Of a stretch of 43,876 bases of DNA, positions 1 to 43,876 are shown one piece after another (the stretch's first letter is position 1; every line of letters begins with the position of its first letter). The position numbers and the translations under genes are program-made. Below the pieces are notes generated by a model. That model searched no databases. It saw nothing but the letters and a program-made list of their open reading frames with translations, and was not told the origin of the DNA. The stretch covers positions 1-43,876 of the forward strand of contig DATLYR010000166.1 of the NCBI GenBank assembly GCA_035574475.1. Reading direction: 5' to 3'. The stretch is from Nevskiales bacterium. Lineage in GTDB: Bacteria; Pseudomonadota; Gammaproteobacteria; Nevskiales; DATLYR01.

Positions 1-627
1 GAGGCACAGCTGACCGAGGAGAAGCTGCCGATCGAGGTGGCGCTGTCCGGGCAGATGCTGCGGCGCGAGCCGCAGCTGACCTGGAAATACATCCACCAGA
101 TCGAGAGCGCCTGTCGCGGCGCGCGCCACAACGTCGCGCACCAGGTGATCGCGCAGATGCAGGAGCGCTTCGAGACCGTCTGCGTGCTGACTCAGAACAT
201 CGACGGCTTCCACCGCGACGCCTGCAGCCGCGAGCTGATCGAGATCCACGGCAATATTCACGAGCTGCACTGCGTGTGCTGCGACTACGAGGCCTGGGCC
301 GACGACTACAGCGGGATCGAGCTGCCGCCGGCCTGTCCGCGCTGCGGCGAGCTGGTGCGGCCGCGGGTGGTGCTGTTCGGCGAGATGCTGCCGGAAGCCG
401 CGCTGGCGCGGCTCGAGCGCCAGGCTCGGCGCGGCTTCGACGCCGTGCTCAGCATCGGCACGACCAGTGTGTTCCCCTATATCGCCGGGCCGGTGCACGA
501 GGCGCGGCGCGCCGGCATCCCGACCATCGAGATCAATCCGGGCAAGAGCGAGGTGTCGGCCATCGTGGATTGTCGATTGCGCCAGCGGGCGGCAGTGGCA
601 CTGCCCCAGCTCTGGGCGCGGCTTTAA
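1..627 (+). CDS. Sir2-family NAD-dependent protein deacylase (5'-truncated)
   Basis: The reading frame is open at the left edge, so the N-terminus, with the first NAD-binding loop, is missing. What remains shows the sirtuin core: TQNID at bases 190-204, the catalytic histidine in IHGNIHEL (codon 247-249), two zinc cysteine pairs (CVCC and CPRC), a VLFGE motif and [11 protein letters not shown] in the second NAD-binding loop. The family removes acyl groups from lysines using NAD+, giving nicotinamide and O-acyl-ADP-ribose, in the cytoplasm. Which acyl group is preferred cannot be told, because the selectivity residues lie partly in the missing region. The gene ends 25 bases before the purU start and may share a transcript with it. 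Confidence 0.9.
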
Positions 628-652
628 CTGCACTCGAGCTGGGGCCTTGCGC

Positions 653-1510
653 GTGAATACGACCGCCCGTTTGCTGATCGCCTGCCCGGACCGCCCCGGC
701 ATCGTCGCCGCGGTTACCGGCTTTCTGTTCCAGCACGGCGCCAACATCACCGACCTCGACCAGCACTCGACCGATCCGAGCGGCGGGACCTTCTTCATGC
801 GCCTGGAGTTCCAGACGCCGGGCCTGGATGTCAGCGCGGCCACGCTGGAGCAGGCGTTCGCCCGCGAGGTGGCGGCGCGCTTCGGCATGACCTGGACGCT
901 CAACCTGGCGGCGCACCGCAAGACCATGGCCTTGTTCGTCTCGCGCCACGACCACGCCCTGCTCGAGATTCTGTGGCGCGCGGCCCGTGGCGAGCTGCCG
1001 GCCGAGATCACGGCGGTCATCTCCAACCACCCCGACCTGGGGGACGCCGTGCGCGGCTTCGGCGTGCCCTTCCATCATGTCCCGGTCGAGCCCGGCCGCA
1101 AGGCCACGGCGGAGGCGCAGGCGCTGGAACTGCTTGGCAACCGCACCGAGCTGGTCGTACTGGCGCGCTACATGCAGGTGCTGTCGGCCGGGTTCGTGGC
1201 GCGCTATCCGAACCGCATCATCAATATCCACCACTCCTTCCTGCCGGCCTTCGCTGGAGCCGACCCTTACCGGCAGGCCTATGACAAGGGCGTCAAGCTG
1301 ATCGGCGCCACCGCCCACTACGTGACGGCGGAGCTGGACGAGGGTCCGATCATCGAGCAGGCCATCGCGCGGGTGACGCACCGCGACAGCGTCGAGGACC
1401 TCAAGCGCATGGGCCGCGACCTCGAACGCCAGGTGCTGGCGCGCGCGGTGCTCTGGCACCTGGAGGACCGGGTGATCGTGGACGGGCGCAAGACCATCGT
1501 CTTTGCCTGA
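653..1510 (+). CDS. purU: Formyltetrahydrofolate deformylase
   Basis: This 285-residue protein matches PurU in length and layout. Residues about 1-80 form an ACT regulatory domain ([20 protein letters not shown]), followed by a formyltransferase-type hydrolase domain. The Asn-His-Asp catalytic set is visible: N191 and H193 in [11 protein letters not shown], and D229 in AELDEGPII. PurU hydrolyses 10-formyl-tetrahydrofolate to formate and tetrahydrofolate, feeding PurT-dependent purine synthesis and balancing one-carbon pools. The open frame extends upstream into the sirtuin gene, but family alignment begins at [16 protein letters not shown], so I place the start at GTG 653. TTG 647 is the alternative. 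No strong ribosome-binding site is visible for either. Confidence 0.93.
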
Positions 1511-1539
1511 CCGAGTGTTTAGAACCCCTGATTAATTCT

Positions 1540-1632
1540 GTCACCCCGGCGAAAGACGGGGTCCAGAGCCTTGTAAAGCCGCTGGATTCCGGTCCAGGAT
1601 CGAGTCCGGGGCGGGCTCTTCGCCGGAATGAC
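1540..1632. repeat. MITE/REP-like intergenic element with GTCA...TGAC inverted ends
   Basis: The left end reads GTCACCCCGGCGAA and the right end reads TTCGCCGGAATGAC, which form imperfect terminal inverted repeats around about 65 bases. The same core, CCGGCGAAAGCCGG, recurs at 4668-4695. Elements of this appearance are common between genes in many proteobacteria. It lies between the 3' ends of purU and arfB, where it could act as a bidirectional transcript end. I see no U-tract, so I do not call it a terminator. Confidence 0.7.
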
Positions 1633-1653
1633 GAGAGGAGATTAGAGCTTCTC

Positions 1654-2067
1654 TTAATCTTCCCAGCCGCCGCGCCGCCGTTCCTTCTTCTTCGCCTGCA
1701 GGCCTTTGTCGGTCAGCCGGCGCTGGCGTTGGGCGGCGCTCGGCCGGGTTTTTTTACGGCGCTTGGGCTGGATGGCTGCCTGCCGCAGCAGTTCGGCCAG
1801 GCGGGCACGGGCCTCGGCGCGGTTGAGCGCCTGGTCGCGGTGGTTGCGCGCGGTGATGACCAGCACGCCGTCGCGGCTCGCGCGCCGGCCGGCCAGCGCC
1901 AGCAGGCGCTGCTTGGTGGCATCGTCCAGGCTGGATGAGCTGCGCACGTCGAAGCGCAGTTGCACCGCGCTGGCGACCTTGTTGACGTTCTGGCCGCCGG
2001 GCCCGCCGCTGCGGATGAAGGATTCCTCGATCTCGTGCTCGGGCAGCCGAAGCGGTGGTGTGTTCAT
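1654..2067 (-). CDS. arfB: Ribosome-rescue peptidyl-tRNA hydrolase ArfB (YaeJ)
   Basis: This 137-residue protein has the release-factor catalytic signature GGPGGQNVNK, with GGQ at residues 24-26. It lacks the codon-recognition domains of RF1/RF2. It ends in a long lysine/arginine-rich tail (QPKRRKKTRPSAAQRQRR, then KKKERRR), which in the ArfB family inserts into the empty mRNA channel of stalled ribosomes. It releases peptides from non-stop complexes. The open frame runs much further upstream, but that part lies antisense-free inside acpH. The ATG at 2067 overlaps the acpH stop as ATGA and gives the family length, so translation is probably coupled to acpH. Confidence 0.93.
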   Translation of the reverse strand: MNTPPLRLPEHEIEESFIRSGGPGGQNVNKVASAVQLRFDVRSSSSLDDATKQRLLALAGRRASRDGVLVITARNHRDQALNRAEARARLAELLRQAAIQPKRRKKTRPSAAQRQRRLTDKGLQAKKKERRRGGWED

Positions 2068-2648
2068 GCCGCCGACGCCTGTTGGGCAAAACGCAGCAGT
2101 TCCGGGAAGAAGCGAGCGAAATCCTGCGCCAGTTCGTCCTGCAGCGGCGCCAGTGCCTGCCAGCCGGTGGCCAGCGGGTTGGCGCGCGACAGCCGCCTGG
2201 ACAGGCCGACCAGCGCCTGCTGGATGCCGGCCGGTTCGCGGTAGGACAGCAGTAGGTTGCGCGAGCGCAGATAGCTCAGGCGCAGCAGGAAACCCGGGTG
2301 CGCCAGCCGCAGGCCCTCGCGCTGCAGCTGCCGGTAAGCGGTTTGCGCGAAATCCTCCAGCGGGTGAGCGTGGTACCGCGGCCATTGCAGTGCCAGGCAG
2401 TGGTCGAAGTAAACGTCCAGCAGGATGCCGGCGTAGCGGCGGTAGGGCGGCTGCAGCCGCGCCTTGGCGGCGCGTACCACCGGATGCGCGTCGGTAAAGC
2501 TGTCCACGCGCCGGTGCAGGCGGATGCCCTGTTCGATCGCGGGCGGATAGCGCCCCTCCAGCGGCCCGCGCACGACGTCGCCCATGAGGCTGCCGGCCAG
2601 GGAAGTCCCCGTGCGCTCGGCCAGATACAGGTGGGCAAGATAGTTCAT
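2064..2648 (-). CDS. acpH: Acyl carrier protein phosphodiesterase
   Basis: This 194-residue protein has the usual AcpH length and N-terminus (MNYLAHLYLA). It also has the HD-like signature pieces AGSLMGDVVRG, HRRVDSFTDAHP and RYAGILLDVYFDH, which supply metal-binding His/Asp residues. The enzyme removes 4'-phosphopantetheine from holo-ACP, regenerating apo-ACP. The ATG at 2648 is preferred over upstream codons because the family always begins at this motif. It is transcribed divergently from fabH, another fatty-acid synthesis gene that uses ACP, so the 116-base gap between them probably holds promoters for both. It overlaps arfB by four bases. Confidence 0.92.
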   Translation of the reverse strand: MNYLAHLYLAERTGTSLAGSLMGDVVRGPLEGRYPPAIEQGIRLHRRVDSFTDAHPVVRAAKARLQPPYRRYAGILLDVYFDHCLALQWPRYHAHPLEDFAQTAYRQLQREGLRLAHPGFLLRLSYLRSRNLLLSYREPAGIQQALVGLSRRLSRANPLATGWQALAPLQDELAQDFARFFPELLRFAQQASAA

Positions 2649-2727
2649 GAGCAGCGAGCGGGGCTGTCCTGCGGCGGTGCAAGAGACGCGCAAGTGTAGG
2701 GGGCATTACCCATCCAATCAGATGATA

Positions 2728-2755
2728 GCTGCGATTCGTTCGCAGCCGATATAAT
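2728..2755 (+). promoter_or_regulatory. Putative fabH promoter with overlapping palindromic operator
   Basis: A perfect 7-base inverted repeat, GCTGCGA (2728-2734) and TCGCAGC (2740-2746) around TTCGT, is followed three bases later by a consensus -10 hexamer TATAAT (2750-2755). The palindrome covers the place where a -35 box would lie, and no good -35 sequence is seen, as in promoters that are repressed or need an activator. Initiation about seven bases after the -10 box would fall near 2762, only a few bases before the fabH ATG, so the message may be nearly leaderless. The regulator is unknown. Confidence 0.5.
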
Positions 2756-2764
2756 CGACGACTT

Positions 2765-3736
2765 ATGCAACGCCGCATGGGCTATTCCCGGATCGTCGGC
2801 ACCGGCAGCTACCTGCCGGCCAAGGTGTTGACCAACCAGGAGTTGGAGAGCCGGATCGATACCTCCGACGAATGGATTTTTTCCCGCACCGGCATCCGCA
2901 GCCGGCATGTCGCCGCCGAAGGCGAGCTGACCAGCGACCTGGCGCTGCAGGCCTCGCGCCGTGCGTTGGAGGCCGCCGGCGTCGGCCCGGACCAGATCGA
3001 TCTGATCATCGTCGGCACCACCACCGAGGACATGGTGTTCCCGTCCACCGCCTGCCTGCTACAGGCCAAGCTGGGCGTGACGCAGGGCGCGGCCTTCGAC
3101 GTGCAGGCGGTGTGCACCGGCTTCGTCTATGCGCTGGCCATCGCCGACAAGTTCGTCGCCTCGGGCCAGTCGAAGTGCGCGCTGGTGGTCGGCGCCGAGG
3201 TGTTCTCGGGCCTGCTGGACTGGAGCGACCGGCGCACCTGCGTGCTGTTCGGCGACGGCGCCGGCGCCGTGGTGCTCAAGCCTTCCGACGAGCCCGGCAT
3301 CCTGTCCACGCACCTGCACGCGGAAGGCCAGCAGAGCCACATCCTCTGCGCCAAGGGCTTCTGGCATGACGGTCGCTTCCACGAGCACGCCAACGTGCAG
3401 ATGGACGGGCAGGCGGTGTACAAGTTCGCCGTACGGGTGCTGGAGCAGGTGTGCGAGGAGGCGCTGAGCGCCAATGGCTACACCGGCAAGGAGCTCGACT
3501 GGCTGGTGCCGCATCAGGCCAACATCCGCATCATCCAGTCCACGGCCAGGAAACTGGGTCTGCCGCCGGAGCGGATCATCACCACGCTCGAGCACCAGGG
3601 CAATACTTCCGCCGCCTCGGTGCCACTGGCGCTGGACGTCGCGGTGCGCGACGGCCGCATCCGGCCCGGGCACCTGGTGCTGCTGGAGGCGGTCGGCGGC
3701 GGCATGACCTGGGGTGCGGCACTGTTGCGGTGGTGA
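2765..3736 (+). CDS. fabH: Beta-ketoacyl-ACP synthase III
   Basis: This 323-residue thiolase-fold enzyme condenses an acyl-CoA with malonyl-ACP to start fatty-acid synthesis. The Cys-His-Asn triad is present: cysteine in QAVCTGF (residue 117), histidine in VPHQANIRI, and asparagine in HQGNTSAAS. The glycine-rich C-terminal [13 protein letters not shown] is typical of FabH. The start at 2765 gives [18 protein letters not shown], resembling gammaproteobacterial FabH starts. An in-frame ATG at 2777 is possible. Neither has a Shine-Dalgarno sequence, in keeping with the short leader inferred from the TATAAT at 2750. It sits 25 bases upstream of prpB, which is unusual because fabH normally lies in a fab/plsX cluster, so it may prefer a particular acyl-CoA such as propionyl-CoA. 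That last point is inference. Confidence 0.93.
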
Positions 3737-3761
3737 CAGGCATCCAGTAAGGACAGACCGA

Positions 3762-4661
3762 ATGACGACTCAACGATCGAATCCATCCCCTGGCACGCGC
3801 TTCCGCGCGGCCCTCACCGCCGAGCAGCCGCTGCAGGTGGTGGGTGCGATCAATGCCAATCACGCGCTGCTGGCGCAGCGCGCCGGCTTCAGGGCAATCT
3901 ACCTCTCCGGCGGTGGCGTGGCCGCGGGTTCCCTGGGCCTGCCCGACCTGGGCATCACCGGCCTCGACGACGTGCTGACCGACGTGCGCCGCATCACCGA
4001 CGTCTGTGACCTGCCGCTGCTGGTGGACGTGGACACGGGCTTCGGCGCCAGCGCCTTCAACGTCGCGCGCACCACGCGGTCGCTGATCAAGGCCGGTGCC
4101 GCGGCCATGCACATCGAGGACCAGGTCGGCGCCAAGCGCTGCGGGCATCGCCCCAACAAGGAAATCGTGTCGAAGGAGGAGATGGTCGACCGCATCAAGG
4201 CAGCGGTGGATGCCCGCACGGACGACAGCTTCGTCATCATGGCGCGTACCGATGCGCTGGCGGTCGAGGGTCTGGAGCCGGCCATCGAGCGCGCCGTGGC
4301 CTGCGTCGAGGCCGGCGCCGACATGATCTTCCCGGAGGCGATGACCACGCTGGACATGTACCGGCAGTTCGCCGCGGCGGTGAAGGTGCCGATCCTGGCC
4401 AATATCACCGAGTTCGGCGCAACCCCGCTGTTCACGGTCGAGGAATTGCGCGGCGCCGGGGTAGGGCTGGTGCTGTACCCGCTGTCCGCCTTCCGGGCCA
4501 TGAACAAGGCCGCGGAAAACGTGTATAAAGCGATTCGCCGCGACGGCACGCAGAAGAACGTGGTGGAGACCATGCAGACCCGCATGGAGCTTTACGACGT
4601 GATCGGCTACCACAGCTACGAGCAGAAACTCGACGAGTTGTTTGCGAAAGGCAAGAAATAG
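3762..4661 (+). CDS. prpB: Methylisocitrate lyase
   Basis: This 299-residue member of the isocitrate lyase/PEP mutase superfamily cleaves 2-methylisocitrate to pyruvate and succinate, the last step of the methylcitrate cycle. The active-site loop [10 protein letters not shown], with the catalytic cysteine at about residue 127, is intact. So are the metal-binding DVDTGFG and the IEDQVG strand. The length fits PrpB rather than the longer AceA. The ATG at 3762 follows a good Shine-Dalgarno (TAAGGA, 3748-3753) and removes the upstream extension that overlaps fabH. The next gene is prpC, which confirms the pathway. Confidence 0.95.
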
Positions 4662-4667
4662 ATACCC

Positions 4668-4695
4668 CGTCATTCCGGCGAAAGCCGGTATGACG
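4668..4695 (+). repeat. Hairpin element between prpB and prpC (GAAA tetraloop)
   Basis: CGTCATTCCGGC and GCCGGTATGACG pair at 11 of 12 positions around a GAAA loop (4680-4683). The sequence is a short version of the element at 1540-1632, with its two ends brought together. Lying between cotranscribed genes, it would form a stable stem in the mRNA and could protect the upstream message or tune prpC expression. There is no U-tract, so full termination is unlikely. Confidence 0.7.
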
Positions 4696-4724
4696 AGCAG
4701 GAGATTACGAAGGGAGTTAAAACG

Positions 4725-5888
4725 ATGACCGAAGCAGCCCAATCTACGACGCCGGGTTTCAAGCCGAAGAAGTCCGTGGCCCTGTCCGGCGTCGCCGCCG
4801 GCAATACCGCACTGTGCACGGTGGGCCGTACCGGCAACGACCTGCACTACCGCGGCTACGACATCCTCGACATCGCCGAGCAGTGCGAGTTCGAGGAGAT
4901 CGCACACCTTTTGGTGCACGGCAAGCTGCCGACGGTGGCCGAGCTGGCTGCCTACAAGGCCAAGCTCAAGGCCCTGCGCGGCCTGCCGGCTAACGTCAAG
5001 GGCGTGCTTGAATGGCTGCCGGCCTCGGCTCACCCGATGGACGTGATGCGCTCAGGCGTTTCCGCGCTCGGCTGCGTGTTGCCGGAATCGGCCGACCACA
5101 ACCATGCCGGTGCGCGCGACATCGCCGACCGCCTGCTGGCCTCGCTCGGCTCGATGCTGCTGTACTGGTATCACTTCTCGCACAACGGTCGGCGCATCGA
5201 GGTCGAGACCGACGACGATTCGATCGGCGGGCACTTCCTGCACCTGCTGCACGGCCGGCGTCCCCCGGAACTGTGGGTGCGGGCCATGCACACCAGCCTG
5301 ATCCTCTACGCTGAGCACGAGTTCAACGCCTCGACCTTCACCTGCCGTGTGGTGGCGGGTACGGGGTCCGATATGTACTCCGCCATCTGCGGCGGCATCG
5401 GCGCGCTGCGCGGGCCCAAGCATGGCGGCGCCAACGAGGTGGCCTTCGAGATCCAGAAGCGCTATGACACCCCGGACGAGGCGGAAGCCGACATCCGCGC
5501 GCGCGTGGCCAATAAGGAAGTCATCATCGGCTTCGGCCACCCGGTCTATACCGTGTCCGACCCGCGCAACAAGGTGATCAAAGAGGTGGCGCGGAGGCTG
5601 TCGAAGGATCAGAATAATATGAAGATGTTCGACATCGCCGAGCGCCTCGAGACGGTGATGTGGGAGATCAAGAAGATGTTCCCGAACCTGGACTGGTTCA
5701 GCGCCGTCAGCTACCACATGATGGGCGTGCCCACCGCGATGTTCACGCCGCTGTTCGTGATGGCCCGAACCTCCGGCTGGAGCGCGCACATCATCGAACA
5801 GCGCATCGACAACAAGATCATCCGCCCGAGCGCCAACTACACCGGGCCGGAGAACCTCAAGTTCGTCCCGCTCCGGGAGCGCCGCTGA
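4725..5888 (+). CDS. prpC: 2-Methylcitrate synthase
   Basis: This 387-residue citrate-synthase-family enzyme condenses propionyl-CoA with oxaloacetate to give 2-methylcitrate. The catalytic His-His-Asp set is visible at H233 (GPKHGGANE), H272 (GFGHPVYT) and D323 ([14 protein letters not shown]). The short length and the lack of the N-terminal NADH-binding extension of gamma-proteobacterial GltA fit PrpC. The start at 4725 has a strong ribosome-binding site (GAAGGGAG). It lies between prpB and acnD, all on the same strand, consistent with one prp operon. No prpR regulator or prpD is in the window. Confidence 0.95.
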
Positions 5889-5907
5889 ACCCGCACGTGG
5901 CTGCACC

Positions 5908-8517
5908 ATGAACACCGCCCACCGCAAGCCCCTTCCCGGCACACGGCTGGACTACTACGACGCGCGCGAGGCGGTCGAGGCGATCCGGCCCGGCGCCTGG
6001 GACCGGCTGCCCTACACCGCGCGTGTGCATGCCGAGAACATCGTGCGCCGGGCCGAGCCTTCCATGATCCCCGCCTATCTGACGCAGCTGATCGAGCGCC
6101 GGCGCGACCTGGATTTTCCGTGGTTCCCTGCGCGCGTGGTGTGCCATGACATCCTCGGCCAGACCGCGCTGGTGGACCTGGCGGGGCTGCGTGACGCCAT
6201 CGCGGAGCGGGGCGGGGATCCGGCCAAGGTAAACCCGGTGGTGCCGGTGCAGCTGATCGTGGACCACTCGCTGGCGGTGGAGCATGCGGGCTTCGAGAAG
6301 GACGCCTTCGCGAAGAACCGTGCGATCGAGGATCGCCGCAACGACGATCGCTTCCACTTCATCAACTGGACCAGGCAGGCTTTCAGGAACGTCGAGGTGA
6401 TCCCGCCGGGCAATGGCATCATGCACCAGATCAACCTGGAGCGGATGAGCCCGGTGATCTATGTGCAGGATGGCGTGGCCTTCCCCGATACCTGTGTCGG
6501 CACCGACAGCCATACCCCCCACGTGGATGCACTGGGCGTGATTGCCATCGGGGTGGGCGGCCTGGAGGCCGAGAACGTGATGCTGGGGCGCGCCTCCTGG
6601 ATGCGCTTGCCGGACATCGTCGGTGTCGAGCTGACCGGCCGGCCGCAGCCGGGCATCACCGCGACCGACATCGTGCTGGCACTGACCGAATTCCTGCGCA
6701 AGGAGCGGGTGGTCGGCGCCTACCTGGAATTCCACGGCGAGGGCGCCGCGGCGCTGACGCTCGGCGACCGCGCCACCATCTCCAACATGGCGCCGGAGTA
6801 CGGCGCCACCGCGGCGATGTTCTTCATCGACTCGCAGACCATTGACTACCTCAAGCTCACCGGCCGCGATGAACAGCAGGTCAAACTGGTCGAGACCTAT
6901 GCGAAGCACACCGGCCTGTGGGCCGATGCGCTGAAAACCGCCGAATACGAGCGGGTGCTGAAGTTCGATCTGTCCACGGTCGTGCGCAACATGGCCGGCC
7001 CGTCGAATCCGCACAAGCGCCTGCCCACCGCGGCGCTGGCCGAGCGCGGCATCGCCGGCAATCTCGACAAGGTGCGCGAGGAAGAGGCCAGGGGCCTGCT
7101 GCCGGACGGCGCGGTGATCATCGCCGCCATCACCAGTTGCACCAACACCAGCAATCCGCGCAACGTCATCGCCGCGGGCCTTTTGGCGCGCAATGCGAAC
7201 CGGCTGGGCCTGGTGCGCAAGCCCTGGGTCAAGACCTCGCTCGCGCCCGGCTCCAAGGCCGTGCAGCTGTACCTGGAAGAGGCCGGGCTGCTGCCCGAGC
7301 TGGAGAAGCTCGGCTTTGGCATCGTCGCCTTCGCCTGCACCACCTGCAACGGCATGTCGGGCGCACTGGACCCGAAGATCCAGCAGGAAATCATCGAGCG
7401 GGATTTGTACGCGGTGGCCGTACTGTCCGGCAACCGCAACTTCGACGGCCGCATCCATCCCTACGCCAAGCAGGCCTTTCTCGCCAGCCCGCCCCTGGTG
7501 GTGGCCTACGCGATCGCCGGCACGATCCGCTTCGACATCGAGAAGGACGCGCTCGGCGTCGGGCCAGACGGCAAGCCGGTCACGCTCAAGGACCTGTGGC
7601 CGAGCGATGCCGAGATCGACGCCATCGTCGCCAGGAGCGTCAAGCCCGAATTCTTCCGCAAGGTCTATGAGCCGATGTTCAGCCTGAAGGCGGCCGGCGA
7701 GGCGAAGGTCAGTCCCCTGTATGCCTGGCGGCCGCAGAGCACCTACATCCGTCGTCCGCCCTACTGGGAGGGCGCGCTGGCCGGCGAACGCACGCTCAAG
7801 GGTATGCGCCCGCTGGCGGTGCTCGGCGACAACATCACCACCGACCATCTCTCCCCTTCCAATGCGATCCTGCCGGACAGCGCCGCCGGCGAGTACCTCG
7901 CGAAGATGGGCCTGCCGGAGGAGGACTTCAATTCCTACGCCACGCACCGCGGTGACCATCTCACCGCGCAGCGCGCGACCTTTGCCAACCCGAAGCTGGT
8001 CAACGAGATGGTCGTGGTCGACGGCAAGGTCCAGCAGGGCTCGCTGGCGCGTGTGGAGCCGGACGGCAAGATCATGCGCATGTGGGAAGCGATCGAGACC
8101 TACATGAACCGCAAACAGCCGCTGATCATCATCGCCGGCGCCGATTACGGCCAGGGCTCCTCGCGCGACTGGGCCGCCAAGGGCGTGCGCCTGGCCGGCG
8201 TGGAGGCGATCGTCGCCGAGGGCTTCGAGCGCATCCACCGCACCAACCTGATCGGCATGGGCGTGCTGCCGCTGGAGTTCAAGCCCGGCGTGAACCGCAA
8301 GACGCTCGGCATCGACGGCACCGAGACCTTCGACGTGATCGGCGAGCGCCGGCCGCGTGCCGACCTGACCCTGGTCATCCATCGCCGCAGCGGCGAGCGC
8401 GCCGAGGTGCCGGTGACCTGCCGCCTCGACTCCGACGAGGAGGTCTCGATCTACGAGGCCGGCGGCGTGCTGCAGCGTTTTGCGCAGGATTTCCTCGAAT
8501 CGGCCAAAGCGGCCTGA
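5908..8517 (+). CDS. acnD: Fe/S-dependent 2-methylcitrate dehydratase
   Basis: This 869-residue aconitase-superfamily protein converts 2-methylcitrate to 2-methylaconitate. The three 4Fe-4S cysteines are at about C411 (ITSCTNTSNP), C477 and C480 (ACTTCNGMSG). The swivel domain has YGQGSSRDWAAKG with the substrate-binding SSRDW. The N-terminus (MNTAHRKPLPGTRLDYYDAR) and the length are those of AcnD rather than AcnA or AcnB, and prpF directly downstream confirms this. AcnD/PrpF together replace PrpD. The start lies 19 bases after the prpC stop with only a weak ribosome-binding site. A 1296-codon open frame on the opposite strand is a high-GC shadow. Confidence 0.95.
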   Translation: MNTAHRKPLPGTRLDYYDAREAVEAIRPGAWDRLPYTARVHAENIVRRAEPSMIPAYLTQLIERRRDLDFPWFPARVVCHDILGQTALVDLAGLRDAIAERGGDPAKVNPVVPVQLIVDHSLAVEHAGFEKDAFAKNRAIEDRRNDDRFHFINWTRQAFRNVEVIPPGNGIMHQINLERMSPVIYVQDGVAFPDTCVGTDSHTPHVDALGVIAIGVGGLEAENVMLGRASWMRLPDIVGVELTGRPQPGITATDIVLALTEFLRKERVVGAYLEFHGEGAAALTLGDRATISNMAPEYGATAAMFFIDSQTIDYLKLTGRDEQQVKLVETYAKHTGLWADALKTAEYERVLKFDLSTVVRNMAGPSNPHKRLPTAALAERGIAGNLDKVREEEARGLLPDGAVIIAAITSCTNTSNPRNVIAAGLLARNANRLGLVRKPWVKTSLAPGSKAVQLYLEEAGLLPELEKLGFGIVAFACTTCNGMSGALDPKIQQEIIERDLYAVAVLSGNRNFDGRIHPYAKQAFLASPPLVVAYAIAGTIRFDIEKDALGVGPDGKPVTLKDLWPSDAEIDAIVARSVKPEFFRKVYEPMFSLKAAGEAKVSPLYAWRPQSTYIRRPPYWEGALAGERTLKGMRPLAVLGDNITTDHLSPSNAILPDSAAGEYLAKMGLPEEDFNSYATHRGDHLTAQRATFANPKLVNEMVVVDGKVQQGSLARVEPDGKIMRMWEAIETYMNRKQPLIIIAGADYGQGSSRDWAAKGVRLAGVEAIVAEGFERIHRTNLIGMGVLPLEFKPGVNRKTLGIDGTETFDVIGERRPRADLTLVIHRRSGERAEVPVTCRLDSDEEVSIYEAGGVLQRFAQDFLESAKAA

Positions 8518-8528
8518 GGTTATGCGTT

Positions 8529-8565
8529 CCCTCTCCGCGCGCGGGTGAGGGGGCCAGGGAGAGGG
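8529..8565. repeat. CCCTCTCC/GGAGAGGG inverted repeat between acnD and prpF
   Basis: A perfect 8-base inverted repeat (8529-8536 and 8558-8565) surrounds a GC-rich centre that itself contains GCGCGC. A further CCCTCTCC copy follows at about 8583-8590. Repeats of this CCCTCTCC type are frequent between genes in gammaproteobacteria. It lies in the acnD-prpF gap and may stabilise or attenuate the operon message. Confidence 0.6.
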
Positions 8566-8599
8566 TGCTGCAAGAACCGAAACCCTCTCCATAGCCCTT

Positions 8600-8623
8600 C
8601 TCCCATAACTGGGATATGGGGAG
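8600..8623 (+). other. Second imperfect inverted repeat upstream of prpF
   Basis: CTCCCATA (8600-8607) pairs with TATGGGGAG (8615-8623) apart from one bulged base. The repeat ends 17 bases before the prpF start, close enough to affect ribosome access. prpF has no convincing Shine-Dalgarno sequence, so a structural effect on translation is possible but unproven. Confidence 0.4.
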
Positions 8624-8640
8624 CTTATAGAGATTCGTAC

Positions 8641-9831
8641 ATGACCCACCCCCCACAAATCAAAATTCCCGCCACTTACATGCGGGGCGGCACCAGCAAG
8701 GGTGTGTTCTTCCGTCTGCAGGACCTGCCCGAGCGCTGCCGGCAGCCGGGCGAAGCGCGGGACCGCCTCCTGCTGCGCGTCATCGGCAGCCCGGATCCGT
8801 ACGGCAAGCAGATCGACGGCATGGGCGGCGCGACCTCGAGCACCAGCAAGACCGTCATCCTGTCGAAAAGCAGCCGGCCCGATCACGACGTGGACTACCT
8901 GTTCGGCCAGGTGTCCATCGACAAGGCCTTCGTGGACTGGAGCGGCAACTGCGGCAATCTCTCCGCCGCGGTCGGGCCGTTCGCCATCAGCCACGGTCTG
9001 GTGGATGCCGGCCGCGTGCCGAAGGACGGCGTGGCCGTCGTGCGCATCTGGCAGGCCAACATCGGCAAGACCATCGTCGCACACGTCCCGATGACCGGCG
9101 GCGAGGTGCAGGAAACCGGCGATTTCGAGCTGGACGGCGTGACCTTTCCCGCCGCCGAGGTGCAGCTGGAATTCCTCGACCCGGCCGACGAGGGGGAGGG
9201 CGAGGGCGGTGCCATGTTTCCCACCGGCAAGCTCGTGGACGAACTCGAAGTGCCGGGCCTGGGCCGGCTCAAGGCCACGTTGATCAACGCCGGCATCCCG
9301 ACCATCTTCGTCAACGCCGAGGCAGTCGGTTACACGGGCACCGAATTGCAGGATGCCATCAATGGCGATACCAGGGCCCTGGCCCTGTTCGAGGCCATCC
9401 GGGCCCAGGGCGCGCTGCGCATGGGGTTGATCAAGGACCTCGGCGAGGCGGCGAAGCGCCAGCACACGCCGAAGGTCGCCTTCGTCGCGCCGCCGAAGGA
9501 CTACATCGCCTCCAGCGGCAGGAAGATCGCCGCTGCCGACATCGACCTCAACGTGCGCGCGCTGTCCATGGGCAAGCTGCACCACGCGATGATGGGCACG
9601 GCCGCCGTGGCCATCGGCACGGCCGCGGCCATCCCCGGCACGCTGGTGAACCTGGCGGCGGGCGGCGGCGAACGCAATGCCGTGCGCTTCGGCCATCCCT
9701 CCGGCACGCTGCGGGTGGGCGCGGAGGCCCGGCAGGTCAATGGCCAATGGGTCGTGACCAAGGCCATCATGTCACGCTCGGCGCGCGTGCTGATGGAGGG
9801 TTGGGTGCGGGTGCCCCAGGACGCTTTCTGA
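8641..9831 (+). CDS. prpF: 2-Methylaconitate cis-trans isomerase
   Basis: This 396-residue protein has the PrpF hallmarks: the N-terminal YMRGGTSKGVFF, GGATSSTSKT, SGNCGNLSAAVGP, and a C-terminal HPSGTLRVGAE. The fold is that of the diaminopimelate-epimerase superfamily. PrpF isomerises the 2-methylaconitate isomer made by AcnD so that an aconitase can hydrate it to 2-methylisocitrate. The ATG at 8641 gives the family start, and the longer open frame upstream reads through repeat sequence. It is the last gene of the prp operon, since the next gene belongs to the polysaccharide locus. Confidence 0.95.
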   Translation: MTHPPQIKIPATYMRGGTSKGVFFRLQDLPERCRQPGEARDRLLLRVIGSPDPYGKQIDGMGGATSSTSKTVILSKSSRPDHDVDYLFGQVSIDKAFVDWSGNCGNLSAAVGPFAISHGLVDAGRVPKDGVAVVRIWQANIGKTIVAHVPMTGGEVQETGDFELDGVTFPAAEVQLEFLDPADEGEGEGGAMFPTGKLVDELEVPGLGRLKATLINAGIPTIFVNAEAVGYTGTELQDAINGDTRALALFEAIRAQGALRMGLIKDLGEAAKRQHTPKVAFVAPPKDYIASSGRKIAAADIDLNVRALSMGKLHHAMMGTAAVAIGTAAAIPGTLVNLAAGGGERNAVRFGHPSGTLRVGAEARQVNGQWVVTKAIMSRSARVLMEGWVRVPQDAF

Positions 9832-9901
9832 GTTTTGGAAGTCACAGTGCGCTAGGATGCGCGTTTGGCGGACTTTGCCGGCATAAACAGGGATCACGGG
9901 C

Positions 9902-10864
<963 letters not shown>

Positions 10865-10924
10865 TGCCCGTCGCACCCATGGCGGACCGATCGGCTGCCG
10901 GATCCTGGTGAAGGCGCACGTGTC

Positions 10925-12055
10925 GTGAGGAATGCGCTCCAGCGCCTGCGCCGGCATCTGCGCCAGGGCACGCTCGGCGATGTGCTGCTGAGCCGTGCCG
11001 GCATCATGCCGCTGCACGCCCGCGTGCGCTGGCATGGCGCAGGCGATATCGGACAGGCGGCGCGTGCGCTGGCCAAGTGGGCGCGGATCCTGTGCGCACA
11101 GGACGGCGAGGGCGCGTGGGTGCTGAGCGTCGGTGACGGGGGCGACTACCACCGGCAGCTGAATCTGCGCCTGCGGCGGCATGGGGTGCGTCACGAAGCC
11201 ATCGGCCTGGAGCAGATCGAGGCCTGGACGCCGGGACCGGACGGCAAGCCCGCTGCGGTGCTTTGCGCCTACCCGGACAGCCGCCGCCTGACCCGCGCCG
11301 CGCGCACCGTGGCCGCCCATCCTGCCTTCGCCGGCGTCCCCTTCGAGTACGCCGCCGGGCTCGATCCGGAGCGCCGGCTGTTCGCGGCGCGCGATGAATA
11401 TGCCGACACCTTCTTCGTGTCCCCGGTGCTGCTCGACGATCCCACCCCGTATGCGCTGTACGAAGAATCGCTGAAGCACTTCGAGCAGAAATGCGGCCTG
11501 CGCGATTTCCTCGACTTGTACCAGCTGCTCAGGACCGTGGTCGAGAACGACGTGCCCGGCGACATCGCCGAGTTCGGCTCCTACCGCGGGCATAGCGGCT
11601 GGCTGATTGCACAGACGCTGCAGGCCCTGGGTTCGCGCAAGCACCTGTACCTGTTCGACACGTTCGAGAACTTCCCGGCCGAAAACCTGGGCCTCGACTA
11701 CTTCTGGAGCCGCACGCATGCGGTGGATTTCGCGGAGGTGCAGCGCAAGTTCGAGGGGCTGCGCGAGCGCGTCAGCCTGGTCAAGGGCGATTTCACCCGC
11801 ACGCTGACGGAATCCGGCCTCGGCACCGTCGCGCTGGCCTATGTGGATTGCGACTCCTACCGTGCCACGCGCTTCCTCATCGAGCAGCTGCTGCCGGAGC
11901 GGCTGTCGCCGCGCGGGGTGCTGGTCTGCGAGGACTACGGCCACCCCGCGCTGCTGGGCAATCGCGCGGCCGTGCACGACAGCCTGGACGGCCAGCGCGG
12001 TTACCTGCGCTACTTCTCCCAGTTCAGCGGCCTGTACGTGGTCGTCAAGTATTGA
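10925..12055 (+). CDS. TylF-like SAM-dependent O-methyltransferase with extra N-terminal domain
   Basis: The C-terminal half (residues about 190-376) has TylF/macrocin O-methyltransferase-type features: the SAM-binding IAEFGSYRGHSG, LFDTFENFP, the metal-binding-type YVDCDSYRAT, and VCEDYGH. The family usually methylates sugar hydroxyls. The first 180 or so residues carry no motif I recognise. They include WVLSVGDGGDYHRQLN and may form a second small domain. The start is GTG at 10925, because an upstream GTG runs into a stop at once. The gene lies between uxs and the RGP-like gene and 60 bases after uxs. The methylated position and sugar are unknown. Confidence 0.8.
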   Translation: MRNALQRLRRHLRQGTLGDVLLSRAGIMPLHARVRWHGAGDIGQAARALAKWARILCAQDGEGAWVLSVGDGGDYHRQLNLRLRRHGVRHEAIGLEQIEAWTPGPDGKPAAVLCAYPDSRRLTRAARTVAAHPAFAGVPFEYAAGLDPERRLFAARDEYADTFFVSPVLLDDPTPYALYEESLKHFEQKCGLRDFLDLYQLLRTVVENDVPGDIAEFGSYRGHSGWLIAQTLQALGSRKHLYLFDTFENFPAENLGLDYFWSRTHAVDFAEVQRKFEGLRERVSLVKGDFTRTLTESGLGTVALAYVDCDSYRATRFLIEQLLPERLSPRGVLVCEDYGHPALLGNRAAVHDSLDGQRGYLRYFSQFSGLYVVVKY

Positions 12056-12064
12056 GGCGCAGCG

Positions 12065-13216
12065 ATGGCCCGCAGGACCGATATCGTCGTCACCACCATC
12101 TTCGAGCCGGCCTGGCTGCCGGGCTACCTGGATAACCTGCGTCGGCATGGGCATGAGGCGTCAGTGACGCTGCGCATCATCTGTGATCGCAAGACGCCGG
12201 CATCGGTGTATGCGGCGGCCGAGCAGGCGCGCGCGGCCGGTTTCCGGATCGACTGTCCGACGCTGGATGAGCAGGCGGACTACCTGCGCAAGCTGGGCCT
12301 GCCGGGGGATTTCATCCCCTGGAACACGGACAACCGGCGCAACATCGGCTTCCTGCGCGCCTGGGAGAGCGGGGCGGAGGTGCTGATCTCGATCGACGAC
12401 GACAATTATTGCCGGTCGGATTCCGATTTCGTCGGTGAGCACCAGGTGGTCGGCCGCAAGGCCGGCGCGCTTGCCGGGCAGCGGCTGGCGACGGGCGAGG
12501 CCTGGTTCAACATCTGCGCGCTGCTACAAGGCGGCCATCGGGACCCGATCTACCCGCGCGGATTCCCGTATCGTGTGCGGCAACAGGCATCGACCGCTGC
12601 GCTATCCGCCAGCGCCGATGGCGTGGCGGAGCGGCGGATCGCGATCAACGCGGGCCTGTGGCTGGATGACCCGGACGTGGACGCCATCACCCGTCTTGCA
12701 CAGCGGCCCCGGATCACGGCGGCCGACGCCGCCGGCGTGCTGCTGGCACCCGAGACCTGGTCGCCGATCAATACCCAGAACACGGCGCTGCTGCGCGCGG
12801 CCGTGCCCGCCTACTACTATGTGCGCATGGGCTATCCGCTGCAGGGCTTGAAGATCGACCGCTTCGGCGACATCCTGTCCGGCTACTTCGTGCAGGCCTG
12901 CGCCAAGCACCTGGGCGACCTGGTGCGCGTGGGCGGGCCGGTGGCCGATCACCGCCGTACCCCGCACAACCTGCTCAAGGACCTCTACCATGAGCTCGCC
13001 GGCATCGCGCTGATCGAGGACCTGCTGCCCTGGCTGCAGGAAGAGAAGCTCGAAGGTGACGACTACCCGGCTGTCTATGCATCGCTGGCGGACGCGCTCG
13101 ACGCGCAGGCGGAGCGCTTCCGGGGCTTCGTGTGGGACGAGGGCGGCCGTGAATTCCTGCGCGAGACGGCGGGCTGCATGCGCGCCTGGCTCGGCATCAT
13201 TGCCAAACTGGGTTAG
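12065..13216 (+). CDS. RGP/GT75-like protein (bacterial relative of UDP-arabinopyranose mutase)
   Basis: The 383-residue protein resembles plant reversibly glycosylated polypeptides along most of its length. Shared points are an acidic ISIDDDN motif (D111-D113; RGP has TIDDD), EAWFN followed by PRGFPYRVRQQ (RGP: RGYPFSLREG), NAGLWLDDPDVDA (RGP: HGLWLNIPDYDA), and a DRFGDILSGYFVQ region (RGP: RYDDMWAGWCIK). R165 and R172 have the seven-residue spacing of the two arginines that, as I recall, matter in rice UDP-arabinopyranose mutase. It begins nine bases after the preceding gene and is followed by wzm. It could interconvert UDP-pentopyranose and furanose, or be a glycosyltransferase. The family match is recalled rather than searched. 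Confidence 0.7.
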   Translation: MARRTDIVVTTIFEPAWLPGYLDNLRRHGHEASVTLRIICDRKTPASVYAAAEQARAAGFRIDCPTLDEQADYLRKLGLPGDFIPWNTDNRRNIGFLRAWESGAEVLISIDDDNYCRSDSDFVGEHQVVGRKAGALAGQRLATGEAWFNICALLQGGHRDPIYPRGFPYRVRQQASTAALSASADGVAERRIAINAGLWLDDPDVDAITRLAQRPRITAADAAGVLLAPETWSPINTQNTALLRAAVPAYYYVRMGYPLQGLKIDRFGDILSGYFVQACAKHLGDLVRVGGPVADHRRTPHNLLKDLYHELAGIALIEDLLPWLQEEKLEGDDYPAVYASLADALDAQAERFRGFVWDEGGREFLRETAGCMRAWLGIIAKLG

Positions 13217-13228
13217 TCGGATATAGGC

Positions 13229-14050
13229 ATGGGGATCGACCAAATCGTCATCGACGCAGCACGGCCACGCAAGAGCCTGGACCTGCGCGAGCTGTGGCGC
13301 TATCGGGATTTATTGTATGTCCTGGTGCGGCGCGACGTTGCGGTTCGCTACCGGCAGACGGCACTCGGCGTGCTGTGGGCCATCCTGCAGCCGCTGGCTA
13401 CCATGCTGATCTTCACCCTCATTTTCGGCCGCCTCGCACGGATGCCCTCCGACGGGCTGCCTTATTCGCTGTTCGCATTTGCAGGCTTGCTGCCCTGGAT
13501 TTTCTTCGCCAGCACGCTCAACGCCGTTGGCAATTCAGTCGTCAATTCCAGCAACCTCGTGACCAAGGTTTATTTCCCGCGCCTGATCATACCGCTGGCT
13601 GCGATCGGCGCACCGTGTCTGGACTTGTTCATCTCGACCCTGTTCATGTGCGCGCTGATGGCGATCCACGGCTTTTGGCCCGCCTGGAGCGCGTTGTGGC
13701 TACCCGTGCTGTTTCTGGCGGTGGTCGTGACGGCCGTAGGCACGGGCAGCCTCATCGCGGCACTCAATGTCTCCTACCGCGATTTTCGCCACTTGCTGCA
13801 GCCGCTGATCACGCTCTGGCTGTTTGCTACGCCGGTCATCTACCCGCCTGCTATCGTGCCGGAAGACTGGCGCTGGCTGCTGTTCCTCAACCCGATGGCC
13901 GGGATCGTCACTGCCATCCGCGCGGCCTGGTTCGGGCTACCCTTCGATCTGACAGGGCTGGGACTCTCGCTGGCGGTGAGCGTATGCCTGCTGATTATCG
14001 GTCTCTCGTATTTCCGCTCGGTAGAGCGCCGCTTCGCGGACATCATCTAG
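13229..14050 (+). CDS. wzm: Polysaccharide ABC transporter permease
   Basis: This 273-residue ABC-2 type membrane protein of the Wzm/KpsM family has about six transmembrane segments. The N-terminal cytoplasmic stretch LWRYRDLLYVLVRRDVAVRYRQTALGVLWAILQP is characteristic. Next come segments around FTLIFGRL, LLPWIFFAS, LFISTLFMCALM, VLFLAVVVTAVGTG and LLIIGLSYF, and the VSYRDFRHLLQPL loop before TPVIYPP. With Wzt it moves a lipid-linked glycan across the inner membrane. It starts at 13229, 12 bases after the RGP-like gene, and is followed by wzt after 7 bases. Confidence 0.92.
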   Translation: MGIDQIVIDAARPRKSLDLRELWRYRDLLYVLVRRDVAVRYRQTALGVLWAILQPLATMLIFTLIFGRLARMPSDGLPYSLFAFAGLLPWIFFASTLNAVGNSVVNSSNLVTKVYFPRLIIPLAAIGAPCLDLFISTLFMCALMAIHGFWPAWSALWLPVLFLAVVVTAVGTGSLIAALNVSYRDFRHLLQPLITLWLFATPVIYPPAIVPEDWRWLLFLNPMAGIVTAIRAAWFGLPFDLTGLGLSLAVSVCLLIIGLSYFRSVERRFADII

Positions 14051-14057
14051 GCCAGGC

Positions 14058-15329
14058 ATGTCGATGAGCTATGCGATCGAAGCCTCGGGGATTGGCAAGC
14101 GCTATGTGGTGAGCCGGCAGCGGGTGGGGACACGCACGCTGGTAGAAGAGCTTGCCGGTTTGCCCCGCAGGCTCGTGCGGCGCGTATTCGGTGCGGGTAC
14201 GGAGACTGAGCAGGTGGATTTCTGGGCCTTGCGCGGGGTCGATTTTACCGTGAGCCAGGGCGAGGCCGTAGGCATCATCGGCCGCAACGGCGCCGGCAAG
14301 AGCACGTTGCTCAAGATCCTCTCACGTGTTACGGAACCGACCGAGGGTCGGGTGGTTCTGCGCGGTCGCGTAGCCAGCCTGCTGGAGGTCGGCACGGGCT
14401 TTCATCCCGAGCTGTCCGGGCGCGAGAACATCTATTTGAATGGCGCCATCCTTGGCATGCGCCGGCACGAAATTGCCGCCCGGCTGGAGCAGATCGTAGA
14501 TTTTGCCGGCGTCGCAGGCTTCATCGATGAGCCCATCAAGCATTACTCCAGCGGCATGTACACGCGCCTTGCCTTTGCCGTCGCGGCCTTCCTGGAGTCC
14601 GAGATCCTGATCGTGGACGAAGTGCTGGCGGTGGGCGACCACGCTTTCCAGGAAAAATGCCTTGGCACCATGCGCGATGCCGCGACCAGCGGCAGGACTG
14701 TTCTGTTCGTGAGCCACAATATGGCGGCCATTGCCCAGATCACCACCCGCACGCTACTGCTGGACCAGGGGCGGGTGGCATTCAACGGGCCCACGCGCGA
14801 GGCGACCGAGCACTATATCGGCGTAAAGCAGCGCGCATCCATGACTGGCCGCGTGCCGACCGACAGGATCAGCTGTGGCCGGCGCTGGCGTCGCGACGAT
14901 CATCTGTATATCCGCGAGATAGGCTTTGCGGACGGACAGCTGGATGAAATCCCTGTGGGTGGCAGCGTACGGCTGCAGGTGCTGATCACCGCGGCAGGCG
15001 GCTATGAAGGGCTGCGCCTAGCGTATACGCTCAACAGCAGCGATGGCACGCCGCTATTGACTGGGCTTACCTCATACTTCTCGGTAGAAGCGGGTGAACA
15101 GTTGTACGAGCTCACCATCGACAGGATAAACCTGATCCCGGGCGAGTATGATTTCAGCCTCATTCTGGGTACCGGGGGCTGGGCCGACCCGAAGCGGGAA
15201 TGCGATGTTTATATCGGCTTTGGACGGCTCAGGGTGTCGCCTTTGATGCCAGACGGCGGTTTGTTCGGAGACTGGCACAGCGCCTGGGGCATGAGCACGC
15301 ATTATGATTCACGGCTGCGGCGCATCTGA
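14058..15329 (+). CDS. wzt: Polysaccharide ABC transporter ATPase with C-terminal glycan-binding domain
   Basis: The first 250 or so residues form an ABC ATPase: Walker A GRNGAGKST (lysine about 81), signature YSSGMYTR, Walker B EILIVDEVLAVGD and the switch histidine in LFVSHNM. Residues about 250-423 form an extra beta-rich domain, as in the O-antigen Wzt proteins of E. coli O8/O9a. There, that domain recognises a terminal modification such as a methyl or methylphosphate group before export. The many methyltransferases downstream fit such a capping signal. The start at 14058 is ATG TCG ATG; the second ATG at 14064 is an alternative. Confidence 0.93.
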   Translation: MSMSYAIEASGIGKRYVVSRQRVGTRTLVEELAGLPRRLVRRVFGAGTETEQVDFWALRGVDFTVSQGEAVGIIGRNGAGKSTLLKILSRVTEPTEGRVVLRGRVASLLEVGTGFHPELSGRENIYLNGAILGMRRHEIAARLEQIVDFAGVAGFIDEPIKHYSSGMYTRLAFAVAAFLESEILIVDEVLAVGDHAFQEKCLGTMRDAATSGRTVLFVSHNMAAIAQITTRTLLLDQGRVAFNGPTREATEHYIGVKQRASMTGRVPTDRISCGRRWRRDDHLYIREIGFADGQLDEIPVGGSVRLQVLITAAGGYEGLRLAYTLNSSDGTPLLTGLTSYFSVEAGEQLYELTIDRINLIPGEYDFSLILGTGGWADPKRECDVYIGFGRLRVSPLMPDGGLFGDWHSAWGMSTHYDSRLRRI

Positions 15330-15335
15330 GCGCAT

Positions 15336-16088
15336 ATGGGCCAGGAGATGAGCCACAGCACCATGCAATACAGCGACTACGTCAATGGCGTTTCGTTCAG
15401 GTTCTGCCAGCCGAGCAGCAACCCCTGGCTTTTCAACCAACTGTCACGAGTAGCGCGCCGGCTGGGTTACTCACTGGAGATGCTGAACACTCTTTTGCCG
15501 GAAGATCCGGATGGCATGCACGAGCGGCTGGAGGATCTGTGCCGCATTCCGCGGATGTCCACCTATGCGATCGGCGCCATGATCAACGCTGGCGTGGCCC
15601 GTATGCCAGTCGATCAGGCTTTCGTCAATGTGGGTGTCTGGAATGGGTTCACCTTTCTCGCCGGCATGATGCGGAATGCCGACAAGACCTGTATCGGCGT
15701 GGACAACTTCTCGGAGTTCGGCGGTCCACGCGAGGCGTTCCAGGCGCGATTTAGACACTACAAGAGCCCCAATCACTTTTTCTACGACATGGATTATCGC
15801 GAGTACTTCGCCAAGGTCCATAAACAGCCGATCGGCTTCTATATCTATGACGGCGAACACAGCTACGAGAACCAGCTGGAGGGCCTGAAAGTGGCAGAGC
15901 CACATTTCGCGCCGGGCTGTATCGTGCTGGTGGACGATACCAACCTGAAAGCGCCGCGCTGGGCTGTGCAGGATTTCCTCGATGCACGTCCGAATCAGTA
16001 TCGGGTGCTGCTGGATCGCCGGACGCATGGCAACCTGCATCCCACGCTGTGGAACGGCGTGATTGTGCTTCAGAAGACCGGTATATGA
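15336..16088 (+). CDS. Class I SAM-dependent methyltransferase (Methyltransf_24 type)
   Basis: This 250-residue protein has QAFVNVGVWNGFTFLAGM as a degenerate glycine-rich SAM loop, TCIGVDNFSEF as the acidic second strand, and GFYIYDGEHSYENQ plus IVLVDDTN. That Asp/His pattern is seen in cephalosporin-hydroxylase-like and TylF-related sugar methyltransferases. The start is uncertain: ATG 15336, 15348 and 15363 are all in frame, and AGGAG at 15343-15347 abuts the second. It overlaps the next gene by an ATGA. The acceptor is unknown, but its position right after wzt suggests glycan methylation. Confidence 0.75.
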   Translation: MGQEMSHSTMQYSDYVNGVSFRFCQPSSNPWLFNQLSRVARRLGYSLEMLNTLLPEDPDGMHERLEDLCRIPRMSTYAIGAMINAGVARMPVDQAFVNVGVWNGFTFLAGMMRNADKTCIGVDNFSEFGGPREAFQARFRHYKSPNHFFYDMDYREYFAKVHKQPIGFYIYDGEHSYENQLEGLKVAEPHFAPGCIVLVDDTNLKAPRWAVQDFLDARPNQYRVLLDRRTHGNLHPTLWNGVIVLQKTGI

Positions 16089-16828
16089 ATCTGAAGAAGG
16101 GGATCAACGCCGTTCTGGGCCGCTTCGGCTACCGCATCCAGCGTATGGGTGCCGAACCTGCGGTCTTCGGGGTGGATCCGATGCGTGACATGCGCGTGCT
16201 GAGTACTGCGGGCGACCAGCCGGTGATTTTCGACGTAGGCGCGAACGTCGGCCAGTCAATCGATAACTTCCGGCGACACTTTCGCTCGCCGGTTATCCAC
16301 TCCTTCGAACCGAGCCCAAAAGCCTTCGCCGAACTGCAATCGCATGCCGCAAGTATCCCGGGAGTAACGCTCAATAACCTCGCGTTGGGTGCGCGGCCTG
16401 GCGAAGCGAGTTTTTTCGAGAGCGAGGCAGGGACGCCCATGAGTTCGCTGCTGCAACCTGGTACGGAGTGCTGGGGCGGAGGCGGTGTGCGCGAGACATT
16501 GCAGGTGCGGGTTTCAAGTGTGGACGAATATTGTCGTCAGCGCGGGATTGGACAGATTGACATCCTGAAGATCGATACCCAGGGTTACGATTTCGAGGTG
16601 ATCAAGGGTGCGAAGGCGATGATCCGGAACCGCGCCATTCACCTGATTCACATGGAGATCATTTTCTGTGACATGTACAAGGGACTGCCGCGCATGGATG
16701 AGATCTACGCGTTCCTTGCCGATCGCGGCTATGAACTGGTGACGTTCTATCCATTCTGTTACTGGGGTAACAAGGCTTCGTGGACCGAAGGATTGTTCAT
16801 GCATCCGGAATATCGGCGGATGGCGTGA
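16085..16828 (+). CDS. FkbM family methyltransferase
   Basis: This 247-residue protein has the FkbM layout: FDVGANVGQSI (SAM motif I), HSFEPSPKAFAEL, LGARPGEASFF, then DILKIDTQGYDFEVIKGA and a closing HMEIIF strand. FkbM proteins are SAM-dependent O-methyltransferases, often acting on glycans or polyketides. The ATG at 16085 overlaps the previous stop as ATGA, and its own stop overlaps the next start as GTGA, so three methyltransferase genes are translationally chained. It differs clearly from the two other FkbM proteins of the locus, which share IGSNDG instead of VGANVG. Confidence 0.85.
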   Translation: MNLKKGINAVLGRFGYRIQRMGAEPAVFGVDPMRDMRVLSTAGDQPVIFDVGANVGQSIDNFRRHFRSPVIHSFEPSPKAFAELQSHAASIPGVTLNNLALGARPGEASFFESEAGTPMSSLLQPGTECWGGGGVRETLQVRVSSVDEYCRQRGIGQIDILKIDTQGYDFEVIKGAKAMIRNRAIHLIHMEIIFCDMYKGLPRMDEIYAFLADRGYELVTFYPFCYWGNKASWTEGLFMHPEYRRMA

Positions 16829-17541
16829 CCGTCGCAGGCAGTCCGTCGCTGCTCAGACGCGCCGGTCGCCGGTTGCGCCGGCTGCTGTTGTGGTTCGATC
16901 CTTTCCGTTATGTGCTGGGTACTCTGCGGCAGTCGATCGCCGCACAACTCGCTGGCATGGCGCTGCCGCGCAGTCCGCGCGTGCTGGATTACGGCTGTGG
17001 TGGACAGCCGTATCGCTCCTTGCTGCCCGATGGTTGCGAATACGTGGGAGCAGACATTGCTGGCAACGAAAGGGCACAGATTGTCATCAACGCAGATGGA
17101 ACTCTGCCGGTCGCGGAGGCCAGCTACGATCTGGTGCTATCCACGCAGGTCCTGGAGCACGTTGACGACCCGTCCGTGTATTTGGAGGAATGCCGCCGCA
17201 TCCTTAGGCCAGGCGGGCGGCTGCTACTGACCACACACGGCTTGATGTTCTACCACCCCTATCCTCAGGATCTCTGGCGCTGGACCGCTGACGGCCTGCG
17301 CCTGGCCGTCCAGCGCGCTGGTCTGCAGGTGGTTGGCGTGGAAGGTGTGGTCGGCCTGATTCCTGCGTCGGTGTGGCTGGTAATGTTCGAGTATCAGGCC
17401 TGTTTGCCTTGGGGATTGCGGCACCTGTTTGTTCTCAGCTGTAACCTCCTTATGCTGCTTTCTGACCGCATGACCTCGGACGGCTCGCGCCTGCGCAACG
17501 CCTGCGTTTACAACCTCGTTGCGCAACGGGGCGCAGACTGA
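16825..17541 (+). CDS. Class I SAM-dependent methyltransferase (Methyltransf_11 type)
   Basis: The protein has 238 residues. SAM motif I is VLDYGCGGQPYRSLL, followed by the acidic YVGADIAGN, the post-motif YDLVLSTQVLEHVDDP and RILRPGGRLLLTTHG. This is the ubiquinone/sugar methyltransferase pattern. I chose GTG 16825, which overlaps the FkbM stop as GTGA. The longer open frame would read through FkbM. An arginine-rich N-terminus (LLRRAGRRLRRLLLW) may bind membrane. The substrate is unknown and is probably a sugar in the same polysaccharide. Confidence 0.8.
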   Translation: MTVAGSPSLLRRAGRRLRRLLLWFDPFRYVLGTLRQSIAAQLAGMALPRSPRVLDYGCGGQPYRSLLPDGCEYVGADIAGNERAQIVINADGTLPVAEASYDLVLSTQVLEHVDDPSVYLEECRRILRPGGRLLLTTHGLMFYHPYPQDLWRWTADGLRLAVQRAGLQVVGVEGVVGLIPASVWLVMFEYQACLPWGLRHLFVLSCNLLMLLSDRMTSDGSRLRNACVYNLVAQRGAD

Positions 17542-17556
17542 AAGCGGCCCGCTTCT

Positions 17557-18492
17557 ATGACTCGCCTCGACCTCTCCGTGTGCGATACGCCGATTGTGCT
17601 GCTGATTTTCAATCGGCCGCGCCCCACGGCGCGGGTATTCGCAGAGATTGCCAAGGTTCGCCCACGAAAGCTGCTGGTGGTAGCGGATGGCCCGCGTCCT
17701 GGGCGGTCTGGCGAAGATCGGCTCTGTGCTGAAACCCGTGCCGTCATTGAGCGCGTTGACTGGCCCTGCGACGTCCAGACCCATTATTCGGACATCAATC
17801 TCGGCTGCCGACAGAGGATCACCAGTGGGCTCGACTGGGTTTTCTCGCGCGTAGACCGGGCCATCATACTTGAGGACGACTGCCTGCCGGACCCTAGTTT
17901 CTTCCGGTTCTGCACAGAGTTGCTGGAGCGCTACCGCGACGACGAGCGTGTCCACATGATACGTGGCGGTAATTTTTTAGAAGGACGCAGGCCGGTTGAT
18001 ACGAGCTATTACTTTTCCCGTTGGTTCCACATCTGGGGCTGGGCAACCTGGGCGAGGGCCTGGCACCACAACGACGTCAGCATGGCCGACTGGCCGCGGC
18101 TGCGCGATAGCGGCTGGCTGGAGAGCTTCCTGCCCACCCCGGCCATGTGCGCCCGCGCGAGAGAAATTTTCGATGATTCATACGCGGGTCGCCTGGATAC
18201 CTGGGAGTATTACTGGGTGTACTCGAGCTGGCTTCGCAAGGCGCTGGCGATCAGCCCAGCTACCAACCTGGTGACCAATATCGGTTTTGGTGAAGATGCT
18301 ACGCATTTGCGTAACAGTCGCCATCCGCACTCCGAGCTTCCGGTGACGCCGATGGCATTCCCGCTGCGGCATCCAGAGATGGTCTGCGTCAGCAAGGAAG
18401 CAGACTTGATCGAGTGGCAGCTGTTGAACCCATCGCAGCACCGGCGCAAACTCGTGGAACGGCTGTTGCGCAGATTGCGGGTATGTCCATGA
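17557..18492 (+). CDS. GT-A fold glycosyltransferase, HlpA-like
   Basis: The 311-residue protein starts with a nucleotide-sugar binding pattern, TPIVLLIFNRPRPTARVF. It then has LLVVADGPRPG and a DxD-like metal site in RAIILEDDCLPDPSFF. The middle part (YFSRWFHIWGWATWARAW) is typical of proteins often annotated as hemolytic protein HlpA-like or family 2-like transferases. The donor and acceptor cannot be told. It lies 15 bases after the preceding methyltransferase gene, with a weak ribosome-binding site. Confidence 0.72.
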   Translation: MTRLDLSVCDTPIVLLIFNRPRPTARVFAEIAKVRPRKLLVVADGPRPGRSGEDRLCAETRAVIERVDWPCDVQTHYSDINLGCRQRITSGLDWVFSRVDRAIILEDDCLPDPSFFRFCTELLERYRDDERVHMIRGGNFLEGRRPVDTSYYFSRWFHIWGWATWARAWHHNDVSMADWPRLRDSGWLESFLPTPAMCARAREIFDDSYAGRLDTWEYYWVYSSWLRKALAISPATNLVTNIGFGEDATHLRNSRHPHSELPVTPMAFPLRHPEMVCVSKEADLIEWQLLNPSQHRRKLVERLLRRLRVCP

Positions 18493-18584
18493 ATGCACGG
18501 ATTCGACGGCTCCACCACCGCGCGTGACCGCTTACCTGTTTGTACGGCCGGAATGATCTGAGTATTCGGACAGGGAGAATCGTC

Positions 18585-19364
18585 ATGTTGCCAGGCAGTG
18601 TTGAAAAGATTCTTGGCATGTTGAAGCCCGACGACCTCGTGCTCGACGTCGGTGGCTGGGCATGCCCGTTCAACCGCGCACAGTACATCTTGGATGCGGA
18701 ACCTTACGAGACTCGAGGCTGGTACAAGGTCTATGGCGGGCCGGCAAGCCAGGGCGGCGACAAAGAGTGGTTTACCAAGGAAACCTGGATCCAGCGGGAT
18801 ATTTGCGAGCATACCCCGTGGCCCTTCAGCAACAAGCAGTTCGACTTTGCCATCTGCTCGGGAACTCTCGAGGACATTCGAGACCCGTTGTGGGTCTGCT
18901 CCGAGCTGATACGGGTGGCCAAGCGCGGTTATATCGAGGTACCAACCCGGCAGTGGGAATCGAGCCGCGGCATTGAATATCCGAACCTGGCAGGCATGTC
19001 ACATCACCGCTGGCTGATCGAGATCGAGGGTAACCAGATCCAATTTCTCCAGAAGTATCACGCGATCAACGCGCACTGGCGATTTTCTTTCCCGAGGTCG
19101 TTTGGACGCACGTTGATTGGTGAACGAGCCATGCAGTGCCTATGGTGGGAGGGCTCTTTTAGTTATGTTGAGACCTCGATAAATGGCACCGGCAATACGG
19201 AAGAGATTCTTGCAGAGTATGTTCAGCGTATACGCCCCTATCCACGATGGCTACTGGCAGCTGACCGTTACGCCAGAAAAGTCCGAAGCTTGCCGCTCAG
19301 GATCGTGCGGAAGTTGCGCGCCAAAGCCAATTACTCGAAGTATGGATTCGCCGATCCTGCCTGA
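18585..19364 (+). CDS. Methyltransferase-domain protein
   Basis: This 259-residue protein has a SAM-type first motif (DLVLDVGGWACPFNRAQ) and the later FDFAICSGTLEDIRDPL plus RGYIEVPTR, matching Methyltransf_11 proteins. The usual GxGxG is reduced to GGWAC, so SAM binding should be tested. ATG 18585 is chosen over TTG 18540 because AGGGAGA lies at the right distance upstream. The 92-base gap before it shows no structure I can support. The C-terminus (RKVRSLPLRIVRKLRAKA) is basic and may contact membrane. The next gene is convergent. Confidence 0.65.
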   Translation: MLPGSVEKILGMLKPDDLVLDVGGWACPFNRAQYILDAEPYETRGWYKVYGGPASQGGDKEWFTKETWIQRDICEHTPWPFSNKQFDFAICSGTLEDIRDPLWVCSELIRVAKRGYIEVPTRQWESSRGIEYPNLAGMSHHRWLIEIEGNQIQFLQKYHAINAHWRFSFPRSFGRTLIGERAMQCLWWEGSFSYVETSINGTGNTEEILAEYVQRIRPYPRWLLAADRYARKVRSLPLRIVRKLRAKANYSKYGFADPA

Positions 19365-19392
19365 GGTTCTACTGCTGAAACGTCTGGCTATA

Positions 19393-20199
19393 TCAATGCG
19401 CTGACATGATGCGCTCTGCAACTACCACACAATTGTCGTTCGTACCGTGCCTGGCGCGATGGTAGATCGAGCTTACTTTCCAACCCGGGAAGGTTTCGAT
19501 CATCGACGCGATAGCACTGCCAGAAAGTAGCCACCACCATTCGTAGTCCCACGCCGGCCTCAAACCAAAGGGTTTGTGCACCGGGCTGCCCCAGAAGGGC
19601 ATCAACTTTGATCTTTCCAATTCACTAAGGCCGGGTAGAAAGATCGCGGTGTTAGAGATGCCGGGCAGGTCGGGAAGGGTCTTGCTGCCGATGATGGCGT
19701 ACTTGTCCGCGATGCTCAGGAGCTTGCCGATGACGCCGAAGGGGTCCGGGGTGTGGTACAAGAGGCCCGTACACCAGACGACATCGTGTTTGCCAACTGT
19801 TGCGGCCAAGTCAATCGTGTCGATATTGCCCTGCACGAACCTGACCGAGGAATTTTTCTGTTGCCGGGTCTGCAGGAACTCTGGCGTTGGGTCCATGGCA
19901 TCGAAAGCGGTGACTTTTGTTGCCCCCTTGCTTTCTGCGTAATAGGCCACGGAGCCATGCATGGTCCACATGCAGCAGATATCCGCAAAGCTGTTACCCG
20001 GTGCATAGGTTCTGATGAGGTGGCCAAACAGTGTGTCGTCAGGATTTGTCGGTGATGTCGGTGTATAGCCGTGGAAGTCGCGCCGATTGAAGCGGCGTAC
20101 GAAGCGCATGATGACGTAGACGGCATTTCTGATCAGCATGGGCAGCAAACCGCGGGCGGGCTTGTTATACCGGTGGATAGCCGTTATGAAGTGCTTCAT
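19393..20199 (-). CDS. SAM-dependent methyltransferase on the opposite strand (CmoB/Methyltransf_9-like)
   Basis: The 268-residue product has a loose motif I (NSFADICCMWTMHGSVAYYAE), KVTAFDAMDP, RFVQGNIDTIDL and HDVVWCTGLLYHTPDPFGVI. The last resembles the LLYHLRDP signature of CmoB-like methyltransferases. I chose ATG 20199; an in-frame GTG at 20277 would extend it by 26 residues and neither has a good ribosome-binding site. It is the only reverse gene within a long forward run, convergent with the gene ending at 19364 and divergent from the GT2 at 20320. By eye it is more AT-rich than the genes around it, so it may be a separate acquisition. Confidence 0.65.
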   Translation of the reverse strand: MKHFITAIHRYNKPARGLLPMLIRNAVYVIMRFVRRFNRRDFHGYTPTSPTNPDDTLFGHLIRTYAPGNSFADICCMWTMHGSVAYYAESKGATKVTAFDAMDPTPEFLQTRQQKNSSVRFVQGNIDTIDLAATVGKHDVVWCTGLLYHTPDPFGVIGKLLSIADKYAIIGSKTLPDLPGISNTAIFLPGLSELERSKLMPFWGSPVHKPFGLRPAWDYEWWWLLSGSAIASMIETFPGWKVSSIYHRARHGTNDNCVVVAERIMSAH

Positions 20200-20219
20200 T
20201 GATCGGGTTGGGAAAGAGA

Positions 20220-20270
20220 GAACGATCCGCAGTATATGATAAGTTGGGACAAAAAACCCAAATATCGTTC
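20220..20270. promoter_or_regulatory. Nested inverted repeats in a divergent intergenic region
   Basis: An outer perfect 7-base pair, GAACGAT (20220-20226) and ATCGTTC (20264-20270), encloses an inner TTGGG (20244-20248) and CCCAA (20257-20261) around an A-rich loop. A TATGAT hexamer (20235-20240) could be a -10 box for the forward GT2 gene. Lying between divergent genes, this may be an operator or a cruciform. No -35 box at proper spacing was found. Confidence 0.4.
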
Positions 20271-20319
20271 CGACCACGAACTTGAACCTATTACCCCCTG
20301 TCCGCGACCCCCTGTCCCC

Positions 20320-21243
20320 ATGCTGCTAAGCATCATCGTGCCGAGCTTCAACCAGGCGCGCTTCATCCCTGCGACGCTGGATTCGATTCTTGCGCAGGAC
20401 TACCGTCCGGTAGAGGTCATTGTCGTCGATGGCGGTTCCACTGATGCCACGGTGGATATCCTCAGGGAGTATGCCGCCCGTTATCCCGAACTGCGCTGGC
20501 TGTCGGAACCGGATAACGGCCCGGCCGACGCGGTCAACAAAGGACTCGCGCTCGCGCGTGGCGAAATCGCCGCGATCCAGAGTTCCGATGACATCTACTA
20601 CCCTGGTGCATTCTCGGCTGTGATGCGTGAGTACGCGGCGCACCCGGACTGTGGCTTTCTGATCGGCCATTACTGCGGAATAGATCTGGAGGGTCGGGTC
20701 CTTTATACCGAGCGCCTGCCGGAATTCTCCTGGGAAGCCTACTTCGGCCTGGCGCTGTGCATCCCGCAAAGTTCGATATTCTTCCGTATGTCGGTGGCAC
20801 GAGAAGTCGGCGGCTGGAACAGTGCCTACTATGGTTGCGATCTGGATTACTGGCTGCGTCTGCTGCTGCGTACGCGTGCCATCCGGCTCGATCGTGTCCT
20901 GTCCGGCTGGCGCCTGTATCCGGGGGCGCGCACACACAGTGGGCAGCAGCGCAAGATATGGGATGGTTACTGGCGGATGATAGATGACAACCGAGATCTG
21001 AGGTTGGCACCGGCCCGGGTACAGCGCCTCGCGCGAGCCAGTCGCCATATCCTGGCGCTGCGTTTCCATCCGACCGGCAACCGCTGGTCGATCCGCTGGC
21101 ACCTGTTGTTGGGCCTGCTGCAGCACCCAAGCTTCTGGCGCTATCACCGGCTGCCGGATCTGGCACGCTTCCTGCCAGGCTACCATCTGGCCCGCACCAT
21201 CTATCACCGGCTCAGGCAGCTGTGTTCATGCTCAACTACCTGA
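20320..21243 (+). CDS. Family 2 glycosyltransferase
   Basis: This 307-residue GT-A transferase shows the full family 2 pattern: LLSIIVPSFNQARFIPATLDSIL, EVIVVDGGSTDATVDIL, SEPDNGPADAVNKGL and a QSSDDIYYPGAF metal site. SIFFRMSVAREVGGWN and YGCDLDYWLRLL form the acceptor side, with GCDLDYW replacing the usual ED motif. ATG 20320 fits the family start, and upstream codons add about 28 residues with no homology. No ribosome-binding site is evident. The 3' end overlaps the next gene by about 16 bases. Confidence 0.85.
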   Translation: MLLSIIVPSFNQARFIPATLDSILAQDYRPVEVIVVDGGSTDATVDILREYAARYPELRWLSEPDNGPADAVNKGLALARGEIAAIQSSDDIYYPGAFSAVMREYAAHPDCGFLIGHYCGIDLEGRVLYTERLPEFSWEAYFGLALCIPQSSIFFRMSVAREVGGWNSAYYGCDLDYWLRLLLRTRAIRLDRVLSGWRLYPGARTHSGQQRKIWDGYWRMIDDNRDLRLAPARVQRLARASRHILALRFHPTGNRWSIRWHLLLGLLQHPSFWRYHRLPDLARFLPGYHLARTIYHRLRQLCSCSTT

Positions 21244-22034
21244 GGCGCACACTGCCTCGTGATGCCCTGCCGCGCCTGTGGTGGCGGCGCGTACGGTACT
21301 GGTACACGACACGCAGGCTGACAGGGCCGAAGCTCCTGCGCGCTTTCGCTAACGCCTACCCGGAAGCCTTTTTCGTACAGATTGGCTCCAATGACGGTGA
21401 GCAACTCGATCCTTTACGGCGGGTGATTCTGGCTGGGCGCTGGCGTGGGCTGATGGTTGAGCCGGTGCCATATGTCTACGAGCGCTTGCTGCGCAACTGT
21501 GGGCCCTATCGAGATCGCATCCGCTGCGTGAACGCTGCGATCGCTGACCACGATGGTGAGCTGCCTTTCTTTCACCTGCGTCCAGTCGAGGATTACCGCC
21601 GCGAAGGTCTGCCATTCTGGTATGACCAGCTGGGTTCCTTCAGGAAGTCCGTAGTGCTCAAGCATGCCGACGTCATTCCCGACATCGAGCATAGGTTGGT
21701 CGAGGTCCGTGTACCTTGCCTGAGCTTCGATACACTGTGCCGACAGCATGGTGCCGACCGCGTGGATTTGCTGCATACGGACACGGAGGGTTATGACTTC
21801 GAATTGCTCAAGGGCATCGACCTGGACCGTTACCGGCCCCGCCTGCTGATCTATGAGCATTACCATTTCACGCCGGAGGACCGCGCTGCTTGCCAGGCTT
21901 ACCTGGCAGGCCACGGCTACGAGGTCATAGAAGAGGGGATGGATAGCTGGTGCCTGCGGGTGAGCGACGCCGGAGTTCGCGATGCGCGATTGCTTGCGCT
22001 GTGGCGCAAGCTGCAACGGCGTGCAGTGAGCTAA
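21228..22034 (+). CDS. FkbM family methyltransferase
   Basis: The 268-residue protein has FVQIGSNDGEQLDP as SAM motif I, GLMVEPVPYVYERLLRN, PFWYDQLGSF, and the FkbM signature DLLHTDTEGYDFELLKGID followed by LLIYEHYHF. It is closely similar in motif order to the FkbM protein at 25224-26036 (shared FVQIGSND, VEPVPYV, YDQLGSF), so the two are probably duplicates. ATG 21228 is preferred; GTG 21222 is also in frame. The predicted role is O-methylation of a sugar in this polysaccharide. Confidence 0.85.
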   Translation: MLNYLRRTLPRDALPRLWWRRVRYWYTTRRLTGPKLLRAFANAYPEAFFVQIGSNDGEQLDPLRRVILAGRWRGLMVEPVPYVYERLLRNCGPYRDRIRCVNAAIADHDGELPFFHLRPVEDYRREGLPFWYDQLGSFRKSVVLKHADVIPDIEHRLVEVRVPCLSFDTLCRQHGADRVDLLHTDTEGYDFELLKGIDLDRYRPRLLIYEHYHFTPEDRAACQAYLAGHGYEVIEEGMDSWCLRVSDAGVRDARLLALWRKLQRRAVS

Positions 22035-22046
22035 GGGCAGCTGCGC

Positions 22047-23126
22047 GTGCTGGAAGCCGTTGCTCGCAGTCTGAGGGCGCTGGCCTGGTGGTTCGGTCCC
22101 TTTGATCCCGTTCCGCCGCCCGCACCTGTTCCAGCGGCGACCGTATCGCGCACACAGATTAGCAGCGACATCCTGCACCTGGCCTGTGCCGCCGATGCCA
22201 ACTATGCACCACACTGTGCGGCGATGCTCAATTCAGTGTTGGATCATGCCGGAGGCTTGGCGGTGACCGTGCATTTCATGCATGCACGGCATCTTGACCG
22301 CGATGTGCTGGAACGTCTGGCGGTGATGATCAGCACCAAGGGCGGTTGGTTTCACCCCGTCCATGTCCCGGACGAATCGGTCGCCGGGCTTCATGCCAGT
22401 GAGCGCATCACACGCGTCGCATGGTACCGGTCATTGTTGCCGCAGCTGCTTCCGGATATCGAGCGGGTGCTTTACCTGGACTGCGATGTTCTGGCAGTGG
22501 ATTGTCTGCGCCCGCTGTGGGAGACGGACCTGGAGGGCTGCTACGCGGCTGCCGTGCGCAACGTTTTCCAGCCCGCCCTGGCGAAGCGCCATCTGGCCCT
22601 CGGCCTGCCTCCGGACCAGCCCTATTTCAACAGCGGTGTGCTGCTGATGAATCTGGCACTGATGCGACGGGATCGTTGTACGGAGAAAATTTTGACGCAT
22701 GCCCGCCAGCATGGCGCCAAGCTGATCTGGGTAGACCAGGATTCGGTCAACTATGTCCTGGGAACCCGGTGCCGCCTGCTGCACCCGCGCTGGAACTGCC
22801 AGAACAGCCTGTTCTACTGGCGGCATGCAGGTGAGGCTTTTGCCCCCGGCGAGGTAGAAGAAGCTACCCGAAGACCGGCCATACTTCATTTCGAGGGGCC
22901 GGGCCTGGCCAAGCCCTGGAACCCGCTATGCAAGCATCCCTGGCGCGCCCACTATCACTTCAACCTGGCGCAAACCCCCTGGGCATGCCAGGCGGAGGCC
23001 GAGATTGACTGGGGCAGCCGCCTGTTGAGACTATTGCCAATGAGAGTGGCGCCAGTGCTGCTTGACTGGGCATGGCGACTGCGCCGCCGTTTAGGCCGGG
23101 CCTTCAGGCGCCACCGATTGCGCTGA
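22047..23126 (+). CDS. Family 8 glycosyltransferase
   Basis: The 359-residue protein has GT8 features: ILHLACAADANYAPHCAAMLNSVL at the start of the GT-A fold, the DxD site in RVLYLDCDVLAVDCL, PYFNSGVLLMNLALMRR, and VDQDSVNYVL. It then has LHPRWNCQ and RPAILHFEGPGLAKPWNPLCKHPWR. GT8 enzymes retain anomeric configuration and include LPS galactosyl- and glucosyltransferases. The start is GTG 22047 with an AGGG about ten bases upstream. It is a paralogue of the GT8 at 24248. A basic C-terminal tail (WRLRRRLGRAFRRHRL) suggests inner-membrane contact. Confidence 0.88.
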   Translation: MLEAVARSLRALAWWFGPFDPVPPPAPVPAATVSRTQISSDILHLACAADANYAPHCAAMLNSVLDHAGGLAVTVHFMHARHLDRDVLERLAVMISTKGGWFHPVHVPDESVAGLHASERITRVAWYRSLLPQLLPDIERVLYLDCDVLAVDCLRPLWETDLEGCYAAAVRNVFQPALAKRHLALGLPPDQPYFNSGVLLMNLALMRRDRCTEKILTHARQHGAKLIWVDQDSVNYVLGTRCRLLHPRWNCQNSLFYWRHAGEAFAPGEVEEATRRPAILHFEGPGLAKPWNPLCKHPWRAHYHFNLAQTPWACQAEAEIDWGSRLLRLLPMRVAPVLLDWAWRLRRRLGRAFRRHRLR

Positions 23127-23207
23127 CGACCACAAACTGCACTACCACAAACCCGCCCCATGGCATTTCCGGCCGCCGGTGACCGACCCGACAGGCAGTA
23201 ATCCGAC

Positions 23208-24251
23208 ATGAATATCTCCGCCCTGAGTAAACAGGCCGTGCGCGTCGCCCTGGCCCGTGTCGGTCTCAGCATACGGCGCATCGCTCACGAGGAAAAACTC
23301 TACGTGCTCGCCGGCCACGATCCGGCCGTTCCCCTGCCGGCGGGTACAGAGACAGTGCTGCGTTACGACAATCCGCGGCTGCTGGAGCTCGAGCGGCGTT
23401 ACCGCGCGGTGGACTCGCCGGTGTGCCAGCACACGCAGTGGCGTGCAGAGCTGCGCCCGCAGGCCATGGACTTGCGATATTTCCGTGGCGATAACGCTTA
23501 CATGTGGCAATACCGCCGCACACGGGATTTCACGCGGCTCCGGTATTACCTCTATGCGCGATACATCCGCGAGCTTGATCAGCGTCAACTGCTCGGCAGG
23601 AAGCTGACCGAAGATGGCCTGTTCGGATGTTTCACCTTCAGTTTCGATGAAATGCCGACTGTAAGCCGTGACTTGCTGGATTCAATCAATGAACTCTATT
23701 TCCTGGACCGCCACTGGAACCTGTTCGGCCGTAGAGGTGCCCGGCTGCTGGACATCGGCGCCGGTTACGGGCGACTGGCCCACCGGATGCTCTCTGCAAC
23801 GGACAGTGTCGAGCGCTACTGGTGTATAGACGCGATCCCGCGTTCTACCTTCCTGTGCGAATACTATCTGGGTTACCGCGGTTGCCTGACCAGCAACGGT
23901 GGCCGGGCTGTCGTCGTGCCGCTGGACGAAATGGAAACATCGCTCCAACCAGGGGGGGCTGACCTGGCAGTGAACATCCACAGCTTCAGTGAAATGAGTT
24001 ATGCCGCTGTGGAGGGCTGGATCCGCTGGCTCGAGAGGCTCAAGGTGCCGTACCTGATGGTCATCCCCAACGAACCCGACATGCTGAGTAAAGAGGCCGA
24101 TGACACGCGCCGGAGTTACCGCCCGATCATCGAGCGTGCGGGTTACCGCCTGATTGCGCAGGAGCCCACCATCCGGGACAGCGACGTACGCAAGCTGTTC
24201 GGGGTTGCCGACTTCATGTTCCTCTTCGCACGTGAGGCGGGCCCGGCATGA
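23208..24251 (+). CDS. Putative sugar O-methyltransferase
   Basis: The 347-residue protein carries LRYFRGDNAYMWQYR, a motif I associate with the bacterial 'putative sugar O-methyltransferase' family. It also has a SAM site, ARLLDIGAGYGRLAHRML. YWCIDAIPRSTFLCEYYL, AVNIHSFSEMSYAAVEGWIRWL and YLMVIPNEPDM complete the fold. Its SAM motif I is the clearest among the nine methyltransferases here. Its stop overlaps the next GT8 start as ATGA, so the two are likely coupled. The 81-base gap before it holds a short direct repeat (CCACAAAC twice) and nothing else I can support. Confidence 0.82.
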   Translation: MNISALSKQAVRVALARVGLSIRRIAHEEKLYVLAGHDPAVPLPAGTETVLRYDNPRLLELERRYRAVDSPVCQHTQWRAELRPQAMDLRYFRGDNAYMWQYRRTRDFTRLRYYLYARYIRELDQRQLLGRKLTEDGLFGCFTFSFDEMPTVSRDLLDSINELYFLDRHWNLFGRRGARLLDIGAGYGRLAHRMLSATDSVERYWCIDAIPRSTFLCEYYLGYRGCLTSNGGRAVVVPLDEMETSLQPGGADLAVNIHSFSEMSYAAVEGWIRWLERLKVPYLMVIPNEPDMLSKEADDTRRSYRPIIERAGYRLIAQEPTIRDSDVRKLFGVADFMFLFAREAGPA

Positions 24252-25204
24252 TCGAGATCGCCTGTTCGGCAGACGCACCTTATCTGCCGCATGTATCGGT
24301 GATGCTGCACTCGGTGCTGACGCGCACTCCAACGCGGCCCTTGCGCGTCTGGCTGACCCATGACACGGAACTCCCGGAGGAGGGGCGGCAGCGGCTGCAG
24401 GCCGTGGTCGAAGGGCAGGGCGCTACGATCGAGTATGTGACGGTGCCGCCCGCCCTGATGGCCGGGTTCTCCACAAAAAAATTCCATGCAGCGTGCTGGC
24501 ATCGCATCCTGCTGCCTGACCTGTTGCCCCAGGTCGACAGAATCCTCTATCTTGATTGCGATATCATCGTGGCCGACGATCTGACCCCGTTGTGGGAGAC
24601 GCCGCTGGCGGGCGCGCTCTTCGGCGCAGTGTGCAACCCGCTGTTTCCGCTGATGCGCAACTGGCCCAAGCAGGACCTTGGGCTTGATGACCCGCTGGAT
24701 TACCTGAACTCGGGCGTTCTCCTGTTGGACCTCCGCGCCTTGCGTCGCGTCGGCCTTGGTGATCAGTTGCGTGATTATTCGCTTCGTCATCCGGACCGAC
24801 TGCTGCCGGAGCAGGATGCGCTATCCGATCTCATGCGCGGACGCTGGTTGAAGCTGCACCCACGCTGGAACCTGCAAACCACTTTCTACGACCTGCCAGC
24901 CTGGCTGCTGCCGTTTCCGAGGCAAATCGTGCGTGAAGCGCTGGCGCGGCCTGCGGTCATCCATTACAACGGGCCGTTCAAGCCCTGGCAGTACCTGTGT
25001 AAGCATCCTCTGCGCGGGTTGTACTTCGATCATCTCCAGCAGACGCCCTGGCCGCGACAGCCACTGGAGCGGTCGAGTCTGCCTTATCGTCTGATCAAGC
25101 CGCTGCCAGTGACCCTTCAGTACCGCGTTTTTGAGTTGCGTAAACTGTGGCGGCGCCTGCGCAGCCTGTTCGGCCGGCTGGCCAGCGCGTTTCGTCCGGC
25201 ATAG
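24248..25204 (+). CDS. Family 8 glycosyltransferase
   Basis: This is a 318-residue GT8 enzyme with IACSADAPYLPHVSVMLHSVL, the metal site RILYLDCDIIVADDL, DYLNSGVLLLDLRALRR and PEQDALSDLM. KLHPRWNLQTTFYDLPAW and RPAVIHYNGPFKPWQYLCKHPLR complete the family pattern. It shares block-by-block similarity with the GT8 at 22047 (LYLDCD, NSGVLL, HPRWN, KPW.LCKHP). It overlaps the sugar O-methyltransferase by four bases. The exact sugar is unknown. Confidence 0.88.
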   Translation: MIEIACSADAPYLPHVSVMLHSVLTRTPTRPLRVWLTHDTELPEEGRQRLQAVVEGQGATIEYVTVPPALMAGFSTKKFHAACWHRILLPDLLPQVDRILYLDCDIIVADDLTPLWETPLAGALFGAVCNPLFPLMRNWPKQDLGLDDPLDYLNSGVLLLDLRALRRVGLGDQLRDYSLRHPDRLLPEQDALSDLMRGRWLKLHPRWNLQTTFYDLPAWLLPFPRQIVREALARPAVIHYNGPFKPWQYLCKHPLRGLYFDHLQQTPWPRQPLERSSLPYRLIKPLPVTLQYRVFELRKLWRRLRSLFGRLASAFRPA

Positions 25205-25223
25205 TCATGGCGTGGCATGCCGG

Positions 25224-26036
25224 ATGATGGGCGCCTGGTCTCTCCGTGAATCCTTGCGCGCCTGGATCGCTGCGCGGCCAGCACTATGGCGCTGGTACCG
25301 GCAGATACGACGCCGTCTGCTCGGCGAAGCACCCTGGCCGCCAAGTCCGATCCGACAGGTGCTGCAGAGCCTGGCTGACGAGAAGGCTGCGATTCGCTTC
25401 GTGCAGATCGGATCGAACGATGCCAGCACAGGTGACCCGATCATCGAGTTTGTGCAGTCCTATGGCTGGCAGGGCGTCCTGGTCGAGCCAGTGCCATATG
25501 TATTCGAGCGCCTGCGCCGTCGGTTCGCTGCCAATCCCCGCCTGAAGCTCGAAAACCTCGCCATCGGTAGCCATACGGGGCAAAGGCCATTCTTCTGCCT
25601 GGAGCCACTCGAGCGGCCGCCCTCGCGTTACTACGACCAGCTCGGGTCATTTTCGCGCGCCCATATCGAGAAACATGAGCGCTATCTGCCGGGAGTCAGC
25701 GCGCATATCCGCGAAATCCAGGTATCCTGCACGACGCTCACGGAGCTGTTGAAGAAACACGATTTCCGACAACTCGATCTCCTGCAGGTGGATGCCGAAG
25801 GCGCGGATTTCGAAGTGCTGTCGAGTCTGGATTTCGACTACTGCACGCCTTTGCTGGTGCTGTTCGAATACGGCCACCTGATCAGGACAGAGCGCGAGCA
25901 GTGCGTCCTGTTCCTTCAGGCGCGCGGTTATCGCTTGCTATACGAGGGGCGGGATTGTCTGGCGATGCACCGCGAGGCAGGAAAGCACTGGCCACGGACC
26001 GCCCTGGCCTTCGAATCGCTATCACCGGATGTCTGA
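25224..26036 (+). CDS. FkbM family methyltransferase
   Basis: This 270-residue FkbM protein has RFVQIGSNDASTGDP, VLVEPVPYVFERLRRRF, YYDQLGSF, DLLQVDAEGADFEVLSSLD and LVLFEYGHL. GTG 25212 and ATG 25227 are alternative starts to ATG 25224. It is a paralogue of the FkbM at 21228. Motif II here is VDAEGADFE rather than TDTEGYDFE, so the two have diverged and may methylate different positions. It overlaps the following GT2 by eight bases. Confidence 0.84.
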   Translation: MMGAWSLRESLRAWIAARPALWRWYRQIRRRLLGEAPWPPSPIRQVLQSLADEKAAIRFVQIGSNDASTGDPIIEFVQSYGWQGVLVEPVPYVFERLRRRFAANPRLKLENLAIGSHTGQRPFFCLEPLERPPSRYYDQLGSFSRAHIEKHERYLPGVSAHIREIQVSCTTLTELLKKHDFRQLDLLQVDAEGADFEVLSSLDFDYCTPLLVLFEYGHLIRTEREQCVLFLQARGYRLLYEGRDCLAMHREAGKHWPRTALAFESLSPDV

Positions 26037-26979
26037 CTCGCAGCCACACATGCCTGAGCCGCTCATCAGCGTGGTTCTGCCGACACATAACCGTGCGGCG
26101 CTCTTGCGGCGGTCGCTGGCCAGTGTCCTGGCACAGACCCATCGCAACCTCGAGCTGATCGTCGTAAACGACGCTTCTACGGATGAAACAATAGCCACGC
26201 TTGACGCCGTGCGCGATCCGCGCCTGCGTGTCATCACACGCAGGCAGAGTAGCGGTGCAGCGGCGGCACGCAATGCGGGAATCGCAGTTGCCTGCGGCCA
26301 GTACGTTGCCTTTCAGGACGATGACGATATCTGGCTGGCGCAGAAGCTGGAGAGACAGCTGTATGCGCTGCGAAGTCGCCCGGATGCCGAGTGGTGCATT
26401 GGCTGCCACATCCGGCTGGAGCCGCTTGCTGTCCGTTACATCGGTGGCGAGTGGTTCATCCGGCAGTTCGATTACCGTGAAGGTGCCGGTGTAAGACGCC
26501 CGGACTGGAGCCTGATCGCGACGCCTGGCTGGCTGCTGCAACGAGCGGCGCTGGAGGCGGTTGGAGGGTTCGACGAGCGCATCCGGTCGTACGACGACTG
26601 GGAACTCGGACTGCGGCTGTTCCGGCGCGCCGCGCCGGTGATCGTGGACGAACCTTTGTGGTGGCAGGACCGATGGTCCGGTAGCGGCCTTATCCGCCAG
26701 TCGAGGTCCCGTGCACAGGACCTGCGCATCATCATGGAACGGCACGGGCAGTTCTGGGCCACGCGACCGGACGTCCGCGCACGCCACTGGCGGATGAGCG
26801 GACGAATCCTCAGTCTGGAAGACCCGGCGCCTGCCGGTCGCGCGGAGCTGAAGCAGGCATTGCGTGAGCAGCCATTCAGCGTATCGTCATGGTTGGCGCT
26901 GGCTGCGTCCTATCTGGGGCGCGAATGGAATCGCCGGCTCACATCACTGTTCCGTGCCCTGCGAGGCGCATTGCCATGA
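26029..26979 (+). CDS. Family 2 glycosyltransferase (tandem copy 1)
   Basis: This is a 316-residue GT2 with LISVVLPTHNRAALLRRSLASVL, LIVVNDASTDET, AAARNAGIAVACGQYVAFQDDDD (metal site), WLAQKLERQ and ATPGWLLQRAALEAVGGFDERI. DDWELGLRLF supplies the acidic base region. The last 100 residues look like a helical, TPR-like tail shared with the next three genes. It is the first of four adjacent GT2 paralogues. An internal in-frame ATG at 26050 gives a shorter form. The start lies inside the end of the FkbM gene. Confidence 0.87.
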   Translation: MSDSQPHMPEPLISVVLPTHNRAALLRRSLASVLAQTHRNLELIVVNDASTDETIATLDAVRDPRLRVITRRQSSGAAAARNAGIAVACGQYVAFQDDDDIWLAQKLERQLYALRSRPDAEWCIGCHIRLEPLAVRYIGGEWFIRQFDYREGAGVRRPDWSLIATPGWLLQRAALEAVGGFDERIRSYDDWELGLRLFRRAAPVIVDEPLWWQDRWSGSGLIRQSRSRAQDLRIIMERHGQFWATRPDVRARHWRMSGRILSLEDPAPAGRAELKQALREQPFSVSSWLALAASYLGREWNRRLTSLFRALRGALP

Positions 26980-27911
26980 GCGACTCCAGTCCCTGGCAAC
27001 CCCTGGTTAGTGTCGTGCTGGCGACACGTAACCGCGCCCGCCTGCTGCCGCGTGCAGCGAACAGCGTGCTGCGACAGTCCTATGCTCACCTCGAGTTGAT
27101 CATTGTGGATGATGGTTCGAGTGACGATACGGCCGAGGTTGTGGTGACATTGCACGACCCGCGTGTGCATTACCTTCACCAAGAAGAAAGCCATGGCGTC
27201 TCTGCGGCGCGTAATGCCGGTATTCGTGCAGCACGTGGCGAGCTGGTTGCGTTCCAGGACGATGACGACGAATGGCTTGAGAAAAAACTGGAGAAGCAGG
27301 TCGCCGCCCTGGCACGGGACGGCACAGGCTTGAACCTCTGCGGGCATCTGGCCTGCTATGCAGACAGGGTGGTCTACGTCGGTGGCCCCCGCTACTTTGC
27401 CAACATTCAGCCCAAGTCTGGTTACGGAAATCTGGCGCTGATCGCCACGCCGGGCTGGCTGGTTCGCCGTGAGCTGCTGTTTGCTGCCGGCCTGTTCGAT
27501 GAGCGCATCCATACCCTCGAGGACTGGGAACTCGCGCTACGGCTGTCAGAGCACTGCAGCTTCAGCCACCTGGACGAGCCGCTTTACCGCAAGGATCGCC
27601 ACGGTGACGAACGTCTGTCGAAGGACCATAAGCGCATAGCGGAGGCGCTGCAACTCATCATGGAGCGACATACGAACAAATGGGCGGATCGTCCGCCGAT
27701 ACAGGCCCGGCATCATGTCCTGCTCGGCAGGATGCGCTTGGCCATGGGCGATGCCGCTGCAGCACGCAGTTCGTTCTGGTGTGCTCTGCGTTGTACGCCA
27801 CTCTCTATCAGAGCCTGGCTGCTGCTGTCCTTAGCTTGCCTGGGCCATGTGGGTGTGCAATTGCTGCAATGGCACAGCCAGCGCCGCACGGCCAGGAGCG
27901 GAGCATCATGA
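26976..27911 (+). CDS. Family 2 glycosyltransferase (tandem copy 2)
   Basis: This 311-residue GT2 has LVSVVLATRNRARLLPRA, LIIVDDGSSDDTAEVV, VSAARNAGIRAARGELVAFQDDDD and WLEKKLEKQ. It also has ATPGWLVRRELLFAAGLFDERI and EDWELALRL, matching copies 1 and 3 in the same places. It starts at the ATGA overlap with copy 1, which decides the start over the longer open frame. The C-terminal tail begins around IMERHTNKW. It is probably a side-branch or chain-extending transferase; donor unknown. Confidence 0.87.
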   Translation: MSDSSPWQPLVSVVLATRNRARLLPRAANSVLRQSYAHLELIIVDDGSSDDTAEVVVTLHDPRVHYLHQEESHGVSAARNAGIRAARGELVAFQDDDDEWLEKKLEKQVAALARDGTGLNLCGHLACYADRVVYVGGPRYFANIQPKSGYGNLALIATPGWLVRRELLFAAGLFDERIHTLEDWELALRLSEHCSFSHLDEPLYRKDRHGDERLSKDHKRIAEALQLIMERHTNKWADRPPIQARHHVLLGRMRLAMGDAAAARSSFWCALRCTPLSIRAWLLLSLACLGHVGVQLLQWHSQRRTARSGAS

Positions 27912-28870
27912 CCGCACAGCCACTGGTAAGCGTGATCCTGCCGACACATAACCGCGCGACAATGCTTGGGCGCGCCATCCGCAGTGTGTTGGCACAGACT
28001 TATCGCAATCTGGAGCTGCTGGTCGTGGACGATAACTCCACGGATGACACCGAGAGTGTCGTACGCCGGATTCAAGATCCCAGACTGCGGTATATGCGCC
28101 TGTCAGAAAACCGTCGCGCGGCTGCGGCCCGAAACATCGGCATCCGCGAAGCGCGAGGGGATCTGATAGCGTTCCAGGATGATGACGATGTGTGGCTCAT
28201 CGAGAAGCTGGCTCGGCAAGTGCCGGCGCTGATGGATGCCGGTCCGGAAGTCGGTCTCAATCTGTGCGGCAAGATCCGTCTTTTCCCCGACCGCGCCGAA
28301 TATGTTGGGGGCAGCAAAGCATTCGCACGCCTGGATTTCGAGCGTGGCGGCCCATTGGATGGCTTCATGCTGATCTCGACACCCGGGTGGCTGGTACGGC
28401 GTGAGGCGTTGCTGCAGGCAGGTCTGTTCGACGAAGACATGCGAGCATGGGATGACTGGGAGCTTGCCTTGCGGCTGACGCGGATATGCCGCTTCAATCA
28501 CATCGATTACCCCTTGTATCTGCAGAACCGGATCGAGGGCAGCAGCATGTGGAAGAATGAGCGTGCCTTCTCGAACGACCTTCAGATTATCCTGCACAAG
28601 AACCCTGGATTGTGGCAGCAGCATCGGCAAGTACTCTCCCGGAACTATTACTACATGGGGCGCAGCGAGCTGACGTATCACGATTCCAGCCGTGGGCGTC
28701 GCTGGCTGTGCCAGGCCCTGCGCTATCAGCCATGGAACTTTAAGGCGGCAGTAATGCTGCTAGTCTCGCTGGGAGGTGCGCCGGCGGCGCGCCGGTTACT
28801 GCAGCATGGACGATCCCTGAAAATGCGACTGGCTATGGTCATCGCGCCCTTGCGCCGGTTAGTGACTTGA
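27908..28870 (+). CDS. Family 2 glycosyltransferase (tandem copy 3)
   Basis: This 320-residue GT2 has LVSVILPTHNRATMLGRAIRSVL, LLVVDDNSTDDTESVV, AAARNIGIREARGDLIAFQDDDD and STPGWLVRREALLQAGLFDEDM. DDWELALRL follows. It starts at the ATGA overlap with copy 2 (27908-27911), and the longer open frame upstream is the end of copy 2 in another frame. Its motifs agree most with copy 2. A 36-base gap without a visible promoter separates it from copy 4. Confidence 0.87.
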   Translation: MTAQPLVSVILPTHNRATMLGRAIRSVLAQTYRNLELLVVDDNSTDDTESVVRRIQDPRLRYMRLSENRRAAAARNIGIREARGDLIAFQDDDDVWLIEKLARQVPALMDAGPEVGLNLCGKIRLFPDRAEYVGGSKAFARLDFERGGPLDGFMLISTPGWLVRREALLQAGLFDEDMRAWDDWELALRLTRICRFNHIDYPLYLQNRIEGSSMWKNERAFSNDLQIILHKNPGLWQQHRQVLSRNYYYMGRSELTYHDSSRGRRWLCQALRYQPWNFKAAVMLLVSLGGAPAARRLLQHGRSLKMRLAMVIAPLRRLVT

Positions 28871-28906
28871 GCACTGTAATGCACCCAATATCATCCGTAC
28901 CTGGTC

Positions 28907-29833
28907 ATGCAACCCCCAACCGTTAGTGTCATCCTGCCCACTTATAATCGCGCCTCGACGCTGAGACGCGCGATCACCAGCGTGCTCTCACAGGACACTA
29001 CAGCTCCACTGGAGCTCATCGTGGTGGACGACAACTCCACTGACGGAACTGCGGATGTCGTGGCAGCGATCCAGGATGAACGCCTGCACTATATCCGCCG
29101 GACGACGAATGGCGGTGCATCGGCGGCACGCAACGCAGGGATCATGGCCGCGCGTGGCCGCTATATCGCTTTTATTGATAGTGACGATGAATGGTTGCCA
29201 TTCAAGCTCGAGAAACAGCTGGCGGCTCTTGATGCCGCCGGTACGGACATCGGGATGGTCGTGTGCGGCTTAATTCGCTGGGACAAGCGCCAGGCTGTTT
29301 ATCTGCCGCCGCCAGACCGCCGGCGGCAGCGCGAGCGCAATCTCAAGCGGGAGATTATCCGGCAGAATTTTGCGCTAACCTCATGTTGGCTGGTACGTCG
29401 CGAGTTTTTCGATCGCGTGGGGCCTTTCGATGAGCAACTCAAATGCCTGGTTGACTGGGAATGGCTGCTGCGGTTTTGCTTGCGTTACGATCTTTGTCTG
29501 ATTGAAGAACCCCTGTTGATGGTGTATGCCAGCCCTGACAGCATCTCGAGCAGGGAACTGGATTACATCGAGTCTCTTGAGAAGATGCTGTATAAGCATG
29601 CCAGTGCGCTTGTACATGACCGCCGCAGCTTGTCGAACCTGCACTATGTGCTCGGTAAGAAGTACTGCCTCTATCGCAGCATGCGCGAGGGCCGCCTGCA
29701 TTTGCTGCAGGCAATACGACTTTATCCGCTGGATTTGCGGGTGATCGCTGCCTTGCTGCTCTCGTTGCTTGGCATGCGGCTATTTACCCTGGTCTGGCGC
29801 TCGGTCAGGCATTCGAAGGGGTTTGTTGCATGA
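28907..29833 (+). CDS. Family 2 glycosyltransferase (tandem copy 4)
   Basis: The 308-residue protein has TVSVILPTYNRASTLRRAITSVL, LIVVDDNSTDGTADVV, ASAARNAGIMAARGRYIAFIDSDDEW and TSCWLVRREFFDRVGPFDEQL. DWEWLLRF replaces DWELALRL. It is the most diverged of the four tandem copies: the metal site is DSDD rather than DDDD and TPGW is replaced by TSCW. It may therefore use another donor or acceptor. It is the only copy that does not overlap its upstream neighbour. Confidence 0.87.
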   Translation: MQPPTVSVILPTYNRASTLRRAITSVLSQDTTAPLELIVVDDNSTDGTADVVAAIQDERLHYIRRTTNGGASAARNAGIMAARGRYIAFIDSDDEWLPFKLEKQLAALDAAGTDIGMVVCGLIRWDKRQAVYLPPPDRRRQRERNLKREIIRQNFALTSCWLVRREFFDRVGPFDEQLKCLVDWEWLLRFCLRYDLCLIEEPLLMVYASPDSISSRELDYIESLEKMLYKHASALVHDRRSLSNLHYVLGKKYCLYRSMREGRLHLLQAIRLYPLDLRVIAALLLSLLGMRLFTLVWRSVRHSKGFVA

Positions 29834-29839
29834 AACTCG

Positions 29840-29883
29840 CCGGCATTCATTTGACGGCTCTCTTCAGCATATGCCCATGCCGG
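29840..29883. other. Inverted repeat upstream of the cytidylyltransferase gene
   Basis: CCGGCAT (29840-29846) and ATGCCGG (29877-29883) are perfect arms 30 bases apart, with an 8-base palindrome GCATATGC (29867-29874) between them. A TTGACG at 29851-29856 resembles a -35 box, but no -10 box lies at proper spacing. It may be a regulatory site for the next two genes. Confidence 0.35.
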
Positions 29884-29906
29884 TAGATGCGGGAGGAGAC
29901 AACTGA

Positions 29907-30350
29907 ATGATCCCTGTGGCTGCCGATTTGCGTCCGGTGCTCGTAGTGGGTGTGTTCGACTTATTCCACCGTGGCCACGTGGAGTTGCTGCGGCGCGCCC
30001 GTGAATTGGGCAGTTGCCTGCACGTTGTTGTCAACGGCGACCACCTGACTTCGGCGTACAAGCGTAGGCCGGTCATGACGGAGGATGATCGTCTGGCCAT
30101 CGTATCGGCCTGCCGCTATGTCGATCGGGCAGAAGTAAGTAACGACTACGATATCAAGCCTTATGTGGAGCGACACGGGATTCGCGTCATTGTTCATGGT
30201 GATGACTGGGAAAGAGCCAGCTATCTGCACCAGATCCGAGTAACTGAAGATTATCTGAGAGCGCGCGACATGGAGCTGGTATTTCTTCCGTACTATCGGG
30301 GCGAGAGCACCTCCGACCTTCGGCGACGGATACGGGAAGAGAGGCCATGA
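29907..30350 (+). CDS. TagD-like cytidylyltransferase (glycerol-phosphate type)
   Basis: This 147-residue nucleotidyltransferase has VGVFDLFHRGHVELL with the HxGH nucleotide-binding motif at residues 21-24, and RYVD. GDDWE at residues 98-102 is also found in TagD and ethanolamine-phosphate enzymes. STSDLRRRI resembles the C-terminal STTKIKxxI motif. The family joins CTP and a phospho-alcohol to make a CDP-alcohol plus pyrophosphate in the cytoplasm. A strong GGGAGGAG ribosome-binding site precedes ATG 29907. It overlaps the glycerol-1-phosphate dehydrogenase gene by ATGA, so the likely substrate is a glycerol phosphate. That substrate assignment is inference. Confidence 0.83.
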   Translation: MIPVAADLRPVLVVGVFDLFHRGHVELLRRARELGSCLHVVVNGDHLTSAYKRRPVMTEDDRLAIVSACRYVDRAEVSNDYDIKPYVERHGIRVIVHGDDWERASYLHQIRVTEDYLRARDMELVFLPYYRGESTSDLRRRIREERP

Positions 30351-31432
30351 ACAGCCCGGCTGACGACAAGCGTCGTCTGCTGCATGTGCCGGCCCGATTC
30401 GATATTTATTCGAGCCTGGATGAAACTTGCGTAGCCTTGAGCAAGGCGATCGAACGTCACTGTGCAAGGGATCCCCGCGCTGTTCTCTTCTCAGGTGACA
30501 GTCATACGGCAGATGCTGCACGCATCGTCGCTTCCGAGCTCAGTAAGACAGGGCTGAACTGCTATCAGCATCGCGTGAGCGATAGCACGCTGGCTGAAGT
30601 GCGCGAAGCTGTCAGTTCCCTGCGGGGTAACGCGGACATTCTGGTTGCGGTCGGTGGTGGATCGGTCATCGATGTGGCAAAGCTGGCCGCTCATGAGTTG
30701 GGACAACCGCTGATCATCATTCCCACTGCCTTGTCGAGTGACTGCATCGGCTCGCCGGTTGCCGTCATCAAGGATGATAATGGACACAGGCAAAGTTTAC
30801 CGTCGGTCATACCCAATCAAGTTCTGGTGGATACCAGTATTACCCTTACAGCGCCGCAGGAAATGGCGCTGGCGGGCGTATGCGATGTTTTGTCGAATGC
30901 CTCCGCTGTTCTGGACGCCGGCGAGGCGCAACAACAGGTCGGGTATGTGCCCGATAATTTTTCCATCACGCTGTCTGAAAGTGCATACCGACTCGTACTG
31001 CCGGTTAACTGGGATTATTTCAACACTGCCGCAGGCCATCGTGTTCTGTGCAAGTCACTCATCCTTTCCGGACTTGCCATGGGGTTCTCGGGAGACTCGG
31101 TACCGTGCAGCGGGGCAGAGCATGCCATCAGCCATGCCTTGGACCGCTTGAATCCACGAAGGCGGCTACATGGATTACAGGTTGGCATGACGACACGCTA
31201 CTGCCATCATTTGCGTCGACTGCTGAACAAAAAGGAATTGCCTTCGGCTGTGGTACAGGCATTGGACAGTCTGGACCTGTTGACACCCGAAGCCATGGGC
31301 ATAACCCAAGATGTCTTTCTGCGGGCAGTCCGGTTGGGCACTGCCATACGTCCGGGGCGCTACACTGTGCTCAACCAGCTTCCTGAAGAACCCGCGCTAC
31401 TCGAGGAAGCCTACCGCCTCGCCTTCACTTAA
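30347..31432 (+). CDS. Glycerol-1-phosphate dehydrogenase-like protein (EgsA/AraM family)
   Basis: This 361-residue member of the iron/zinc-type alcohol dehydrogenase family has the nucleotide loop AVGGGSVIDVAK and IIPTALSSDCIGSPVAVI, typical of glycerol-1-phosphate dehydrogenases. Metal ligands are visible at D180 (GVCDVLSN), H259 (SGAEHAISHALD) and H275 (LHGLQVGM), with the usual spacing between the two histidines. The family reduces dihydroxyacetone phosphate to sn-glycerol-1-phosphate with NAD(P)H, a stereochemistry rare in bacteria. Its ATGA overlap with the cytidylyltransferase suggests a shared product, possibly CDP-glycerol. Another keto-phosphate substrate remains possible. The next gene is convergent, 20 bases away. 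Confidence 0.78.
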   Translation: MNSPADDKRRLLHVPARFDIYSSLDETCVALSKAIERHCARDPRAVLFSGDSHTADAARIVASELSKTGLNCYQHRVSDSTLAEVREAVSSLRGNADILVAVGGGSVIDVAKLAAHELGQPLIIIPTALSSDCIGSPVAVIKDDNGHRQSLPSVIPNQVLVDTSITLTAPQEMALAGVCDVLSNASAVLDAGEAQQQVGYVPDNFSITLSESAYRLVLPVNWDYFNTAAGHRVLCKSLILSGLAMGFSGDSVPCSGAEHAISHALDRLNPRRRLHGLQVGMTTRYCHHLRRLLNKKELPSAVVQALDSLDLLTPEAMGITQDVFLRAVRLGTAIRPGRYTVLNQLPEEPALLEEAYRLAFT

Positions 31433-31452
31433 ACTCCTGCAGACATTAACGT

Positions 31453-32685
31453 TCATTGGCCAGCCAGGCAGCCGGCATACACGGTCTCAATCTGCTGGAG
31501 GCAGTGCTCGGGCCGATACTCACTGCAGGACCAGAAGCGATGGTATGCCTCCTGGCCAAGCCGGATCGTATAGTCCTTGTCGGATTGCATTCGGCGCATG
31601 ATTTCCGCCAGCTTTGCAGCATCTCCAGCCTCAACCCAAGCTCCGGTACGCTCTGGTTCGACATACCGCGCACCTGCTGAATGACTCGATACAATCGCGG
31701 GCACCCCAAGGGCAGCTGCCTCCAAGATCGTCAGTTGCTGGGTCTCGTATGCCAGCGTCGGCGCGGCCAGTGCCAATGCTCTACGCATGGCGTGATGAAG
31801 CTTGTCGCTGGGTAGCCAGCCGGACAGGCTGGCCTGCGGGTAGTGTGCACGTATCCAACTTGCCAACTCTCCGTCGCCAAGCAGGACCGGGGCGATGCCA
31901 GCAATGCGGCAGGCTTCCAGATAAGTCATTACACCTTTCTCGCGTGCCAGTCGACCGACGAAAACGATTGATTGTCTCTGGTCGGCAGACAGTGGAGGGT
32001 GCTGTTCTACTGCGATCGCGCTGGGTACAACATGAATCTGGCTGCCTTCCGGCAAATAAGGTTCGATCAACTCACGGCTGAAATCGGATACGCATATGAA
32101 ATGGCGCATCCGGCGGGGCATGCCGCCAGCGTACTGCTGAACAAATTGCCGCAGAGTACGCCACAACTTGTGTGAGTAGTGTCGTGCGTCACAGTGACAG
32201 CTGATACAGGCCAGGCTGAGGGGCTTGAGCGGACATGCGCGGGACTGCTGATAGTTGAAAAATCCACCGTTGGGACACGCGACGAAGTAGTCGTGCAGTG
32301 TGCATACAGAAGCCAAGCCGCTGTCTGCGATCGCAGCGACTGTGCTGGCAGATAGCGCTTTGGTCCAGCTATGCAGATGAACGACGGTGTGCCTGGGCTG
32401 CTGGCGCAGTAGTTCAGTGAGTTGCTGGGCCGCCTTGCGATTCCATAATCCCTGTATCCCGGCTGCGGCTCTTGATGAAGCACCGAGCAGATCCGTCTGG
32501 TTGCAGCTGAAGTAGTGGACGCCGTCCTTGGCTTGTGGCGCATGTGCAGGCACGGCTGAGAACAGGATAACCTCGTGCCCGCGAGCGGCTAGTCCCCGGG
32601 CCTGAGCCAGGGCAACCGATGAAGCGCCGCCCACTGGCAGTGCATAGTCGTTGACGACGACGACTCGCAGCCTATCCGGCATCAC
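31453..32685 (-). CDS. Family 4 glycosyltransferase
   Basis: This 410-residue GT-B transferase has an N-terminal VVVVNDYALPVGGASSVAL acceptor-side loop, HLHSWTKALSAS and a donor domain with SIVFVGRLAREKGVMTYLEA. The APTLAYETQQLTILEAAALGVP segment contains the E-x7-E motif of GT4. Several cysteines cluster between residues about 135 and 165 (ACPNGG, ACPLKPL, ACISCHC), a feature seen in a subset of GT4 enzymes. Start GTG 32685 overlaps the upstream stop as GTGA; ATG 32682 is the alternative. It is the last gene of the reverse operon. Confidence 0.85.
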   Translation of the reverse strand: MMPDRLRVVVVNDYALPVGGASSVALAQARGLAARGHEVILFSAVPAHAPQAKDGVHYFSCNQTDLLGASSRAAAGIQGLWNRKAAQQLTELLRQQPRHTVVHLHSWTKALSASTVAAIADSGLASVCTLHDYFVACPNGGFFNYQQSRACPLKPLSLACISCHCDARHYSHKLWRTLRQFVQQYAGGMPRRMRHFICVSDFSRELIEPYLPEGSQIHVVPSAIAVEQHPPLSADQRQSIVFVGRLAREKGVMTYLEACRIAGIAPVLLGDGELASWIRAHYPQASLSGWLPSDKLHHAMRRALALAAPTLAYETQQLTILEAAALGVPAIVSSHSAGARYVEPERTGAWVEAGDAAKLAEIMRRMQSDKDYTIRLGQEAYHRFWSCSEYRPEHCLQQIETVYAGCLAGQ

Positions 32686-33788
32686 ATGACCTTTTGGTGC
32701 TGCTCCAGCGCTGCAGCATATAACGCGAGAGTTTCACGGTGCATGCGTTCGACGGTGAAGTGCTCCAGGTAGCGTCGATATCCGTTGTCGCCGAACTTTG
32801 CCAGTTCTGCGCGATCGGTGTGTAGCAGGATATCGGTCAGGCTTTGAGGATCGTTCAGGTGGAAAATCCTGCCGGCGACGCCGTCTTGTACAATTTCGGG
32901 TAGCGCGCCGCGATCGCTGGCAATCACGGCCAGCCGGTTACGCATGGCTTCTAGCACCACCAGTCCAAATCCTTCCCAACGCGAGGGCACGAGTAGCGCA
33001 TCGAATCTGCAGTAATAGGCATCCACGTGCTCGGCATTGATCCATCCGAGATAATGCACATTGGGCAGCGGCTGATGGCTTGTTTTGTCCTTGTCCAATA
33101 TCCTGGCGCCTGCGACATACAGCGAGAAACGATCGGTAGGCAGGTGGCGAAAGGCATCCAGAAGTATATCGAGCCCTTTCTGCCGGTCATGCCGTCCAAT
33201 AAAGAAAAGATTGAGTTTTGCGGGATCCAAAACGAGATCAATGGGCTGTGTCGTTTCTTTGCGTGGCGATATGCCGTAGCGAATAACCCGGCAATGTCCG
33301 GAAGGAAGCCCAGCACGCAATGCTGCCGCACGCTCGTAATTCGATATGCTGCAAATCCCGTCGCAGGCATATGCGAGCCAACGCTCAACAATAGCGACTA
33401 GACGGTTCACCCAGCCTTTGGATTCGCGCAGGAACGCCCAGCCATGCGCGCAATAAACGATCGCGGGGCGTTGACGTTTCAGCATGCCCCAGATGCGGAC
33501 GATTGCACCAGCCAAGGTGCTATGGGCATGCACAATTTCTGGCCGCATGGCGGCGTTGGCGGCATGCAACGCCAGCAATAAACGGAACAGTGATGTCAGA
33601 TTTCTACCATTACGACGATAAGGGATAAGTTTGCAGCGGATGTCTTTGGCGAGAAAGCGCAGATGCGATTCCGGCGCAAGCAGATACACATTGGCTTCAC
33701 CCCAGGTCTGAGTCTGAAGTCTCAGCGTTTCATTTAGATATGTCGCGATGCCCCCAGGGAGGGACTCGGCAACATGCAGGACGCGCAT
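32682..33788 (-). CDS. Family 4 glycosyltransferase
   Basis: This 368-residue GT-B enzyme has MRVLHVAESLPGGIATYLNE, then IVHAHSTLAGAIVRIW, SISNYERAAA, and LNLFFIGRHDRQKGLDILLDA. PSRWEGFGLVVLEAM carries the E-x7-E donor site. It resembles capsular and O-antigen transferases that act on lipid-linked glycans at the inner membrane. The ATG at 33788 has AAAGGA just upstream. It lies eight bases after the Wzy-like gene and overlaps the downstream GT4. The donor sugar is unknown. Confidence 0.87.
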   Translation of the reverse strand: MRVLHVAESLPGGIATYLNETLRLQTQTWGEANVYLLAPESHLRFLAKDIRCKLIPYRRNGRNLTSLFRLLLALHAANAAMRPEIVHAHSTLAGAIVRIWGMLKRQRPAIVYCAHGWAFLRESKGWVNRLVAIVERWLAYACDGICSISNYERAAALRAGLPSGHCRVIRYGISPRKETTQPIDLVLDPAKLNLFFIGRHDRQKGLDILLDAFRHLPTDRFSLYVAGARILDKDKTSHQPLPNVHYLGWINAEHVDAYYCRFDALLVPSRWEGFGLVVLEAMRNRLAVIASDRGALPEIVQDGVAGRIFHLNDPQSLTDILLHTDRAELAKFGDNGYRRYLEHFTVERMHRETLALYAAALEQHQKVM

Positions 33789-33796
33789 GATTCCTT

Positions 33797-35248
33797 TCAG
33801 CCAGAGCGCCCGAGGCCCAGAGCAGATTGGTACGAGGACTGCTCAGTAGCGCGCTTGCCCGTAGGCCTCCGCCAGTTCACGAGCAGCAGCAGGACCAACA
33901 TGGGACATGAAAGATAGGCGATGCCGCTGAGCAGGTCCCCCCGCAACAGATAGATTTGATAGCCCGCCCAGAAGCCCACAATCCAGAGGGGGGCACTCAA
34001 CACGTCCGGGTGCTTGACATGCTGCTCGAAGGCGCGGTCGAGATAGCCGGTGAAAAGGCCGTACAGGAAGAAAATGCAGACTACGCCCATCAAGCTGAAT
34101 GCCAGATAAGCTTCCATCCACAAGGGTGCCGCTACATTGGTGAAACGCAGACCGAAATGCCGCGCTACATGGTGACCGCTCCCAACATGTTTGGTTGGGT
34201 ACCAGCGTCGCGGATACCAGAAAAAGATCGAGTCGAACACGTTTTTTCCGTACATTATGCCCTTTTGCCGAACGTAGACCACCGAATTCAGCAACTGCTG
34301 GTAGGCATCATAATCGCCACGATATAACGCATCGCGCGAGTTCGACCACTCGTGGGACAGGTTGTCCAGGAAATTGTCGGTAGCACCGGCCTTGCGGAAT
34401 GCATCTAGCGCCGGGAAAGCGAGTATGAGGCCAGTGCTGAGCAAGCCGATATATAGCGCAGGCTTGATGCGCGTCCAGCGCAGCAGGATGAAGAGATAGG
34501 TCAGCACGATAGCCCCCAGCCAGAAGCGCTGCAAGGCTGGTGGGTAATTGGCGATGAGATTCACGGGGAGCAGCAGCACCAGTGCCAGCATCAGCCACCG
34601 TCGGTATGCCAGACTGACCCTGCGCCAGTGGCGGATGAGGATATACGCCAGTGCCATCAGGGCAATAATCGGTGGGCCGCGTAACAGTGACTGCAGCAGT
34701 AAAGCTTGGGATTTTTCGTAACGGGTGAAAAGGAAACGATTGATGTCGCCTCGGCTGCCCATCAGGACATCGGGTCCGCCCAGCACGATGATCAGAACCG
34801 TACTGGTCGCGATGGCAACGAACGACAGGATGAGCGTCGTCCGGATCGAAAATTCGAGAGGCCGTGTGTTTGCACGCGCGCGGCTCAGGTATGGCAGCAG
34901 GAAGCGGCCGAGTTCGTAGAACAGCACCCCGCACCACAGAATCAGCGTACCAGTCAGGGCAGCGTCCGCGTCATGGACATAAGGGCGTGGGAAGCGGTTG
35001 GCCAGTGTCTGTAGCAGCGGTGCCAGCGCGCACCAGATGAACACGAACAGCCAGAATGTGATGCTGACAGGGTGTGGAAGGCCGCGAAAGGCAATCCAGG
35101 TCAGCCGCAGAGAGCTGTAGATCAAGAGTCCGGCGAGGAGGTAGGCCGGCGCGGAAAAATGAGGGTATTCGATCCTGGCAAGCTGCGGAAGAACAAGGAT
35201 GGCAATCAGCAGCAAGGTTCCACCCGCCGCGAGTAGTGAGCGGTTCAA
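33797..35248 (-). CDS. wzy: Wzy-like O-antigen/oligosaccharide-repeat polymerase
   Basis: This 483-residue polytopic inner-membrane protein has roughly a dozen hydrophobic segments. They begin with SLLAAGGTLLLIAILVLP and YLLAGLLIYSS and end with LVLLLLVNWRRP. A long non-hydrophobic loop (EWSNSRDALYRGDYDAYQQ through TKHVGSGHHVAR) carries the conserved-looking DAYQQL and GSGHH segments. This is the layout of Wzy-type polymerases, which join repeat units in the periplasm; direct similarity is weak in that family. The start is TTG 35248, overlapping the upstream stop as TTGA. The longer open frame would extend into the phosphatidyltransferase gene. Confidence 0.72.
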   Translation of the reverse strand: MNRSLLAAGGTLLLIAILVLPQLARIEYPHFSAPAYLLAGLLIYSSLRLTWIAFRGLPHPVSITFWLFVFIWCALAPLLQTLANRFPRPYVHDADAALTGTLILWCGVLFYELGRFLLPYLSRARANTRPLEFSIRTTLILSFVAIATSTVLIIVLGGPDVLMGSRGDINRFLFTRYEKSQALLLQSLLRGPPIIALMALAYILIRHWRRVSLAYRRWLMLALVLLLPVNLIANYPPALQRFWLGAIVLTYLFILLRWTRIKPALYIGLLSTGLILAFPALDAFRKAGATDNFLDNLSHEWSNSRDALYRGDYDAYQQLLNSVVYVRQKGIMYGKNVFDSIFFWYPRRWYPTKHVGSGHHVARHFGLRFTNVAAPLWMEAYLAFSLMGVVCIFFLYGLFTGYLDRAFEQHVKHPDVLSAPLWIVGFWAGYQIYLLRGDLLSGIAYLSCPMLVLLLLVNWRRPTGKRATEQSSYQSALGLGRSG

Positions 35249-35934
35249 GCGGCCCTCGTGGCTTTGATGCGCAAGCCGGCTTGGACAACGGCCACCAGCA
35301 GGTATAGCAGCCCACACAAAGCAATGTAGGCGAGCAGGAGCGGCCGCAGCGGGAGCAGCAGGCAGATACTGAGCAGGAATAGGGGCGTGTCGGTTAGCTC
35401 CTTGACCATTTGCTTGGCCTGGGCACGCCATTGTCGTAGTCCATGCGGACGGTACTCGCCGGATTTGAGTACGGAGACGGTGTGCAGCCCGACACTCAGC
35501 CCGATGCCCAGCAGGAACAGCGCGATCACGGCCGGTATATCAAGTTCTGCCTGTCTGGCCACATTGGTAGCCAGTGCCAGGAGGATGCCGATGTTACGGA
35601 TATGGTCGGCAGTGACGTCCAGCCACGCGCCGTAGGCACTGCAGCGCTGCGTACCACGTGCAAGCTGCCCGTCTGCGCAGTCCAGCCCGAAACCGATCTG
35701 ATACAGCGCCAAGGCAAACAGCAAAAATCCGTCGTAGCCCGAGGACCAGGCCAAACAGGCATTGGCTGCCAGCATGGTCAGCAGACCGGCAAGGGTGACC
35801 TGATTGGGGCTCAAGCCTGCGCGCAGGGCCAGATAGGCGAGCGCGGCGCCTAGCCGATGACTGAAGACGCGCGCGCAGAAATACTGCCCAGGCGGGGCGA
35901 ATTTCTGGGACCAGAAATCGTAGAAGGTGAGCAA
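35245..35934 (-). CDS. CDP-alcohol phosphatidyltransferase family protein
   Basis: The 229-residue membrane protein carries the complete family motif: D85-C-A-D88-G-Q-L-A-R, then G102, D106 and D110, with exact canonical spacing. Hydrophobic segments lie on both sides, and one end has [12 protein letters not shown], typical of these enzymes. They transfer a phospho-alcohol from, or to, a CDP-alcohol. The start is TTG at 35934 with GGAGAG about nine bases before it. It heads the operon with the Wzy-like and GT4 genes and is divergent from gmd. Being near the CDP-alcohol-forming gene, it might attach glycerol-phosphate to a glycan or lipid. It could also be an ordinary phospholipid enzyme. Confidence 0.82.
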
Positions 35935-36025
35935 AAGACGTTCTCTCCGCGTGAGCCGGATTGTGTCTCCGGCTGTGCGCTTCCTCTGATGCTGCGACCG
36001 GTGCCGGCAGCAGCCGTAAAAACGC

Positions 36026-36052
36026 TAATATACCCTTCCCTGAGCGTCAGGG
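36026..36052 (+). promoter_or_regulatory. Putative gmd promoter -10 box and downstream palindrome
   Basis: TAATAT (36026-36031) resembles a -10 box. It is followed by a perfect 15-base palindrome CCCTGA-GCG-TCAGGG (36038-36052) that would sit at or just after the transcription start. This is a classic place for a repressor site. It lies in the gap between the divergent TTG-start phosphatidyltransferase and gmd, and could serve both. No clear -35 box was found. Confidence 0.45.
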
Positions 36053-36078
36053 TACAAGTCAGGTTGAGGGCGAAGATA

Positions 36079-37170
36079 GTGACGAGAAAGCGCGCGTTGA
36101 TCACCGGCATTACGGGACAGGACGGGGCTTACCTGGCTGAGTTCCTGCTGGGCAAAGGATACACCGTCCACGGCATCAAGCGCCGCAGCTCGTCCTTCAA
36201 CACCGAGCGCATCGATCATCTGTACCAGGATCCGCACGCGCCGGGCCGGCGGATGATCCTGCACTACGGCGACATGACCGACGCCACCAACCTGATCCGC
36301 GTGGTGCAGGAAGTGCAGCCGGACGAGATCTACAACCTGGCTGCACAGAGCCATGTCGCGGTGTCCTTTGAGACGCCCGAGTACACCGCGAATGCCGACG
36401 CCCTGGGTACGCTGCGGCTGCTGGAGGCGATCCGTATCCTGGACATGGGCAAGCGCACGCGTTTCTACCAGGCCTCTACCTCCGAGCTGTATGGCCTCGT
36501 GCAGGAGACTCCGCAGCGCGAAACCACGCCGTTTTATCCGCGCTCGCCGTATGCCGCGGCCAAGCTCTATGCCTATTGGATCACGGTCAACTATCGCGAG
36601 GCCTACGGTTTCTTCGCCTGTAACGGTATCCTGTTCAATCACGAGTCGCCGATCCGCGGTGAAACCTTCGTCACGCGCAAGATCACGCGTGGCCTGGCGC
36701 GGATCAAGACCGGGATCGAAGAGCGCCTGTATCTGGGCAACCTGGATGCGCGCCGGGACTGGGGCCATGCCCGCGATTTCGTCGAGGCGCAATGGCTGAT
36801 CCTGCAGCAGGATCGCCCCGAGGACTACGTCATCGCCACCGGCACGCAGCACTCGGTGCGGGAGTTCGTGATGGCGGCGGCCGCGGAGCTGGGCATGTAC
36901 ATCGAATGGCGCGGTCACGGTTTGGAGGAGGTTGGCGTGGATACTGGGACCGGCAAAACGATCGTGGCAGTCGATAAGCGCTACTTCCGCCCGACCGAGG
37001 TTGACACGCTGCTGGGCGATGCCAGCAAGGCGCGCAAACAGCTGGGCTGGTCGCCGAAGGTCGGCTTTACCGAGCTGGTCCGCGAGATGGTGCAGGAGGA
37101 CCTGCAGATCGCTGAACGCGACAAGCTGGTGAAGGACCAGGGCTATCGCACCTTCCGGCACCATGAATAA
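36079..37170 (+). CDS. gmd: GDP-mannose 4,6-dehydratase
   Basis: This 363-residue SDR enzyme makes GDP-4-keto-6-deoxymannose. It has [20 protein letters not shown] (NADP loop), [37 protein letters not shown] and [15 protein letters not shown] (YxxxK), then [17 protein letters not shown]. All are typical of Gmd. I chose GTG 36079 because GAGGG lies eight bases before it and the homologous region begins there. The open frame extends further upstream across the intergenic region and is not credible. It overlaps fcl by eight bases. Confidence 0.95.
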
Positions 37171-38119
37171 AACCGACCGGATATACGTGGCCGGCCACCG
37201 CGGCCTGGTCGGGGCGGCGATTCTCCGGCAGCTGGCGGCGCAAGGGTACATCGACCTTGTGCTGCGCGAGCGTCAAGAACTGGATCTGACCAGCCAGGCG
37301 GCCGTAGACGAATTCTTCCGCCAGACGCGACCGGCTTATGTGTTCCTGGCCGCTGCAAAGGTCGGGGGCATCGCGGCCAACAGCCGTTATCCTGCGGACT
37401 TCATCCGTGACAACCTGCAGATCCAGACCAACGTCATCGACGCGGCCTGGCGCCATGGTGCGCGCAAGCTGGTGTTCCTGGGCTCGTCCTGCATTTACCC
37501 GCGCGAGGCCCCACAGCCGATGCGCGAGGACGCGCTGCTGAGTGGCCCGCTGGAGCCGACCAATGAGTGGTACGCCGTGGCCAAGATCGCCGGCATCAAG
37601 ATGTGCCAGGCCTATCGCCGTCAGTACGGATTCAACGCGATCTGCCTCATGCCGACCAACCTGTACGGACCCGGCGACAACTTCGATCTGCAGAACTCGC
37701 ATGTGCTGCCCGCCCTGATCCGCAAGTTTCATGAAGCCAGACTGCAGGGGCAGGCGAGCGTGACCGTCTGGGGCAGTGGCCAGCCGCGGCGTGAATTCCT
37801 GCACGTGGACGACCTGGCCGATGCCGCCCTGTTTCTTGCCCGGCATTACGACGATGAGGCGATCATCAACGTCGGTACGGGCGAGGACCTGACCATCACC
37901 GAGCTGGCGCAGCAGGTCGCGAGAGTGGTCGGTTTCACGGGCGACATCGTTTATGACCGCAGCAGGCCGGACGGGACGCCGCGCAAGCTGCTCGACGTCA
38001 GGCGCCTGCATGCATTGGGCTGGCGTCACCGCATCCCGCTCGAGGCGGGAATCCGGCAAACCTACGACTGGTATCGGGAGCATGCCAAGGATGGCAGTGT
38101 GCGGCTGGCATCGGGATGA
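37163..38119 (+). CDS. fcl: GDP-L-fucose synthase
   Basis: This 318-residue SDR epimerase/reductase has the NADP loop [39 protein letters not shown], and the YxxxK in [28 protein letters not shown] and [13 protein letters not shown] complete the pattern. It converts GDP-4-keto-6-deoxymannose to GDP-L-fucose, so fucose is probably part of the glycan. It begins inside gmd and overlaps the WcaJ-like gene by ATGA, forming a coupled three-gene set. Confidence 0.95.
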
Positions 38120-39540
38120 GACCGCGGCGTCAAGCCGACATCCTGGCACTGTCGCTCTGGCTGCTGCCGGTGATGGACATGCTCATCGTGATCTGGGCTG
38201 CGATCGTGTCCAGTTTGGCGATGGACCAGCTGCGTGATCCGGACCTGTGGCCGTGGTCAACGCACTACCGCGCCGGCGTGCTATTTGGCGCCATCCTGAC
38301 TCCGCTGGTTTTTCACCGGTTCGGCCTGTACCGCTCGCATCGCGGCGAGAGCCTGGCCGTGGAACTGATCCAGGTGACCGGCGCCTGGCTCGTGGTGCTC
38401 GGTATCCTCGCGGTCATGGCCATTGCCACCAAAACCAGCGTGATTTATTCCCGCCTGTGGATGGGCGGATGGCTGCTGGTCGGCTGTGTCCTGTTCTGGA
38501 TTTTCCGCATTGCTCTGCGGCTGACGGTTGCGCAGCTGCGTGCCCGAGGCTGGGACACGCGCGACATCGTCATGATCGGTTCAGGGGTGGAAGCGGCGCG
38601 TGTGGTGCGCCGGCTCAAGGGCCTGCGCGGTGCAGGCTATCGCATCGTGGGCTATTTCTCCGTTCCGGGCACGCCGGATCCGCTGTTTGCCAGTTTCCGC
38701 TGTCTGGGTGACATCGAGCACATCGTGCCGGTTCTGGAGCGGTTGCCGCATGCGCCGGACCAGGCCTGGATTGCGCTACCGGCAGAGCGTCCCGATCTGG
38801 TTAGGCTTGCGGCCACGCAGCTCGGCCAGACGACCCTCGACTGCCGCCTGGTCCCGGACACGCGCGAGTTCAACATCCTGAATTATGCCGTCAGCCAGGT
38901 GGCGGGCCTGCCCGTCATCAACCTGAGCTACAGCCCGATGACCGGTATCAACCGGATCATCAAGGCGATCGAGGACCGTGTGCTGGCGCTGCTGATCCTG
39001 AGCCTGGTGGCGCCGCTCATGCTACTGATCGCGCTGGCTATCAAGCTGGATTCACCGGGACCGGTGCTGTTCCGGCAGAAACGCCATGGCTGGAACGGTG
39101 AAGAGATCACCGTGCTCAAGTTCCGCACCATGGTGATGCACCGCGAAAAGGACGGCCATGTGACCCAGGCCAAGCGTGGCGATCCACGCGTTACCCGCTT
39201 GGGCCATTTGCTGCGGCGCACAAGTCTGGACGAGCTGCCGCAATTCTTCAATGTTCTGGCAGGTACCATGTCAGTGGTCGGGCCGCGTCCGCATGCGGTC
39301 GAGCACAATGAAATGTACAAGAAGCTGGTCAGCGGCTATGTGCTGCGCCACAAGGTCAAGCCCGGCATTACCGGCTGGGCCCAGGTCAATGGCTACCGGG
39401 GCGAAACGGAATCCCTGGAGATGATGAGAAGGCGCATCGAATACGATCTTTACTACATCGAACACTGGTCAATATGGCTCGATTTGACTATAGTGGCCCT
39501 GACTTGTATCCGGGGCTTCGTGTCCAGCCGTGCATATTAG
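38116..39540 (+). CDS. wcaJ: WcaJ-like undecaprenyl-phosphate sugar phosphotransferase
   Basis: The 474-residue protein starts with about four transmembrane segments and a nucleotide-binding-like domain (DIVMIGSGVEAARVVRRL). A C-terminal bacterial sugar transferase domain follows: LDSPGPVLFRQKRHGW, VLKFRTM, RRTSLDELPQFFNVL, VVGPRPHAVEHNEMY, KVKPGITGWAQVNGYRGETES and DLYYIEHWS. This last part is very like E. coli WcaJ, which loads glucose-1-phosphate on undecaprenyl phosphate. It therefore starts repeat-unit synthesis for a Wzy-type glycan. Other hexose-1-phosphates are possible. It follows fcl by overlap. Confidence 0.9.
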   Translation: MRPRRQADILALSLWLLPVMDMLIVIWAAIVSSLAMDQLRDPDLWPWSTHYRAGVLFGAILTPLVFHRFGLYRSHRGESLAVELIQVTGAWLVVLGILAVMAIATKTSVIYSRLWMGGWLLVGCVLFWIFRIALRLTVAQLRARGWDTRDIVMIGSGVEAARVVRRLKGLRGAGYRIVGYFSVPGTPDPLFASFRCLGDIEHIVPVLERLPHAPDQAWIALPAERPDLVRLAATQLGQTTLDCRLVPDTREFNILNYAVSQVAGLPVINLSYSPMTGINRIIKAIEDRVLALLILSLVAPLMLLIALAIKLDSPGPVLFRQKRHGWNGEEITVLKFRTMVMHREKDGHVTQAKRGDPRVTRLGHLLRRTSLDELPQFFNVLAGTMSVVGPRPHAVEHNEMYKKLVSGYVLRHKVKPGITGWAQVNGYRGETESLEMMRRRIEYDLYYIEHWSIWLDLTIVALTCIRGFVSSRAY

Positions 39541-39602
39541 ATTGGCCGGGACCTCGGATGAGAGGGAGAAGCGGAGCGCGTTATTGGCTTAAGGACCTGT
39601 GC

Positions 39603-40835
39603 ATGAAACAGCCAGGCAGGACAGGTGGCACACCAAGACTCGCAACATTCGCGTGCTGCGCCTTGTTTGCCGCAATTGCCGGAGCAGCCATCGCCGAAGA
39701 CCAGGAAGGCGCGCTGGGCATGAAGGTGGGTGCTGGCAGCCGCCTCTTGCTGTCGCTTGGCGTAGGCACGCGTTACGCCAGTAACTACTACTACCAGGAG
39801 AGCGACGAGGAATCCGCCGTGGGACTCGTTGTGAGGCCTTCTGCGCTGTTGCTGACGGATCGCGGAGCGTTGCGTTATCAGTTCTCTGCCACCGCAGAGG
39901 CTGGTGCGTTCAACCTCGAAGGTGACGCGGATGATTATCTTGATGGCGGCCTCGGCGCCAAGTTCGACTGGAAGCCGCTGACACGCCATTACTTCAGCGG
40001 CGGCGCCAGCTGGATCAGCGATCACGACCCGTTTGGCACGCGCCGCACCGAGGCGGCTGGGCTGCTGGATCGCAAGCTGGATCGCTGGGAGCAGACGGCC
40101 GGCAATTTCCTCTACCGTTTCGGCGCGCCGGAAGCGAAGATGAATCTGGAGGGCGAGTTATCCGCGTACGACCGTGAGTACACCACCAACCGCGATTCGA
40201 CTCAGTTCCTGGATTTTGACTCTGTTGCTCTTCGTGGCACCGCGTACTACAAGATCAGCTCCAAGACCAGTCTGCTGGCAGAGGTGATCGGCGCCGACAT
40301 CGATTACGACAAGATCGCAGTGGGTTCGGCCTCACGCTCTGGCGAAATGACGCGTTACCGGGTGGGTGCGCGCTGGCTGGCTACGGGCAAGACCACGGGT
40401 GACGTACGACTCGGCCGCGTGGAGCGTGACTTCGATTCTCCGGTGCAGGACAGCTACGATGAGTTCGACTGGCAAGTCGTAGTCAGTTGGGAACCAAGAA
40501 CACGGGATCGGCTCAGTCTGACGACAGGCCGCGAGCCTGAGGAGAGCTATCTGAATGCAGCCAGCCTGATCGATCATCGCTACTACCGCCTACGCTGGGA
40601 GCATGACTGGACAACCATGCTCAAATCCCGGCTGACTTATTCATTCGGTGACCTCGACTATCGCGGCATTACCCGCCATGACGAGGTGCAGGAATGGTCA
40701 CTGGATCTCGAGTACAAACCTGCACGGCGCTGGGCTCTGTTCGGTGAGATTGCATTGCAGGAGCGGGACTCCAATGTGGCGCTCCGTGACTATGACAATA
40801 CGGTTATTTCTGCAGGTATTCGTCTAACCTATTAG
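39603..40835 (+). CDS. Outer-membrane beta-barrel protein of the exopolysaccharide machinery
   Basis: The 410-residue protein has an N-terminal signal peptide (basic start, LATFACCALFAAIAGAAIA, cleavage near AEDQ). A long run of alternating polar/aromatic strands follows, and it ends in ISAGIRLTY, the terminal aromatic residue typical of outer-membrane barrels. A good AAGGA lies seven bases before ATG 39603; longer starts overlap wcaJ. It lies between the WcaJ-like gene and the OPX gene, as do EpsL-like and BBP2-like barrel proteins in other exopolysaccharide loci. It probably supplies the outer-membrane pore that the short OPX protein lacks. Confidence 0.78.
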   Translation: MKQPGRTGGTPRLATFACCALFAAIAGAAIAEDQEGALGMKVGAGSRLLLSLGVGTRYASNYYYQESDEESAVGLVVRPSALLLTDRGALRYQFSATAEAGAFNLEGDADDYLDGGLGAKFDWKPLTRHYFSGGASWISDHDPFGTRRTEAAGLLDRKLDRWEQTAGNFLYRFGAPEAKMNLEGELSAYDREYTTNRDSTQFLDFDSVALRGTAYYKISSKTSLLAEVIGADIDYDKIAVGSASRSGEMTRYRVGARWLATGKTTGDVRLGRVERDFDSPVQDSYDEFDWQVVVSWEPRTRDRLSLTTGREPEESYLNAASLIDHRYYRLRWEHDWTTMLKSRLTYSFGDLDYRGITRHDEVQEWSLDLEYKPARRWALFGEIALQERDSNVALRDYDNTVISAGIRLTY

Positions 40836-40860
40836 CCATCAGTTGTCACGGGTTTAATCA

Positions 40861-41448
40861 GTGCTGCACCATCTCGTGAGAGTCTTTGTCTCGCTATGTT
40901 TGATGATCGTAGCGAGCGCAATGCATATCGCCCCCGCCGCTCCGCCGGGGACCGCACCGGTGGCAGCAAACGCAGTTTCCAGCGAGGAGCGTGATTACCG
41001 CCTCGGGGTCGGCGATGTCATCCGTATCGACGTGCACAACGAGCCGGACCTGACGTTGGAGGTGCAGCTGCCTACTACCGGGACTTTCGACTATCCCTTC
41101 CTGGGTACGATACGGGCAGTCGGATTGACGGTGGCGCAATTACAGAACCGTCTCACGGAGGGGCTCTCTGGGGACTACCTGATCAACCCCGCAGTGAATG
41201 TCCGCGTGACGCAGTACCGGCCCTTCTATGTACGCGGCCAAGTGCGTAATTCCGGCGGGTTCCCCTACATCCTGGGACTGACCGTGGAAAAGGCCATCAC
41301 CGTGGCCGGCGGCTTCACCGATCGCGCCTCTCTGAAGAACATCTACTTGATCAAGGAAAACGCCACGCAGGAAAGCAGGGTCAAGGTAGGCCTTGATTCG
41401 CCTGTAGCGCCCGGCGACACCATCATCGTTGAAGAGAGCCTGTTCTAG
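40861..41448 (+). CDS. Polysaccharide export protein (OPX, short Wza-like)
   Basis: This 195-residue secreted protein has a signal peptide (VFVSLCLMIVASAM), a poly-export domain (YRLGVGDVIRIDVHNEPDL, FDYPFLGTIRAVGLTVAQL, LINPAVNVRVTQY) and one SLBB domain (YVRGQVRNSGGFPYILGLTVEKAI to PGDTIIVEE). It ends there, without the C-terminal amphipathic helix of Wza, and no lipobox cysteine is visible. It probably forms only the periplasmic part of the exit channel. GTG 40861 is used, with GTG 40876 as an alternative; neither has a clear ribosome-binding site. It lies between the barrel and the Wzc-like gene. Confidence 0.88.
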   Translation: MLHHLVRVFVSLCLMIVASAMHIAPAAPPGTAPVAANAVSSEERDYRLGVGDVIRIDVHNEPDLTLEVQLPTTGTFDYPFLGTIRAVGLTVAQLQNRLTEGLSGDYLINPAVNVRVTQYRPFYVRGQVRNSGGFPYILGLTVEKAITVAGGFTDRASLKNIYLIKENATQESRVKVGLDSPVAPGDTIIVEESLF

Positions 41449-41468
41449 GCATCGGAGTCGTGACATCC

Positions 41469-43658
41469 ATGGATAAGCAGACGATGGCCCCGATGCCTAC
41501 TCCACAGGAGGAGCCACTGATCGATTTGCGCGAGCTATTGCGCATTCTGAATCATTACAAGTGGGGTATTGCCAGCATTACCTTTGTTGCCGCACTGATT
41601 TCTGTGATGGCGGTGTATTCGATTACCCCTACCTACCAAGCGACGGTAACGATCCTGATCGAAGCCAAGGGCAACGTGCCTGTGGCTCAGGTACAAGATG
41701 TCTATGACCCCGGTTATGGGCGGATGGAGTATTACGGCACGCAGTTCACGATCATCAAATCGCGCGAATTGGCACGACGAGTCGTCGAAAGACTCGATCT
41801 GACTAAACAACCAGAGTTTGCCATGCCGGAGCCTGGTATGGTCGAAAAGCTGGACTGGCGCAAGTTTCTTCCCTTTCTTCCACAGACCCAAGACTTGGCG
41901 GAACAATCCGAGAGCGAGCGCGCCGCGGCGCACAAGGAATGGGTGATAGCAGAGTTCGGTCGTCGTCTTACCGTCGAGCCCATCTACAGCTCGCAGCTGA
42001 TGAAGGTCAGCTTCGAATCCGAAGATCCAGAGCTGGCTGCGTTGGTAGCGAATACCTTGGCTGAGCTGTTCATCGAGAGTTCCCTCGAAGCACGACTGGC
42101 AGCGGCACAAAAAGCCAGTAGCTGGCTGACTCAGAAGCTGGAAGGTCTGCGCGAAGACCTGCAGAAGGCGGAGCAGGCACTGCAAGCGTTTCGTGAACAG
42201 GAACAGCTCGTGAACGTCGGTGGTGAGCGCGGTTTGGTCGAGGAAGAGCTCACCGACAACGCGCGCCGGCTGCGCGAGGCGCGCAAGAAGACTGCAGAAC
42301 TGGCCAGCGCTTACTGGAAAATCCAGCAGGCTGGGGATGATCCTGGCAAGCTCGAAGACGTCAGTACGCTGCTGCAAGATGACGTAGTTAGACGCGCAAA
42401 AGAAAGCGTGCTACAGGCCTCCGAGACGGTGAAGCAGTTGGAGTCCCGTTATGGGCCGAAGCATCCACAGATGATCGCTGCGCGCGCACGACTGGATGCC
42501 GCCACCTCGGCGTATCGCACACAGCTGATCACAGCGGCCAAAGGGGTCAAGGCCGAGTACGAGATCGCACGTGAAAGTGAGCGTCTGCTTACCCAATTTG
42601 AGACAGGTGCACGTGGCACGATCCGCGGGCTGGACCGCAAGCAGTACCAGTTGCGCGCGCTGGAACGTGACGTTGAAACCAATCGCCAGCTCTATGACAT
42701 GTTCCTGGCGCGGTTCAAGGAAACGGATCTGACTGGACAGTACGAGGTGCTCAACGCGCGCGTGGTCGATCCGGCGGTCCCACCACAGCGCCCCTTCAAA
42801 CCCAAGAAACGCAAGATTGTGTTCCTGTCGACGCTGGCCGGCTTGTTGCTGGGTCTGCTGCTGGCGGGCCTGAGTGCCTTGCTCAGCGACATGGTGCGCT
42901 CGGGCGAAGAGCTGGAATCCCTGACCGGAACCCCCGTGCTGGGCGTACTGCCGCTGCTCGGTGCCGGTGCGCGCAAGGATCTGCCGAATCAGATGCTGCA
43001 CGCACCCCGCAGCGGGTTTGCGGAAGGCATACGCAGCATCCGAACCGGCGTGCTGTTATCGGACCTTGACGTCAAGAAAAAACGCCTGGTGGTGACGTCG
43101 TCGGCACCTGAAGAAGGCAAGACCACAATTGCCATCAATCTGGCAGTCGCGCTGGGTCAGATCGAGAAGGTTCTACTGCTGGAGGGCGATCTGCGCAGGC
43201 CGTCGATCGCGGCAAAATGCGGTATCAAGGACAAATCGCCGGGCATGATCGAATGGCTGTCCAATGCCAAGCCGCTGGAAGAGTGCATCTACCGCCATGC
43301 CGAGGCCAACATCGATATCCTGCCGGTCGGCAAGGTCCCGCCCAATCCTGCCGAAATTCTGGCCTCGGGGCGTTTTCACAAGCTGGTCGAGCTTCTGATG
43401 GACCGCTATGACCGGATCATCATCGATTCGGCGCCCTGTCACGCGGTCAGCGATACCGTACTGCTGGCCCAGAACAGTGACGGCATGATCTTCGTGGTGC
43501 AAGCGGATGTCACCGGCAAGCGCCTGATCCGCAGTGCGATCAAGCATCTGCGACATGCACGTGTACCCATCGTCGGGTCGGTTGTGAACCAGATCGATCT
43601 CAAGCGGCATGGTCACTACTACGCCAGCTACTACTACAACTACGGCTACTACGCCTGA
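41469..43658 (+). CDS. wzc: Wzc-like chain-length determinant and tyrosine autokinase
   Basis: This 729-residue inner-membrane co-polymerase has a Wzz domain with its first membrane segment at about residues 35-55 (WGIASITFVAALISVMAVYS). A long coiled-coil periplasmic part (LREDLQKAEQALQAFREQ, ETVKQLESRYGPKHPQM) and a second segment before SDMVRSGEELE follow. The BY-kinase domain shows Walker A SAPEEGKTT (K551), Walker A' LLEGDLRRPS (572-) and Walker B RIIIDSAP (D653). Eight tyrosines lie in the last 16 residues, the usual autophosphorylation cluster. It controls length and export of the Wzy glycan. ATG 41469 fits GGAG 12 bases upstream better than GTG 41460. Confidence 0.93.
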   Translation: MDKQTMAPMPTPQEEPLIDLRELLRILNHYKWGIASITFVAALISVMAVYSITPTYQATVTILIEAKGNVPVAQVQDVYDPGYGRMEYYGTQFTIIKSRELARRVVERLDLTKQPEFAMPEPGMVEKLDWRKFLPFLPQTQDLAEQSESERAAAHKEWVIAEFGRRLTVEPIYSSQLMKVSFESEDPELAALVANTLAELFIESSLEARLAAAQKASSWLTQKLEGLREDLQKAEQALQAFREQEQLVNVGGERGLVEEELTDNARRLREARKKTAELASAYWKIQQAGDDPGKLEDVSTLLQDDVVRRAKESVLQASETVKQLESRYGPKHPQMIAARARLDAATSAYRTQLITAAKGVKAEYEIARESERLLTQFETGARGTIRGLDRKQYQLRALERDVETNRQLYDMFLARFKETDLTGQYEVLNARVVDPAVPPQRPFKPKKRKIVFLSTLAGLLLGLLLAGLSALLSDMVRSGEELESLTGTPVLGVLPLLGAGARKDLPNQMLHAPRSGFAEGIRSIRTGVLLSDLDVKKKRLVVTSSAPEEGKTTIAINLAVALGQIEKVLLLEGDLRRPSIAAKCGIKDKSPGMIEWLSNAKPLEECIYRHAEANIDILPVGKVPPNPAEILASGRFHKLVELLMDRYDRIIIDSAPCHAVSDTVLLAQNSDGMIFVVQADVTGKRLIRSAIKHLRHARVPIVGSVVNQIDLKRHGHYYASYYYNYGYYA

Positions 43659-43684
43659 GCGGTTGCGTGAGCAGGCGGTCGCCT

Positions 43685-43876
43685 ATGATCCCTGTTACTC
43701 GCTCCCGTTCCCTCTCCGGCTTGGGGTTCGCCGGTCTGCTCCTGATGGCCTCACTGGCAATGGTGGCTCTTGACGGCCGCTGGCTGCTGGCTGAGGGTTA
43801 CATCCGCTACGCGATAGAGTACCTGCGCAACGGAAGCCATGGACAGGATGGCCTCGTGGCGGCGGAGTGGGCCGTT
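43685..43876 (+). CDS. Membrane-anchored protein of unknown function (3'-truncated)
   Basis: The frame runs from ATG 43685 to the right edge (64 residues), with an in-frame GTG at 43667 as an alternative start. It begins with a basic stretch (TRSRSLSG) and a single hydrophobic helix (LGFAGLLLMASLAMVAL). A non-hydrophobic region with EGYIRYAIEYLRNGSHGQDG follows. I do not recognise a family. Being directly after the Wzc-like gene suggests a role in the same machinery. The rest of the gene lies outside the window. Confidence 0.55.
   Translation, partial: MIPVTRSRSLSGLGFAGLLLMASLAMVALDGRWLLAEGYIRYAIEYLRNGSHGQDGLVAAEWAV

Follow-up and report, generated by a model that had tools for sequence, protein, structure and literature searches.

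Organization of the locus

The window, that is, the whole 43,876-nucleotide stretch of contig DATLYR010000166.1 analysed here, contains a polysaccharide locus with three intact neighbouring genes: a TagD-like nucleotidyltransferase (29907-30350, plus strand), a glycerol-1-phosphate-dehydrogenase-like (EgsA/AraM-like) enzyme (DH, 30347-31432, plus strand) and a CDP-alcohol phosphotransferase (PT, 35245-35934, minus strand, TTG start). The first-pass annotation had described the TagD-like gene, with HxGH and GDDWE motifs, as overlapping DH, and this holds: an ATGA overlap joins the two. A ribosome-binding-like GGAGGAG lies upstream of the TagD-like gene, and a GT2 glycosyltransferase gene (28907-29833, plus strand; PF00535, 139.5 bits) closely precedes the TagD-like gene. 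PT belongs to a separate operon on the minus strand, followed by a Wzy-like repeat-unit polymerase (33797-35248, TTG start) and two GT4 glycosyltransferases (32682-33788, PF00534, 97 bits; 31453-32685, PF13439 and PF13692). The TTG start of the Wzy-like gene lies over the stop codon of PT (TTGA), and the plus-strand and minus-strand operons converge at 31432/31453.

Divergent from PT is the gene of a GDP-mannose 4,6-dehydratase (36088-37170, plus strand; TIGR01472, 605 bits, cut-off 415). The TIGR01472 match begins at residue 78 of a 437-aa frame, and the true start probably lies near 36088. Further along the plus strand are a GDP-L-fucose synthase (37163-38119; NF047922, 515 bits, cut-off 500), an initiating sugar-phosphate transferase (38116-39540; PF02397, 224 bits) and genes for an outer-membrane barrel, export (OPX) and chain length/kinase (PCP) functions (39474-43658; PF10082, PF02563, PF02706, PF13807). 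The locus appears to be of the Wzy type, making a surface polysaccharide and also GDP-fucose. The left end of the window has a GC content of 0.67-0.69, which drops to about 0.56 over the three genes, as one would expect of a variable polysaccharide region.

Nucleotidyltransferase and dehydrogenase

The TagD-like enzyme matches PF01467 (69.8 bits, cut-off 21) and contains both HxGH (HRGH; H21-x-G23-H24) and GDDW (G98-D-D-W101, within GDDWE). It scores alike as RfaE domain II (TIGR02199, 66.7 bits) and as TagD (TIGR01518, 65.1 bits), both far below cut-off (165.4 bits for the TIGR01518 equivalog); for comparison, the TagD of L103, a homologous locus that belongs to a different genome of the class, reaches 130.5 bits against TIGR01518. 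The RTxGIST substrate motif of TagD is not present. The C-terminal motif in its place, YYRGEST, is nearer to the YTKGxSST class, and this departure led us to reject a plain TagD assignment. Because the two family scores are equal and RTxGIST is missing, CDP-glycerol is a product that we infer.

DH matches Fe-ADH_2 (100 bits, cut-off 28), and glycerol-1-phosphate dehydrogenase (G1PDH) is by far its top NCBIfam match (198 versus 74 bits), below the cut-off of 413 bits for the equivalog NF002022. Three other bacterial relatives of DH also fall below this cut-off (231-280 bits), and one archaeal control lies above it (441 bits). All three metal ligands described in the first-pass annotation are in place (D180, H259, H275), together with D132 and H263. 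In an alignment against 85 relatives, DH keeps every invariant residue, including the GGG/D109/K112 motif; the family-conserved W191, R252 and K106 are replaced by A, V and S. The AlphaFold2 model (pLDDT 92) finds 3ce9 as its best Foldseek match, then the G1PDHs 5fb3 and 4rgv and the AraM 9h4x, with glycerol dehydrogenases behind; it is also closer to the G1PDH-DHAP complex 4rgq than to glycerol dehydrogenases. In a tree of the family, DH forms a very long branch whose placement is not settled. Sequence and model together suggest a G1PDH-like but very divergent enzyme, with sn-glycerol-1-phosphate as the likeliest product. With an ordinary GpsA to supply G3P, the host genome would not need another glycerol-phosphate dehydrogenase for that purpose. 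A role in archaeal-type ether lipids was rejected: no GGGPS (PF01884) lies over the cut-off in the host genome, which has only two partial matches below it.

Phosphotransferase and polymerase

PT matches PF01066 (37.5 bits, cut-off 22), and its catalytic motif, DCADGQLAR-x8-G-x3-D-x3-D, fits the family pattern DxxDGxxARx8Gx3Dx3D exactly. The nearest NCBIfam families are PIPS (44.5 bits, cut-off 170) and AIPS (44.1 bits, cut-off 180), neither of which is reached. Its single-sequence structure prediction (pLDDT 59) is too poor for use. No inositol-phosphate synthase was found in the host genome, and PT was therefore rejected as an inositol-lipid synthase. The Wzy-like protein passes the oligosaccharide repeat unit polymerase family TIGR04370 only marginally (40.5 versus 40 bits). 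Thus the earlier description of PT, with a perfect motif, as heading a convergent operon with a Wzy-like polymerase is borne out. So is the lack of a TagB/TagF-type transferase (PF04464), which has no match among the scanned window genes; the same holds for the genome as a whole, which is 98.85% complete.

Relatives in other genomes

The exact trio of TagD-like enzyme, DH and PT was found nowhere else in the genomes and loci searched, and a literature search found no description of it. Each of the three genes is rare in the class. No match to DH turned up in overlapping draws of other genomes from the order (99), class (368) and phylum (398), and a search of genome contigs with the DH sequence alone gave no relative. 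A six-row DH alignment offered no usable conserved block; the narrow patterns of the two-row alignment used instead return at least 80 loci, which is not a census. On plasmids of Desulfovibrio and Cytobacillus, the genes of DH relatives are not part of polysaccharide loci.

A functional equivalent does occur in other bacteria, and the expectation of the first-pass annotation that the genes co-occur elsewhere stands in that form and not for the trio itself. In Streptomyces and Nonomuraea, a LicC-like CTP transferase, a DH, two PTs and a glycosyltransferase share one gene run, in the order PT(DUF5941)-CTP transferase-DH-PT-GT2 (L003, L005 and L006, on actinomycete replicons). ABC exporter genes are annotated in L003, hopanoid genes adjoin the cluster, and a literature search found no published function for it. 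In Coprothermobacter, a DH-family gene is paired with a LicC-like CTP transferase that is non-homologous to the TagD-like enzyme. The DH family is repeatedly accompanied by CTP transferases, and these belong to two unrelated folds.

The window PT has only two matches in the plasmid collection, one of them a PT of the actinomycete cluster. A plasmid match beside stealth genes was rejected as a module, with only transposase-like frames between PT and these genes and no DH or TagD. Other PT relatives occur together with inositol-1-phosphate synthase and a CTP transferase, and further ones with PEP mutase, a CTP transferase and phosphonopyruvate decarboxylase. A CTP transferase gene lies within the retrieved stretch in 9 of 13 PT-relative loci and in 3 of 80 control loci (the loci are partly related). 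In L103, PT stands beside a Wzy_C gene, and TagD and TagB/F are present. Because this locus combines PT and TagD with TagB/F but has no DH, PT need not be the enzyme that uses CDP-glycerol.

Proposed mechanism and alternatives

We propose, with a probability of roughly 0.55, that the three enzymes form one make-activate-transfer module. DH would reduce a phosphorylated ketose, most probably DHAP, and the polyol phosphate so formed would most likely be sn-glycerol-1-phosphate. The TagD-like enzyme would activate this polyol phosphate with CTP to a CDP-polyol. PT, in the membrane, would then take the phospho-polyol from CDP and place it on an alcohol held in the membrane, which would be either a glycan intermediate on its lipid carrier or a lipid of the diacylglycerol type. 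PT would thereby fill the role taken elsewhere by a TagB/TagF-type enzyme. The substrates, stereochemistry and acceptor in this scheme are those that we infer. For a PT of this kind, use of a CDP-polar-alcohol as the donor has precedent (PMC9246714 and its reference 34). The recurrence of PT and DH relatives beside CTP transferases in other bacteria and the absence of TagB/TagF from the host genome support the grouping of the three genes made in the first-pass annotation, as do the ATGA and TTGA couplings. The reading is weakened by the absence of the trio from the other genomes and loci searched, the divergence of DH, the absent TagD motif, the location of PT in another operon and the gene content of L103.

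A more specific version is possible, if doubtful: a surface polysaccharide whose sn-glycerol-1-phosphate comes from a cytosolic G1PDH by way of CDP-1-glycerol and is attached by PT instead of TagB/TagF, with a parallel version in actinomycetes. Such a route would mirror the known CDP-3-glycerol route. The "unusual stereochemistry" suggested at first needs correction, as there is nothing unusual in the mere presence of sn-glycerol-1-phosphate at a bacterial surface: lipoteichoic acid already bears it, via phosphatidylglycerol (PMC7086022). The unusual part would be reaching it through CDP-glycerol.

Several other readings have to be weighed. PT may build a lipid from the CDP-polyol by Kennedy-type transfer to diacylglycerol, leaving the glycan without glycerol phosphate; CDP-1-glycerol and diacylglycerol would then give phosphatidylglycerol of normal configuration, or the lipid anchor of the polymer. 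PIPS and AIPS as the nearest curated families, the hopanoid genes beside the actinomycete cluster and the PT relatives with inositol-phosphate synthase and a CTP transferase, which fit a proposed Kennedy-like CDP-inositol route (PMC9246714), are consistent with this. However, PT is translationally coupled to the Wzy-like gene and the PT of L103 adjoins Wzy_C, and we regard the lipid as an unlikely product. It is quite unlikely that DH uses another phosphorylated ketose or keto compound, the activated alcohol being a pentitol or similar: the invariant catalytic residues, the closeness of the model to G1PDHs (4rgq included) and the 198-bit match all argue for a G1PDH, although the long branch, the three lost residues and a substrate motif unlike that of glycerol-phosphate enzymes point the other way.

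We give little credence to a scheme in which the TagD-like enzyme and DH provide a CDP-polyol for some other transferase of the locus that escaped recognition, with PT acting separately in lipid or polymer synthesis. The separate operon of PT and the composition of L103 would suit it, whereas the host genome lacks a TagB/TagF-type enzyme and the actinomycete DH relatives share a gene run with two PTs. Finally, the genes may be chance neighbours in a horizontally assembled region, with no common pathway. Their rarity in the class, the lower GC and the lack of further finds of the exact trio fit such an origin, but the repeated association of both the DH family and the PT relatives with CTP transferases makes it very unlikely.

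If the CDP-1-glycerol route is real, archaeal-type G1PDHs would gain a concrete role in bacteria without ether-lipid enzymes, namely feeding a CDP-activated surface decoration, and PT would represent a third way to put phospho-alcohols on glycans, beside TagB/TagF and LicD. The predicted glycerol-phosphate enantiomer should resist the sn-3-specific phosphodiesterase GlpQ.

Comparison with known systems

Here, as in wall teichoic acid synthesis by TagD/TagB/TagF and in the TagF-like capsules of Gram-negative bacteria, a surface-glycan locus includes a TagD-like nucleotidyltransferase. The known route yields sn-glycerol-3-phosphate (PMC7086022, PMC8262930); the module differs in that it lacks a TagB/TagF gene, includes a G1PDH-like enzyme as an addition and has an altered TagD substrate motif. 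The archaeal and Bacillus ether-lipid pathways (EgsA/AraM with GGGPS) resemble it in the fold, metal ligands and top family match of DH. In contrast, GGGPS is missing over cut-off here, the partner of DH is a nucleotidyltransferase and its sequence is divergent.

The CDP-inositol route follows the same make-activate-transfer logic (inositol-phosphate synthase, CTP transferase and a PT of the same superfamily), whereas here the alcohol phosphate would come from a G1PDH-like enzyme and the CTP transferase has a TagD fold, not a LicC-like one. PEP mutase/PntC phosphonate decoration (PMC6697681) likewise uses a nucleotidyl group to activate a small phospho-group destined for the cell surface, and loci of this type contain some PT relatives, but no phosphonate genes are adjacent to the module. 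The actinomycete cluster has homologues of the window DH and PT together with a CTP transferase and a glycosyltransferase, and differs in its LicC-like rather than TagD-like CTP transferase and its two PTs. This cluster brings the idea within reach of testing in cultured laboratory strains.

Organization of the Locus

The window is a single contig (C166) of a 2.86 Mb genome (98.85% complete). Its left part carries propionate-metabolism genes, and a surface-polysaccharide locus extends from position ~9.9 kb to the right end. All three genes named in the first-pass annotation are present and intact at 29907-35934. The TagD-like gene (29907-30350, + strand) is joined by an ATGA overlap to the gene for the G1PDH-like dehydrogenase (DH, 30347-31432, +). 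This operon and the convergent one are 20 bases apart. The latter contains, as described previously, the CDP-alcohol phosphotransferase (PT, 35934-35245, - strand), which starts at a TTG preceded by GGAGAG and whose stop codon shares TTGA with the start of the Wzy-like polymerase gene (33797-35248, -); two GT4 genes follow downstream. Neighboring GDP-mannose dehydratase and GDP-fucose synthase each exceed the curated cut-off, and initiating transferase and export genes also adjoin the module.

GC content drops from ~0.67-0.69 at the left end to ~0.55-0.58 at 28-35 kb. An ABC-2 type polysaccharide exporter pair (13229-15329) coexists with Wzy/OPX/PCP genes (33797-35248, 39474-43658), and no Wzx flippase was recognized among the window genes scanned. 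The long series of methyltransferase (three FkbM-type), GT8 and GT2 genes at 15336-28870 suggests a heavily methylated or variable glycan. A PF03214 (reversibly-glycosylated-polypeptide domain) protein at 12065-13216 is 64% identical to one in another class member's polysaccharide locus.

The Dehydrogenase and the Nucleotidyltransferase

The top curated match of DH is G1PDH (198 bits, versus 74 for glycerol dehydrogenase), below that model's cut-off of 413. Because three other bacterial relatives also fail (231-280 bits) whereas an archaeal relative passes (441), this cut-off may reflect archaeal enzymes. The structure model (pLDDT 92) matches 3ce9, then the G1PDHs 5fb3 and 4rgv and AraM (9h4x), with glycerol dehydrogenases ranking lower. 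DH has the three metal ligands ascribed to it (D180, H259, H275) and retains all other invariant family residues, but it is altered at W191, R252 and K106, positions kept in 89-98% of relatives, and lies on a very long tree branch. Its chemistry is thus probably that of its family, the exact substrate being less certain.

Among the matches listed, a HAD-type phosphatase motif (SDFDGTxT) precedes the G1PDH-like gene by no more than 1.1 kb at 16 of 77 loci in six phyla (L015, L016, L019, L024, L026, L027, L029, L030, L031, L039, L042, L044, L047, L050, L087, L090), the two frames often overlapping. This suggests a bacterial route from DHAP via glycerol-1-phosphate to glycerol.

The TagD-like enzyme contains both the HxGH and GDDWE motifs reported for it. 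TagD and RfaE models score it alike, each far under cut-off, and its C-terminal motif is YYRGEST, not RTxGIST, nearer a second class of such enzymes found in other polysaccharide loci, once adjoining LicD. Its sequence marks it as a transferase that uses CTP or ATP, and its pairing with DH gives the strongest hint of what it acts on.

Related Gene Clusters

Searches for relatives drew on genome samples; in those taken at order, class and phylum level, no genome other than that of the window yielded DH. Coprothermobacter has a two-gene unit of a LicC-like CTP transferase followed by a DH relative. Streptomyces and Nonomuraea replicons carry, in order, PT, LicC-like CTP transferase, DH, a second PT and GT2; in Streptomyces fungicidicus this cluster is followed by what is annotated as an ABC exporter, and by hopanoid genes, and an IspD-family cytidylyltransferase frame lies directly upstream in Nonomuraea. 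The DH family is therefore paired with CTP transferases of two unrelated folds, TagD-like here and LicC-like there. Co-occurrence of the three genes elsewhere, proposed as a check, holds in part: within the samples searched, the complete trio including a TagD-like enzyme was seen only in the window, whereas DH, PTs and a LicC-like CTP transferase recur together in actinomycetes. The two phosphotransferases beside the G1PDH-like gene in the actinomycete loci (L003, L005, L006) differ from each other (in L005, 7564-9258 and 11025-11804, one with a DUF5941 tail), and the literature searched yielded no published function for this cluster.

The catalytic motif of the window PT is exact, as claimed, and the Pfam cut-off is passed. 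Its relative in L103, a locus from one genome of the same class, is 28-30% identical and adjoins a Wzy_C protein. The two loci have much of their gene content in common: GDP-mannose dehydratase (66% identity) and a reversibly-glycosylated-polypeptide-like protein (64%), as well as GT8s, export genes and the initiating transferase. The L103 locus encodes both TagD and a TagB/F enzyme; at the search threshold applied, no DH match turned up in that genome. Elsewhere in the phylum, PT relatives occur with inositol-phosphate synthase and a CTP transferase (L131, L133, L134), or with phosphonopyruvate decarboxylase and a PEP mutase-CTP transferase fusion (L128). Among the matches listed, a CTP transferase gene lies within the fetched stretch in 9/13 PT-relative loci versus 3/80 control loci, the loci being in part related and the stretches of unequal length, so that a Fisher test on these counts gives no more than a rough indication. 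Against all plasmid records the window PT had two matches, one inside the actinomycete cluster.

Proposed Mechanism and Stereochemistry

DH would convert DHAP to sn-glycerol-1-phosphate (G1P). GpsA, which the genome also encodes, already supplies sn-glycerol-3-phosphate; another product is therefore to be expected from an additional dehydrogenase. The TagD-like enzyme would then activate this product with CTP; two capsule cytidylyltransferases reportedly accept both enantiomers (PMC8262930). Because the whole genome is devoid of a TagB/TagF-type transferase, as the first-pass annotation had it for this stretch, transfer, to a glycan intermediate or a lipid, would fall to PT. For a CDP-polar-alcohol as PT donor there is a precedent in the CDP-inositol route (PMC9246714, after earlier biochemistry cited there).

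The predicted G1P group had been called unusual in its stereochemistry. Placed on diacylglycerol, a G1P moiety would yield ordinary phosphatidylglycerol. Wall teichoic acid made from CDP-glycerol is sn-3, whereas lipoteichoic acid, whose glycerol phosphate is supplied by phosphatidylglycerol, is sn-1 (PMC7086022). Since lipoteichoic acid is already sn-1, the description stands for the CDP-glycerol route and fails for bacterial surfaces generally: a G1P product would be unusual by the route of its synthesis.
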